Source: Hemileia vastatrix
Taxonomy: Eukaryota > Basidiomycota > Pucciniomycetes > Pucciniales > Zaghouaniaceae
Reading direction: 5' to 3'
Assembly: GCA_030280995.1 (NCBI GenBank)
Contig: JASXTE010000001.1
Span: forward strand, 25,793,606 to 25,857,605
Length of the DNA stretch: 64,000 nt
Every line of letters starts with the position of its first letter. Position 1 is the stretch's first letter. Below the pieces are notes generated by a model. That model saw only the letters and a program-made list of their open reading frames with translations. It was not told where the DNA came from and did no database searches. This document shows, one piece after another, positions 1 through 64,000 of the stretch. The position numbers were made by a program, and so were the translations under genes.

Positions 1-2840
1 TCTGATAATTCTTCTCAAAAGGTATCTGGTGATATCCCTTGTTACCATCCAAACAGCTGATATATTTAGCACCATGTAGGGTAGCATGTATAGAGCTAAT
101 TCTAACTAAAGGATAGATATTATCAATAGTATAAGTGTTCAATGCTCTATAATCACCACATAACCTAGCTTTATCTTTCTCATAAGTAAATTGGGACAGG
201 TGAGATAACACAATGTTTAGGTGTTTCAACTACCTTTTCAATAATAGTCATTTTTAAAAGGGTAGAGATATTGTCTTCAATATCTTTTATCTTTGTGGGA
301 GAAGCAGGATAAGGCTTCTTTTTTAAAATAGGTGGTATTTCTGTTAATGGGCAAGATAAATAAAGTTTCATTTCTTCCTTTACCAATCCTAATTCATGCG
401 ACCCATGAGCAAAGGCCATAGGAAAAGATTTTATCAATTTAGTGATGGAATCTTTACCCATACCAGAAAGTTGTTCTCTTAAAGAAGCATTGTCTATTTC
501 AGACAGAAGGGCAGGCATTTCTTTTTTAGATCTTCCTTTATCTTGAACTACAGCATGACATGTGTTCAATCCTGGTGTTAATAATTTTTTGGGAGAGGAA
601 ATTTTAAATTTTCTCTTCCCATTTATCCCCATTGTGAAGCATTGGTTTGAAGGATCCAATTTTATGCCATATTTGGTCAAAATGTCATTTCCCCCAATGA
701 ACCAACTACTTAAGTTATCATTTTTCATGACAATAAAATCACATATAGCTCTTACAAAACCATGGTTATATTTGAAAAATACTGTGGCTTTGTATTTACC
801 TATGGGGGACAAAACAGAGTTATAACCTCTCCAATTCTTAGAAATGATGGGCATAAGTTTTGATTTATAATCTTGGTCCACTGAGACAAGTGCTTTTTCA
901 GATACTACAGTTCCTCCTGCTCCATAATCTAAGACAACCTCAATGTTATTTCCATTGATCAAGACTGGTGCCTTGGGAGGGGCAATAATAATTGAGCTGT
1001 CCTCAAGTTTTTTTATTATCTCAGAATCCTCTACTGTAGATAAATCATTATTCTCAATACTAATATTATTTAAATAATGAATATCCTCTTCCAGAATTAA
1101 AATTCCTGGTGAGATTCATATGAAATATTGCTGGCACAACCACTTGAAGTATCATCCAGTGCTATTGTGTTATCAGCATGTTCCTCTGTCTGTTAAACAA
1201 GATTTATCTTCTTGTCACAAAAATAGACTTTCTGCAAAGGCTTTCTGCATTTGAAGCAAGTGTTTTTTGCATAATTTTTGGGTGCAACAGGGGAAGAAGG
1301 TTTACCAACCTTTTCTAGAGGGTTTTGTTGGCAATTGGAGGTTTTCTCCAATGAAGTTCTAGGAATGAATCTTCTAGCATAATAATTGTTGTTTAGAAGG
1401 ATCTCATTACAAGTATTAATCAAAGAAGAAGGTTCACTTGAGAACTCAGTCCTAGCAACTATTAATTCTCTCAGAGACATAGGTAATTTATAGAGGATCC
1501 TGTCCTTCCATAACTCAAACTCAATATTTGGGTCAATTTTCCTCAAGATTTTCTGAAGTTTCATAAGGAACTCAATAGGTTTTTCAGTAGAAGAGCTATA
1601 TCTAGTTTCTTCATACTGCCTTTGTTGAGCTATCCTAAATTTGGAACCACCAAATTGTGCTTTGATTAATTTCTTTCAATCTTCCTATGAGTAGTCATTT
1701 TTATCCAAGAGAACAAATTCATACCACGTTAGGGCTACATTGGTAGCTAAAGAAATTAATTTTGACACAATTTCCTCATCTGGGAGTTTATAAGAATTCT
1801 TTAAATTATCAATCCTTCAAATGAACTGCTGCAAATAAGAGGAAGAGTCACCATCAAATTTTGGATACTGGTCAAGTTTTGGCCAATTCTTTTGATTTGA
1901 AGTAGTCTCCTTCTTACAAATTTTTTCTGAGTGAGAAGGAGCTTTAAATTCTCCAATTGGGAAGTAATCTCATTGTTTAATCCTTCTGTGGATGATACAG
2001 GTACATCATCAATTTTTGATGGAAACTCAGTGGTATCAACAGGCATTTCTGGCACTAATTTTACTTTGGATGAACTAGGAACAGTTACAATTGGGGTATC
2101 CTGCACAACAGGTTCTTTCAAAAAAATTTCAGAAAATTCTTGATCATGTAACAATGAATTCAATTTTTCTTCAATGGTTGTTAACCTAGTTCTCAATCTT
2201 GGAATACTAGATAAACTCTCATTGATGGTTGCAAAAGTAACTGGTTCTTATTTTGTAAAGATGAATAATGGTCACTCAATCTGTTTAAGTTCATCTTATT
2301 GCCCTCTAGCTCCTGAAAACAGATGGACACAGTATCTTTAAGTTTAAGCAAATCATTCTTGATATTTTGTCATAAAGAAACTTTCTTTTCATGAGTCACT
2401 TTGTAATGAAACAAATCATCAGAAACTCTCTGCAACTCACTCCTCAATGCTTGAAAACCCTGTTCAGTTAACAAACTATTGTATTTCTGAGTCAATTGCA
2501 TGTTGTTCATTATATGTTTTTATTTAGCAATAATATCCCTCAAATACTCATCATTAATGTTAGCTACATTTGGAGTATTTCTCAATAGGGAAACAGAATA
2601 ACTTTCAAGATTTTCATAAAACTCAGGATCAAGTGTCTCATCAATAATAGCCATATCAGGATATATCATTGAAGTAGAAATCAAAACCAAAGGATTAAAT
2701 ACATTAGAATATTGAGCAATTTGTCTACTATTCTCAGCCTCTACTTGTCTCACAGTCTCATCTCCTCTTCCAGATTTACCTGAAGGAACTGAATCATCAG
2801 CAAGAAATGGTACTTGAGATTCAATAGAGGGGTTTAACAT
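1..2840 (-). pseudogene. Gag-Pol polyprotein of element A, degenerate
   Basis: The presumed start is the ATG at 2840-2838, in MLNPSIESQV. The first 107 codons are open, followed by a TAA at 2522-2520 and further coiled-coil-like Gag sequence. The conserved capsid segment NWPKLDQYP is at about 1900. A zinc knuckle (CFKC...CDKK, about 1260-1210) has Tyr where B and C have His. The protease active site reads DYG at about 930, where B has DTG and C has DSG. RT begins at about 450 and its SCLDGNKGYHQ motif lies at the window edge. At least one in-frame stop and several frame changes are needed to join the pieces. The lost knuckle His and protease Ser/Thr support long inactivity. Confidence 0.85.
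2834..2840 (-). promoter_or_regulatory. Stop-start overlap between nested ORF and Gag-Pol (ATGTTAA)
   Basis: The nested ORF ends in TAA (2836-2834). The Gag-Pol ATG lies at 2840-2838 in another frame, with one base between start and stop. The same geometry occurs in C (ATGGTGA). It suggests termination-coupled reinitiation; this is inference from position only. Confidence 0.5.
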
Positions 2841-3196
2841 GGCTTGGGAAAGAATTGAATGTGATTGTTTTTTCTCTTTCTTCCTCCTTGATAGGGGTGA
2901 GTTGTGGGGTTGAACTTATTGTTTCTTGAAGGGCCTGCCTGAGGTACTTGTTGCTTTTGTTTTTGGGACAGATAATCCCACTGGGTGTTCAGCAACTCCC
3001 ACTGACACTTTGAGACTTTCACCCTTTCTTGTTCTTGGGCAGCCAATTGTGGAAGGGCTTTTGGGGGAGGAGGAGGTTTCCTCTTCTCTTGAAGGAAGGA
3101 CTCTATTTTTCTTACCTTGTTTTCTAGAGAGTCTGTTTTTGACATCAACTCCTTGATGTGAGTGGAAAGATTTTTGACTTGCTGATTCAAGGGCAT
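2834..3196 (-). CDS. Nested +1-frame ORF of element A (coiled-coil, basic tail), 120 aa
   Basis: Opens at ATG 3196 directly after the string AATAAAAAAGAT and ends at the stop-start junction. Residues 1-40 (MPLNQQVKNLSTHIKEL onward) look like a heptad coiled coil. A proline-rich stretch follows, then a W...WDYL motif, PGPSR and a basic tail with HPYQGGRKRK. The element C protein has the same order of blocks (PLTQQVNNLSSHIKEL, WDYL, PGPSR, HPYQGGRRRK). The overlapping frame-0 sequence is much less alike, so selection appears to have acted on this frame. Function is unknown; a basic tail and coiled coil would suit an RNA-binding, multimerising Gag-like accessory protein. I recognise no Pfam family. 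Confidence 0.7.
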   Translation of the reverse strand: MPLNQQVKNLSTHIKELMSKTDSLENKVRKIESFLQEKRKPPPPPKALPQLAAQEQERVKVSKCQWELLNTQWDYLSQKQKQQVPQAGPSRNNKFNPTTHPYQGGRKRKNNHIQFFPKPC

Positions 3197-3434
3197 CTTT
3201 TTTATTTAGAAGACTTTTGGAAGCTCTTCTGGGAGGTTGATAGAAGGCTTTTGATCTTGAGCAGTTGTCTGCACTAATATCTCCATCTCTTGTATTTCCA
3301 CATCCTGATTGGTCCAGTAATTGATTAATTTGAGTCAGTTTTGTAGTCAAAGGAGAACTTACAGAAGAAGCTTCATCATAATCAATTAAATCCAGCTCCT
3401 CATCACAGCGAGAAGAAGCTCCTTGATCAGTCAT
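2916..3434 (-). CDS. Frame-0 leader ORF of element A (acidic N-terminus)
   Basis: Starts MTDQGASSRCDEELDLIDYD and is rich in acidic residues and serine. Only about the first 80 residues, before the AATAAAAAAGAT string, resemble the C counterpart (MSNSLASSMDNLHVDEVEVD) in start position, charge and length. Beyond that string it overlaps the nested ORF and probably is open by chance. It could be the N-terminus of the nested protein joined by +1 frameshifting or splicing, or a uORF. It is in the same frame as Gag-Pol. Confidence 0.45.
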   Translation of the reverse strand: MTDQGASSRCDEELDLIDYDEASSVSSPLTTKLTQINQLLDQSGCGNTRDGDISADNCSRSKAFYQPPRRASKSLLNKKDALESASQKSFHSHQGVDVKNRLSRKQGKKNRVLPSREEETSSSPKSPSTIGCPRTRKGESLKVSVGVAEHPVGLSVPKTKATSTSGRPFKKQ

Positions 3435-3599
3435 ACTTGTAATTAACCTGAACTGAGAGAAAGAATTATTAAAATTTAATTAGTTATTATTTTCACTTAA
3501 TTTAAAGAAAAATAAGGAAATTTTTTTTTAGTATATAAGTAATTATCATGATTTTGTAATCAACTGGAATAATTAAAATATAATGTTTTTCAGGAAAAA

Positions 3600-3985
3600 A
3601 AATCAACTGAAATAAAAATCACAATTTCTATTAATTAAGATAATTTTATAACCAGGATTCAAATAAATCAACTGAAATAATAAAATAATTTATTAATTAA
3701 TAATGTATATGTTGATGATTATCAGTACTATAATTCAACCGAAGAATTTAATTACCAGGGCTTAATGTCAACTGAGAATAATTTTAATTACCAGGACTGA
3801 ATTTCAACCAAAATAATTTAATTACCAGGACTTATTGTCTACAGAAGCAATAATACAATTATTTAATTAGCAGGACAGAGGTCAACTGAAATAATTAAAA
3901 AAATAATATAAAATAATTGATTTAATTTTAATATTACTTTTAGGACTAAGAACAATATATTTCTATCTTGGTCAACTAGAAAAAA
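3600..3985 (-). repeat. Degenerate tandem repeats in the leader of element A
   Basis: On the minus strand about seven units begin GTTGAC or GTTGA(A/T) and continue to AGTCCTGGTAATTAAA-like sequence, spaced roughly 35-60 bases apart. The leader of element C has two clear related units (GTTGACCATAATAG...TTAGTCC). The units lie in the 5' untranslated leader between the LTR and the first ATG. Confidence 0.6.
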
Positions 3986-4322
3986 AATCCTTTATTTACC
4001 AGGCACCTCCCCCTGTACAATGAGCAAGTTAATGCCACCTACAGAGTGCTGAGTAAAAAAGATATACGTAGACAATGAAATGTTCAAAGTGACCCACAAA
4101 TAGTAATCAATATAATTACCACAATTATATATGATTATTTCTAATATATGAACCTAAGTTTTGGAGCGTGGTTTGATTCCTGGTTTCAGAAAAAAAAATA
4201 AGTCACATGGTGGATGATGTTCATCGTTTTTATTGTCCACTCCTTACTTGCACCTTGACATTGATAGTCCCTTGGTTTACAGCTTCAAGATAACAATGCA
4301 CCATCAACGATTTGGAAAGGGC

Positions 4323-5129
4323 GTCAAGTATTGGGGACTTCTTTTAGTCTAGAAGATTTTTGGTGGAGTTTAACAGTGTTGGAAGGGGGGTTTCAAAGAT
4401 TTAAATGCAAGGTACATATATTTTATCTTTTATATTATTTTACTCAAGTATAAGAGGTAGAAATTTTTTTAATATTATTGTAATCAATGATTTAGAATTA
4501 CGTAGAAGTAAACACTAAAACCAATAACTAGTAGTAATAAATATTTGTTTTAATGGTAATTTAATGATGTAAGTAAGGAATGAATAAAACAGCACAAAAG
4601 GGAAGGGCTTTTATAGGCAAAAGAAAGAGAGAGCACAAAGAGCTGACACCTACAATGCAGGAGTGTGAGAGAAAGACATTTCCAAAAATAAGAAATTGTA
4701 AATAACAAAATTGTGCTATAAGGATGTGTCAATAAAATATTTTTTACAATATATCAAATTATTTGATATAATTTAGAGTACACTTTTAAAGGTCACACTT
4801 AGTATAAAATAATTTGAATTAAATTTTTGTATTAATAGAATTTTAAATTTTTAAATAAAGAAATTTGAATTCTTAAAATTTATTATTAATATATTTTTAT
4901 TTCTCTTCCAACCTGTTATTGAGCATGGTGTTAGGGAATAAAAATATGAGGGACATTATTATTAATTTTAAATATTTACTAAATTTACTTATTTTCATTA
5001 GTTAGTTCAATGCAAGTAATAATAAATTAAATATAATATAGTTAATAATATCATAAGGAATAAAAGGTGTGGCTTCATCCCAGTAAATAATTAATTATTT
5101 TACTGGGAAGTCTAGTAGCCTGGCTGGAA
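4323..5129 (-). repeat. 5' LTR of element A, degenerate
   Basis: The outer end (about 5129) resembles the C LTR start, CAGCCAGGCTA...CCCAGTAAA. A TATAAAAG box lies at 4615-4608 on the minus strand in the same context as in C. The inner end at about 4323 reads CTTGAC just before CCTTTCCAAAT, which matches the primer-binding region of C. It is shorter than the C LTR (1280 bp), so it contains deletions. The exact ends are uncertain. Confidence 0.65.
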
Positions 5130-6934
5130 GATAAAATGCTAGTAAGTGAGTCTGTGAGAAGATTGATTGTTGCCTTTTAGTTTTTAGGGACTGTGCAGAT
5201 AATCTTTCAAATTTTTCAAGGACTAATTTTTCCTGGGCCTCCTTCACAGGGCAAAGTAGCCTCAATGCCCTCTATCACCGGTTTTTTTATGATTTAGCAG
5301 ACAGTTTTTCAAGGAAGGCTGTAATAGCAGGAAACTTACGTTGCTGTGAAACCCACTTCAGCCATTCAAGCTACTAAAACCTTAAGTTTGGTTCTGTGGT
5401 GGGGATTTCGGGTGTGAGGCAATTTCATATTTAGAGAAAACTGGAAAAAAATGGAGTTTTTTTAGCAAAACAAATAGACCAGCATTTGATGAAGTCCACA
5501 AAAATTGAGAAATAAGATATAGGTTTTTTTTCATGTGCTAATTTTACTTAAAAAGAATTATATTTCCCATAATAATTTATCTATCATTTTTATTCAGTCT
5601 TTTTGAAATTCTAAACCAAAATATAAAATAATTTCCATGAAAATAATTTTGAAATATCATGCTTGGATTGACAGTGATGTTAGGACTGGCTCTAAACAGG
5701 AGGTAAATAAAAATTTTAAAGTATTATTTGTTGTTTTTATAATTATATTCTAATTCCTAAATTGCACAATTTTTATGATATTTTAGGTACAATTTTATTT
5801 TATAGTATCCTATATGACTTCAACAATAAAATCAGTCAAGTAGTTATTTTCAAACTTTTGAACCATTCTAAAAAGTTTCATCATCTCATATTGATTCTAG
5901 ACCACATATATTACTTTGCATAAAATTTTTTTAAATTTATTTTTATTTCTTCTATTTCATCTTTTTTATCTCTCTTTCACTCTGCTTTAACTTACTCATG
6001 ATAGATTCTCAACCTTTCTGACTTAAAAAATAATATCCATATAAAAATTTGATAATGATTGATACCAGCATCTAGGACTCCATTTTTAACCATGGATTAT
6101 TTTTCAAGATGGAAGAAAAAAAATTTCTTTATGATGAGAATCCATTTGGATATCAAAGGCATAAATCTCCACTAATTCATCATTTAAATAAAATTATAAT
6201 CCATTGTGCCTGGATCCTAGTCCATGAGATTAAAAACCATGAAGAAAATGAAGGATAGTTGATTTTCCAGTGGATGTGTAGGCTTCATTATACTAAATTC
6301 CTTTAATGTGTAAGACTTCTAGAATGCATAATATGGATTTATCCTAAACAATATTTTTTTCAGAATTCATATTAAATATTCAATAGGAGCTCTCAAACCT
6401 TAGCACATAAGCTATAAAGTTTTCTCAAATAATTGTTTTGGTTGAAGTATTAAGTTTCACTGTAGTTGACTATACCTTACTTAATTTGTGCACTGACCCT
6501 AGCAATAGCACAAGTCTCCCCTGTGGGATTATGTACTTTTTCACTTTGCAGTTTATTCCCTATTTGCCTAACTCATTTGCTAGGTAACGTCTTTCTCACA
6601 TTTGTTTTCTTTTGTCTTCTTTCTAAAATTACTTGAGCATGCATCCAATATAGTCTGGTTTTTGTGTGCTTCTAAATAGATAAGGTTTAGGATACTTGTT
6701 CCAGGACTTGATTATTGTATTTAAGGAAGTTTTTCACTATTTTTAAAATGTAATGAATTCCAATTACAAGAAGCCTTATTCAATTTCTATCTTGGTTATC
6801 ATGTGCTGCTCAACAGATAAGGTAAATATTATTTCTCTCAAAGTAAAACTTTAATTTTATTTCAAGTTTGTATCATGGCTGAAAAGTATATATGTAGAAT
6901 ATAAATATCAAATTCAAAAAATCTCTAACATATA
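5130..6934. other. No gene recognised
   Basis: AT-rich sequence with no ORF of note. A somewhat GC-richer patch at about 5220-5420 has no reading frame I recognise on either strand. Probably decayed transposon sequence. Confidence 0.5.
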
Positions 6935-6990
6935 CACAAGAAAAAAAGAATTAGGCACCTGCTAGTAGGTGTCATCAATTTTTTCTGGTA
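6935..6990. repeat. Collapsed 56-bp hairpin MITE (MITE-2 family)
   Basis: CACAAGAAAAAAAG...TTTTTTCTGGT flanks a near-palindromic CACCTGCTAGTAGGTG core. It matches both ends of the 212-bp elements at 14324 and 21556 with the interior missing. Confidence 0.6.
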
Positions 6991-7339
6991 ATAGTCACTT
7001 TTCTTATTTTTTGTGTTTTTATCAAAAGTAATATTTGATAGATTTTAATGGGGGGTTTCAGTTCTGGAAAATACGCTCTTAAGTTTGGCTAAATATTCAC
7101 TAATATAATTGAAGATTTTGGAAACACACTAGCCACAACACCAGGGTATTTCATAAGTGAAGTATGTCACTTATTTAACTTAAATCTGCACATTCTCAAC
7201 AAAAAGTGCTGATTTCACCATAAATTCCCATTTCACTGATTTTTTGGAATCATCCCACTTATATGCAGCATTCTGCAGCACAATACTATATAACTCAAAG
7301 AATTGTAAAAAATTGAAATTTTTATACTGTATAAAAGTC

Positions 7340-8446
7340 ATGCCTTCCTCACTCTTAAATTGTGATTAATTACATCAAGCATTAAATTTCATATATCTTG
7401 ATATTCTCTTGGACTTTGATTTTGAAGAAGTTTTTTTATCAATAATGATGCTGAAACATTACTTTCTTCCCAGAAAGCTCCAAGTACTTCATCCCCCCAT
7501 GTACACCATCAAAATACTTCTTAACCTATCTGTGCCTAGTTTTAGACAGCTATTAAGGACTTATCATGATTTTTTTCTTAAATTGGCTGAGATTATTCAG
7601 GATCACCCCATTTTTTGCTACAATTATCAAAAAATATATGATCTTTAAATTCTATTGGCTGTCACACTATGGCTTTTCTGATCTAATGGTGATGTAAATT
7701 CCTTGTAACATTTGTAAAATGTCTTCTCTTTAGGGTATGCTTTGGTTAACACTTATAACAAAACAATGCATCACTGCTATCAACTCCTTGGAATATCAAC
7801 TTCTCACCTGGCCAACAGAAGAAGAGAAAATTGAATAATCTCAGGCTATGCAAAAAGAGGGCTTTGCAGGATATATTGGTTTCATTTATGGTACAAATAT
7901 TCATTTGAGTCAGAAACCTTCTCAAGTTGGAAAAAATTACTATGACCAAAAAAAAGAGATGGATCATTTTTTTCCATTAAATATTCTTGATACTACCATA
8001 AACTACTACATCTTCTCTAATTATAATCAATTTATGTTCAACTTATATGTGACGTTAACAAAAATCCATATCTTTCTTTACTGGCTATCCTGTATCATGT
8101 CAAGATTCCTACTTCTTCCAGAGAATTCAAATCTCAAAATAACATGAAAAATTCTTCAATGAAGACCAGTATTTTCTGGAATATTCTTCTTATGTAAATG
8201 GAAAGAATGTACTTCCAGATTTTTGGGGAGATTCTTCTGAACACAGCCAAAATACCAAGCTCAATAATGATTCAGAAAAGTCAAGAGTCTGTGTTAAACA
8301 TTCTATCTGAATCTTAAAAGATTTTTTTCTAGTCTAAGGGAGTTAAGAAGTATTTTTAAAAAAGATCTGAAATGTAGGCGGCAGTCAACTGGATACTGTG
8401 TTGCACTATACTTCATAACATACTTGCTGACCTCAAAGATCAATAG
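7340..8446 (+). pseudogene. Harbinger-type DDE transposase remnant (H2)
   Basis: Begins at ATGCCTTCCTCACT, shared with the H1 copy at 13699. The N-terminal part aligns with H1 (FLPRKLQVLHPP, NLSVPSFRQLLRT, IIQDHPIF). A second open segment carries GFAGYIGFIYGT and LSQKPSQVGKNYYDQKK, equivalent to the first catalytic block of HARBI1-like DDE enzymes; the expected Asp of GFVDGT is Tyr here. A C-terminal block at about 8390-8446 reads WILCCTILHNILADLKDQ followed by TAG, the usual family ending. Frameshifts and stops lie between the blocks. It once covered a full-length transposase that cuts and pastes terminal inverted repeats; it is dead now. Confidence 0.8.
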
Positions 8447-9917
8447 TTAGAGTTTTATGAAGATGAAGAAGTTAAAATGCCTCCTACTATATTCAAAACT
8501 TATTTTTATCAAAATACTGGTATAATGGAAAAAAATTTTCCAATCACACAAACTTGTTCAGAGATTTAGTTTTAATTTAATCTTTAATTAGTTATAAACT
8601 CATTTGGTATTTATCTACTATTACTACAAGTATAAATCATATCTTCTTAATTTATTCTTTAATATCTTTTTGAAAATTTTTCAAATTAACCTTATCTTAT
8701 TTTTTATATCAGAAGACTTTTTAATATGTTTTGCACTAACTACTTCACTAATCTGAAATAAATTCTTTCCTACTCCTGATATCATACCTTCAAAATTTCT
8801 TTTACTCATTTAATTTCCTATACTCTTCTGTCTGCTCCCTAGTAGATTCCTCATCTTCTTCATCTGTTTATTTTCTTTTGATGTTTTTGTTCCTCTGACT
8901 GATCCTGTACTAGAAAGTTAAATAAGTAGTCTAATTTTTTATTTTTTTAGCTAATTAACTAGACTTAGAGATTATTCTCTATATTCCAAATCTACTCTAC
9001 ATACTTTAGCCTACAACTAATCCCTGTAATGGAATCACATATAGCTCATGAATGTTAAATAGCTAGTAAATTATTTTTGGTGATAAGTCTGAATCTTATA
9101 TTTCATTAGTAATCTCTGAACTCACAAAGCTTAATACTTATAATATCTTCATAACTTGATTCTTCAGCATCAATATCAATAGTTTGAAAAAATTTCTGAC
9201 TAAGTTACTATTGATGGCTTAGAACATTTCACCTTTAGTACCTCTTTAAAATCCATAAAAAAATCATTGACATTAATCTTACCTTATCTTCTTTGTCTTT
9301 TCATGAGTACAAAAATTTGAAGATGTAAGCTACTATTAAGGGTCTGGATTGACATTAGGGACATCAAATTTTTTATAGCTCCATTAACAGCTTTTAATCC
9401 TTACACTCCTTTTCTGAAAGGTTGTATTTTGAACATAATAGTAATTGGAATCTTCACAAAGAGTACAGGTTTTTCAGTATTCTTTAATGTTATGATAGCC
9501 TTGTGCTTTGTAGTGTCTTTAAGTAAAAAAAAAGGGTAAAACTCATTTAAATTAATTATAAAGCACAAGATAAGGCTTTGAGAGTTGAAATATAACTTTT
9601 ATAAAATAAAGTGAGGGTTCTGGTTTCTGATTAATGAGTACCAATTATTTTTTTACCAGATAGATTTTATACACAAGAACATTTCATTACATAGTCGTGT
9701 TTTTTTTATCAAAATTTAATTTTGTACTATAAAAATCCAGTACATTATTAATATCACATTTTTAATCTAAAATGCATGCCTGTAAGTGCATAAATTTTTG
9801 CTTTTCTAATGTGAAATTTAAATTTCTTTCAATTTTATAAGTCTATAATATGATAAATTGTTTTTCTCCAACTTTTTTTTAAATTTTCATGTCAACAATT
9901 GCAATAACTCCCCATAA
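8447..9917. other. Interior of H2, no certain gene
   Basis: AT-rich. A minus-strand segment at about 9000-8650 has a lysine-rich, charged coding look but many stops and no family I recognise. Confidence 0.4.
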
Positions 9918-10114
9918 GGGTGTATCAGAGTTAGAAATTTTTAATTATTTAATAGGTATTTTACAACACAAAAATAATGCCACAAACTTGGCATTAATTC
10001 TCAGTAAAAAGGTATTTTGGGAGCAAAATATGGCATATTTTAAAAAATAATTATAGCTTATTTGGTGAAAAACAAGGTATTTTGATTTGGAAGATTTCTA
10101 ACTTTGATATCCCC
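9918..10114 (-). repeat. MITE-1 copy (197 bp)
   Basis: Ends GGGTGTATCAGAGTTAGAAA and TTTCTAACTTTGATATCCCC are inverted. The interior (AACACAAAAATAATGCC, TTCTCAGTAAAAAGGT) matches copies at 14723 and 24572. It abuts the TATTA duplication of element H1. Confidence 0.8.
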
Positions 10115-10137
10115 TATTAGGGGGTGTCAGTTCTGGC

Positions 10138-10166
10138 AAATCCGCACTTAACTTAAGTGCGGATTT
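10138..10166. repeat. Subterminal palindrome, left end of H1
   Basis: AAATCCGCACTTAA, one base, then its exact inverse: 14-bp arms. The same motif sits near the other end of H1. It is a probable binding site for transposase or the Myb-like protein (inference). Each arm has one CpG. Confidence 0.8.
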
Positions 10167-10814
10167 CAAACCAAATCAGAACTTAAATTTTGCAAAAAAG
10201 TCACTTATTTCAAAAAAGGGTGTCAGTTATGACCTCAAATCAGCACTTTTTTCCCATTTTTTTCACAACCACATTTTGGCCACAAAACATCCCTTCCTTT
10301 CTTACCCCATCCCTGTCACATGTGACACACTGACCTTCCTCGCTACCTACCCATCAATCCTCGGCACACACCCCTTCCTGAAATTTTCAATATTTTGACC
10401 AGGCATGTTTACATTCTTTTTTACTTATTTCTTCTACTTCTTAATCTTTTTTCTATGTGTGTCAGTTCTGACCTCAAATCAGCACTTTTTTTGTGATTTT
10501 TTTTTCAAAACCACATGTTGGCCACATCATCCCTTTCTTTCCCATACAATTTTGTACTCTCCAAATGTCCTCTTTGTGTACTTCATTCACTTGGGTTGGT
10601 ATTTTGGTTTGTTGCATATTCATTTTTTTTTTGGAATTTACGGTGAAAATTTTTTTTTGGATGGCTCATTGGTTTTCTTTCACCAGCTCAACATGAAATC
10701 GCATATTTTGTCAGTGATTTTTTTTTTCATTTATCCCTCATATCCTTTTCCTATTCTCCTCCAACATCCCTCAAACAATTTGGTTTCATTCATTTTGTCA
10801 TCTCATCTCTCCAG

Positions 10815-11162
10815 GTAAGTCACTTTATTATTTTTTTTGATTTTTTGATTACTATTATAATTTTTATTGTTTTTTTCTGTTTATTTTATTTTTTTGTAAG
10901 TGGTTATTTTGGATTTCAATGGTATAATTAAACTTTTTTTCTCTCCCTCTTTACTTTCTTTTTTAGCTCCATCACTCTACTCTTCATCCCTCCTTGGCAT
11001 GGTCATTATCCCCCCTTTCCCTTATTTCACTTTTTTTTGGCTCCATTTCATTGAAACACATACATTGCACATTCTTTATGCATTTCACTTACTCCATATT
11101 CAATTTCCCCACAATTCCAACATCAATCTTTCTCACTCTATTTTTCCTACATTTCAATCAAG
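10815..11162 (+). other. Candidate intron-exon-intron structure in the H1 leader
   Basis: CTCCAG/GTAAGT at 10814/10815 and a pyrimidine-rich TTTCTTTTTTAG ending at 10966 define a 152-bp candidate intron. A second donor AAG/GTAAGT lies at 11162/11163. The exons are CT-rich without convincing coding sense, which suits a spliced 5' leader for the downstream TET-like gene. RNA evidence is lacking. Confidence 0.45.
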
Positions 11163-11334
11163 GTAAGTTTCATCTCCTTTTTTTCATGCCTATATGATAT
11201 CTCATTCCTTTTATGAAAAGTTCATACTTAAATATATGTATGACTCTTATCTGGATAACAGTGAACTTATAAAACTCCTTTTGATCTCATCTTCATTACC
11301 ACTTTTCAAGTTTTTGTAAAATTTTGAAAATCAG

Positions 11335-11660
11335 ACTCGGAATTAGGGTTAGGTTTATTCAAATCTAATGTTCTTTTAACTGAAGATTCTCCTGAAGGCT
11401 ACCTTTCATTTCCCACAAACAGATTTGAATTTGATTCAGTGGTTGCTGAGATATTGATCGTTAAAGTTGAGCCTTTTTTTTACCAATTTAAATTTTTATT
11501 TCATTTTTTTATGTAAAAATTTAGGATTAGGTTTATTTAAATCACATGTCCTTTAACTGAAGATTCTACTAAAGCATATCTTTCATTTCCCTCAAACAGG
11601 TTTGAATTAGGTTCAGTGGTTGCTGAGATTTTGACCTTTGAAGTTGAGCCTTTTTTCCAA
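11335..11660 (+). repeat. Tandem duplication, period about 178 bp
   Basis: Two copies share AGGTTTATT, TTTAACTGAAGATTCT, CTTTCATTTCCC and CAGTGGTTGCTGAGAT, starting near 11351 and 11529. They lie upstream of the TET-like coding exon. Confidence 0.8.
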
Positions 11661-11716
11661 ATTTCACTTGTCTTATTTCACATTTTTATATTGCATATTT
11701 AGAGGATAAGGATTCT

Positions 11717-12090
11717 GAAACTCTTATATGATTATTATCTAGGCATTTCAATTATATAGGCATGTATTTGTTGCTCAAGAATATCACTAAAGCTCAAAAA
11801 GATGAAGATTTTTGCTTATGGGACACTCTACCTTCCTTTAACTCTTTTCTTGCTCTTCGACTCAAAAAGCACTGTAATAAAGCATTTGAAAAAAATCATG
11901 AACTTGCAACCGAAACTCTTATATGATTATTATCTAGGCATGTATTCGTTGCTCAAGAATATCACTAAATCTCAAAAAGATGAAGATTTTTGCTTATGGG
12001 ACACTCTACCTTCCTTTAACTCTTTTCTTGCTCTTCAACTCAAAAAGCACTGTAATAAAGCATTTGAAAAAAATCATGAACTTGCAACCA
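11717..12090 (+). repeat. Tandem duplication of a coding exon segment
   Basis: GAAACTCTTATATGATTATT opens both copies (11717 and 11912). The coding part (LLKNITK.QKDEDFCLWDTL) is repeated with an offset of 178 bp, and the first copy has about 17 extra bases near its start. Only the second copy continues into the dioxygenase domain. Confidence 0.85.
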
Positions 12091-12566
12091 AATTTGGAAT
12101 ACCGAATTGGTGTGACTCCGAATGGGAAGATATCAGCCACGAATATCTTTTATTTTCTAATGTTATTATCACTCATTCTGGATTTCACAATAAAATTCAC
12201 ACCAATACCAAGGACACCAATTTTCTTACTTTTGGTATATTCTCATATATCAAACCAATTACTGGCCAACCAATACCATCTCCAGCTAAAATCAAATGAC
12301 ATGGTTTATATTTTCCAGACCACCAGTGCATCATTGATTTTGGTTTGGGAAATGGTATCATCAAAACTATTTGTAATTCTTCTAAGGATAATCATCAAAC
12401 AACCAAAGCTCCTCCTGGTTTTGAATCCTGTCAAGATTTAACACATTTTGGTTTCTCATTTCAAATCAGTCATAAGTTGATTCAAAGAATTAATAAGGTA
12501 AAGAAAGAAGGTAAAGTTAATCAATTTAAAAAAATTTTATTTAGATCCAAAAAGAATGGGGATTAG
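11762..12566 (+). pseudogene. TET/JBP-like 2OG-Fe(II) dioxygenase (H1), one internal stop
   Basis: After the duplicated N-terminal segment one frame reads through KFGIPNWCDSEWEDIS, FSNVIITHSGFHNKIHTN, FGIFSYIKPITGQPIPSP, FPDHQCIIDFG, DNHQTTKAPPGFE and THFGFSFQ. I recognise this block order from the 'Tet-like 2OG-Fe(II) oxygenase' proteins expanded in rust fungi. Such enzymes oxidise 5-methylcytosine using iron and 2-oxoglutarate; activity of this subgroup is untested. The metal motif expected as HTD reads HTN, and the distal His is in DNHQTT. A single TGA at 12297-12299 interrupts the frame where Gly is expected (copy 3 reads KGHGLYFP). The gene converges on the transposase. Apart from this stop the copy is well preserved. 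Confidence 0.7.
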
Positions 12567-13082
12567 AGTTGTCATCAAAAATTTTATATTTTTTCCTAAA
12601 TTTTTAATAAATGTTTTTTATGTATCAATTTCCTCAACTAAAGTAATGGGCCCACAATCTTGTGTTGTATAAATGGTAATCATGATAAAATTTATTTGTT
12701 TCATGGGGTTCCTCTAGCCTATACCTGTGGAGAGTCCCAAACTTTTGTTTCTAGACTTGGTCTGCATTTTGGCTTGAGGGATTGTCATTACTTTAAACTA
12801 GGGAAAGTGATATATATTAGATATTTATTTAATAATTTACGTAATTATATTAAATTTAGATGACTTCCACCACTTACTTCAATAAAATGCAGGGGGGGGG
12901 GGTATTGGCAAATTTTCAAATCTGACATGTGAAATTGATGACTTAGAATAATTTTGGTGATATCCACCCCTTGCTTCAATAAAATGCAGGGGAGAGTATT
13001 GCCAATTTTTTAAAACAGATATAGAATTTTTTTTGACTTGTAAATATTTTGGTGAAAATTTTTGACAAGAATGTGAAATTAA
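12567..13082. other. H1 middle, no gene; short duplication and G11 run
   Basis: TTCAATAAAATGCAGG occurs twice, at about 12880 and 12973. The first copy runs into 11 consecutive G (12892-12902) and both are followed by TATTG(G)CAA. This is the 3' flank shared by the convergent genes and is otherwise AT-rich. Confidence 0.6.
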
Positions 13083-13699
13083 TTGTTTCCACCTTGAGCA
13101 GGTTTCTGGCTCAAAGGAATAGCAGTACCATCAACAAAACCAATACATCCTGGGAAGCCCTCTGCTTGCATAACCTGAGATGATTCAAGTCGCTCTTCTT
13201 TTGTTGGCCAGGTGAGAAGTTGAGATTACAAGGAGTTGATGGCAGTGATACATTGTTTGGTATAAGTGTTAACTGAACCATACCCTAAATCAAAGACATT
13301 TTCTAAACGTTTCAAAGCGGCTCCATTACCATTTGAACCCAAACGACATAGTGTGATGGCCAATTGAATTGAAGGATGTCGTTGTTCTTTTTGAGAATTA
13401 TTGTGAAATATGGGATGATCCTGAATAAGCTCAAGCAATTTAAGGAAACATTCCTGAGAAGTCCTGAACATCTGTCTAAAACTGGGTGTAGATAGGTTAA
13501 GAAGTGTTTGGATGGTGTACTTGGGGGTATGAAGTACTTGAGGCTTTCTGGGAAGAAGGTAACGTTTCCTGGCCATTTTTGATAAAACGACAAAATCTTC
13601 TTCTAGATCAGAATCGGAATCAGAGTCCAAGAGCAGTTCAAGAGCCATGAAAGTCATTGCTTTATGTAATTTATCACGATTTGAAAGTGAGGAAGGCAT
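13083..13699 (-). pseudogene. Harbinger-type DDE transposase, N-terminal half (H1)
   Basis: Starts MPSSLSNRDKLHKAMTF. It continues through an acidic stretch, RYLLPRKPQVLHTPKYT, STPSFRQMFRT and LIQDHPIFHN, then QLAITLCRLGSNGNG and FDLGYGSVNTY, the helix-turn-helix-like region typical of HARBI1-type enzymes. A TAA at 13228-13226 replaces Glu of the H2 copy (INSLEYQ). The frame then stays open through GFPGCIGFVDGT, with the first catalytic Asp present, and ends after LSQKPAQGG at about 13083. The remaining DDE domain is deleted. Confidence 0.85.
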
Positions 13700-13924
13700 A
13701 ACTCTTATATGATATGATATGAAGATGTAAGTGATGTACGATGTTTTGATTTATGAAGTGTTATTCTGCGGAGTGCTGCGTATGAATGGGATGATGCTGA
13801 CAAATCAGTGAAATGGGACTTGATGGTGAAATCAGCACTTTTGGTTTAGAAAGTGCGGATTTGAGTGAAATAAGTGACTTATTTCATTTTGAAATCCACC
13901 AGTATTGGGGCTAGTGTGTTTTGT

Positions 13925-13952
13925 AAATCCGCACTTATTTAAGTGCGGATTT
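13925..13952. repeat. Subterminal palindrome, right end of H1
   Basis: AAATCCGCACTTA, TT, then the exact inverse: 13-bp arms. It is the counterpart of the palindrome at 10138. Confidence 0.8.
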
Positions 13953-13997
13953 GGTCAAATTTAAGTGCAGATTTTCCAGAACTGACACCCCCTATTA

Positions 13998-14323
13998 ATT
14001 TCATCCTTGTAGGGGGTCCAGATTGCCAAATTTATTCAAAATGCATTAATAAAAGATAAAAAAGTCATTCTGAGAAAGACACAAAGATAATGTAATTATA
14101 CTTCAAGAAAATAAATGTGAATCACAAATAAATTCAAGGAAACATTCCACAAATTGATCTAGAAGTGATACCACAGTAGCATAGCATGAAAGTCTGAATT
14201 CTCAAATAATTGGAGTAGATAAATTACTTTTATACTCTAAAATATGACATTGAAAGAGAAAAATGGCATAATTTCTTAGACCCTGAACTTGGAATTCCTA
14301 CCTAAAATTATAGAATTAATAGA
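13998..14323. other. H2 interior, nothing recognised
   Basis: AT-rich sequence between the H1 duplication and MITE-2; no coding signal. Confidence 0.5.
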
Positions 14324-14536
14324 CACCGCAAAAAAATCATCACAACCTGTTAGTAGATTCTAATCCCCCAATTCATCTTTGATTCAAGAGTAACTCAGAT
14401 TTGATGCTGCACAAACTAGTGTGCTCATTTTTCAGTGCACATTCTTTCCAGAAAATTTACAGCTTAGCTGAAACTGAGTTAAATCAAAGATAGAGATTGG
14501 CACCTGCTATCAGGTGCACAAGTTTTTTTTCTGGTG
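14324..14536. repeat. MITE-2 copy (213 bp)
   Basis: Inverted ends CACCGCAAAAAAATC and TTTTTTTTCTGGTG, with a CACCTGCTATCAGGTG hairpin inside the right end. It matches 21556-21767 and sits just past the 3' end of the TET-like remnant. Confidence 0.75.
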
Positions 14537-14544
14537 AAAACCTT

Positions 14545-15870
14545 CTTTTCTCACCTTACTTACCCTATTGATAATGTCTTGGTATATTTGAAATAAACAT
14601 CCAAAATGTGTAAAGTTATCACATGTTTCCAAACCAAGGAGTTTCCTTTTTTTTGATTATTTTCCATAGAATTATTCCAGATAGTTTCAATAATTCCACT
14701 CCCTAAACCAAAGTTTATAATAGGGGGTATCAAAGTTAGAAATCTTCCATTTTAAAATACCTCTATTTTCCACCAAATCAACCATGATTAGTGTTTCATA
14801 TATGGCATATTGTGCTCCAAAAACACCTTTTACTGAGAAATACTGTCAACTCTGTAACTTCATTTTTGTGTTGTTAAATACCTTATAAATAATTACAAAT
14901 TTCTAACTTTGATACCCCCTAATACATTTATGACCTTAAAAATATAAACCATGTCTTTAGATTTTTTTGGAGATGTAATTTGACAACAAGTAGTAGGGAT
15001 TATGTAATAAAAGAGACCAATGGTAAGGGAATTTGAATCATTTCTATCCATGCAAATCTTATCATGAAGTCCTCCATAAGTAATGATAAAATGAGATGAG
15101 AAGATATTTCTTTCATCCAAAATGATCCATTCAGCATCTGAACAAATAGATAGCCCCATTTTTATTTCCAGTTCACTATTAGATTGAAAAGTAGAAATTT
15201 ATAATTTTGTCAAACAAATTAACAAAAACAGAATTAAAAAAACGCAAAGAATTACATTTTTTCAAATCTTTTTTTCATTTATTCAGAGCTAATTGATATA
15301 AGCAATAATATATAATTAAAGAAATTATTAAAATAATAATTGGAATGAAAAGATTTAATTAATATTAAATAAAAATAGCAAAAGAAATTTCATTTTCATA
15401 TTCTGGTCTACATTCAAGGGAAATCATAACTCCTTTATGCTTGCTTTTCTTAATTAAACTCTGTCTAACCAAAGCCATTTGATATAAAGTAGAGATAAGA
15501 TCTGTCAAGGGATTAAAAGTTTCATCTTGGTCTCCATTAAAAGAATAAACCTGGAAAATAAATTAAGGTTTGAAGCCATTACTGACAACTGCTAAATTTT
15601 TATCATCATTATATTTTGGTAAGACTTTAATATTTTCTGTTAAATTTTGAATATCTTTTTTCTTCTTAGAAATACTAGTTTAAAAAATTTAATACCAGTT
15701 AAGTGACCAAAGAAAGCTTCAAACTCTTTTTTTTGTTCATTCAAATGTTTCTTGTACTTTTTTTGATATATTTTTTGTTTTATTGAATATGAGACTAAAG
15801 AGAGAGAGGAAAGTGATGAGGAAGAGGATGAATTTTGAGGAAAAAATTGATGCAGAAATGTATCCATCTT
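14545..15870 (-). pseudogene. TET/JBP-like dioxygenase remnant (H2), split by MITE-1
   Basis: Upstream exons on the minus strand include a Lys-rich segment (KKYKKHLNEQKKEFEAFF, about 15760-15700). A candidate 3' splice site TTATTTTCCAG precedes FNGDQDETFNPLTDLIS. The catalytic part has MGLSICSDAEW, FIITYGGLHDKICMD and IGLFYYI; the expected HTD motif reads CMD, so the metal His is lost. Coding similarity stops at 14919, where MITE-1 begins, and resumes beyond it at 14722 with NFGLGSGIIETIW and a FGCLFQIYQD block. The gene converges on the H2 transposase. Many stops; dead. Confidence 0.68.
14723..14919 (+). repeat. MITE-1 copy (197 bp) with TAATA duplication
   Basis: Starts GGGGGTATCAAAGTTAGAAA and ends TTTCTAACTTTGATACCCCC: near-perfect 20-bp inverted ends. 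TAATA precedes (14718-14722) and follows (14920-14924) the element. It is inserted in the TET-like remnant. Confidence 0.9.
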
Positions 15871-15894
15871 TTTTATTTTCAGTTGACATCATTC

Positions 15895-16290
15895 TATAAT
15901 TCCATAATAAAAACATACAAAAACACCAAAAAAGACCCCAAAAATTCAAAAGAAGCCAATAAACACCTCCAAAACAGCAAAATACTTTCTTAAAAAAATC
16001 CAAAAAACACCAGCAAAATTCTCCAAAAAATTCCAGAAAAATATGCTAAAAAACTCCTTAAAAATACACCAAAAATGCCTGCCAAAATTTTAAAATATGG
16101 CTGAAAAATACTCCAAAAATTCTACTAATTAATAGAAAAAACCCAGTGAAATAAGGAATAAATGCTTCCTAAATAATCTAAAAAATGCTGATGGAAGATA
16201 GTGAGAGACACCAAAAAAATGCCAAAAAATGCCAAAAAAAAGACCAAAAACACCAAAAAAAAACTAAAAATAAACCACCAAAAAAGGATT
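15895..16290 (-). repeat. Degenerate CCAAAAA-type simple repeat
   Basis: Dozens of short CCAAAAA, CACCAAAAA and TGCCAAAAA units. On the minus strand these are TTTTTGG runs, upstream of the TET-like exons and probably intronic or promoter sequence of H2. Confidence 0.65.
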
Positions 16291-17449
16291 TGGGGATAGT
16301 TGAAACTGAATTTTAAGAAAATTTTATTTTTTGAGACATAGGGTGAGTGATTGAATAAAACATTATGCATTAGGTAGAATTATGCAGCTTGAAATTATGG
16401 AGGGAGGGGAAACAAATGAAGTCAGTAAACCATATACTCACATAGCAAATGCAAAATGACTGTTATAAATATGCAATTTGATGTTATGGAGAGTGGGGGA
16501 AATCAATGTAATGATCAAAACAGCAATTTTCATTGTAAATATGAGCCAAAAGCTACAAAAAACAATTAATAATCAAAAAAGTCAAGCAATTTTTTAATGT
16601 CCTCATAAAATTGGCCATTTTTTATACATTCTGTAATTAATTCTTTTCTTTTAATTTTCATTGTTTTCCAATTAAAAAATTTCCATATCTCCTTAAAATT
16701 AATGTTCTTTTGTTTTCTCTTAGCCAATATAAACTCTTTTCATCTCCTCAGCCTCAAATTTGGACTTTTCAAAGTTTTATTGAAGCAAAAAAATTCCCCG
16801 AATCTAAGGCCTGCTGATCTTTAATTAGCATATGATCAAACTTCATCTTCTCGAATTCAAACAAATTTTTTTCAATAGAAGAATTTTTTAAGAGAAAATC
16901 AAATAGGAAATTAAAAATAAAAATATTATTGAAAAAGATATATAGTGAAAAATTCTCACTAAAATTTTTTTTTCTCAAAATAATCATCAAGGGAGCCCAA
17001 AGAGCTGTTTGAAGTATTACCACACGTTAAAAGATGGTTCAAGCTCATTAAAACTGAAGTTTAGCAGTTTATTTGGAGTTTGAGCTTGAGGGTTCAGGAA
17101 ATTCATCTAAAGAAGCTTCCAAAGCAGTATTCACATTGCTGAAATTTTTATTCTTTTTTAAAATTTGAGTTTGAGTAGGATGAAAATAGAAAATAAAAAA
17201 TAAGCAATTTAGTGAAAAATTTATGAAAAAGAAAAAGTAAACATACATCAAAATATTAGGGCTCCAAGGACTCAGATCTGCTCTAAAATAATTGTTCTTC
17301 TTGATAGTTGGGATCTTCTTCAGCTGAACTATGGTTAGAATCTGGAGGGTGTTTATTTCCTTGAAGTACTGGTGTGTTGGGACAATAATTGGATGGTTGA
17401 AATTTAGAGGGTATATATTTAGTAGTATTTTGTAAAAAACCAAGTGTTG
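16291..17449. other. H2 interior, no confident gene
   Basis: AT-rich. A minus-strand ORF at 17443-17069 (124 aa, hydrophobic and Lys-rich) may belong to the Myb-like or TET-like transcription unit but shows no recognisable domain. Confidence 0.4.
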
Positions 17450-17933
17450 AAGTCAACTCAGGAACAAAAAAGAAAATCCATTTCCTTATAGAAATGACAT
17501 GAAAAATTTATCTTTTTAGAAAAAGTAGTAATTTCAATCTCCAAATCATTATCATCATCAATACCAAAACCAGTGGAAGTGGAAACCAAATGAGCCTTTT
17601 TATCTTTTTATTGTTAATTTTTGAATCTCTCCTTCTTTTTCTTAGGATTTATGTCACTTCTCCTTATTTTTTTCTTCTTTACTTCTCTTTCCATCAACCA
17701 TAATCAATAGACCTTTGATAAAGGTGGATGTCCAAGAAATGTGGACTTCTCACCTCAAAAACATGGATTTTAATTTGATTTGATTTTGAGGAAGTTAATG
17801 ATTATGAGATAATATTCCTTTTTCAGATTTTCTGACTTTGATTTATCAGGTGAGGAGCTTGCTTTACAAAAATACTTTTGTGATGAGGCATTTTTTGAGT
17901 TACCTTTTGAGTGTTGGATTTTCTGGGAGGCAT
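17450..17933 (-). pseudogene. Myb/SANT-like protein remnant (H2)
   Basis: Starts MPPRKSNTQKVTQKMPHHK. It then aligns, with stops, to the 62-kb copies: YYLIIINFLKIKSN matches DHLILINWLKTKGN, and STSTGFGIDDDND with FYKEMDFLF matches SSSTGFGITD with YYKEMDSKF. I know this type as a short multicopy rust family whose N-terminus looks Myb/SANT-like; PIF/Harbinger elements commonly encode a Myb/SANT partner needed for transposition. It lies about 370 bp inside the right end of H2 and upstream of the TET-like gene on the same strand. Confidence 0.55.
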
Positions 17934-18004
17934 TATGAAAATTTTATGGCACAATTAAAGAGATTAAGAGGTTGAATAAATAAATAAAAAAGAAGAAAAA
18001 AATG

Positions 18005-18298
18005 CCTGGTTAAAATGTCACAATAAAATGTTTCAAATATCAATGAGGGGTGTGTGCTGTGGATTAATGGGTAGGGAGGGAGGGAGGTCTGCCACATGTG
18101 GCAGGGATATGCTGTGAAAGGAAGGTATATTGTGACCAACATGTGGTTTTGAATATAAATTGTGCAAAATGTGCTGATTTGAGGTCAGGACTAACACCCA
18201 TTTTTGAAGTAAGTGACCTTTTTGCAAAAATTAAGTGCTGATTTTTTTTTGATATCCACATTTGAGTTAAGCATGGATTTTCCAGAAATTACACCCCC
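18005..18298 (-). repeat. Long subterminal region of H2, inverted relative to the H1 left end
   Basis: Read on the minus strand it parallels 10120-10400: AAGGTCACTT, GGGTGTTAGTCCTGACCTCA, ACCACATGTTGGTCACA, ACCCATTAATCC and AGCACACACCCC. It marks the TET/Myb end of this element family. Confidence 0.75.
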
Positions 18299-18988
18299 TA
18301 ATTTATATGATATTATTTTATAAAAAATATGAAAAAAAGTATCTGGTTTTCCTGCTCATCAAAAATTACCTATAGAGGTATTAATTACATCTTTCATTTT
18401 TGATTGCATGTAATTTATGAGATTCCCTAACATAATTTCCAGAAGTTCAACCCAGGATAAAACTCAGGCTTTTTAAATTCTTAAATATTTTATGGGCTAT
18501 AGTACTTTTGAAAACTGCTCTTTATTTATATTAATAAATTTTCAGCTAACTTTAAATTAGAAAATTGGGCTGGTCACTTCATTTTCTTCAAGCCAACATA
18601 TTCACCAAAAACTTGAGTTATTTTTTAGGTGTAAATAACAGTATTTTCCTCCATGAGGACAAACTCATGTTTAAATTTATTCAATTTCAAAGAGGGTATG
18701 AGGGTGCTAAAATAAAAATCTTTTATCATTTTTTTGAAAGTTTTACATTCAGAAGGGAAGATTACAAAGGGGGCTTTGGTAGTATTGATAAATCCCCCAA
18801 ACCATGATTGATGATTGTTCACTTTTGAAGGTGGTTTGTATCTATTGGAAAAAAAATATTTTGCCTTTTATCTTCCAAAAAAAAATTTTTTTTAAATACT
18901 TTACCAACTTCAGAAAAAAATGATTAGCCCAAATCAACCTTTTATAATTTTTGACAGTCCAGTGGAGATGCTTAAGAAAAAAAGGTGA
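18299..18988. other. No gene recognised
   Basis: AT-rich gap between H2 and the solo LTR. Small ORFs on both strands at 18565-18822 show no family resemblance. Confidence 0.45.
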
Positions 18989-20211
18989 GTCAGTTTATCA
19001 ACGGGTCGTCTAGAGTAAGGAGGAAAATAAGGACAAAGGAAGAGATAGAGGAAGAGAATAAAGAAAAGGTTTGTAGTAGTAATTGAGAAAGTAAATGTAA
19101 TTAAGTTAATGGAGAGAAATACAATGACACAATAGTAGATTTAAGTGATGTTTAATATATTTATTGTAATAAGTTATAAATCAATGCTCAGAAATCAATT
19201 ATTATTGTTAATAGACTTATGGAAACCTTAGAATTATATAAAATTTAGATTAGAACTGTAACAATAATAGAAATAATAATAATTTGTATGATATTTAAAA
19301 TATGATAAAATATGAGTGTAATTAAGTCATCCCTACCAGAGAGGTTTCCAAAGCCATTTTATAGGCAAGAGGACCTTCTGGAGCAGTTCAATAGTAATTA
19401 CAAAAAAGTAAGACAATGTGAAAATAATTATAAGAATTTTAATTAAAACATACCAAATAAGAGCAATAAAGTAAACCCGTGAATAAGCAACTACTTTCCC
19501 ACCATAAAATTCCAAAAAGAAATAGAATTAATATAATGAATAAATTTGTGAGTATGAAAACTGAAAACTGTGAGAAAGGAATCTAAAACAGGTAATACAA
19601 ATAATTTAAAAGTATTAATCAAACAAAAGGAATTATTTTCACGCTTTTATAAGTCTTAATTCAGTATAAAGAAAATTAAATTAATCATTTTAACCATTTC
19701 AAGTAATTTAATTATTAATTAAATTGAAACAACTAATTAATTTAATTAAATAACCTATTTAGAATTAGAAATTAAATTTATCATATTAAATAAGTATTTT
19801 ACTTAATTTAGTAATTTTAGTGACACAATTAAGGGTCAAGGAAGCGCCCAATATTTATGGATAGTATTATATGATAAGTTAAATTTAGTTTATATAAATT
19901 TTATTATTCAAATTATAATTATAAGTTGAATTTTACACTTATAATAAAATTTTAAATAATTAATTTATTGGTTTAGAAATATTAAATACATACAAAATGT
20001 GCCATGATGTTATAGAATATAATATTCTTTTATGTAATAAAAAGTTTCATAATAATAAATATAAAAATTATTTTACTTATAAAATATTTATATAGTTTTA
20101 TTCAATAAGATTTTTTATTGTAATTACATAAAATGTATAGCATTATTCCCTTAAATGATTCCAGTAATTTATCATATAATTTACTGGGATCCTAAGATAG
20201 CCTGGCTGACA
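18989..20211 (-). repeat. Solo LTR of the element C family
   Basis: On the minus strand it begins TGTCAGCCAGGCTATCTTAG with GGATCCCAGTAAATTATATG close behind. It holds AATATTGGGCGCTTCC...GACCCTTAATTGTGTC and a TATAAAAT box (19363-19356) in the C context, and ends near TCTAGACGACCCGTTGATA. No internal region follows on either side, so it is a solo LTR left by recombination. No clear target duplication remains. Confidence 0.75.
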
Positions 20212-20902
20212 CAGTTTCTGTAATTTGCAATGCCCAAAAATAGTGTTTTAGCTGCAATTTGCTTCCAAAGGCCCAATTCATAAGCTAAAATCACGTGAAA
20301 CATCATTTCATGTTTGATTTTTGTTGTAAATATATAGAATGTGAGACATGACATCATATTTTGTAGTAAAATGTGAGATGGACTGACACACCATTTCATT
20401 TTTCATTGCAGGACATTGCTAGCCAAAATGAAAAACATGACACAAATTTTTCTGCAGTGACACTTGAAGATCATACAAAGAAATAGATATTTATTCAGAA
20501 AGGAAGAAATTTTAGTAAGGAAAGCTCTGATTGCCTCATATCACAGATATCAATCTTTTGTGGGAATAAAATTTAATGTGTGGTATCAATAATACTCCAG
20601 ATTTAGTAGTTCTCAAAGATTTAATGAGAGGTGGAGCATGGGAGGGAAAAATGGTAGGAGATGAGTGATTTTATTCATCCTGTGATTCATATTCAAGTAA
20701 TGATAATTTTTTTATCAGATAGGCTTTGCTTTCTAGTTGAAAAAGTGGAAATCTTGAAATGAAAAAATACCAGATTTGTTTTATGAGTTTTGAAAAATAT
20801 TTATGTAATAGAAAAAAAATACCAGACATGAAAAAAATATGTAAGAGTGACAGGAAAAAATCAAGAATTCAGGAGTATTATTAAGATCATCACACAATAT
20901 TT
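20212..20902. other. No gene recognised
   Basis: AT-rich; no ORF or repeat I can assign. Confidence 0.45.
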
Positions 20903-21040
20903 GGGGGGGGACTTGCTAGCAAGTCCTCAACTTGAAGTCAAATTGAACTCAGGCTGAACTCAGACTGAACTAATACTCAAATGAGACTGAAATCTGCTTG
21001 ACATTATCCTGATCTCTGTGCTAATACTCAATGGATATTC
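20903..21040 (+). repeat. MITE-3, left part only
   Basis: GGGGGGGGACTTGCTAGCAAG plus TCCTCAAC and GAACTCAG-type short tandem units match the left end of the complete copy at 48716. The right end is not present. The end coordinate is approximate. Confidence 0.6.
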
Positions 21041-21555
21041 TGTTAAAATATAATGAATGTCTCAATAGAGGATTGCATGATATTTGGTGCTTGAAACAAG
21101 TAAAAGTTGAATTATTTTTAGTTTTAAGATCATTAGTCAAAATTGAAAGCTATTCTTTTATACTGAATTATCATGTTCAGCTTTAGAATACAAGAGACTT
21201 ATGATGTGGGCTTTTTAGTATTATTTGGCTTCTCTTATTTTAAGGATATAATCATTTTTACAAATCAATAATACATAATGAGTGGCTTAGTTATTCAAGA
21301 TTATTTTTGAGAATTTTAGAAGTCTTGGGATCTCTTAAAACCTGCCTTTTTTTTAATCAACACATTTTTGATATATATTATCTTATGAAACAAAAAATGT
21401 AAGAAAGATATTTAAAACTTTACTCAAAGTTTTATTTCATGTAAAATTTTTACTACTCTTATAACATACATTTTTTCTTTGTAGAAGAAAAATTGAACTT
21501 CACTTTAACTAAAAGATTTTTTATGTACATATATTTTTGGAATTTGAAGAATATA
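21041..21555. other. No gene recognised
   Basis: AT-rich spacer with no repeat or reading frame I can assign. Confidence 0.4.
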
Positions 21556-21767
21556 CACCAGAAATAAAAAGTGGGCACCTGATAGCAGTTCCCAATCCCT
21601 GTCTTTAATTTGAGAATTTTTAACTCAGATGTAACTCTTCTAATTAGGCTGTGAGCTGGACACTGAGCATTCCAGCTTATGCGTTATCAAATCTGAGTTA
21701 TGGTTGAATCACAAATGGATTAAGGGGTTGGTACCTGCTAGCAAGTGCTGGCTATTTTTTTGTGGTG
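21556..21767. repeat. MITE-2 copy (212 bp)
   Basis: Ends CACCAGAAATAAAAA and TTTTTTTGTGGTG. Hairpin-like GCACCTGATAGCAG and ACCTGCTAGCAAGT cores lie just inside each end, followed by the ends of two CCAATCCCT / AAGGGGTTGG blocks. Confidence 0.75.
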
Positions 21768-22583
21768 TACTTATTAATATTTTCAGTTAAAAACTTATTC
21801 AAGGTAGCCATAAAATGACTTCAAAATTCTGACACAAATTATTGTGTTATTAAATCCATCTTACCAATCATTTCCATGGGGTCACAGGGCTCCTGGAAAT
21901 CATGATGTGCATATTCATGCAGTATCTCTAAATATTAATTAATTGGATTATGTTACTTTTAAACCATTTATATTCATTTATACTCCTTCTCATATCTACA
22001 CAAAATGAGTTCTTTGAAATTTCTTGGTCAATTTATGTTTTTTTGAGCCAAAACCATCATATATGATATTAAAATTATCAAAAAAACAAATGGAAAAGGC
22101 AATGCTTCAGTGAGGGAGAAAAAGAGTTCAAATTCTCTATATATTAGACACAAAGACTCTTAAAATTTTTGGAGATCTTTTGGAAAAGCAAGGTGAACAT
22201 ATTGGACCAATTCTTGGAGAAATTGGCAACTGTTCTCATTGTTTGAACTTTGAATATGTGATGTAATTGAAGTACAAAGCCTATTTTCAGAGCTACATAG
22301 TCATTGAGAAAAATGAATAATTGCAGCTGTGGTGCACTTTATTTTGAATTTAAAGGTGTCTTAATGAAATAAACTAGTATTATATCTTTCTGGAATAAGT
22401 ATACTTCAAATCAATGATTACAACAGCCAAAAATTTTACAATGTTGCTTCTTATTGGTCAGAAGTTGACTCATTTGGGATAAGTGGAAACTAAATGACTC
22501 AAAATCAAATACTAGGAATAAAACCAGCATTAAAAATGCACCAACTTTAAAAAGTCAACTTTATAATTGACAACAAAAAATTT
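21768..22583. other. No confident gene
   Basis: Possible 5' region of the SNF2-like pseudogene; no recognisable motif. Confidence 0.4.
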
Positions 22584-24440
22584 ATGAAAGATAAACTGGA
22601 TAAGCTTTGGGAGAATGACAACAAAAAATTTCTTCACAGTGTGTACCATCCTCAAAAACAAAAGTGTGATAATATTGAACAACAATTTGGTGGATATGGG
22701 TCAATACTTTCAGATGACATGTGTTTGGGAAAAACACTATCAACACTTGCTCTGATAAGTGCAACACAAGAGCAAGTTATAAAATTTCAACAAAGATTGG
22801 AGCATTTTAGTAAAAAACTAAGTTTTTTCACCTTAATTATATGCCCATTATCTGTACTCTCAAGCTAGAAAGATGAAATAAATCTTCATCTTAACCCTTG
22901 ATCACTTCCATACCATGTATTTTATGGTCAAATTTGTGATGATTTATGAGAAGAAAGGCTTCAGCAAACTAAAATTGTAATTACTACTTATGAAACAGTC
23001 AGCCCTTTGATAATAACTAAGCAAATTCAAAAAATATCTATCACTGATAAGTAACATTATATGTTATTGAATTGTTCTAGATGAAGCACAGTATGTTTTA
23101 TATGTATCTTGACACAAAAAATGATGTTAAGAAATTTAACAAGAAACAATAATTTATTATAGCTACATCAAACATCCTTTATCCAAAAGTACTCAAAAGA
23201 TTTTTAGTTTACTTTCCAAGAATTGAATATTTTTAACATGAACACTGTTATAAAAATCACCAGAAGATCTGCAGAGTTTAATCACTTTTCTTTAGCTGGA
23301 TGGATGGGATGAGGAGTTCTTTTGAGAGAACAATTTACACCAAAAATGAAAGTTGGTTCATTGTAGGAAGTCAAAACTATCAACCACCTTATGAAGGTGG
23401 TCTGCTTATGGAGAAAAAAGTATGTTGTACTAAATCTCCCTAAAAAGGTTGAAGAAGGTATATTGGTGAGTTTTGGAAGATGCAGGAAAAAAGACTGGAC
23501 AAACTACAGGAATTATTTTACAAGCAATTTGGCCCAAATTTTAATCAAAAAAAAGTGAATTTCTATAAAAACTAAAGGTTTTAAAACTATTTGGGAACCA
23601 TCCAATGTATGAATCTAGAAAAGGTAAACAGCCTGATGAGTATACATGGAGAGATTTGGCTAAGATATTACATCTCATAGAGCATGTGATGGAGTTTGTG
23701 CAAGGGCAAAGAGGCATAAAAGAGCCCAAAGAAGTCATCTTTTCAGAATATGTGGACTTTTTATAAATGTAAGTAACTAACTTAACACTTTTTGATGAAG
23801 GAAAATTAAAGGAATGATTATTTTATAAAGAATTTCAAAAGCCCTAAAAGAATATAAAATTGGCTTTACAATGTATGTAGGGGATTAGAGTCAGAGGGCC
23901 TGAGATGAAAGTATAAACAGGTTTAAAAACAATATCAATAGCTTTGTTCTTCTTGGTTCCATTAAGTCAGCAGTACTAGGTATTGATTTACAATGTGCAC
24001 AAAATGTTTACATAATGATATTTAAGAATATAACTTTCACTTAATACAAGATATTTGAATGGGAACACTCATTAATTGAATAATTTATTACTCTGAATTT
24101 GTGAAGTAGCCAAGCTGTAATCTATCAATAGAATCTCAAGCTATTGATTGGCTTTTCAAATGGTTCAAAAAAACAAGGTCCATGTAATTAAATATTATTT
24201 GAGAAAGAGTATTGAATTCAGTATGTACAACATTCAAAAAAAAGGAGAAGCTAATTATGTATGTAAAATCAATTTTTTATGATTAAAAATGAAAACTAAT
24301 TATTTAAAATTTTATTTTCAAAGCTCAGTGTACCAAATAGTGAAGAAAAAAAATTTCAGCTTAAAAATATGGTTCTTGATGAATATCTTATTGAGCTGAA
24401 GAAGTTGGAGCAGTCAGTTGAAGAAGATTATTGATGTTTA
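22584..24440 (+). pseudogene. SNF2/Rad5-like ATPase remnant
   Basis: The opening ORF has GSILSDDMCLGKTLSTLALI, a SNF2 Walker A region with Cys where Gly is usual in DxGLGKT. Later blocks, in several frames, are IVITTYETV, IVLDEAQ (DEAH-box equivalent), YVVLNLPKKVEE, and in the C-terminal helicase lobe AVLGIDLQCAQNVYIM followed by ESQAIDWLF. These follow the order of Rad5/HLTF-type proteins that move along DNA or remodel chromatin. Many stops and frameshifts separate them. It may be a host-derived pseudogene or a transposon-carried one; nothing at its edges decides. Confidence 0.75.
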
Positions 24441-24571
24441 TTGGAAATTTTTAACATTCTTTTTTTTGATTGGTGAGAATAGCTAAATAATCAATATTAA
24501 AGCAGTCAAGAGGTAAAAATTGAGGTAAAAATTCCTCTTGAAGCTTAGAAGATGGTAATGATACAGAATAT

Positions 24572-24769
24572 GGTGTGTCAAAGCTACATACTTGTAATTA
24601 TTTAAAATTTATTTTTCCAACACAAAAAGAAAGCCAAAAACTTGACATTAATTCTCAGTAAAAAGGTGTTTTTAGGGCACAAAATTTTATATTTAAAAAA
24701 ATATTCATGGTTCATTTGGTGAAAGTAAGAGGTATTTTTAAATGGAATATTTCTCATGTTAATACCCCC
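24572..24769 (-). repeat. MITE-1 copy (198 bp), diverged
   Basis: GGTGTGTCAAAG at the left and TTAATACCCCC at the right, with the MITE-1 interior (AACACAAAAAG, TTCTCAGTAAAAAGGTG, TCATTTGGTGAAA). Confidence 0.75.
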
Positions 24770-24828
24770 TAATGTATCCTTTGTATTGAAAGAAGATCTT
24801 ATAGTGGGAATGATGATGTCTTTGATTT

Positions 24829-25464
24829 TTAATTTATTTCATGGGACTTAAGATCAATATTTTGTGCTATAGTTGAAAATTCATCTGTTCTCCATGATAG
24901 TGATACTTTACTTATTGACCAATCTTCATTGATTTCTGAGTCAGAGCAGCATTTGACATTGGTAAACAAAAAATTTTCTCTTGAACATATATTAAGGGTC
25001 TTGAGAAAGTTGGTATGATTGAAAGAGAGCTTCAAGAGAGTTTTCAGTAAAGAACTGATACAAATATGAAAGATATTAGAATAACTTTTTTACATAATCT
25101 AGAGCAAGACTTTGGAGATTTTTTTTCTCCAAATTTTCTGAAGAATAGTGTCCAGGTCTGAGCATATTCCGTTTTCTAAGGAACCATTGATGGAGAACAC
25201 ACATTTGATTAGCAAAGAAAATTGTGTTTGGATTAATAAGGTATGAAGAAAAATCCATCTTTCAGAAAGCATTGTCCCAATGTTTGATAATAAGTTGATC
25301 AAAGCAATGATTCCAGTGAGAATGCCATTCAGATTCCAAGCAAAGTTATGGCCTGGAAAGTTAAATTATTCAAGGTCATTAAGAAATGCTTCATAATATG
25401 GATGAGTAATTTTTTATGTCCCAACACTAGATCCTGAAGCTAAAAAAATATGTTTATGGGATGT
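24829..25464 (-). pseudogene. Unrecognised gene remnant, downstream part (split by element B)
   Basis: The minus-strand reading includes FPGHNFAWNLNGILTGIIAL, then INLLSNIGTMLSERWIFLHT, then QFSLLIKCVFSINGSLENGI, with further short open segments to 24829. Stops interrupt it. The sequence is not low-complexity and reads like a once-real multicopy protein, probably of transposon origin, but I cannot name the family. Its upstream part lies beyond element B at 35337-35110. Confidence 0.5.
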
Positions 25465-25469
25465 AATAT

Positions 25470-26967
25470 TGTCAGCCTGTATATTTCCAGGACTGTAAAA
25501 AGTAATTATAAGTTATGTTAAACACATGAACTATACATGGGAATAATAAATAAGAGTACACAAATAGTATACATAAGTAAAATTATGATAATACACAAAA
25601 AATGCCATTATAACACCTTATATACACGCATATATCCACCTTTTATAGGTCTTATGTACTTAATATTAAGTTGCAATATGTTAGGGTAATCTTAAGAACC
25701 TTAAGTATAAGGCTACATAATTTTTAAGTACACTTAAAGCTGTTATATTCATTGTTTTATGCAAAAAACAAGAAATGCGCTTTATTTCACTTAAAAGTTG
25801 ACTATATGCGCTATAAAATTGAGAATATCAAAATTGCGCTTTGACAGATCAATTGGGCTCATTTAGAACTATTGATTTGGCTATTTAAATGCATAAAAAT
25901 AACACTTTTCAAATTTGGTGTTTTTTATGCCAGAAATGGCTTCTGTGTACTGGCCACATACTGCCTGCTTTTTTCCCGTGTGAATAGCTTCATTTTTAGC
26001 AAATTTAGCTTTTTCAAACTATAATTACCCCACATTATACGCCCACTGTGGGGAAACACACTAAAATAGGCGACAGGCGCTTATTTAGTGTCCTAGCTTA
26101 ATTAATAATGCACTGAACTTGTTTATATGCACTAATTTCATTAATAACCTCACTCTTGGCACTTTATTTCATCACCACGCTTAAATTCGCCTAATTTTAG
26201 TCAAGGATTTACCCGTGCAAGCGCCTGCCAAGAACTGCATGTAGTTACCCCACATCTCACGCTCTTTTTTAAGTTTTTGGGTGGTTTCTCAGTCAATTTT
26301 GGTTATTTTTGAATGGGAATTTCACGTAGTATAATGTCAGGATTAGCCCCATTATTTCTACAGTAAATCCCCCTTATTATTAAGCTATTATTAAACTTAA
26401 AAAGTCTCCTTTAGTCTTTAATATTATTGTTTAATACGCATATACTCTCTTTTTGTCTTTTTCTTTAATTTTGATGGATTTCCCTTATTATTACAGGATT
26501 TTGGCGGTTGTTATTCTTCTAATTATTTCATGGGTTACTGGGAATGTTGATGGGAATTTCTATTAGTTGTTTAGAGGCGTCATTAACTGTGTATTGGGTG
26601 GTACATCAAGGGAATCATTGGGGAACTCAGTGTGTATAAAAGGAGGAGGTTTTTGGGTTTTGTTTATTCATTCTTTATCATTACAATTCAACCAATATAA
26701 CCAAATAAATTACAATACATATCAATTAGTACTTTTATAAGACTTTTGAATAGTATCTGAATTAAATAATCTATTTTTCTACCAACTACAAAGATTGTAA
26801 GCCATATATAAGAATAGTGAGAATTATATTACTGAGACCTTTATATTTGATTATATTTTACAACTTAGTGGATTAAAACTACAGTATTCATATAGGACCA
26901 TTAAAATCTTCTAGAAAACTGACTATTCAAGCTAGTTCACGTCCTTGTACTTGACCTTAGCCTGACA
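25470..26967 (+). repeat. 5' LTR of element B
   Basis: Starts TGTCAGCCTGTATATTTCCA and ends TAGCCTGACA. The probable promoter TATAAAAGG is at 26635-26643, giving a transcript that would start shortly after. Near-identical to 33610-35109. Confidence 0.95.
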
Positions 26968-26969
26968 AT

Positions 26970-26982
26970 TGGGGACCTTTCC
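26970..26982 (+). other. Primer-binding site of element B
   Basis: TGGGGACCTTTCC begins two bases after the LTR. TGG complements a tRNA CCA end; the tRNA identity is not determined. C has TGGGAGCCTTTCC at the same distance. Confidence 0.65.
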
Positions 26983-27553
26983 TCAAGAATTCTGTTATAA
27001 TCCAGTAAGTGACACTTTCAAAGAAGGTACACGTAAATAATATCCCTATAGAAATATTTGGATAATTACAACAGGTTGGGGTCACTTATATAGTGATTTC
27101 AGAAAAAGATGCCCTGTTATATAATAAAATTGTGATATTGAATCATCAATTTTACCACTAATTTAACCTATAATTGTTTTTAGTGGGAGTCTGTCAATAG
27201 ACCAATTAAATTTGTGATCTTTGCAGATGATAACCAATTAAACTGATTAATTGTTTTCTTTTTACAGGACTCTTAATACTTTTTTTTATTGGTTTGTAAA
27301 ATTCATTTAATATTTAGAAAGAATCTTACTAACAAATTTTCTTTTTTAAATATAAATACACAGCTACATATTGTAGACCAGTTAAATCAAGTGACCACAT
27401 AAAAGCATATTTGACTTTTGGCACTTAAAAATTCACTTAATACCAATAAGTAAGCAATAAAATTGTCTTCAGTGGTATTAATAAATACTGATTAAACTCC
27501 TTTTTGAAGTTTTTCAAATCTAAACTTTCAATTTGCTAAAATTCCTCGTAAAA
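26983..27553 (+). other. 5' leader of element B
   Basis: AT-rich untranslated leader with repeated GACCA(A/G)TTAAA motifs, shared with element D (58040-58640, minus). No ORF. Confidence 0.6.
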
Positions 27554-28084
27554 ATGTGTGACAACAATGACATTGTAAGTAATAAGGCAAAACCTTATAA
27601 CTTAAGAACTAGAGCTGAAAGACCTATTACAGGACATCCAAATGGAGGGTCAAGAATCACCAGTAACAATAAACAACACCCCACCAATGTCCATGGAGGA
27701 AAAGGAAAAGCTCTTAAAACAATTGTCAATAAAGAAGTCCAAAAACACCTTACAAGAGCAAATTCACTCCCTCTCAACCCTACTGAATACACTAACAATA
27801 AGAGTAAACAATATGTTAGACCAGATCAACAATCTGGAGAAAAGGCCGGCACAGGGCTTTATAGAAGTCAACCAGGCTCTAGTGGATATAAGGTCTCATC
27901 AACAACCAGTGGCACCAAATACCACAGCAACACCTCCAGTCCCAGAAGAGGACCAAAAGATAACTGTAAGCAAATGGAAGTGGGATTGGTATGCCCAAAA
28001 CTACAACAGTCCTCCTCAAAAAGGATCCAGCAGTCACCCTTACAGGGGAAAGCCAAGGAGAGGCAGGGGAAATGGAATAAGACC
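27554..28084 (+). CDS. Frame-0 leader ORF of element B
   Basis: Begins MCDNNDIVSNKAKPYNLR. Element D has MCENIENVSNKVKHYNLR at the same place, so this N-terminus is conserved and the ATG at 27554 is preferred over the one at 27533. Beyond about 30 residues it overlaps the nested +1 ORF and is open right into Gag-Pol in B, but in D the same frame stops early (at YKE). The overlapped part is therefore probably open by chance. It may supply an N-terminus to the nested protein or act as a uORF. Confidence 0.45.
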
Positions 28085-28091
28085 GTGGTAA
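27642..28091 (+). CDS. Nested +1-frame ORF of element B, 149 aa
   Basis: MEGQESPVTINNTPPMSMEE opens it. A heptad-rich segment follows (KSKNTLQEQIHSLSTLLNTL and VNNMLDQINNLEKR), then a Pro-rich linker, SKWKWDWYAQNY, and a basic tail SSHPYRGKPRRGRGNG ending RPW and a TAA. Element D retains the same protein in the same relative frame (KSKNTLQEQIHFLSAPLNTL). A and C proteins share the layout of coiled coil, W-x-WD and His-Pro-Tyr basic tail. It lies +1 relative to Gag-Pol and ends exactly at the Gag-Pol junction. Function unknown; an RNA-binding or capsid-associated role is a guess. Confidence 0.75.
   Translation: MEGQESPVTINNTPPMSMEEKEKLLKQLSIKKSKNTLQEQIHSLSTLLNTLTIRVNNMLDQINNLEKRPAQGFIEVNQALVDIRSHQQPVAPNTTATPPVPEEDQKITVSKWKWDWYAQNYNSPPQKGSSSHPYRGKPRRGRGNGIRPW
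28085..28091 (+). promoter_or_regulatory. ORF junction GTGGTAA in element B
   Basis: GTG in the Gag-Pol frame sits where C and A have ATG, one base before the TAA of the nested ORF. The same bases form a consensus splice donor (G/GTAAGT). Either a near-cognate restart or a splice site is possible. Confidence 0.4.
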
Positions 28092-31000
28092 GTCATCCAT
28101 CTTCTCAAGATCAATTATATAATCCTAACAATGAATTACTTATAGGTAATGAAATTGATAGAGAGTTATTGGATATAATTGATAAGGATTTAAAAAATTA
28201 TTCATTTGAAAATAACATGTTAGACTTGTCATTACATGAGGACAATGTACATAGTTTTATTGATCACCAGGAAAATACTATTAATATAAAAATGGAATCA
28301 AATGAATTAAAAATTGACCCTGATGATGAATCTTCTGAATTGGAAACAGACAAAATTGAATATTTTCTGAAAGAAAATCCAATGGAATCAAAAATAATTA
28401 GTAAATTATTATTACGAATTGAAAAATTGGAAGAATTCTCTAGAGAGTCCAACAATAATACAGAAAGTGTATTATTAAACATCACACAATCATTGAGTAC
28501 AACAGCCAATAAGTTAAAAGTTATTGAGAATTCAAATAATGAATTGATCAATGAAAACAAAAGATTAAATTCTGAGATTAAAAATTTAGAAATTAAATTA
28601 GAACATTCTCAGAATATTATGGCCACCATAGAGGGACGTGTAAAATTGTCTTTTTCAAATGTAAATGATACTTTAACTCATGTACCTGTAATAAAAGATA
28701 GGTTACAAAGAGTAGAAATTGAAGTAGCTAACATTTTGAAAAATACTGAAACAATAAAGGATAAGACCTCTTATGTAGAAAGAGTACCAGTTTTTATGAA
28801 ACACTCTGATGATAAACCAATGATGGAACATGAACATAGTGTCATGGGCTCTGAGAATATAAAATCAGTAAAAGATGAAATCAATGATCATCTTTCTAAA
28901 GTGAGTGAATTACTCAATACTCCTCAGGTTAGGGAAGCTAAAACTAGCCAAAAGAACTGGCCTAAGTTAGATCAGTACCCTTCTTTTGACGGGGATTCAA
29001 AATCTGATTGGCAACAATTCATACAAAGAATTGATAACTTAAAATTTTCATATAAATTACCTGATGAAGAAATTACTTCAAAGTTAATATCTTTATTTAC
29101 AGATGTGGCCTTATGATGGTTTGAATCTGTATTGAGTGAGGGAATTAATTACTCCTGGAATGAATGGAAGGCACTAATTGAAAGGCAATTTGGTGGCCCA
29201 AAATTTAGAATCACTCAAAAAAGACTATATGAAAGGGCCAGATATAATCCAAATGCTGGAGATAAACCCATGGTCTTCTTAATGAATTTAATAAAAATCA
29301 TGAAAGCTATGGATCCAAAAATGGATTATGAAGAGTGGAAAGAAAAAATAATATACAAGTTACCTATATCAGTTAGAGACATTATTGTAGCTAGAACTGA
29401 AACTATCAGAGACACCTCTGGATTCATTAATATATGCAATGAGATATTATTAAACCACAAGTATGAAACCAAGTATAGTAATTACAGACAAAGTGTTGAG
29501 GTGGTAAAACCTACTACAAGTAAGTTACCAGTGGAAAAGAAAAAACCTTCAGCTCCCCTTGTCCCTAATAGACAAGAAAATAACACTTGTTACAAATGTA
29601 ATGAGCCTTGGGTTAAGGGTCACATGTGTAAGAAAAGAATAAATGTTATTGAAACCTCACAGAATTCTGAACCTAGTAATTATGAAGATGAGAATGTGGA
29701 ATCTAGTGAGGATTGCAAAAGTAACATATCTTACAGTAATGATGAAAATGAGATATTTGTATTAGAACAGGATATAATGTTCCTGAATGATGCTATACCT
29801 CATACAGACACATCTTTAACTTCCATAGAGGAAGCTGAAATAATTAAAGATGTATCTCATGATACTTACAAAATAACACCTATCAGAGCTCCTATTATCA
29901 TATGTGGAAAAGAAATGAATGCCATTCTTGACACTGGGGCTGCAGGTAGTGTAGTTTCACTTAATGCATTAATGAAACTTGATAGTAAGTACCTGGAAAA
30001 ACTAGAACCTGTTCAGACAAAGAACTGGAGGGGTTTTGGTTCAGTATTAAATCCAATTGGCAAATACAAAACTGCTGTATTCTTTAAATAAAATAATGGA
30101 TATGTAAGAGCAGTTTGTGAATTTGTAGTAATGGATAATAATAATTGTAGTGATTGGTTTATTATTGGCAATGATTTATTGACAAAATTTGGCATTAAAC
30201 TAGATCCTGCAAACAGTTGTTTCACCATAGGCGTGAATGGTAAAAGAAAATTCAAAATATGTTCTGAAAATTCAGTATATGCCATTTCTCCTAGAGAAGA
30301 ACAACTGCAAGGTGGAAGAACCACCAATGAAGTGGGTGAATTGGAAAATGAAATCCAAAAGGCCTCTTTCAGTCCTCAACTCTCAAAAATTGAAGAAGAA
30401 GATATTTTGAGATTGATTAAATCATATCCTATGGCATTTGCTCATGGTTCAAATGAACTAGGATTGGTCAAAGACCATGAGATGAAAATTTCTCTGAGCT
30501 GTGATCTGGATAATATTCCTGGAAGCTTAAAAAAGAAACCTTACCCAGCATCTCCTGCAAAAAGGAAAGATATTGAAGACAATATAAAATTGTTGTTGGA
30601 AATGGGTATTGTTGAAAAAGTGGACACAACACCTAAGTATTGTGTCATTTCACCAGTATTAATCTCTTATGAAAAAGATAAGGCAAGATTATGCGGTGAT
30701 TATAGAGCTCTGAATACATACACAGTAGATGATATTTACCCTCTACCAAGGATAGCTTCTATCCATGCTACCTTACAAGGAGCAAAATATATTTCCTGTC
30801 TGGATGGGAACAAGGGTTACCACCAGATTCCTGTGGAAAGAAATTCTCAAAATTACTTATTAATAACCACACATATGGGTATATATAAGTATGTGAGAAT
30901 GCCATTTGGCCCAAAGAATGCCCCTTCAGTCTTCCAAAAATTGATGGATAGTGTCTTTCATCAGGAAATGGTTGAAGGATGGTTGTTGGTCTATATTGAT

Positions 31001-33427
31001 GACATCATAGTGTTTTCAAAAACATATGATGAACATTTAAATCACCTGAAAAGAGTCTTTCAAAAAATGGATGGAATTAATATGACTATTGCATTAAAGA
31101 AATGTAAGTTTGGATTTCAATCCTTGAAAGTACTTGGACATGTTGTATCTGGATTACAAATTTGTGTTGACCAGAATAAGGTGGCAGCAATTAAAAACAT
31201 TGGGATACCTAAAAATGTAAAAGAGGTTCAAAGTTTTTTGGGTATGTGTGGATATTATAGACAATATATTAAAAATTACCAATCCATTGCAGCCCCTTTA
31301 ACAACATTAATCAGGAAGAATGAAGCTTTCATTTGGAATAATGAAAGACAACACGCCTTTAATAAATTAAAGGAATATTTAATGTCAGCTCCAATATTGG
31401 GACTGCCAGATTTCACCCTACCTTTTATCTTGTACACTGATGCAAGTTTCATAGGTTTGGGTGCTGCTTTACAGCAGAAACAGATAATAAATGGAAAATT
31501 ATCTGAAGTAGTTATCTGTTATATATCCAGAACCTTAAGAAAAACAGAATTAAGGTATGGTGCCACACAGCTAGAATGTTTAGCCATGGTGTGGGCTTTG
31601 GAGAAACTTCATTACTATCTGGAAGACCAGAAGTTTGAACTTATAACAGATTGCAGTGCAGTAAAATCATTACTAAACATGAAAACACCTAATAGGCACA
31701 TGTTTAGATGGCAACTAGCTGTACAAGAGTACAGAGGAAGAATGACAATCACTCACAGAGCAGGAACATTGCATTCAAATTTGGATTTATTATCCAGAAG
31801 TCCTTTGCCAAATGATGCTGACAACCCAGCTTATGTACCTGAAAATGAGGTTATACATATATTTGGGATTTATATAGTGGATTTAGAAGAAGAGTTTATG
31901 CAATCTATATTGGAAAATTATTCATCTGATAAAGATTTTTCTAAACTATCTACCATTCTTAATGATCCAACAAATGCCTCCATGAGTGCATTAATTAAAA
32001 CCTTGCCTCCAAAGTATAAAAATGCATTGGAAAAAGGTAAACTATCAATTGAAGATGGATATATATATTACAGGAAAAAGTTAAGCAATGTAATAGTAAT
32101 ACCACCTTCTATGAAAGAGTTAATGTTGAGTACTTGTCATGATGACATCTTAGCTGGTCATTTTGACTTTAACAAAACATTAACCAGAGTTAAAAATACA
32201 GCCTGGTGGATAAACATGAAAGAGGATGTACAGAAATACATTGAAACATGTGACTCTTGTCAGAAATCTAAGAGATTAACTGGGAAAAGAGCTGGGTTGT
32301 TACAACAAATAGAGCATCCAAAAGCTCCATGGGAAATTATAAACATGGATTTTGTAACTGGCTTGCCATTAGCAGGAAAAGAAAGTTTCAATTCTTGCTG
32401 GGTAATAGTGGATAGATTAACAAAAATGTGTAAGTTTATCCCTACCCATAAAGAGGTATCTGCTAAAGACTTGGCATTATTATGGTGGACTCAGATGATG
32501 AATACTGCTGGGTTCCCCAAAGCCATAATCTCTGACAGAGATCCTAAATTTACTTCAGAGTTCTGGACATCTTTGATGGAAGTATCAGGTTGTCAATTAA
32601 AATTGTCTACAGCACACCATCCACAAACTGATGGGCTGGCTGAGAGGATGATACAAACTCTAGAAGACATGATCAGAAGATATTGTGCCTTTGGATTAGA
32701 ATAGAAAGACGATGAGATATTCACACATGACTGGGTAACATTAATTCCTGGCCTTGAATTTGCTTATAACAGCACAACTCATTCTGTAACAGAGAAGAAA
32801 CCATTTGAACTCTGGCTGGGATATGTACCAAATACCCCAGTAAATCATTTAAATAAACTACCAAGGTTGGATATACACCCTGGAACTAAATCCTTTATTC
32901 ATATGCAAAAAATGTGTAGAAAGCATGCAGAAGAATGCATCCAAAAAGCATTTGAATATGAAAAGAAAAGGTGGGACAAATCTCATAAAGAATTTGAATT
33001 TAAAAAGGGAGATGAAGTCCTCATATCAACACTACATTTTAACTTACAAGGTAATGTTAAATTAAAGGATCCCTTTGTAGGATCTTTTGTAGTAAATAAA
33101 ATGGTTGGGAATAATGCAGTGGAAGTCATATTAAATGCTCCATATGATAGGAAACATCCAGTTTTCCCTATCTCATTATTGAAACCTTACCATGCAAATG
33201 ATCCTGACTTATTTCCAAAAAGAAGGGGAAGGCCTAAAAAGCAACCTGAAGAAATTGTGGAAAAAGCAGAGATTGAAAAAATACTCAAGAAAAGAATCCT
33301 TACTAAAGAAAAAGGAACTTAGTATTTACTAAGATTTAAAGGGAAATCAAATGAATTTGATAAATGGATACCTGAAAAAGAAATTTCTAATTTATCCACC
33401 CTTCTTAAAAAATTTAAACAGAAATAA
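28085..33427 (+). pseudogene. Gag-Pol polyprotein of element B, four nonsense codons
   Basis: One frame throughout. Gag: coiled-coil N-terminus, capsid-like WPKLDQYPSFDGD (about 28959), zinc knuckle CYKC...GHMC (29588-29628). Protease DTGAAGS (about 29930). RT with MPFGPKNAPS and YIDD (30992-31003). RNase H (LYTDAS, LECLAM, TDCSA). Integrase with HHCC finger (32134-32260) and catalytic D (32348), D (32533), E (32642). AT-hook RRGRPKK (33220-33241) and chromodomain-like tail (about 33268-33424). Stops: TGA 29114-29116, TAA 30089-30091 (Tyr in C), TAG 32702-32704 (Tyr in C), TAG 33320-33322 (Glu in C). No frameshift. It would make copies by reverse transcription and integrate them; this copy needs helper proteins or readthrough. 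Confidence 0.93.
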
Positions 33428-33598
33428 ATTTCTGTTCAACCAGCTGAGGGGTTAAAAAACCAGTACTCATAATATTTTATTATGTTTTATTTCTTTAAAG
33501 TTGAATCTTTAATGCTACAGATTTATTCTGAATACCTGAAAATTACAAATTAATAAAATAAAGGTATAAGTTATCATTTTTTTTATTGTTTTTTTTTT

Positions 33599-33609
33599 GG
33601 GTGGGCGAG
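33599..33609 (+). other. Polypurine-like tract before the 3' LTR of B
   Basis: A run of T followed by GGGTGGGCGAG directly abuts the LTR; plus-strand priming site by position. Confidence 0.6.
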
Positions 33610-35109
33610 TGTCAGCCTGTATATCTCCACGACTGAGTAAAAAGTAATTATAAGTTATGTTAAACACATGAACTATACATGGGAATAATAAATAAGAGTA
33701 CACAAATAGTATACATAAGTAAAATTATGATAATACACAAAAAATGCCATTATAACACCTTATATACACGCATATATCCACCTTTTGTAGGTCTTATGTA
33801 CTTAATATTAAGTTGGAATATGTTAGGGTAATCTTAAGAACCTTAAGTATAAGGCTACATAATTTTTAAGTACACTTAAAGCTGTTATATTCATTGTTTT
33901 ATGCAAAAAACAAGAAATGCGCTTTATTTCACTTAAAAGTTGACTATATGCGCTATAAAATTGAGAATATCAAAATTGCGCTTTGACAGATCAATTGGGC
34001 TCATTTAGAACGATTGATTTGGCTATTTAAATGCATAAAAATAACACTTTTCAAATTTGGTGTTTTTTATGCCAGAAATGGCTTCTGTGTACTGGCCACA
34101 TACTGCCTGCTTTTTTCCCGTGTGAATAGCTTCATTTTTAGCAAAGTTAGCTTTTTCACACTATAATTACCCCACATTCTACGCCCACTGTGGGGAAACA
34201 CACTAAAATAGGCGACAGGCGCTTATTTAGTGTCCTAGCTTAATTAATAATGCATTGACCTTGTTTATATGCACTAATTTCATTAATAACCTCACTCTTG
34301 GCACTTTATTTCATCACCACGCTTAAATTCGCCTAATTTTAGTCAAGGATTTACCCGTGCAAGCGCCTGCCAAGAACTGCATGTAGTTACCCCACATCTC
34401 ACGCTCTTTTTTAAGTTTTTGGGTGGTTTCTCAGTCAATTTTGGTTATTTTTGAATGGGAATTTCACGTAGTATAATGTCAGGATTAGCCCCATTATTTC
34501 TACAGTAAATCCCCCTTATTATTAAGCTATTATTAACCTTAAAAAGTCTCCTTTAGTCTTTAATATTATTGTTTAATACGCATATACTCTCTTTTTGTCT
34601 TTTTCTTTAATTTTGATGGATTTCCCTTATTATTACAGGATTTTGGCGGTTGTCATTCTTCTAATTATGTCATGGGTTACTGGGAATGTTGATGGGAATT
34701 TCTATTAGTTGTTTAGAGGCGTCATTAACTGTGTATTGGGTGGTACATCAAGGGAATCATTGGGGAACTCAGTGTGTATAAAAGGAGGAGGTTTTTGGGT
34801 TGTGTTTATTCATTCTTTATCATTACAATTCAACCAATATAACCAAATAAATTACAATACATATCAATTAGTACTTTTATAAGACTTTTGAATAGTATCT
34901 GAATTAAATAATCTATTTTTCTACCAACTACAAAGATTGTAAGCCATATATAAGAATAGTGAGAATTATATTACTGAGACCTTTATATTTGATTATATTT
35001 TACAACTTAGTGGATTAAAACTACAGTATTCATATAGGACCATTAAAATCTTCTAGACAACTGAATATTCAAGCTAGTTCACGTCCTTGTACTTGACCTT
35101 AGCCTGACA
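33610..35109 (+). repeat. 3' LTR of element B
   Basis: 1500 bp, TGTCAG...CTGACA, TATAAAA at 34777-34783, followed by the AATAT duplication. About 1% different from the 5' LTR. Confidence 0.95.
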
Positions 35110-35337
35110 AATATATTCATTCATAATTATTGAGAATTTAAAAATCTGTTCATTTGTATGAAAGTGGTTCCAGGATGTTAAATTTGAAGATATTTTCATA
35201 AGAGTTCTACAAAAACTATGGATACAGCAAAAAAAAGGATAATTAGAAGGAGGAAGAGTTTTGGAAAATATTTTATTTATTATAAAATAGTTTCTGGGAG
35301 GTTTTCCAGCAGGAAAGTAAGACCAATAATTAGGCAT
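35110..35337 (-). pseudogene. Unrecognised gene remnant, upstream part (split by element B)
   Basis: Opens MPNYWSYFPAGKPPRNYFI and runs to the AATAT duplication at the B 3' end (EQIFKFSIIMNEYI). On removing B and one duplication the minus-strand sequence continues into 25464-24829. Family unknown; see the downstream part. Confidence 0.45.
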
Positions 35338-36968
35338 ATTTTATAAATAATTATGTATGATAAACGCTAGAGTATGGAGGGGAATCTATTAGCAGAAATT
35401 GTCTATTTTATATGATAGCTCCAACATAGACATGAGGATATTACAAAGAGGTTTCTAAAAACAATGAATATACACTCAGGAATAAGCTTTTAAAACAATA
35501 AATCAAAAGGAATATCATTTTTAACACTTTGTTTTATATGAGCTGAGTAATCATACATCTGAGAAAAGAATGTTTATCAAAGTAGTTTACTGAGAAAAAC
35601 AATATTATTCATTTTAATGTGTAGAAGTGATGAGAGTTCACTGAAAGGGAAGTATTTAAAAATGAAAAACTTTAAGTAAATATAATTTACAAAATGATAT
35701 TTTTCAAAAATTAATACTATTCTTTGTCTATGAAATGACATTCATAATCAAAATAGAAATTAAAAATTCTGATGATAAATAAATATCAAATCTGCATTTA
35801 AAAAAAATATACTTGAAAAGAGTTAATTGAAATTGTTTACATGAACTTGTCTTTAAAAGACAAGGCCTTTATCTTTAAAAAAGGTAACTAATTGAGAGAT
35901 TTTTATGAGAATATTGATGAATTAATGCTTTTGAATGAACCTAAAAAAACATAGGGCTATTAATTTCAATTGTCAAACACAATGCAAGAGGTGAATTTTA
36001 TCCTTTACGCATAAGATAGTGTTTAAGAAAGAATATTCAGAAAAAATCTAAAGGATATCTAGAGGTTAATTTCTCATATATGCTAATTCTTGGTCAGGAT
36101 GGAACTAGCTCCTATGATGAAAATGATAATTCTGTTATAGAATTAGAGGACCATTACTTCAGTAATGGAAAAGTAAAGAAAGTCATTTATGTAGAATTGG
36201 TTTGTTTTTTTATTTCCACAGACCTAAAAAACATAAAGTTAGTCACCTTACATGATTCCCCAAATCAATGAGGTTTAATCTATTTTTTATCCATAAAATA
36301 GAGTCCCCACCCATAAATTTGAAGGAAAACTCAAAAGATAAAAAAATGCAATAATAGATGAATGTAAGCAGTATCTCATAGTAGAACTAGTTTATATAAT
36401 TTTATCAATAATATCAAAATTATAATGAGTTTCAAAATACATTAAAGTACAGTTGTTTTAGAGGTTTGTTCAAAAATTTTACACTAATACCAACTCAAAA
36501 AAAATTGGTTAACTCATACCAGCTGCTGCCTCCCACAAATTTCATCAATATATTTTCAGTAGGTGAGATTCAAGAAAAATTGAATATTTTTGAATAAAGG
36601 GAATAAGAGTGGAATTTAAAAAGAAATAAAATATTTTCAATAAATTATGGACAAAATAAATAAGTATATATTTTCTTGAACTATTGTTTCAATATTCTTT
36701 TACTAAATGAAAATACATCTTTGAAATAATTTTTTCCATGATAGATTGTTTATTCATTAAAACCTGTGCAAACTAAAAATGTACAATTCCAGTACAACTT
36801 TAAGATATTGATATTTCTATAAATGATAATTTAATAAAATATTATATAAATATAATTATCTAAACTTTATAAATTAAGAATGATAACACCAGATAATAAA
36901 TAGTTTCATATTCTCTATGGTGGAGATAAGAGAATCCTTTCTAGTATTCAGAGGAGAAAATTTATTTT
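35338..36968. other. No confident gene
   Basis: AT-rich. A 63-aa plus ORF at 36080-36271 has a coding look but no recognised family; it could be an exon upstream of the Tnp2-like gene. Confidence 0.4.
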
Positions 36969-37544
36969 GTGATTAACATCTTTATAAAAGTACATTCAAA
37001 CATGGGAATAAATTGGATAGTATACTCTAATTTTTTGCATAAAATTTTTATTCTTATCAGAAAATATGCAAATGCAAATAATAATTATTTAGAAAAATAT
37101 AGACCAACCAATTCAGTTTTAATGTTTTTTTTGAAATTGCCCTCCATAACTTCCAATTCATTTTCCAAATATCCCTCATCAATTCCATTTCAGCCTAAAA
37201 TTTGTGAATGTAAAACATTAGGTTGTGCATTCAAGGTTCATCTGACTCCACTTGGTACCTACCAAAAAGGAGTTATATATAAAACTGAAAAGTCTTAAAA
37301 GAATCATCAAACCAAATGTGTAAGGAAAATTGATCCAGAATGTATTAAAGAGTCTTTGTTGGAGGGAAATTCTGGGAGCTCATCTCAGGTATGTTTATTT
37401 TTTAAAATGCAAAAATTTTATATGTGCAAATAATATTTAGGGAATAAAATCAAAAACATTTATTTTTAGTTACAGAATTTTTTAACTCCAAAGTTAAATG
37501 GCACTATTCTTGGCCAGTGTAGCATGGTAGCTGAGGAGAAGTAT
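36969..37544 (+). pseudogene. Tnp2/Plavaka-like transposase gene, N-terminal part
   Basis: Contains ICECKTLGCAFKV, a CxC...C cluster with spacing seen near the N-terminus of rust Tnp2-type proteins, followed by GTYQKGVIYKTEKS and one TAA. A textbook short intron, CAG/GTATGT to TTTTTAG (37389-37469, 81 bp), precedes LTPKLNGTILGQCSMVAEEK. Element C then interrupts the gene at its AGTAT duplication. The next coding stretch resumes in frame at 46943 (SQSLSLQAKNLYSSNK). Such proteins are CACTA-related DDE transposases (Plavaka in basidiomycetes). Confidence 0.55.
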
Positions 37545-38824
37545 TGTCAGCCAGGCTATACCAGGAGCCCAGTAAATTATATGTTTATTTGTTGGACCTG
37601 TAAGAGGGCGTAAGAATTGTATTTTATGTATATAAATTAATATTTTATTGCATAATAAAATTATATAAGTATCTTATTAAAAATAAGTGTTATATTAATT
37701 TTATTGTTATCAAAATTTTTATGCATTTAAATTAAGCACAATATATTTTATATTCTACAAATAATGGCGAATTTTTATGTATTTAATAATTATAAATTAA
37801 TAATTAATTAATTACAAAATATATATTATAATTATATATGTAAAATTGACTTATAATGTAATTAAATTAATTAATTAATTTTATATATTAAATAAAACTT
37901 CATATATTATTAAACAATAATATTGGGCGCTTCTTTTGACCCTTAATTGTGTCAGAAAAATATTATTAAATAAATTATAATACTTATTTAATAACATAGT
38001 ATTAAAATCCCCACTTTAAATTACAAATATCACTAAATTTATTATATGTTTCATTTAAACTAATGATTGAATTAATTACATAATTAAAACAACTAATTAA
38101 AATTGTTTTAAAATGGATTGAATTTATTATATGAATTTTTGGCATGAAAATAATTTTATTTGTTTTACTTAAAACCTTTACATGTCACTATAATGTCTGT
38201 TTTTGATTATTTTACTCATTGTTCTCATGTTTCAGACTTACTTGGTTATTAATTATTTTAATTAAGTGTGTTGGGAAGTTATGGCGGGAAAATGGTTAAT
38301 TACTCACAGGTTTTAGTCAATTGTTTCATATTTTTCTCTTAATAGTCATGTTTCATTTCTACTTTGTTATCTTTTTGTTTTAGCTTATTTTTATTTTGTA
38401 TTTACTGATTTGTGGCGCTTCAGGGGTCTCTTGGTCTATAAAAGGGCCTTGGGTAATCCCCTTTAACGGCATCACTTATTACACTCACCTTTTATTTAAT
38501 ACTAAATATTATACAAAAATTATTATTATTATTATTAGTAGTATCATAGTTCTAATATAAATATTAATAAATTTCTACGGTTGCTTTAAGTCTAATAATA
38601 GTAATAATGATTGCCGCTCATTAAAAGTAACTACTAGTCAAATAATTATATTATAATTTAAAACCCTTAATATTGTGTCAAAGTCCCCAAGAAATTCTTG
38701 TCGCCTTCTTTTTTTTAAACGATTTTAGCACTTGATTATATTTAAATCCCCTTTACATTACCTCTTTCCCTCCTCTCCATTTCCTCTTCTTCTTTTTCCC
38801 CCTCTTCTAGATGACAGGCTGACA
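37545..38824 (+). repeat. 5' LTR of element C
   Basis: Starts TGTCAGCCAGGCTATACCAG and ends GATGACAGGCTGACA. TATAAAAG box at 38437-38444. Includes a TATTGGGCGCTTC segment shared with the solo LTR at 18989-20211. Confidence 0.95.
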
Positions 38825-38826
38825 AG

Positions 38827-38839
38827 TGGGAGCCTTTCC
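38827..38839 (+). other. Primer-binding site of element C
   Basis: TGGGAGCCTTTCC two bases after the LTR, same spacing as in B. Confidence 0.65.
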
Positions 38840-39130
38840 AAATGACGACGACAATACCAATACTTGCGACAAATGACATAGCGCACGGACCACCCAGCCA
38901 AAAAAGAAACTTTTGCCGCAACCGTGTTTTGAACTTGGGTTCAATCTATTAGGTTTATATTAAATTAATTAATATATATTATTTTGAAGTGATTTTATGA
39001 TCACTATAGTAAGTTAACCTTTGCACCTCCCACTCATATTATTATATTTTTACTGCAATAACAGTGTTTATGGCTTAATTGCTGATTCACTGAGTGTAAG
39101 TGTTAATTATTTTTAAATTTTTTTTTCCTA

Positions 39131-39330
39131 GTTGACCATAATAGAGTAAAACTCTTAGTCCTAGAAGACAATCAATATTTAATAAATTATTAATTATTTT
39201 ATTATTATTTTTTGTATATTGGTTGACCATAATAGTACTCAGTACTTAGTCCCAATTTTACCATTATATTAATTTTGGTATTAATTATTTTGGTTGACTT
39301 CTTAAACCTTTATTGGTTGGTCCCATTTTA
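39131..39330 (+). repeat. Leader repeats of element C
   Basis: Two clear units GTTGACCATAATAG...TTAGTCC (about 39131 and 39222) and a weaker third (GTTGACTTC...GGTCCC, about 39293). They parallel the longer array in A. The remaining leader (38840-39510) is AT-rich with no ORF. Confidence 0.6.
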
Positions 39331-39510
39331 ATTACTGTTAATTCTTAATAAATAATTGTAATTACATTTATTTGTATTACATTTTTGTTAATTAATTGAT
39401 TTTTTGATAATAATTAAAAAAATTTTTTTGTTAAAATTCAATAAATTTTATTTTGAAATAACAATTTGAATCATTAAAAAATTTTTTTTGATTCTATTTT
39501 AACAGTTTAA

Positions 39511-39915
39511 ATGTCCAATAGTTTGGCTAGCAGCATGGATAACTTACATGTGGATGAGGTTGAAGTGGATAATGACACTGAATCTGTAGGTTATTCTAAA
39601 TTAACTTACAGAAATTATTCAGCTGACAAAAAACCTTCAGGACGTGGAAATGGCAAGAGAAGTGGAAAACCACCCTCACCAAACACCTCTGAAAGAAGTA
39701 AAACCTCTAATAAATCAGGACAATCAACTCAAAGGTACAAAAATAAAAAAGATACCTCTAACCCAACAAGTAAACAATCTGTCCAGTCACATCAAAGAAC
39801 TGAAAGCAGAAAGCATGAAGTACAAGGCAAGGGTAGAGCCACTCTGGCAACAGATGCAGGAATTTTTAAATCCCAAACAGGCTCAAACTCCTCATTTCCC
39901 AGCCTCTCAGCCTAA
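39511..39915 (+). CDS. Frame-0 leader ORF of element C
   Basis: MSNSLASSMDNLHVDEVEVD: acidic, then Ser/Lys-rich. It reaches the conserved AATAAAAAAGAT string at 39742-39753, 232 bases from its ATG, and the A ORF reaches the same string at nearly the same distance. It then overlaps the nested ORF until a TAA at 39913. Only the part before the string is likely functional. Confidence 0.45.
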   Translation: MSNSLASSMDNLHVDEVEVDNDTESVGYSKLTYRNYSADKKPSGRGNGKRSGKPPSPNTSERSKTSNKSGQSTQRYKNKKDTSNPTSKQSVQSHQRTESRKHEVQGKGRATLATDAGIFKSQTGSNSSFPSLSA

Positions 39916-40135
39916 TCAGGTACCCAGCCCCTTCATGCAAAATCAAAGCACTCTGCAAGTGGAACAGTGGAAATGGGATTACTTGATGAGCCATTACCAG
40001 CAGAATGTTCAACAACCAGCTCAACACCCTGGCCCATCCAGGACACAAACTTACCATCCATCTCCTCAGCCCCATCCTTATCAGGGAGGCAGAAGAAGGA
40101 AGGCACAGGGGAAGTTTCCTCCCTTACCATGGTGA
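39644..40135 (+). CDS. Nested +1-frame ORF of element C, 163 aa
   Basis: The conserved body starts after KIKKIPLTQQVNNLSSHIKE (coiled coil). A Gln/Pro-rich middle follows, then VEQWKWDYLMSHY, PGPSR and a basic tail HPYQGGRRRKAQGKF ending PLPW and a TGA. Upstream residues 1-35 overlap the leader ORF and may be used or may be replaced by a frameshift at the A-run. Close to the A protein, distant but colinear with the B and D proteins. It ends at ATGGTGA, overlapping the Gag-Pol ATG. Confidence 0.75.
   Translation: MEMAREVENHPHQTPLKEVKPLINQDNQLKGTKIKKIPLTQQVNNLSSHIKELKAESMKYKARVEPLWQQMQEFLNPKQAQTPHFPASQPNQVPSPFMQNQSTLQVEQWKWDYLMSHYQQNVQQPAQHPGPSRTQTYHPSPQPHPYQGGRRRKAQGKFPPLPW
40129..40135 (+). 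promoter_or_regulatory. Stop-start overlap ATGGTGA in element C
   Basis: Gag-Pol ATG 40129-40131, one base, nested-ORF TGA 40133-40135. Same geometry as A. The bases also read ATG/GTGAGT, a good splice donor, so splicing is an alternative. Confidence 0.5.
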
Positions 40136-43100
40136 GTAATTTGTTTGATAAACATGTTGGTATGTATAATAACAAAGCTTCATCAGGTAATATTGTGGAT
40201 TCTGGTAAAAGAACAGTTAAACCCTTAAAGAGACAACTTCCTTTAATGAGTAGCCCCAATGATGTAATTGGCAAATTATCATTTGATGAACCTTTACATT
40301 TGACTTCTACTTCTTTAATTAATCCTTCTCTTGCAATTAAGAATGATTCTGTTTCCCCTGAAGTCTATACCTTAATTGAGAAAACTTCTGAAGAAATATT
40401 GAAAAATACCCTTGATTTTAATGTTGTGAAAGACAAACATTTGAGAGATGTGTTAATCCATGAGAGTGATAGATTAAATAATTTGCGCTTGCATTGTAAA
40501 GTAAGTTCTTCTGTACAAGATACAGCTTATTTTAAAATCAAAGAAACCTTGGATATTCTTCTTAGCCAACAAAAACAAATAAGGAGTGACCATAGAGCTA
40601 TCTCAGATAAAAATATCAATCTACATAAAACCATGAGTGAATTGAAACCCCTTATTGAGGAAAATTATTCATTAAAAAGTGAAATAAAATCTCTACAAAA
40701 TGAGTTTAAAAAGCTAAAAAATGATTTCCATGCACTCAATGCCAAACACACAGTTTCTGAGGACAGAAATGTTTTATCTCTTGCAAAAATAAATGACCAG
40801 ATGTCTGAAATTCCAAGGATAAGAAACTATGTGTCTGACCTGCAGGAAAAATTTTCAACTTTAAACATCAATAATTATGGTATAAATGAGAATGCTTCCC
40901 AGAAGCTGCATAAAAATAAAGAAAAAGAACCTGAACAGAGTTCTTCCTTTCTTCCTCATATTTCAGCCATTAAACAAACTGACAATGAGTCTGTAAAATC
41001 TTTTTCTACTAGCAAAAAATCTTGTGATAGTCATGTACCAGCTGTTTCTGTAAATAATGAAATTTATGAACACCTGGCTAAACTTCAGGAATTATTAATA
41101 ATAAATAATTCAAACCAAAAATTGGACCATCTCAGTAGTCAGAAAAATTGGCCTAAATTGGACCAATATCCTACCTTTGATGGTGATTCTTCTTCTGATT
41201 GGCAACACTTTATCCAAAGAATTGATAATTTAAAGAGATCTTATAAGCTTCCTGATGAGGAAATTGTTTCTAAGCTAATTTCTTTATTTTCCAATGTAGC
41301 CTTGATCTGGTATGAATCTGTTCTTTTAGATAACAATCATTATACATGGAATGATTGGAAATCCTTGATTTAGAATCAGTTTGGTGGCTCAAAATTCAGG
41401 TTGGCTCAGCAAAGAATGTATGAGAATACTAGATATGTATCCTCCTCTGTTGAAAAACCCATTGTTTTTCTTATGAAAGTAACAAAAATCCTGAGAACAA
41501 TTGATCCAAAGATGGATTATGATATTTGGAGAGATAAAATCTTGTATAAATTACCAAATTCTCTTAGAGATTTAATTGTAGCTAGAACTGAGCATGTAAG
41601 GGAAAATTCTTCTTTCATTAATATCTGTAATGAGGTACTACTCAACCATAGATATGAACCAAAGAATTACCTTGGTAAATCTTATCATGATCAAAATAAA
41701 CCCTCTACAAAGCCCCCAGAAAAATCTGGTAAACCCTCTGCCCCAGTTGCACCTAAAAAATATGCAACAAATACTTGTTATAAATGTAACAATCCGTGGC
41801 AAAAGGGTCATGTTTGTGACAAGAAAATTCATCTTGTTGAACAAAATGAAGACACTGATGAAGCTGAAATTGATGTCAATAATTCTTCTAGTGACTGTGA
41901 AAGTAATATCTCCTATGACAATGACTCTGTTAAAGATGCTTTAATGTTGGAACAGGATGTCCATTATTTAGATAATATATCTGAAGAATGTGTATTGGAT
42001 TTATATTCAGTGGAAAATGCTGAAATATTTAAAGATATTACTAACAATTCTATAGCCATATCCCCTTTGAAAGCACCTGTTATCATAAATGGTAAAAATG
42101 TTGAGGTAGTTCTTGACTCTGGTGCTAGAGGAAGTGTAGTGTCTGAAAGAGCTTTGGCTTCAGTAGATAAGGATTATTTGAGTAAATTATTACATATAAC
42201 TTCTGAAAAATGGAGAGGGTATGGTTCTACCTTAATTCCTATTGGCAAATACAAAACCTCTGTATTCTTCAAATATAATGGTGGTTTTGTCAGAGCTATT
42301 TGTGAATTTGTTGTCATGAAAAATGATAATTTAAGCAATTGGTTTATTATGGGTAATGATATTTTAACCATGTTTGGTGTGAAATTGGACCCAGAAAATA
42401 ATTGCTTCACCTTGGGATTGAATGGAAAAAGAAAATTCAAAATTTCCTCCTCTAGAAGACCTTCTGGGCACCTGTTAAAGTCTTGTAACTCACTGATCCA
42501 GTGTAAAGGCAGAACAACAATTTAAATGGATGATTTATTAAATGAAATAAATACTGCTTCTTTTGGTGATCAGTTAACTAGTGAACAAAAGGATTCTATT
42601 ATTGCCTCAATTACTTCTTTCCCTATGGCTTTTTCTCATGGTTCCCATGTCTTAGGAAGTGTTCAGGAAGAAATGAAAATTACCTTATCCTGTAACTTGA
42701 GTGATATTCCTCCTAGTCTTAATAAAAAACCATATCCTGCTTCTCCAACAAATATAAAAGGTATTGAAGATAATATTGCCACATTATAAAAAATGAATAT
42801 CATTGAGAAAGTGGATGTCACCCCCAAATATTGTGTCATCTCCCCAGTCTTAATTTCTTATGAAAAAGATAAGGCTAGATTATGTGGAGATTACAGAGCA
42901 TGAAACACTTATACTGTTGATGATATTTATCTTTTTCCCAGAATTAATTCAATACATGCTACCTTGCAAGGTGCAAAATTTATTAGTTGTCTGGATGGAA
43001 ATAAAGGGTATCATCAAGTTCCTGTTGAAAAAAATTCTCAAAATTCTTTGCTTATTGCTACTCATATGGGAATATATAAGTATGTTAGAATGCCATTTGG

Positions 43101-45625
43101 CCCTAAAAATTCCCCTTCAGTTTTTCAAAAAGTCATCGATAACACTTTGCATCAGGAAATAATTGAGGGATGGCTCATGGTGTATATTGATGATATCATA
43201 GTTTTTTCTAAAACTTTTGATGAACATATGATTCATTTAAATAGGGTTTTCTAAAAAATGGATGAAATCAATATGACCTTGTCCTTGAAAAAGTGTAAAT
43301 TTGGTTTTCAATCTTTGAAAGTCCTTGGCCATGTTGTGTCAGGCCTACAAATTTGTGTAGACCACAACAAAGTTGCTGCTATTCAAAATGTAAAGGCACC
43401 AACTTCTGTAAGAGAAATCCAAAGTTTTTTGGGTATGTGTGGCTATTATAGACAATATATTAAAAATTATCAAGTCATAGCCTTGCCTCTTACCAAACTA
43501 ACTAGCAAAGATGTTACATTCATCTGGAATATTGACTGTCAAAAAGCTTTTGATACATTAAAATGTTTCTTAATGACAGCCCCTATCTTAGCTCTTCCAG
43601 ATTTTAACAAACCATTTTTCCTGTATACAGATGCTAGCTTTGTTGGTCTGGGTGCTGCCCTTCACCAGAAACAAATTATTAATGATAAATCTTCAGAGGT
43701 TGTAATTTGTTATATTTCAAGAACCTTGAGAAATAGTGAATTTAAATATGGTTCCACTCAATTAGAGTGCTTAGCAGTTTTTTTTGGCCCTTGAGAAGCT
43801 TCATTACTATCTAGATGACCAAAAGTTTGAATTGGTAACTGACTGTAGTGCTATGAAGTCCCTCTTAAACCTGAAAACACCTAATAGACATATTTTCAGG
43901 TGGCAACTTGCTGTCCAAGAGTACAGAGGATGGATGACAATTATCCATAGGGCTGGAAATGTTCACTCCAATGTTGATATGCTGTCCAGATTGCCTCTGC
44001 CAAATAATGACTCAAATCCTGCTTATGTACCTGAAGATGATACTGTTCATATCCATGGTATATTTATAGCTGATATGGAAGAAGAGTTATTGCAATTAAT
44101 ACTGGATTCATATGATAAGGATTCTGATTTAAATAAATTAGTTACTATCTTAAATGATCCTAAGAATGCTTCAATTCAAGTATCGATTAAAACTCTTCCT
44201 GAAAAGTATCAAAATGCTTTAAGTAAAGGAAAGTTTTCTATTGAAGATGGTTATATATATTATAGATGAAAGCTTACTAATGTAATTGTAATTCCTCCTT
44301 CTATGAAAGAAACTATCCTCAAACTTTGTCATGATGACATATTAGCTGGTCATTTTGATCTTGAAAAAACATTGATTAGAATCAAAAACACTGCTTGGTG
44401 GGCTAATACATCTGAAGACACAAAATTATATGTTGAATCTTGTGATTCCTGCCAAAAATCTAAAAGGTTGACAGGGAAAAGAGCAGGGTTATTACAACAT
44501 ATTGAAGCACCTAATGCTCCTTGGAAAATAATTAACATGGATTTTGTCACTGGTCTTCCTGTTGCAGGTAAAGACAGCTTTAACTCTTGTTGGGTAATAG
44601 TAGATAGATTCACAAAAATGTGCAAATTTATTCCTACCCACAAATATGTATCCACAAAAGAATTAGCTTTCTTATGGTGGTCTTCCATGTTTAATATTAT
44701 TGGTTTTCCAAGAGCCATTATCTCTGATAGAGATCCAAAATTTACTTCTGAGTTTTGGACCTCTTTGATGGATATTTGTGGCTGTGAGTTAAAGTTGTCT
44801 ACAGCTCACCATCCTCAGACTGATGGTCTAGCTGAGAGAATGATTCAAACTCTGGAAGATATGATTAGAAGGTATTGTGCCTTTGGTTTAGAATATAAAG
44901 ACAATGACAGATTTACTCATGACTGGGTCACTCTCTTGCCTGGTCTTGAATTTGCATATAATAGCACTGTTCATTCTGTCACTGAGAAAAAGCCTTTTGA
45001 GCTTTGGTTAGGTTATGTCCCAAATACTCCTGCTCAGATTCTCAATAATAAATTACCTAAGTTGGAACTACAACCTGGTGTAAAATCTTTTATGAAAATG
45101 CAACAGCTATGCAGAAAACATGCTCAAAGCTGTATTGATAAAGCATTTGAATATGAAATGAAAAGATGGGATAAATCCCATAAGGAATACACATTTAACA
45201 AGGGTGATGAAGTGTTGATATCTACTTTCCATTTCAATTTACAAGGTAACAACAAATTAAAAGATCCTTTTGTAGGACCATTTGTTGTTAAAAGAATGGT
45301 TGGAGATAATGCAGTAGAAGTTGTATTGTATTCTCCATATGATAGGAAACATCCTGTTTTTCCAATTTCTTTGATTAAGCCTTATACTTCCAACAGTGAC
45401 TTATTTCCCAAAAGAAGGGGAAGACCTAAGAAAAACCCTCAGGAAGTCACAGAGAATGCAGAAATTGATAAAATTCTCAATGATAGAATTATCACTTCTG
45501 AAAGAGGTACTGAATATTTATTGAGATATAAGAACAAATCATCTGAACATGATGCATGGATACCTGGCAAGGAGATTTCAAATCTTCCTACTCTGTTAAA
45601 AAAGTACAAAAAGAAAAAATCTTAG
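40129..45625 (+). pseudogene. Gag-Pol polyprotein of element C, six stops and one frameshift
   Basis: The ATG at 40129 is chosen because it overlaps the nested ORF stop. Gag coiled coils lead to WPKLDQYPTFDGD, the zinc knuckle CYKC...GHVC (41775-41817) and protease DSGARGS (about 42115). RT carries YIDD at 43183-43194; RNase H and integrase follow. The C-terminus holds an AT-hook (RRGRPKK, about 45415) and a complete chromodomain-like tail, EIDKILNDRI...GTEYLLRYKN...AWIPGKEI, ending 45625. Stops: TAG 41371, TAA 42523, TAA 42787, TGA 42901, TAA 43252, TGA 44267. A frameshift lies in a T-run near 43780, after which the frame is +1. Inactive. Confidence 0.93.
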
Positions 45626-45645
45626 CATTTTTTTATTGTTTTTTT

Positions 45646-45657
45646 AGAGTAAGGGAG
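45646..45657 (+). other. Polypurine tract of element C
   Basis: T-rich stretch, then AGAGTAAGGGAG directly before the 3' LTR. Confidence 0.65.
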
Positions 45658-46937
45658 TGTCAGCCAGGCTATACCAGGATCCCAGTAAATTATATGTTAA
45701 TTTGTTGGACCTGTAAGAGGGCGTAAGAATTTTATTTTATGTATATAAATTAATATTTTATTGCATAATTAAATTATATAAGTATCTTATTAAAAATAAG
45801 TGTTATAATAATTTTATTGTTATCAAAATTTTTATACATTTAAATAAAGCACAATATACTTTATATTCTACAAATAATGGCGCATTTTTATGTATTTAAT
45901 AATTATAAATTAATAATTAATTAATTACAAAACATATATTATAATTATATATGTAAAATTGAATTATAATGTAATTAAGTTAATTAATTAATTTTATATA
46001 TTAAATACAACTTCATATATTATTAAACAATAATATTGGGCACTTCTTTTGACCCTTAATTGTGTCAGAAAAATATTATTAAATAAATTATAATACTTAT
46101 TTAATAACATAGTATTAAAATCCCCACTTTAAATTACAAATATCACTAAATTAATTATATGTTTCATTTAAACTAATGATTGAATTAATTACATAAATAA
46201 AACAACTAATTAAAATTGCTTTAAACTGGATTGAATTTATTATATGAATTTTTGGCGTGAAAATAATTTTATTTGTTTTACTTAAAACCTTTAGATGTCA
46301 CTATAATGTCTGTTTTTGATTATTTTACTCATTGTTCTCATGTTTCAGACTTACTTGGTTATTAATTATTTTAATTAAGTGTGTTGGGAAGTTATGGTAG
46401 GAAAATGGTTAATTACTCACAGGTTTTAGTCAATTGTTTCATATTTTTCTCTTAATAGTCATGTTTCATTTCTACTTTGTTATCTTTTTGTTTTAGCTTA
46501 TTTTTATTTTGTATTTACTGATTTTTGGCGCTTCAGGGGTCCCTTGGTCTATAAAAGGGCCTTGGGTAATCCCCTTTAATGGAATCACTTATTACACTCA
46601 CCTTTATTTAATACTAAATATTATACAAAAATTATTATTATTATTATTAGTAGTATCATAGTTCTAATATAAATATTAATAAATTTCTACGGTTGCTTTT
46701 AGTCTAATAATAGTAATAATGATTGCCGCTCATTAAAAGTAACTACTAGTCAAATAATTATATTATAATTTAAAACCCTTAATATTGTGTCAAAGTCCCC
46801 AAGAAATTCTCGTCACCTTCTTTTTTTTAAAATAATTTTAGCACTTGATTATATTTAAATCCCCTTTACATTACCTCTTTCCCTCCTCTCTATTTCCTCT
46901 TCTTCTTTTCCCCCCTCTTCTAGACGACCGGCTGACA
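45658..46937 (+). repeat. 3' LTR of element C
   Basis: 1280 bp, TATAAAAG at 46550-46557, ends GACCGGCTGACA followed by AGTAT. Confidence 0.95.
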
Positions 46938-46942
46938 AGTAT

Positions 46943-48517
46943 AGTCAATCATTAAGTTTACAGGCAAAAAATCTTTATTCATCAAATAAACTAAGCTAAG
47001 AGGATGTAAATTTTTCCTAAAAAAACAAATAAAAAATTTGAAAATTCTCAGGGATGATTTCTCACTGAAGGTTGATGGAATCATTAATAGAATTCTCCAG
47101 TCACTCAAAACGGTATTTTTCTGTCTTAAACTCAACCTGAAACTTTTCAAGATGTAATTCTGTGCTTAATTTTTTTCTCATTATGAATTTGATCTGGATG
47201 ATAATCCTTCAATTAAAGTGCACTCAAGTATTCATGCCATCATTGAAACGATATGTGAAACAGTTACCAGAAAAAGAAAAGTCTCTGCAGTGTAATGAAG
47301 ATCTTTACACTAAGTCTTAAAAAGAAAAAAAGACCACCAGTTACAAACCAAAAAAAAATATTTCTATATAATGTGTTTGTTGATTGGAATTTGATGAAGC
47401 TGAAGCAGAAGGATTTTGATGAAGGGACTCAAAAGTGCAAATCTTTTAGAAGATCAGATTGAAATGTAATGGATGACTTCTGGGAAGGCAAGTTTTGGAA
47501 GAATTCCCCTGAAGATTCAAATGCTTCAGAAGATGGCTATTCTGCTTTTGCTTTGACTTCAGGAAATTTTGTGTTCAGCTTATATGTGGACTGGTTCTGG
47601 CCCAGAGGTAATAAGATTTGAATTCACAAGAAATCTGTTGGGTTTATTATTCTTATTTGTATGAGCTTACCAACATCTGAACAATATTGCAAAGAAAAAA
47701 AATTTTATTCTCAATAATACCAGGTCCAAATGAGCCAAAAAGTGAACAATTTTATCATCTTTTAAAACATTTAGTTGATGAATTAAAAGTACTTTGGGAA
47801 GGAATATAGTTCAGCTCCACATATTCTCATCCTGAAGGTGAGAAAATACAAGCTGCAATCTTCCCACTAATTTCAGATATTCCACCACTTCAAAAAGTAG
47901 GAGGCTTTGCTGGATACTAAGAAGCATGATTTTTTTCTTTCTGTTTTTTATCAATTAATGAAAATGATGAGTACAATGTGAATAAATTTCCTTGTTGGAC
48001 CCAAGAGAAGCACATGAAACATGCAAATAAATGGAAAAATCTATCAACACATTGGGAAAAAGAAAATTTGTTTTAGAGCATGGTGTCCCCTGGAGTGCTT
48101 TGAATGAATCGAGCTACTGGATACCAATAGAATAATGTGCTTTGGATATGATACATTTCCATATGCTCGGTAATCTTAAGGATCATAGCAGGATGTTTTT
48201 ACAAATTGAAGATGCAGAAATTGATCTTTAAAAGAAGTTGAATGAGGAGAATTGGAATATTAAAGATTTGTATGATTCAGTTTATTCAGAGAAAGATGTA
48301 AGAAGTTCTCAAAAGCGGTAGTATGAATCTGATCAAAAAAATATGTGGGAATTTTTATTGTCCAGGAGTGGTAGTATGCAACCTTTAACTGAGTTAAATC
48401 TTAAAATGATAGCAAGTGAAATAGGTGTCAATTTAAGGAAGTGTGAAAAATCCAATAGTTATTTCCTCAGATCACAATCTCAGTCAAACTCTTCAAGCAT
48501 ATTTTTTGATAACTTGA
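46943..48517 (+). pseudogene. Tnp2/Plavaka-like transposase gene, middle part
   Basis: Key blocks with stops between them: DDFWEGKFWKNSPED, then GNFVFSLYVDWFWPRGNKI (about 47565-47620), the counterpart of FNVDWFNPFGNK in basidiomycete Tnp2 proteins. Later EHGVPWSALNESSYWIPI and ALDMIHFHMLGNL (about 48080-48175) parallel HGIRWS...LPYWDP and DxMHNLFLG. An intact last exon-like stretch (48343 onward) ends at the TGA duplication of the CACTA-like insertion, after SSSIFFDNL. The catalytic Asp context reads DWF as expected, but the gene is dead. Confidence 0.65.
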
Positions 48518-48715
48518 CACAGGGTGAAACTTAAGAGGACTTGTAGGCAAGTTGTTTTTTAGTGATCTCATAGTAACTCATGAATTAATCCCTGAGGAAC
48601 CTTTTTGAGGGTTATATGAGTAGAAATCCATCAAGTAAAGATATTTTTTAAACACTTGTAGATTTCTTTGATACCATCCCTTGCCAAAAGCATGATTCAA
48701 GCACTATGCAATATA

Positions 48716-48949
48716 GGGGGTGGACTTGCTAGCAAGTCCTCAACCTGAACTCAGATGGAACTCAGATGGAACTCAGACTGAACTCATACCGAACCCATAC
48801 TGAACTCTACTTGAACACCCACCTAAAACTGTTCTGCTGAGTGGTGTTCATCCCTGATTGTATGGTTCCTTTATCAATAGCTCAATGTGTGTTCAATCTG
48901 TGGTGAGTTTGGGTCCAAGGTTGCAGACTCACTAGCAATTCTGCCCCCC
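48716..48949. repeat. MITE-3 complete copy (about 234 bp)
   Basis: Left GGGGGTGGACTTGCTAGCAA, right CTAGCAATTCTGCCCCCC, inverted. ATA flanks both sides. Short GAACTCAGA(T/C)TG units repeat inside the left half. Confidence 0.75.
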
Positions 48950-48959
48950 ATATTGTGTG

Positions 48960-49170
48960 GTGAAGGAAATATGACATATACTTTATTTAATATTCAATAT
49001 GCATGCAAAATGCATATTTAATAATCATTCATAATGTATATTAAATATAGATGCAGAATGCATATTCAATATGAATAAAATTTGTAAAAAATTTGCAAAA
49101 AATATTTTATGCAATATGTTTCAAATATGCATATGCAATATGCATATTATACATTTATTCAATATGAAGT
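48960..49170. repeat. ATGCAT-rich simple repeat
   Basis: Many overlapping ATGCATATT, CAATATGCAT and AATATGCATA units; no gene. Confidence 0.6.
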
Positions 49171-50279
49171 GTTATTTGGTCATGAATATGACCGTCAAAC
49201 CAAAATCACAATTGCCCTCATGAGTTTTTACACTTGACTAGTAGTATGGGGAATAAAAGATAAGGTCAAGCAGTAAAAAAATACTGTGTGGATTCATTTT
49301 TGGGCAGTGCAAATCAGAAGTGCAGAATTATGGTTGGTGCCCATAATTTAATATGATTATTTAATATTGAAGAGGTATTTTTAATATTGGAAATGACTTT
49401 TGGTCAGTTGGTATTTGATCTAGCTGTGCCATGGTCTTTTCTCAGTATTGTCATTACTCCTTAATATTATTGATTGATTTTCAATATTGACATTTCATTT
49501 TGGTTGCTTTTGAAGTTGGCTCTATTTTAAAACTGTTGAGATAATTTTATACTTGACTTGCATTAATGCTAGTGAAGTATAAATTAAGTAATTAAAATTT
49601 TAAACTTTTATTATGAGTACATGTTGGGTACAGTTATATCAAGATCATCATCACTCAAATAAAATACTTGATTATATATCATGATGGCTGAGTTATTGAA
49701 TAATTTTAGATGTTGATAAAGGTTTTAGGTCATATTTTCAGGGGCTTGTTGCCTGGTTGGGTTCTGTCTCCATTTTAAAAACATAATATATTTGATAATA
49801 ATGAGATGATTATATATACAGTGCTCTGAAAACTGTGTCTCAAGTATATGGTGTATTTCATGTAATAAATTTTTGTCCTCCATCTTACTCACAACAATTT
49901 TGAAATGTTGTGTTCTAATGCCTTGGTTAACTCTGCAGATAGGCCAATCTTTGTTTCCTCTATAGCACTTGCTAATCCACAGTGCCACACCCTCATTAAG
50001 GATGATATTCCTTTTGAAGGACACAGAAATTTCGACACTATGCAGAAGCCAGAGTTCAAAAACAGTGGGATGATTTTGTAATTGATTTGGTTTACATGAT
50101 TAATGATTAAATATTTTAAAACCTGACATATGCTACCAAAGTACAAGTGAATTCAGTAAAATAAAGTATGTGGGTTGAATTATTTTTAAATAATTCCATC
50201 ATGTAATGTAGCTCTTCACAAATTGGAAAGGAAATTATATGTGAAAACCTGTTAAAATTCTTTCTTTTTTCCTTCTGTA
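49171..50279. other. CACTA-like element interior, no recognised gene
   Basis: Two small minus-strand ORFs (50024-49725, 50146-49889) overlap; neither resembles a family I know. AATATT is frequent around 49350-49500. Confidence 0.4.
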
Positions 50280-50564
50280 GCACTTTTTTGGCCCCCAGGG
50301 GCGCCCCACTCAGCCCCCCTGGTTACTCAGAAGGGCCTTTAAAGTTAACTTCATGTATGTCTTTTGTGTTCCCATTTTCCCCAAATATCTCCTTGTGGGT
50401 TATACTCAGCCATTTTCCTCACCCTATATATCCTGAGCTTTATTGCACTCTCATGACTCCAGCCCAATACACCATGCTTCTGTAGGATACTCCCAATATT
50501 CCTCATTTTCCATAATCACCTACTCTTGCACCCTTTTGCTTTTGGGGTGTGTGCCAGAAGAGAT

Positions 50565-50880
50565 TCTGTGTCTTTTCAGTACGTGACCCTTAGAATGGGG
50601 GTGTCAGGAAATGGGTCAAAGGGATCACAAGTCAAGAAACTTCTTTTTCATCTGACACAAGGGTGCCTGGGAGCCAGCACCAGTTCACATGCTGAAAAGA
50701 CACAGCGTCTTTTCAGCATGTAACTTGAGAGTGAGGATGTAAGGAATTGGGTCAAGTAGATCACAAGTGAAGCAACTTGTGATTCATCTCACACAAGGGT
50801 GCATGTGAGCAAGTACAAAGTCATGTTCTGAGAAGACACAGTGTCTTTTCAGCACATGAACTGGTACTGGCTCTCATTAC
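50565..50880 (+). repeat. Tandem repeat, period about 141 bp, with hairpin junctions
   Basis: Two full units and a partial third begin GTGTCTTTTCAG. They share GGAA(A/T)TGGGTCAA, GATCACAAGT, ACACAAGGGTGC and GAAAAGACACAG (GAGAAGACACAG in the second unit). Successive unit ends and starts form hairpins. The tract is GC-richer than its surroundings. Confidence 0.85.
50689..50719. repeat. Perfect hairpin, 13-bp arms
   Basis: ATGCTGAAAAGAC, ACAGC loop, GTCTTTTCAGCAT. A second, slightly imperfect version lies at about 50827-50853. Confidence 0.9.
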
Positions 50881-50903
50881 ATCTTGTTGTTTTTTTTACT
50901 TTT

Positions 50904-50932
50904 TATATACATATATATATATATATATATAT
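50904..50932. repeat. (AT)n microsatellite
   Basis: Uninterrupted AT dinucleotides from 50911, preceded by TATATAC. Confidence 0.9.
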
Positions 50933-51840
50933 CCTACTTTCCCCTCCTCTTGCTTCCCTTGTCTTACTTCATGCACATCAGTTTTTAATTCTCTCTTTCT
51001 TCCCATAATTTATTTTCACCTAATAAAAAATGAAGTAAATGTAAAAGATGATTTGAGATTTCCATCAATTATCTTAAAACTAAACTAAAAAGAAAAGGCA
51101 AAAAATGAAAAAAAAAATTGTAGAAATTTTAAACTCCAAATTGATTATGTTGATACAACTGACCAAAATTGATTAAAGGAAAAAAAAGATAAAGAAGAAA
51201 CATAAAGAAGTAAAGAAGAAGAAATATAGAGAATTTTAAACAGAAAGTTAATGATTCTGTAAGATTCATAAAACAAAATGATAGTAAAAATATCTACAGT
51301 AGTTAAAACTGCCATTTTTAAAAAAAAGAATTAAAGAACCAAAAAATCAAAAAATTAAAAAATCAAAAATATCTAGGTTAGTCTTAGTTTCCAATTAATT
51401 GCTTTGAAATTCAAGAAATTAAAAAATTAAAAAAAATTAAAATATCTAGATAAGCTATAACTGGGTATTTTTCTTTGGAGCTTGTGTTTGGAAAGGTGAG
51501 TCACAGTGCATGAGTTCAGAGTTAAATATAAGAGCATATTTAGATTAATAGGAGAGATTCTCAGCTCAAGATAATGGGAGTAAAGAGTGGGAAGATTGAT
51601 GAAGCAGGAAAACATGAGTGATCAGTTAGGGTGGAAGAAGTGATTGGAAGTCATTGGATTCAAGAAAATGGTCCTACCCTTGTCTGGAGCACCAAAATAA
51701 GGTCAAATACTGGTAAGGTCCTTTTTACTTTGTGTCAAAATAAATTTTGAGGATTATTTTAGTAATTTTCACACTCCTTGTGGGACTACTGGAGTTACTA
51801 CTGAAGTTACTCTGGGGGTTGTCTGAGAAATAAAAAAATG
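50933..51840. other. CACTA-like element right part, no gene
   Basis: A-rich with runs such as AAAAAATCAAAAAATTAAAAA; no convincing ORF. Ends in the right terminal repeat. Confidence 0.45.
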
Positions 51841-51875
51841 ACTTGCCTACAAGTTGTCTTATATTTTACCCTGTG

Positions 51876-53196
51876 TGATTGGTATCTGCTTTAGTTCAAG
51901 TTATAATTTTCAAAGTCAAACTAAAGGTAAATCATCAAAAATAGCTAGTGAACACTCTTCTGAGGGGTTACAAAAGACAGCTAAGGGAAATGAAAATTCT
52001 TTGAGTAAAGAAGTAGGAGATTCTGAAAAATATTTAGACCCTAGATTGACATGAGATGAATTGCTAGTGGTTAGGAAGGTTATTTAGAATACAATAACTC
52101 CTTCTTGGTTTATGCGGGTACTAAAAAAATTGGGATCAAAAACTGGAGGTTCACTCAAGGCAGCTGAGTGGCATGTACTGTATAATGTTTATTATCTACT
52201 TGCATTAATACCACTTTGGTTCCAGAAAGCTTTATCACAGAGATGCTCAATGGGCTTAGAATCATGGTCCAGAGAATTAATAAAACTAAATTAATTGAAA
52301 ACTTTGATTTCAATAACAAACTTTCTAACCTGGAAGAAAACATCAAAAGATTAGGTGAAAGATTTAGAAAAACTTCATTTTGAACACTGTCAATGTCTTC
52401 AGAGTGGATGGAAACATCAGAGGATAAAGCCAAACCCCACCTAACTCAGCATTTCCCCAATGTGATAAAATAATTTGAGCCACCTACTTACACTGCTGCA
52501 TGGGCAGCTGAAAGAATAAATGGTAAACTTTTAAGTATTCCAAATAATCATCATTCTGGTATGTCAACATGAAATTTTTCATTGAATATTTTTATCAATT
52601 ATTAATATCCTATTTGTGTGTTAGATGAGGTATTAAAAATGATTCTCAAGTAATGGAATTTCAAGACAGCTCTAATGCAGAATGATAAAGAAAAAAATAT
52701 GGAGCTGAACAAAGATGAAAAATTGCTGAAATTTTGGATAGTGTGGATGAGTGTATTAGGTTGGATGAAGAAATTTTTCAAAAATGGGAAAAAGCACAAA
52801 TTAAAAAAGATAGTATGAGGCAGAGGTTGTCATTTTCAGAGATCAAAGTTGAAAGAGTGGTATGGAAAATCAACCATCAAATTCAAGTATTTGGATGATT
52901 GGAGTTTTGGTCATATTGATATGTTATTCATATCAGAAGAGGACAAGGGAGAAGTTTGGGAAATTATTAGTCCTTTCAAAGAAATCCTGCCTAGAAAAAC
53001 ACACAAGGACCCTAATGAGAGTAATACTCTTCTAAATAGCAGAGTACTCAGGGATTCTAAGGCAGCTTCAATTGTTGTTAGTGAAAATTCAATAATAGGA
53101 CATGCAGCCATCCTGAAACATCAGAGAGGAACTTTAGGTATGAAAGAGAAGATTATTACATCTGTTGAGTTGAGATCTATTTTAAGTCAAAACTAA
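51876..53196 (+). pseudogene. Tnp2/Plavaka-like transposase gene, C-terminal part
   Basis: Continues in frame from 48517 as IGICFSSSYNFQSQTKGK. A block ITPSWFMRVLKKLGSKTGGS with LKAAEWHVLYNVYYLLALIP (about 52080-52220) parallels the PSW...NLG...GKLKADQWR...LP...LW region near the C-terminus of basidiomycete Tnp2 proteins. The last open segment (52849-53196) holds FKYLDDWSFGHIDMLF and IIGHAAILKHQRGTLG, resembling the usual VIGHVAV...GTxG ending. Several stops lie between. Confidence 0.6.
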
Positions 53197-53730
53197 GTAC
53201 TCTGAATATGGGAATTTTGAATTAATTTTGATTCTTTGGAATTTGGAAGGAATGGTAATGCAAGCAAAGTGATGAATGGAATAATTTTGGGTGGAGAATG
53301 AGAGAATAAACATTTTTTTGATTGAGAGATGTATTACAACGTTATATAAATAATTAGTTGAATAATTACATTTACCACTCACAATTATGAGTTATAAAAT
53401 ATTAAGTTTATAAGAATACAACAAAGATGAAAAAAATTGAAAATTTAATAAGTAATGTGGAAAGTATAAATAATACTAATTTCAGTTTAGGAACTCAATT
53501 TTCAGCCTAATTCAAAACCTCATTATAAATTTTTCATCTGATTATTTTGTAACACTATTAAACAAATTCTTGTAAAGGATTAAAATATGGACCAAGATTT
53601 TAATATTAGTAAGAAATTATTATCTACTAAATCATTCTTCCAAGTTAATCATTCAATATTTTAAATTGAACTTCAAATTCCCAAAAAATAGGTCAATTTT
53701 TATAATCTATTACTGATAATAGAACTATGG
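53197..53730. other. No gene recognised
   Basis: AT-rich spacer after the Tnp2-like remnant. Confidence 0.45.
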
Positions 53731-55320
53731 ATATGGATGTGGATTACAAAAGTCCAATTACAGAGGCTAAGCATAATACTAGCAACTCCTACTGTGGTCC
53801 TTCTACATATACATCTAACAAGAAAAGGAAGAAAAATGATTGGCATGAAAATTGAGACAAGAAGACAAATCAAAATGAGACTTCTTAGAATGCTGAATTT
53901 TTTGCAGGCTTACTGAATGATTTCCTTCCCATGACTACTGAAGAAAACACAAATGAAACTGAATCTTCAATTTGAGTGCTTAACATTATTTTGATAAATG
54001 AAAATGTACTATTAATGGCTGATTTTAATTTTTTCCCAGTTTTGTAGACACTTTTGATCCAAAGCTACAAATTAATATTAAGGAGCAAAAAAAGGAAGCA
54101 GCTGAGAGAAGAAAAGAAGAGGGTTTTTATGAAAAAATTTATAAAATCAATCTTCAAAGCAAGAAATGTACCCTGAAGTTCTTAAACAATTAGTCAGAAT
54201 ATTAACCACTTCCTAAGAGTGTGGCTGGGTGGCTGGACACAGCGGATTCATTATCCAGAAATACCAACTGAAGAGGAGGTTAAAAATTGAATTAATTGGT
54301 TTCAGAACAAGAAGAATATCCTTCAAAAGTCAATTGAAAAAGTTTTTTCAACTCATCAGTCAAAAACTGCTTCTGATAAAGATTATTTAGCCAGAACTTC
54401 AGCTTCTCACATTGGAGCAAAGTTTTTTTACCTGCTTTTCAGTCTTCAAGTAATTTATTGATAATTCCAGTTGGTCCACCAGTTCCAATGTCATTGAAGA
54501 AAAATCTTGAGCAGACTTTACAAGAAAAAGTATTTCCAAGGCTTACTTTTGAATCGTCATGCAAATAATTTTCAGGATCAGTCTGGAATCAGGTAGTATC
54601 ATAAATTTTGGCAGAATTTGCATTGACGTGGCTAAAGACAGTGAATTGGGTGTAAACAGAGAAATTCAAATTTGTTTCAATTGTCATTGAACAGTGGGTT
54701 TTAAATAAAGGTGAAGAATTGAGGAAGTATAAAGGAAGAGAAGATACTTCTCTAGCTGATATTAAGAAGATAAACAATTCAAAGGCACAAGTGCAAAGAT
54801 ACTGAGAAAAAGTGAGGATTTTCATAAAAATCTTTCAAAATGATAACTACTAACAAAATATTATTTTATTTAAAATTTTACATAACCAAAGATGTTGGAA
54901 AATATTGGAAAAATACTGCCATTAAATGAAGATTTTATTTCCCTCTTTTTGAAAACAGAATGCATGTCAGATATAGAGGAAGAAAAAGATCCTAAGAAGC
55001 CTCCCATATGTGCTATACCAGCATGGAGAAGCCAACAACTCACTCAGTGTATTTATTTTCTTGATAAAGTAGCCTCCTCATTAGCAACAAATCAAAGGGC
55101 TCTTCTTTAGTATAAAAAGACATATGATTGCTCTTCTAAAAAATCTTTGAAAAATGGTGTAATTAATGTTCCTAAAAATTTACCAAAAAATTTTTATTTA
55201 ATTAATTTTAAAAAGTCTAAATCAGATTGAAAGTGATATTCTTTCTGCTAAGAAAGAAGTTAATCTAGAAAAGATTTATTCAAGCTTGAATAACCTATCT
55301 AAATAGTTATACTTTTAAAA
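53731..55320 (+). pseudogene. Second degenerate rust-type repeat gene, family uncertain
   Basis: A start-like MDMDVDYKSPITEAKHNTSN with a KKRKKN nuclear-localisation-like stretch is followed by a charged helix (KEQKKEAAERRKEEGFYEK, about 54090). Near the end is TECMSDIEEEKDPKKPPICA, followed by PAWRSQQLTQCIYFLDKVAS and LPKNFYLINF (about 54955-55210). I associate the SD-E...PAWRS...LP-NFY order with multicopy basidiomycete transposon-linked proteins. It could belong to a KDZ- or Tnp2-type unit. Many stops. Confidence 0.35.
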
Positions 55321-57062
55321 ATCTTTTTCATATATCATATAATAAATATATTTTTTACTTTAGATATTACTTAGTTGTTGTTAAAGGGGATTAATGCAAA
55401 AATTTTCTTAATTAATTGGGGAAATTTTTGCCTGATTTAAGTATAAAAAGTAAGAAAAACAATTTTTTATTTGAAAATGTATGATTTAATGTACATGGGC
55501 CAAAGTTAAAGTGAAATTTATTAAGTTGTAATTATTGTATTCTATTGATAGAACAATTAAGTGTGTATATGTTTGATTGTGTCATATAGGTACATATGGA
55601 ACTATGCATTTTGTAACAAATGCTTTAGATAATCAAAGTGATCAAATAAATGCAACAATGGAATAAAAAAAGTCTTATGCTAATTATGCATTAAATTTAA
55701 TGAATCGTAGACAAGCAAAGGTTGTTATACCTGCATTAAGAAGCAAAAATGTGAACGTGTATTCTTTCACCAAATGCTTAGTTCCTTTTCAATTTCCATA
55801 AATAAATTCAACAAATATTAAATATAATTTTGAGTACCTATCTTTATTTGGAACAAATCTTCATACTAGCCATTTTATAATAGTAAAGTTAATTATGATG
55901 TTACATATTTTTTTCATAGCAAAATTTTGAAATATTTCTCTTAAAAAATGTTACAGTTCCCTCTTAACTCATGCTGAAATCATTCTGTGATCAGTTTGAA
56001 CACAGGTGGGATATTTTTGTGGGGCACTGTTCAGAGCAATTTTAAAATTTATCAGGTGAATTTTAAATAATTTTACAAAAAAAAGGTTTTTAATCGTTAA
56101 AGTTTTTAGTGCATATTCCAGAGGCTTTGTGGAAATCTTCAATTAATTTTAAATGTTGTGTATGAGGTATGTTAGAAAGTTTAATGTGTGAAAAATACTT
56201 TTATTTGAAGATTGATCATCCAGCTCATGTATAATTATCAAAGGATTTAATGCTTAGCTATATAATTATGTACAACGCAATGTTTAGTTTGGAATTAATT
56301 TTGCTTGTCCATTCTTAAAAAGGTAATCCATAGTAGCTAAGCCATGTAGATTGCAGTTCCAATCACAAATTTCAAATTGCATAATAGTTTTCTCAGGGAA
56401 AAACATTACCATTTTTTAAGAATGATGGATTCAAAAATTATATAAGAGTTTCAGATATCAAATAATTATCAAATCATCCCGCATTTCTCTAAATAAATCA
56501 AAACATTGTTGGTCTAAAAGATTTTCTCCAATTGATAAACTAGTAGAATTTATATAACTCATCTATTAATAAAGATTATTGTGCTCTTCAATCAAATTTT
56601 TAATAATCTTTAAACAGGTCACACACATGCTTCCAGAAATCATCCACCTCATTGTCAGGATATAAGAAAAATGCAACACCATAACCAGGTTAGTAACAAG
56701 TCATTGATTAAGAAATACTTTTGGGAAAGCTTATATTTCATTATGTATGTAGATGCTCAAGCAATAAAAGAAAACTTTTACAAGAATGCCTCTTTCAAAA
56801 AAATTTCTCTCCAATAAAACCATCTATTACAATCAGCATCAAAGGAGCCAGAACTTCAGTTGGGAATTATTGAGATTAAAGCTGAAGAGTACCATTCCAA
56901 ACTCAATTTGATAAAGGAACAAGCAGCATCTTTTTTTCAGGATCTGGAAGAAATGAGGTTTCAAGAGGCATATGTGAAGTCGGAATCATCATTTCTTACC
57001 TTTGTTAAAATTCAAAAAAATAGGTTAATATTTTATTTTAATTGATTAATTCATTTTTTTAA
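55321..57062. other. No confident gene
   Basis: AT-rich. A 61-aa coiled-coil-like plus ORF (56860-57045) abuts the truncated end of element D; unassigned. Confidence 0.4.
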
Positions 57063-57490
57063 TTTTCCATGAATTTTAATCTATTAGATGAGGTACTCAA
57101 AGATGGTGTAAGATTTAATAATACTCTTTCTGTATTATTTTTTGACTCTCTAGAGAATTTTTCCAATTTTTCAATTCTTACTAACAATTTGCTAATGATT
57201 TTTGATTCCATTGGATTTTCTTTTAAAAAATATTCAATTTTTTGGTTTCAAACTCAGAACACTCATCATCACGATCAAGATTTACTTCATTTGATTCCAT
57301 TTTAATATTACTAGTATTATCCTTGTGATCAATAAAACTATGTACATTGTCACAATGTAAAGATAAATTTAAAATTTTACTTTCAAATGAATAATCTTTA
57401 AAATCCTTATCAATTATATTTTATAAATCCCTATCAATCTCACTACCTATGAGTAATTTATTGTTAGTGTCATATAATTGATAATGAGAA
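57063..57490 (-). pseudogene. Gag N-terminal fragment of element D
   Basis: Nucleotide-level match to B 28085-28520, including the region equivalent to the ESKIISKLLLRIEKL coiled coil. The junction to the nested ORF reads TTGGTAAG. Truncated at about 57063. Confidence 0.7.
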
Positions 57491-57643
57491 GATGGATGAC
57501 TTACCAAGTTCTTACTCCATTTCCCCTGCCTCTCCTTTCATTTCCCATGTAAGGGTGACTTCTGGAACCCTGCTGTGGAGGGTTTTTTAGTTTTGGGTGT
57601 ACCAGTACCATTTCTATTTTCTGACTGTTATCTTTTGATCCTC

Positions 57644-57970
57644 CTATTGGTCTGGAGGTTCTGCTGTTGCCACCATGGGAGGGTTTGATACAACTGTGGT
57701 TGGTTGGGCTTTTAATCCTACTAGAGCTTCATTGACTTCTATGAAACACTTTGCTGCTCTTTTTTCCAAATTTTTCATTTGGTCCAACATGTTGTTGACT
57801 TTCATTGCTAGGGTATTTAGAGGGGCTGAGAGGAAATGAATCTGTTCTTGTAAGGTATTTTTTGATTTATTTGTTGATACTTGATTTAAAAACCTTTCCC
57901 TTTCTTCCAGAGAAATCTTTTGGAAGTTACTCTTTGTAGGAGAGACATCCTCCATTTGAGTGTCCTGCAA
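57644..57970 (-). CDS. Nested +1-frame ORF of element D, truncated
   Basis: Starts MQDTQMEDVSPTKSNFQKIS and keeps the coiled coil KSKNTLQEQIHFLSAPLNTL and NNMLDQMKNLEKRAAK almost as in B. It stops after ATAEPPDQ, before the W-x-WD and basic tail, whose remnants continue out of frame towards 57490. It lies +1 relative to the leader ORF at 58043, as in B. Confidence 0.65.
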   Translation of the reverse strand: MQDTQMEDVSPTKSNFQKISLEERERFLNQVSTNKSKNTLQEQIHFLSAPLNTLAMKVNNMLDQMKNLEKRAAKCFIEVNEALVGLKAQPTTVVSNPPMVATAEPPDQ

Positions 57971-58641
57971 CAGTTTGTTCAGTATTAAGTCTTAGATTAT
58001 AATGTTTTACCTTATTACTCACATTTTCTATGTTTTCACACATTTTTTACATGTAATTTAACTCAAAGAGTTGATACATGAGTTATTTAAAACTTCAAAA
58101 AGAAGTTTTATCAGTATTATGTAGCACTGCTGAAGACAGTTTGATTGCTTACTTGTAGCTATTAAGTGAATTTATAGGTGCCAAAAGTCAAATATGCTTT
58201 TATGTGGTCACTTGATAAAACTGGTCTACAATATGTAGCTGTGTTTTTATAATTAAAAAAAATTGTCAGTAATATTCTTTCTAAATTAAAAATGAGTTTT
58301 ACAACCCAATAAAAAGAGATTAAGAGTCCTTTTTAAAAGGAAACAATTAATCAATTTTTATAATCTGGTTTATCATCTGCAAATATCACAAAACTGATTG
58401 GTCTATTGACAGACTCCCACTAATAACAATTTTTATGATAAATTAGTGGTAAAATTTCTGATTCAATATCACAATTTTATTATATAACAGGTCTTATTTT
58501 TCTGAAATCACTATATAAGTGACCCCAACCTGCTGTGATTATCCAGATATTTATATAGGGATTTTATTTACTGGTAGCTTCTTTTTGAATGTTTACTTAC
58601 TGGAAGATAACCAACAGAATTATTAAGGAAAGATCCCCAAT

Positions 58642-60132
58642 TGTCAGGCTGATATCAAGTACAGAGACATGAATAGGTTAAATAATAAGTTTTATAGAAG
58701 ATTTTAATGGTGCTTTATAAATACTTTAGTACAGATCCACTATGTATTAAAATAAAACTCAATATAAGGGTCTCAGTAATTTCAATCTCACAAATCATAT
58801 ATATGGGTTACAATCTTATAGTTGGTAGAAAAATAGATTTAATAGTTCAGAGACTATTCAAAGATTTTAGTAGTACTATTTATATGTATTGTAATTGTAT
58901 TGGTTATATATTTTGATTTTAATGATAAAGAATGTATAAAACAAGACCAAAATCCCCTTCCTTTATACCCAATAATTCTCCAATTAACCCCTTAATTTAC
59001 CAGTCTTATACATGGCTAATGAAGCCTCATTCTAGCTAATACACCTCTTTCACAACATAGAGAATAACCCATAACATAATTAGAAAGATATCACCTCCCA
59101 AATTCCTGGAGTAATAGGGATAATCCACCAAAATACAAGAATAATCAAAAACAAGAGTAATGCATGTAATATCTTAAAAATAAAAGACTCAAAAAAGAAA
59201 GAATAAAAACTAAATATTACATGATATTAAGGGGTATCAACAGTAGAAATTATTGGGCTAATTATTTTAATCTACCACATGAAATTCCCATCCAAAAATG
59301 ACCAATATTGGCTGAGAAACCACAGAGAAACCCAAAAAAAATGTGAGATATCTGGTAACTTCGTGCAGTCCTTGGCAGGTGCTTTAAACAGTGAATTCTT
59401 GACTAATTTAGGAAAATTTAAGCATGGTAGTGAATTAAAGGCGCCAAGATTTAGGTTATAAAAGAAATTAGTGCATATAATAAGGTCAAAGCACTTATAA
59501 TTAAATTAAGACACTAAATAAGTGCCTTTCACTTATTTTAGTGTGTTTCCTCATATTGGGTGTAGAATGTGGGGTAATTAAAGTGTGAAAAAGCTAAATT
59601 TGCTAAAAATGAAGCTATTTACATGGGTAAAATGCAGGAAGTATGTTGCCAGTACACAGAAGCCATTTCTGGCATAAAAAACACCAAATTTGAAAAGTAT
59701 CATTTTTATACATTTGAGTGGCCAAATTAATAGTCCTAATTAAGAGAAATTGATCTTTTAAGGCACATTTCTAATATTTTTAAATTTATAGTGCATTTAT
59801 TCAACTATTAAGTGATTTAAAGTGCATTTCTTGTTTTTCACATAAAACAATGAAAAAAAAGCTAAGTCTACTTAAAAATTATGTAGCCTTATAATTAAGG
59901 CTCTTAAGGCTACCTTAAAATACTCTAACTTAAAATTAAGTACATAAGACTTATAAAATGTGTATATATGTGTGTATATAAGGTGTTATAATGGCATATT
60001 TTTTATTTTATCATAAATTTCACTTATTTATACCACTTGCATACCTTTAGTTATTGTTCCCATGTATAGTCCATGTGTTTAAAATAATTTATAAGTACTT
60101 TTTATTCATTCCTGGGGATATCCATGCTGAAA
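58642..60132 (-). repeat. 5' LTR of element D
   Basis: 1491 bp. The outer end TTTCAGCATGGATATCCCCA corresponds to the B start TGTCAGCCTGTATATTTCCA and the inner end is ATCAGCCTGACA. Colinear with the B LTR with many substitutions; clearly older. Confidence 0.85.
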
Positions 60133-60680
60133 GCTTAAAGTATTGAATCCAGAATTTTTCCACTCACTTCTACTTCTTTTTCATAAAATGTATATTCTTT
60201 TTTTGCTAAAACCCCCATTTTTCAATTTCTTGAATCAATATATCTTACTTGCCCTTTTCTAATTAATATCATAATTTATCTTAAACATCATACAATTTTA
60301 CTTTCCTTTCTGTTTGCCACCATGTAACTAATTCTTTTTTCTTTTTGAATTCAGTTTTCTAATGTATGTACAGCTGATTCTGAAATGCTTGTGGCTTTGC
60401 CAAATTAGTTCTCTCTCCTACTTCCCTCCAAATACAAGTGTAGGTCATCTAACTTCAAAAAATATGGGTTGTTGTGCTACATGCTTGTTGAGTTATAAAA
60501 TTTTTGGTAAATCTTTGTCAGATGAAGAGTACAAAAGTATGTACACATAAATTTTTAGTATAGCCAAAAATACAGACTAAGGATTATACTAGTTAACTTT
60601 CATGTGCAAAAAATTATAAACAGGTGAAATGGGTCATAAAAGAAAAAACTAGTAATCAATCAAATATTTTTATTAAGCAT
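60133..60680. other. No gene recognised
   Basis: AT-rich spacer between element D and the Myb-like remnant. Confidence 0.45.
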
Positions 60681-60689
60681 TCAATTTCC

Positions 60690-62010
60690 TCAACAGATTT
60701 ATTATCTTTAATGCATTCTATCAAGAAAACTTTATTTTTGGAACCATCTTAAAGATGATACTTGAGTTTCATCTGATTCAATAGGAAATTGTACTTGAGG
60801 GCCTTCTCCTCCTTCTTTATTTCAAATTTCTTCTCCTCCAAGTAATGTGCTCTCTCATCCCTGTGTAAAGAAAGCTTGAATTTCTTCTCCTCCAAGTCTA
60901 GTGCCCTATCATCTGTGAGTAAAGAGAGCTTGTATTGTTGCTTTTGAACATTAAGAGTATTTCTTGAACTTTCAACTTTACCTGCAGTGAAAAGGAGTAT
61001 TATAAAAGAAAAGAAAATCTCACTTAATTATTAAGAGGTATGCTATCACTTACTAGACTCATTTTTCTCCAGAAAATCATCAATCAAAGAAAAAGTGGTT
61101 TGGGAAAAACTATCTCTTTTTGGTTCTCTTTGACTGCTATAGTTCAGAGTAGTTGATGTTATTTTCTTTTTCTTGGAGGTAAAATTTTCTTTTTTATAAT
61201 CAATTCTAGGTTCAGACTTTCTTGATTGTGGCTCCTGGGTTTCTTCATTCACCCTTTTAGACACATTAAAATAAGATGTAAATAAAAAAATAAAACAACT
61301 GGACATGAGATAAAAGCTCACTCGTGTGATATCAGGTTGGTTTATTTCTCCAAAAGGATCTATTGAGAATATATCTTGATTGTTGAAGGCCAAATGACGG
61401 GAGGCTTGAGTGGAAGAGGAAGGAAAAAGATTTCTTTCAACATCATGTTCAGAGATATCATATTCTCCATTCAATATGTTTTCAGGAATAACATTGGCTT
61501 GCTCTCAAAATTTGGAATCCATCTCTTTATAGTAAGGACATAATGAATCAAGTTTATTGTCTATAGATTTGATGCCTTTACTGATATAAAGGTCAGTAAT
61601 ACCAAAACCAGTGGAAGATGAAAGAGGTTTAGCCTTCTTTTATTTGGCTTGATAGTTCTTGAAGTGTTCAGAAATCTGTTTAGGAAAAAGATAAATCCTT
61701 CCCTTTTGTCTTGTTTCTTAATTCATTGACCATTAGAAGATACCATTAACTTTTGATGCAGGGGGCTGTCCTACTTTTGTTGCATTCTCAGTACTAAAAC
61801 AAGAATCATAATTACCTTTAGTTTTTAGCCAGTTGATAAGTATGAGGTGATCATCTTTCTTTAGTTGAACAGTCTTTGATTTCTCAGCTGAGTGGGGGAA
61901 GGAGGGAGTAGTGATATTTGAAGAAAAACAGGTGAAAGCCTGCCTTTGATAAGATCTATGGTGACAAGGAATGTTGAGATACTTGAAGATAAAAAGGAGT
62001 AAAAACAAAC
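60690..62010 (-). pseudogene. Myb/SANT-like multicopy protein, near full length
   Basis: N-terminal part 62008-61733 contains KKDDHLILINWLKTKGNYDS with CFSTENATKVGQPPASKVNG. After a stop come LFPKQISEHFKNYQAK and SSSTGFGITDLYISKGIKSI, then LCPYYKEMDSKF. The middle part is the 142-aa ORF 61474-61046, acidic then Lys/Ser-rich. The C-terminal part (about 60960-60690) is charged: TDDRALDLEEKKFKLSLHRD, then HYLEEKKFEIKKEEKALKYN. Short introns are likely. The N-terminal fold is inferred to be Myb/SANT-like DNA binding; in PIF/Harbinger elements such proteins assist the transposase. Stops make this copy inactive. Confidence 0.6.
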
Positions 62011-62066
62011 AGATGAGATGTGGAGGGATTCAGAATGGATAGAATAGGGGAAGTCAATCTTGACTG

Positions 62067-62091
62067 ATCCACAATTAAACTAATTGTGGAT
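62067..62091. repeat. Hairpin between divergent Myb-like copies
   Basis: ATCCACAATTA, AAC, TAATTGTGGAT: perfect 11-bp arms. AGTCAATCTTGACT (62052-62065) is a second short palindrome alongside. Confidence 0.85.
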
Positions 62092-62316
62092 AAAATTCAT
62101 TATACCCCAATTATCATCCACAATTATTTTTGCTAATAATTGGGTTATTAGACATTTTATGTGTTAATGTTCACCTCTATCTGACATTTTTATCCTAAAT
62201 TTTTCATAGCCACATCTTGGACAAACTTCTGGATGTGTCAGCCTCTCTAACTTTCTACACACTCTTATCCTGTCTATTCATTCTATCCACTCAGAAACTA
62301 TCCCCATCTCATCTGT

Positions 62317-62890
62317 TTGGCTCTTCTCCTTTTCATCTTAAAATATCTTAACATGCCTTTTCATCATAAATCTTCTCAAAGGCAGGCTTCCTCCAGTTGT
62401 TTTTTGAATACAATTACTCATGCTTTCCCCTGCTCAGTTGAGAGATCAAAGACCATTAAGCTAAAAATAGATGATCATCTCATACTTGTCACCTGGCTGA
62501 AAATTAAAACTAATTAAGATTCATGTTTTGGTACTGAGAATTCAACTAAAGTAGGATTTCCCCCTGCATCAAAAGACAATGGATATTTCTGATGGCAAAT
62601 TAATTACAAAGTAAGACAAAGGAAAGGATTGATCTTTTACCTAAGCATATTTCTGATCATTTCAAGCACTATCAAGCAAAATATAGAAGTCTAAGACTCT
62701 CTCATCTTCCAATGTTTTTTGTATGAAATTGAACACTTAAAGAAAATGTTTTATTACTAGTTTTTTTATTTAATACATATTTCATTTGAAATTTTTTTAG
62801 AAAGTTTTCTTGATTGAATGCATTAAAGCTAATAATTCTGTTGAGGAAATTGAATGCTTAATGAAAATGTTTTACGACAATTTTTTTATA
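62317..62890 (+). pseudogene. Myb/SANT-like protein, internally deleted inverted copy
   Basis: Mirror image of the 62010-60690 gene: MALLLFILKYLNMPFHHKSS, then KIDDHLILVTWLKIKTN, LLPKHISDHFKHYQAKY, and directly afterwards the C-terminal VFLIECIKANNSVEEIECLM. The middle (about 700 bp) is absent. Upstream sequences of the two copies match back to about 62060 and 62240. Confidence 0.65.
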
Positions 62891-63199
62891 TTTTTTTGTT
62901 CATATTTTATTCTATATTTTTTCAAGTCAAAAATTTTACACATCTTATATGAAAGTTTGGCAATAAACCCCCTGAAATTTACTCTGGGATGGGGTAAGGA
63001 TTACCAAATTTTCATTTTATTTCATAAAAAATTAAGTAAATCAATTTAAATAGATAATTAATTTAGTAAAGGAGTCCCAAATACTATCTGCCAATGATTT
63101 CATGAGCAAATTCAAAGGAAACATATGAAAAGAATGGTATTATAAACTTATTCGTAGAATATAATTGAACAAACACCTTTATACAGCACAAGGGCTTGA
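62891..63199. other. No gene recognised
   Basis: AT-rich spacer between convergent remnants. Confidence 0.45.
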
Positions 63200-64000
63200 T
63201 GGTACAATACTTGAATTGATTGATTATATTTAATAACTGAAAAATTAAAAATTTAAGAAATAAAAATAAAAATTTTTAAATACTTTAATTACTGTATTTA
63301 GAGCCCCTCCCCAATGTTTTAGTAGCCATTGACTTATAACCCCTTACCTTACTTACCTGGTTTATCAAACTTTGATTGTTCTGAAAAGAAAATCCAAAAT
63401 GAGTATGTTTTTCACAAAATTCAAATCCAGGAAGTGCCTTAGTAGTTTGATGATTATCTCTTGAAGAATTCCAAATTGCTTCCATAATCCTGTTTCCTGA
63501 ACCAGAGTGCATGATACATTTATGATCCGGAAAGTATAGTCCATGGCCTTTTATTTTAGAAGGTGAAGGGATTGGTCTTCCAGTAATAGGATTAATATAA
63601 CAGAAAATCTAAAAAGTAAACATATTAGCATTGGTTTTTTGAACAATTCTCTGGCTATGAAATCCTCCATAGTTGATGATTACATTAGAATAAAAGATAT
63701 AGTCCTCACTGAGTTCAACCCATTCCATATCTGTCCAATTGGGAGGTCCTGCTTTCTTGGCCAGTTTATGATTAGATTGAAATGCAAAAATATATAATTT
63801 TTTCAAGTGATTGGTCAAGAAATGATTGGGTGATCCTAAGCTTTGAGAGATAAAAGCCTGGAAAATAATCAGATAAGTGTTTCAGAAGCCTTATTCTCTA
63901 ATTATGCAATATAAAAACACAAAATAAATTATGTGATAGTTGGAAAAAAAGTCCCAACTTTAAAGGTCAATATCCCATCAACCACTTAATTAAATTCAAA
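63200..64000 (-). pseudogene. TET/JBP-like dioxygenase remnant, third copy, runs off window
   Basis: The minus strand reads KKAGPPNWTDMEWVELSEDY, IFYSNVIINYGGFHS, then YINPITGRPIPSPSKIKGHG, FPDHKCIMHSGSGNRIMEAI, RDNHQTTKALPGFEFC and THFGFSFQ. The block order and spacing equal those of the H1 copy. The HxD metal motif is lost (GGFHSQRIVQK), while the distal His in DNHQTT is kept. The 5' exons continue past base 64000. A few stops; probably dead. Confidence 0.7.

Follow-up and report, generated by a model that had tools for sequence, protein, structure and literature searches.

We propose that H1, a transposon in a 64,000-nucleotide stretch of the Hemileia vastatrix genome (the window), is very probably a deleted and rearranged, non-autonomous derivative of a TET-carrying PIF/Harbinger (PHIS) transposon, mobilised in trans, and that the TET protein of the complete elements counters silencing. 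This account draws on the established anatomy of the elements, their target-site duplications, a stop codon shared among copies, complete relatives and CpG decay (Table 1).

Table 1. Features of H1, the surrounding element H2 and neighbouring MITEs, in window positions
Feature	Positions	Strand	Remarks
H2, older full-length relative	7051–18298		Two 197-bp MITEs as well as H1 interrupt it
H2 transposase remnants, including DDE part	7069–8623	+	78% to L048
MITE adjoining H1	9918–10114		TIR GGGGGTATCAAAG
Left target-site duplication of H1, ATT	10116–10118		As read from copy register and empty sites
H1 element, terminal A and T included	10119–13993		TIR AGGGGGTGTCAGTTCTGG
Tandem duplication, 178-bp period	11751–12092	+	Of 36 copies, only H1 has the extra unit
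TET-like ORF of H1	11760–12299	+	PF20515, E 5.8e-15; stops at shared in-frame TGA
HxD position of H1 TET	12198–12206	+	His-Thr-Asn in H1
In-frame TGA of TET	12297–12299	+	34/36 aligned copies; GGA in L046, TTA in L009
Remainder of TET domain past stop	12300–12530	+	Distal His, DNHQTT at 12387
H1 truncated transposase	13085–13750	-	Limited to the N-terminal part with the first catalytic Asp motif; internal stop
Right target-site duplication of H1, ATT	13994–13996		As read from copy register and empty sites
H2 TET remnants	14586–15646	-	Pieces 15646–15464, 15096–14939, 14712–14586
Second MITE with GGGGGTATCAAAG-type TIR	14723–14919		TAATA on either side; lies in H2 TET remnant
H2 third-gene region and end	16562–18302	-	78.6% to L048 5283–6999

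Ends, duplication and copies of H1

The 17-bp terminal inverted repeat (TIR) of H1 is perfect at both ends (10120–10136 and 13976–13992), as an initial sequence-only reading had stated; the window holds four matches to it at no more than 3 mismatches, against a mean of 0.06 in dinucleotide shuffles. The element is multi-copy in the genome, its copies being mostly 93–97% identical, and both TIRs are present in 36 of 40 copies (39 plus H1). Our aligned set comprises 36 copies found with the entire H1 as query, a search that TET-less copies would escape; all 36 have a TET region and a piece of the transposase. The TET region is thus not peculiar to this nested locus, and the expectation that family members carry both genes holds for the regions, both genes being broken in H1 itself. 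Also upheld was the claim that the older H2 repeats the arrangement: its two ends are 76–77% identical to those of H1, and it contains remnants of transposase and TET. The Myb/SANT-like gene that had been assigned to H2 finds support only through its relative in L049, whose profile match falls below the Pfam cut-off.

TATTA lies on either side of H1, as had been noted, but the inference of a perfect duplication of that length did not stand. A 5-bp TAWTA duplication was rejected: only 15/36 copies have identical 5-mers, and informative empty sites (e.g., L016, L023, L028, L035 and L042) lack the outer A or T. Because of these empty sites of other copies, we read the duplication as 3 bp of the AWT type (ATT at H1), with the outermost A and T belonging to the element. 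In 13 of the 13 insertions that have a paralogous empty site in the sequence compared, the flanks overlap by 5 bases, not 2, at the best such site (for three of the 13, additional matches give 4 or 6). Furthermore, the register is centred on W in 33/36 copies, and bases -3 and +3 agree in 33/36 (p 2e-7 versus 50:50). A 1-bp duplication of W by a TA-ended element would leave the same empty-site pattern; we prefer 3 bp because that is what the superfamily usually makes. That the duplication is instead the dinucleotide TA, as given for the ‘PHISTA’ elements of other rusts (Kojima, Biology 14:1741, PMC12730594), with AWT a mere target preference, seems to us most improbable: TA does stand next to both ends in 35/36 copies, but the -3/+3 agreement and the empty-site overlap argue against it.

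Broken genes of H1 and their complete relatives

The TET/JBP-like identity proposed for one H1 ORF is borne out by a match to PF20515 (2OG-FeII_Oxy_6, Tet-like) of 56.3 bits, over a cut-off of 27; its intactness is not, in view of the TGA, the Asn in HxD and the private tandem duplication. With the iron-triad motifs placed by eye, guided by Kojima’s text, the HxD...H triad of H1 does not fall in one open frame, since Asn occupies the HxD motif and the TGA precedes the distal His; in L046, L050 and L009 the triad does lie inside one open frame. The third HxD codon is GAT (Asp) in 28/36 copies and AAT in 8/36, and the L046 TET reaches 95.2 bits against PF20515 (positions 50–210 of 211). A stop is present in 147 of the 150 scored TET matches listed genome-wide, many of which have a single TGA and no further stop. 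The codon ancestral to the shared TGA was likely Gly, the residue at this position in L024, L049, L050 and a TET at 63 kb in the window (GGA in L046). The frame being otherwise open on either side of the TGA in many copies, one could imagine that the stop is read through or recoded and that H1 TET is still made; recent spread accounts for that open frame, however, and with a likely Gly ancestor and post-stop variants that look neutral, we attach almost no weight to this idea.

Searching a protein database with the TET of L046 returned 46 candidates, none at E <= 0.001; among PDB sequences neither TET nor Myb had a relative, the best match (E 0.046) being to a ribosomal protein, and NCBIfam gave no match for the TET or the third protein described below. 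AlphaFold models had pLDDT values of 35 for the third protein (from 2 sequences) and 34 for TET (from 7 sequences) and were unusable.

The Harbinger transposase previously ascribed to H1 is confirmed at the level of the family (DDE_Tnp_4 in L048 and L049) and not for the H1 ORF: DDE_Tnp_4 was found neither in that ORF (13226–13750, minus strand) nor in its continuation beyond the stop, which reaches about 13085. In the transposase region, window positions 13073–13953 are 97% identical to L049 1095–209. Since L046 combines an open TET with a truncated transposase, and L050 has a stop-free TET at H1-like spacing from the transposase, the DDE exon was lost before the TET stop arose. With both of its genes broken, H1 cannot be the source of the enzyme that had been proposed.

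In relatives of 6.5–6.9 kb, TIRs of this type enclose a gene for a DDE_Tnp_4 transposase, a TET gene and, on the opposite strand, a third gene. The DDE_Tnp_4 profile matches L048 at E 1.9e-21 and the DDE exon of L049 at E 1e-21 (the latter also has a weak IS5-family match in NCBIfam, 1.7e-6, below cut-off). The transposase of complete elements appears to consist of two exons; of the two long copies read (L048 and L049), only L049 has them open. There are stops in the L048 transposase, 3 stops in 190 codons of the L048 TET and 4 in 210 codons of the L049 TET. The third protein weakly resembles a Myb/SANT DNA-binding protein: that of L049 matches PF13837 at E 1.3e-3 as a whole and 1.6e-4 for the core (22.5 bits, under the cut-off of 27), and the L048 piece has no PF13837 match. 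Relative to L048 and L049, the TET segment of H1 is inverted and discordant with the transposase. Three-gene loci with all frames open also exist, as judged from coordinates and frame lengths only; five loci, a hand-picked subset, have the three genes in one order. Among the best 150 matches for each query, there is no stop inside 140 DDE matches, 138 matches to an 89-aa piece of the L049 TET and 149 third-gene matches; TET and DDE matches (best 150 each) form 21 pairs less than 6 kb apart, all same-strand, where 0.36 would be expected by chance.

Origin of H1 and role of TET

We hypothesize that deletion removed the DDE exon along with the third gene from an ancestor of H1, its TET segment lying opposite to the L048/L049 orientation; that after this deletion the H1-type TET gained its stop codon; and that the nonsense-TET form then multiplied. 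Because of the matching ends and recent spread, we infer movement in trans: H1 would have relied on its intact ends and on transposase from complete copies. The target is AWT, of which insertion leaves a 3-bp duplication. The predicted TET of the complete elements would most likely act as an enzyme that oxidises 5-methylcytosine, thereby countering silencing of the element’s own genes.

Within the H1 family, non-CpG variants are spread evenly over the three codon positions (TET, 19/18/14 before the stop and 23/15/21 after; transposase, 42/46/44), as expected without selection. TET differences between L046, L049 and L048 number 38/24/79, 24/21/76 and 33/22/74 by codon position, a third-position excess that would be expected if there had been earlier selection. 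This excess tells against the view that TET travels along as a captured passenger of no benefit to the transposon, as do the many open TET frames (35 of the best 150 matches are stop-free and belong to open frames 300 aa or longer; 393 aa in 8) and the reported occurrence of TET genes in several transposon superfamilies (Kojima, PMC12730594). The most amplified derivative seen does bear a dead TET, and five DDE–third-gene pairs, 2.5–3.6 kb apart, have no nearby TET among the 150 TET matches listed; on balance we judge a passenger TET unlikely. We consider it less likely than not, though conceivable, that selection acts on the TET of complete elements as a diffusible factor against silencing, and that H1-like deletion derivatives exploit both TET and transposase.

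In copies of the H1 family, C>T decay is CpG-specific (25-fold), an indication of methylation. This decay is 21% within 300 bp of the element ends versus 37% inside, an apparent protection that vanishes in the TCG context (0.297 at ends versus 0.284 inside; non-TCG, 0.093 versus 0.175) and that may reflect selection on the ends of source copies. The earlier suggestion that H1 is itself a working transposon, its TET stripping or marking methylation at its own ends, could appeal to the lower end decay, the perfect ends and the recent spread, but is largely refuted by the missing DDE domain, the TGA ahead of the distal iron-binding His, the Asn in HxD and the loss of the end effect in TCG; we find it barely credible.

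Related transposons and significance

TET/JBP genes of basidiomycetes are reported by Iyer, Aravind and colleagues, as cited by Kojima, to be linked to KDZ transposons: there too a TET/JBP gene rides on a DNA transposon, with a transposase of an unrelated superfamily. A link to PIF/Harbinger, once thought undescribed, was published in December 2025 for PHISTA (Kojima, PMC12730594), in a text that does not mention Hemileia. TET-bearing PHISTA elements likewise occur in rust fungi, combine a PIF/Harbinger-type transposase with TET and a third gene, and have TA beside their ends; the pairing of TET with a Harbinger transposase in a Pucciniales genome thus recurs in H. vastatrix. The TA duplication stated for PHISTA does not (overlap of 5 in 13/13 insertions): empty sites here indicate AWT. 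The third protein of PHISTA is characterised as lacking a Myb/SANT domain; that of Hemileia is weakly Myb/SANT-like, below cut-off. The copy in the window, H1, is a derivative that is non-autonomous and whose TET is cut short by a nonsense codon.

In the excerpted text of Han et al. 2015 (PMC4482050), the Pangu group of PHIS has an ANT duplication by empty sites and TIRs that usually start AG or GG. AWT fits ANT and the AGGGGG of the TIR fits AG/GG; Pangu differs in that its second ORF is without a known motif, and that excerpt mentions no TET. It gives TWA for canonical PIF/Harbinger, of the same DDE superfamily and not matched by AWT, and CWG or TNA, also unlike AWT, for Nuwa, whose DDE belongs to the same superfamily and whose second ORF is Myb/SANT.

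What is new is the Hemileia member of the TET-carrying Harbinger transposons; its 3-bp AWT duplication, read from empty sites, instead of TA; a third protein with a weak Myb/SANT likeness; a TET segment that is inverted and discordant with the transposase; and an amplified nonsense-TET derivative. These transposons are thereby extended to the genome of the coffee leaf rust, and the insertion reading of the family is corrected. Should the tentative reading of a diffusible TET under selection hold, a dead TET could be carried to many copies even where the genome is methylated; taken with the AWT duplication and a Myb/SANT-like partner, that reading would further imply that the ‘TA’ of PHISTA was a misreading and that TET-bearing Harbingers belong with or near Pangu. 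Complete TET copies and an amplified dead-TET derivative of the same family coexist in one CpG-decaying genome, a natural experiment; the benefit of a transposon-borne demethylase is therefore testable by comparing methylation and decay.

A broken element inside an older relative

The sequence-only reading had paired a TET-like dioxygenase gene with a Harbinger-type transposase in H1, a transposon that interrupts its older relative H2; this pairing is real at the family level. The copy in the window belongs to the TET-Harbinger family, but H1 is a broken, non-autonomous derivative. Its 17-bp terminal inverted repeat (TIR) is perfect at each end; the window contains four matches to this TIR at ≤3 mismatches, versus a mean of 0.06 in shuffles, and the remaining two mark the ends of H2. 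The first 332 and last 913 bases of H1 share 76–77% identity with the ends of H2, inside which lie decayed pieces of the transposase, TET and a third gene, plus two MITEs. One 197-bp MITE adjoins H1, and another of that kind adjoins L048 (L-numbers denote related loci fetched from the same genome); these MITEs were possibly moved by a related transposase.

Coordinates of features in the window
Feature	Position	Remarks
H2, ends	7051 and 18298	TIR matches
197-bp MITE	9918–10114	ends GGGGGTATCAAAG; flanked by TAWTA-like sites
H1	10119–13993	outermost A and T included, since empty sites assign both bases to the element
HxD motif, H1 TET	12198–12206	Asp codon overlaps a CpG that reads TCG on the other strand
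Stop codon, H1 TET	12297–12299	TGA interrupting the frame
197-bp MITE	14723–14919	ends GGGGGTATCAAAG; flanked by TAWTA-like sites
Open frame	22551–22868	helicase-like motif, presumably SNF2-like
Gypsy-like retrotransposon	27524–33322	by eye; long open frames, almost no CpG
Gypsy-like retrotransposon	39511–45625	by eye; long open frames, almost no CpG
Third-gene match	62459–62619	matches third-gene region of L048
TET-like remnant	63285–64000	third in the window, at its edge; PF20515 E 2.3e-5, 24.9 bits, just under cut-off; 69% identity to H1 TET

Amplification of copies with an interrupted TET frame

A DNA search of the genome (747,610,610 bases) with H1 listed at least 115 matches (40 of 8669 candidates scored), whose long matching segments are mostly 93–97% identical, with one at 90%; the query was the whole of H1, which TET-less or far shorter relatives would escape. 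We assembled 40 copies (39 fetched plus H1) and kept the 36 with both TIRs at ≤2 mismatches and 2.5–5 kb apart; L019, L020, L024 and L047 fail this criterion and are excluded from the counts. On average the 36 differ pairwise by only 2.3% (1.7% outside CpG columns), which argues for recent spread.

The H1 TET-like frame matches PF20515 (2OG-FeII_Oxy_6). At the codon of its stop, 34 of the 36 aligned copies carry TGA, one TTA (L009) and one GGA (L046); among the four unaligned copies, L024 has Gly there and the L020 frame ends at the same point. The L046 TET stays open over 222 aa, with a PF20515 match at 7e-27. Genome-wide, the best 150 of 14,546 TET candidates are all full length at 92–100% identity, and 147 of these 150 contain at least one stop, in a scored list biased toward the query's close relatives. 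The HxD position is Asn in eight of the 36 copies, H1 included; methylation decay may thus have hit the TET catalytic residue itself. A tandem duplication in the H1 TET is private to H1 among the 36. Where the transposase frame runs through, as in L045, it diverges from the L049 protein after GFVDGTAIPLSQKPAQGGNNYF, which is the region of the first catalytic Asp. Next to its H1 copy, L013 has another transposase of this kind, a diverged one (2–721, minus strand) with a GFPGCIGFVDGT motif and no Pfam match; it is a further subfamily.

Complete relatives and the origin of H1

Ends of the kind seen in H1 also bound two longer relatives, L048 (6.88 kb) and L049 (6.51 kb). Their second transposase exon matches DDE_Tnp_4 (1.9e-21 and 1e-21, respectively), and alignment suggests an intron upstream of it; the first exon gives an open frame of 232 aa in L049 and contains stops in L048. 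TET lies on the transposase strand, with stops in 3 of 190 codons (L048) and 4 of 210 (L049), and the third gene is on the opposite strand. The sole Pfam match of the 247-aa third protein of L049 is PF13837 (Myb_DNA-bind_4), below cut-off (E 0.0013 whole, 1.6e-4 core; the core's next match is PF12776 at 0.14); the L048 third-gene piece has no Pfam match to Myb_DNA-bind_4.

Three parts of L049 served as queries against the whole genome, and for each the 150 top candidates were scored, out of 10,881 for the DDE exon, 10,349 for an 89-aa TET piece and 14,654 for the third gene. Internal stops are absent from 140, 138 and 149 of these 150, respectively; 20 DDE matches have an identical bit score, 48 third-gene matches share the same E-value and score, and 35 of the 138 stop-free TET matches lie in open frames ≥300 aa (eight in 393-aa frames). 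Among the best 150 of each, 21 TET–DDE pairs lie ≤6 kb apart (0.36 expected), all on the same strand at 2.4–4.1 kb, and 18 are stop-free on both sides. Setting the 150 third-gene matches against 15 of 150 TET and 13 of 150 DDE matches picked by eye gave, as lower bounds, at least 15 TET–third and 11 DDE–third pairs, every one on opposite strands. At least five loci, L049 among them, hold TET, DDE and third gene; at two of the five TET lies in an open frame ≥300 aa, from which we conclude, on coordinates and frame lengths, that copies with three open frames exist. For six of the 11 DDE–third pairs, no TET match among the 150 listed lies near DDE, and five of those six are 2.5–3.6 kb apart, versus 4.3–4.7 kb in the five three-gene loci; these five may be TET-less or deleted forms.

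The transposase region of H1 is 97% identical to that of L049, whereas its TET shares only 80–81% identity with the L049 or L048 TET and is reversed relative to the ends; H2 shares the H1 orientation. This discord suggests that the TET segment has a separate history: inversion, exchange, or both. L046 combines an open TET with a truncated transposase, and L050 an open TET with H1-like gene spacing (one end was not found within the fetched stretch); the DDE exon was therefore lost before the TET stop codon arose. That stop codon in turn came before the main amplification seen here.

In both genes of the H1 family, non-CpG variants are spread evenly over codon positions 1, 2 and 3, whereas differences cluster at third positions between the TETs of L046, L048 and L049 (38/24/79, 24/21/76, 33/22/74) and between the transposases of L049 and L048 (13/12/24 and 8/8/25). 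These codon-position counts, which are not formal dN/dS, fit past selection on TET and transposase and none in H1 copies.

Methylation trace, target site and known systems

In H1 copies, C>T changes occur at 152 per 1000 at CpG versus about 6 per 1000 elsewhere (25-fold), peaking at TCG (225 per 1000); this peak agrees with TCG hypermutation in Pucciniomycotina, as cited by Kojima 2025 (PMC12730594). CpG decay affects 83/388 sites ≤300 bp from the ends versus 374/1015 inside, but the difference is absent in TCG context, so that protection of the ends by TET finds no support. CpG observed/expected is 0.28 in H1, 0.118 in the window, and 0.06 and 0.03 in the first and second Gypsy-like elements, which are perhaps adapted to a CpG-destroying genome.

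Target-site flanks are mostly N-A-W-T-A on the left and T-A-W-T-N on the right: TA/TA at both ends in 35 of 36 copies, the same base at −3 and +3 in 33 of 36 (A and T about equally frequent), and identical whole 5-mers in only 15 of 36. The DNA examined contains paralogous empty sites for 13 insertions (L009, L016, L021, L023, L026, L027, L028, L030, L035, L036, L041, L042, L043; those behind L021, L026 and L043 are diverged). The best site overlaps by five flank bases in 13/13, with additional matches overlapping by 4 or 6 for three; where neighbouring bases are informative (e.g., L042, L028), the empty site lacks the outermost A or T. Together these point to AWT as a 3-bp duplication, with A...T as the ends of the element. 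H1 and L048 adjoin MITEs with exactly TAWTA between, as L013 apparently adjoins another element ending CCCCC.

The TET–Harbinger pairing is already in print: Kojima 2025 (PMC12730594) describes seven rust transposon lineages carrying TET genes, among them PHISTA, fifteen Harbinger families with TA duplications from five Puccinia species and Austropuccinia psidii, whose third protein is described there as without Myb/SANT. Hemileia is absent from its main text, and the top-ranked literature matches, a scope outside which most subscription papers fall, yielded no report of TET-Harbinger elements in Hemileia. PHIS groups are distinguished by duplication in Han et al. 2015 (PMC4482050): TWA for PIF/Harbinger, AT for ISL2EU, ANT for Pangu, CWG for NuwaI and TNA for NuwaII. 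The AWT duplication and AG start of the H1 family fit Pangu; this comparison covers duplication and TIR start rather than DDE phylogeny, and we assign the family to neither Pangu nor PHISTA. What is new is Hemileia as host, AWT as the duplication, rearrangement of the TET segment and amplification of a derivative with a nonsense TET.
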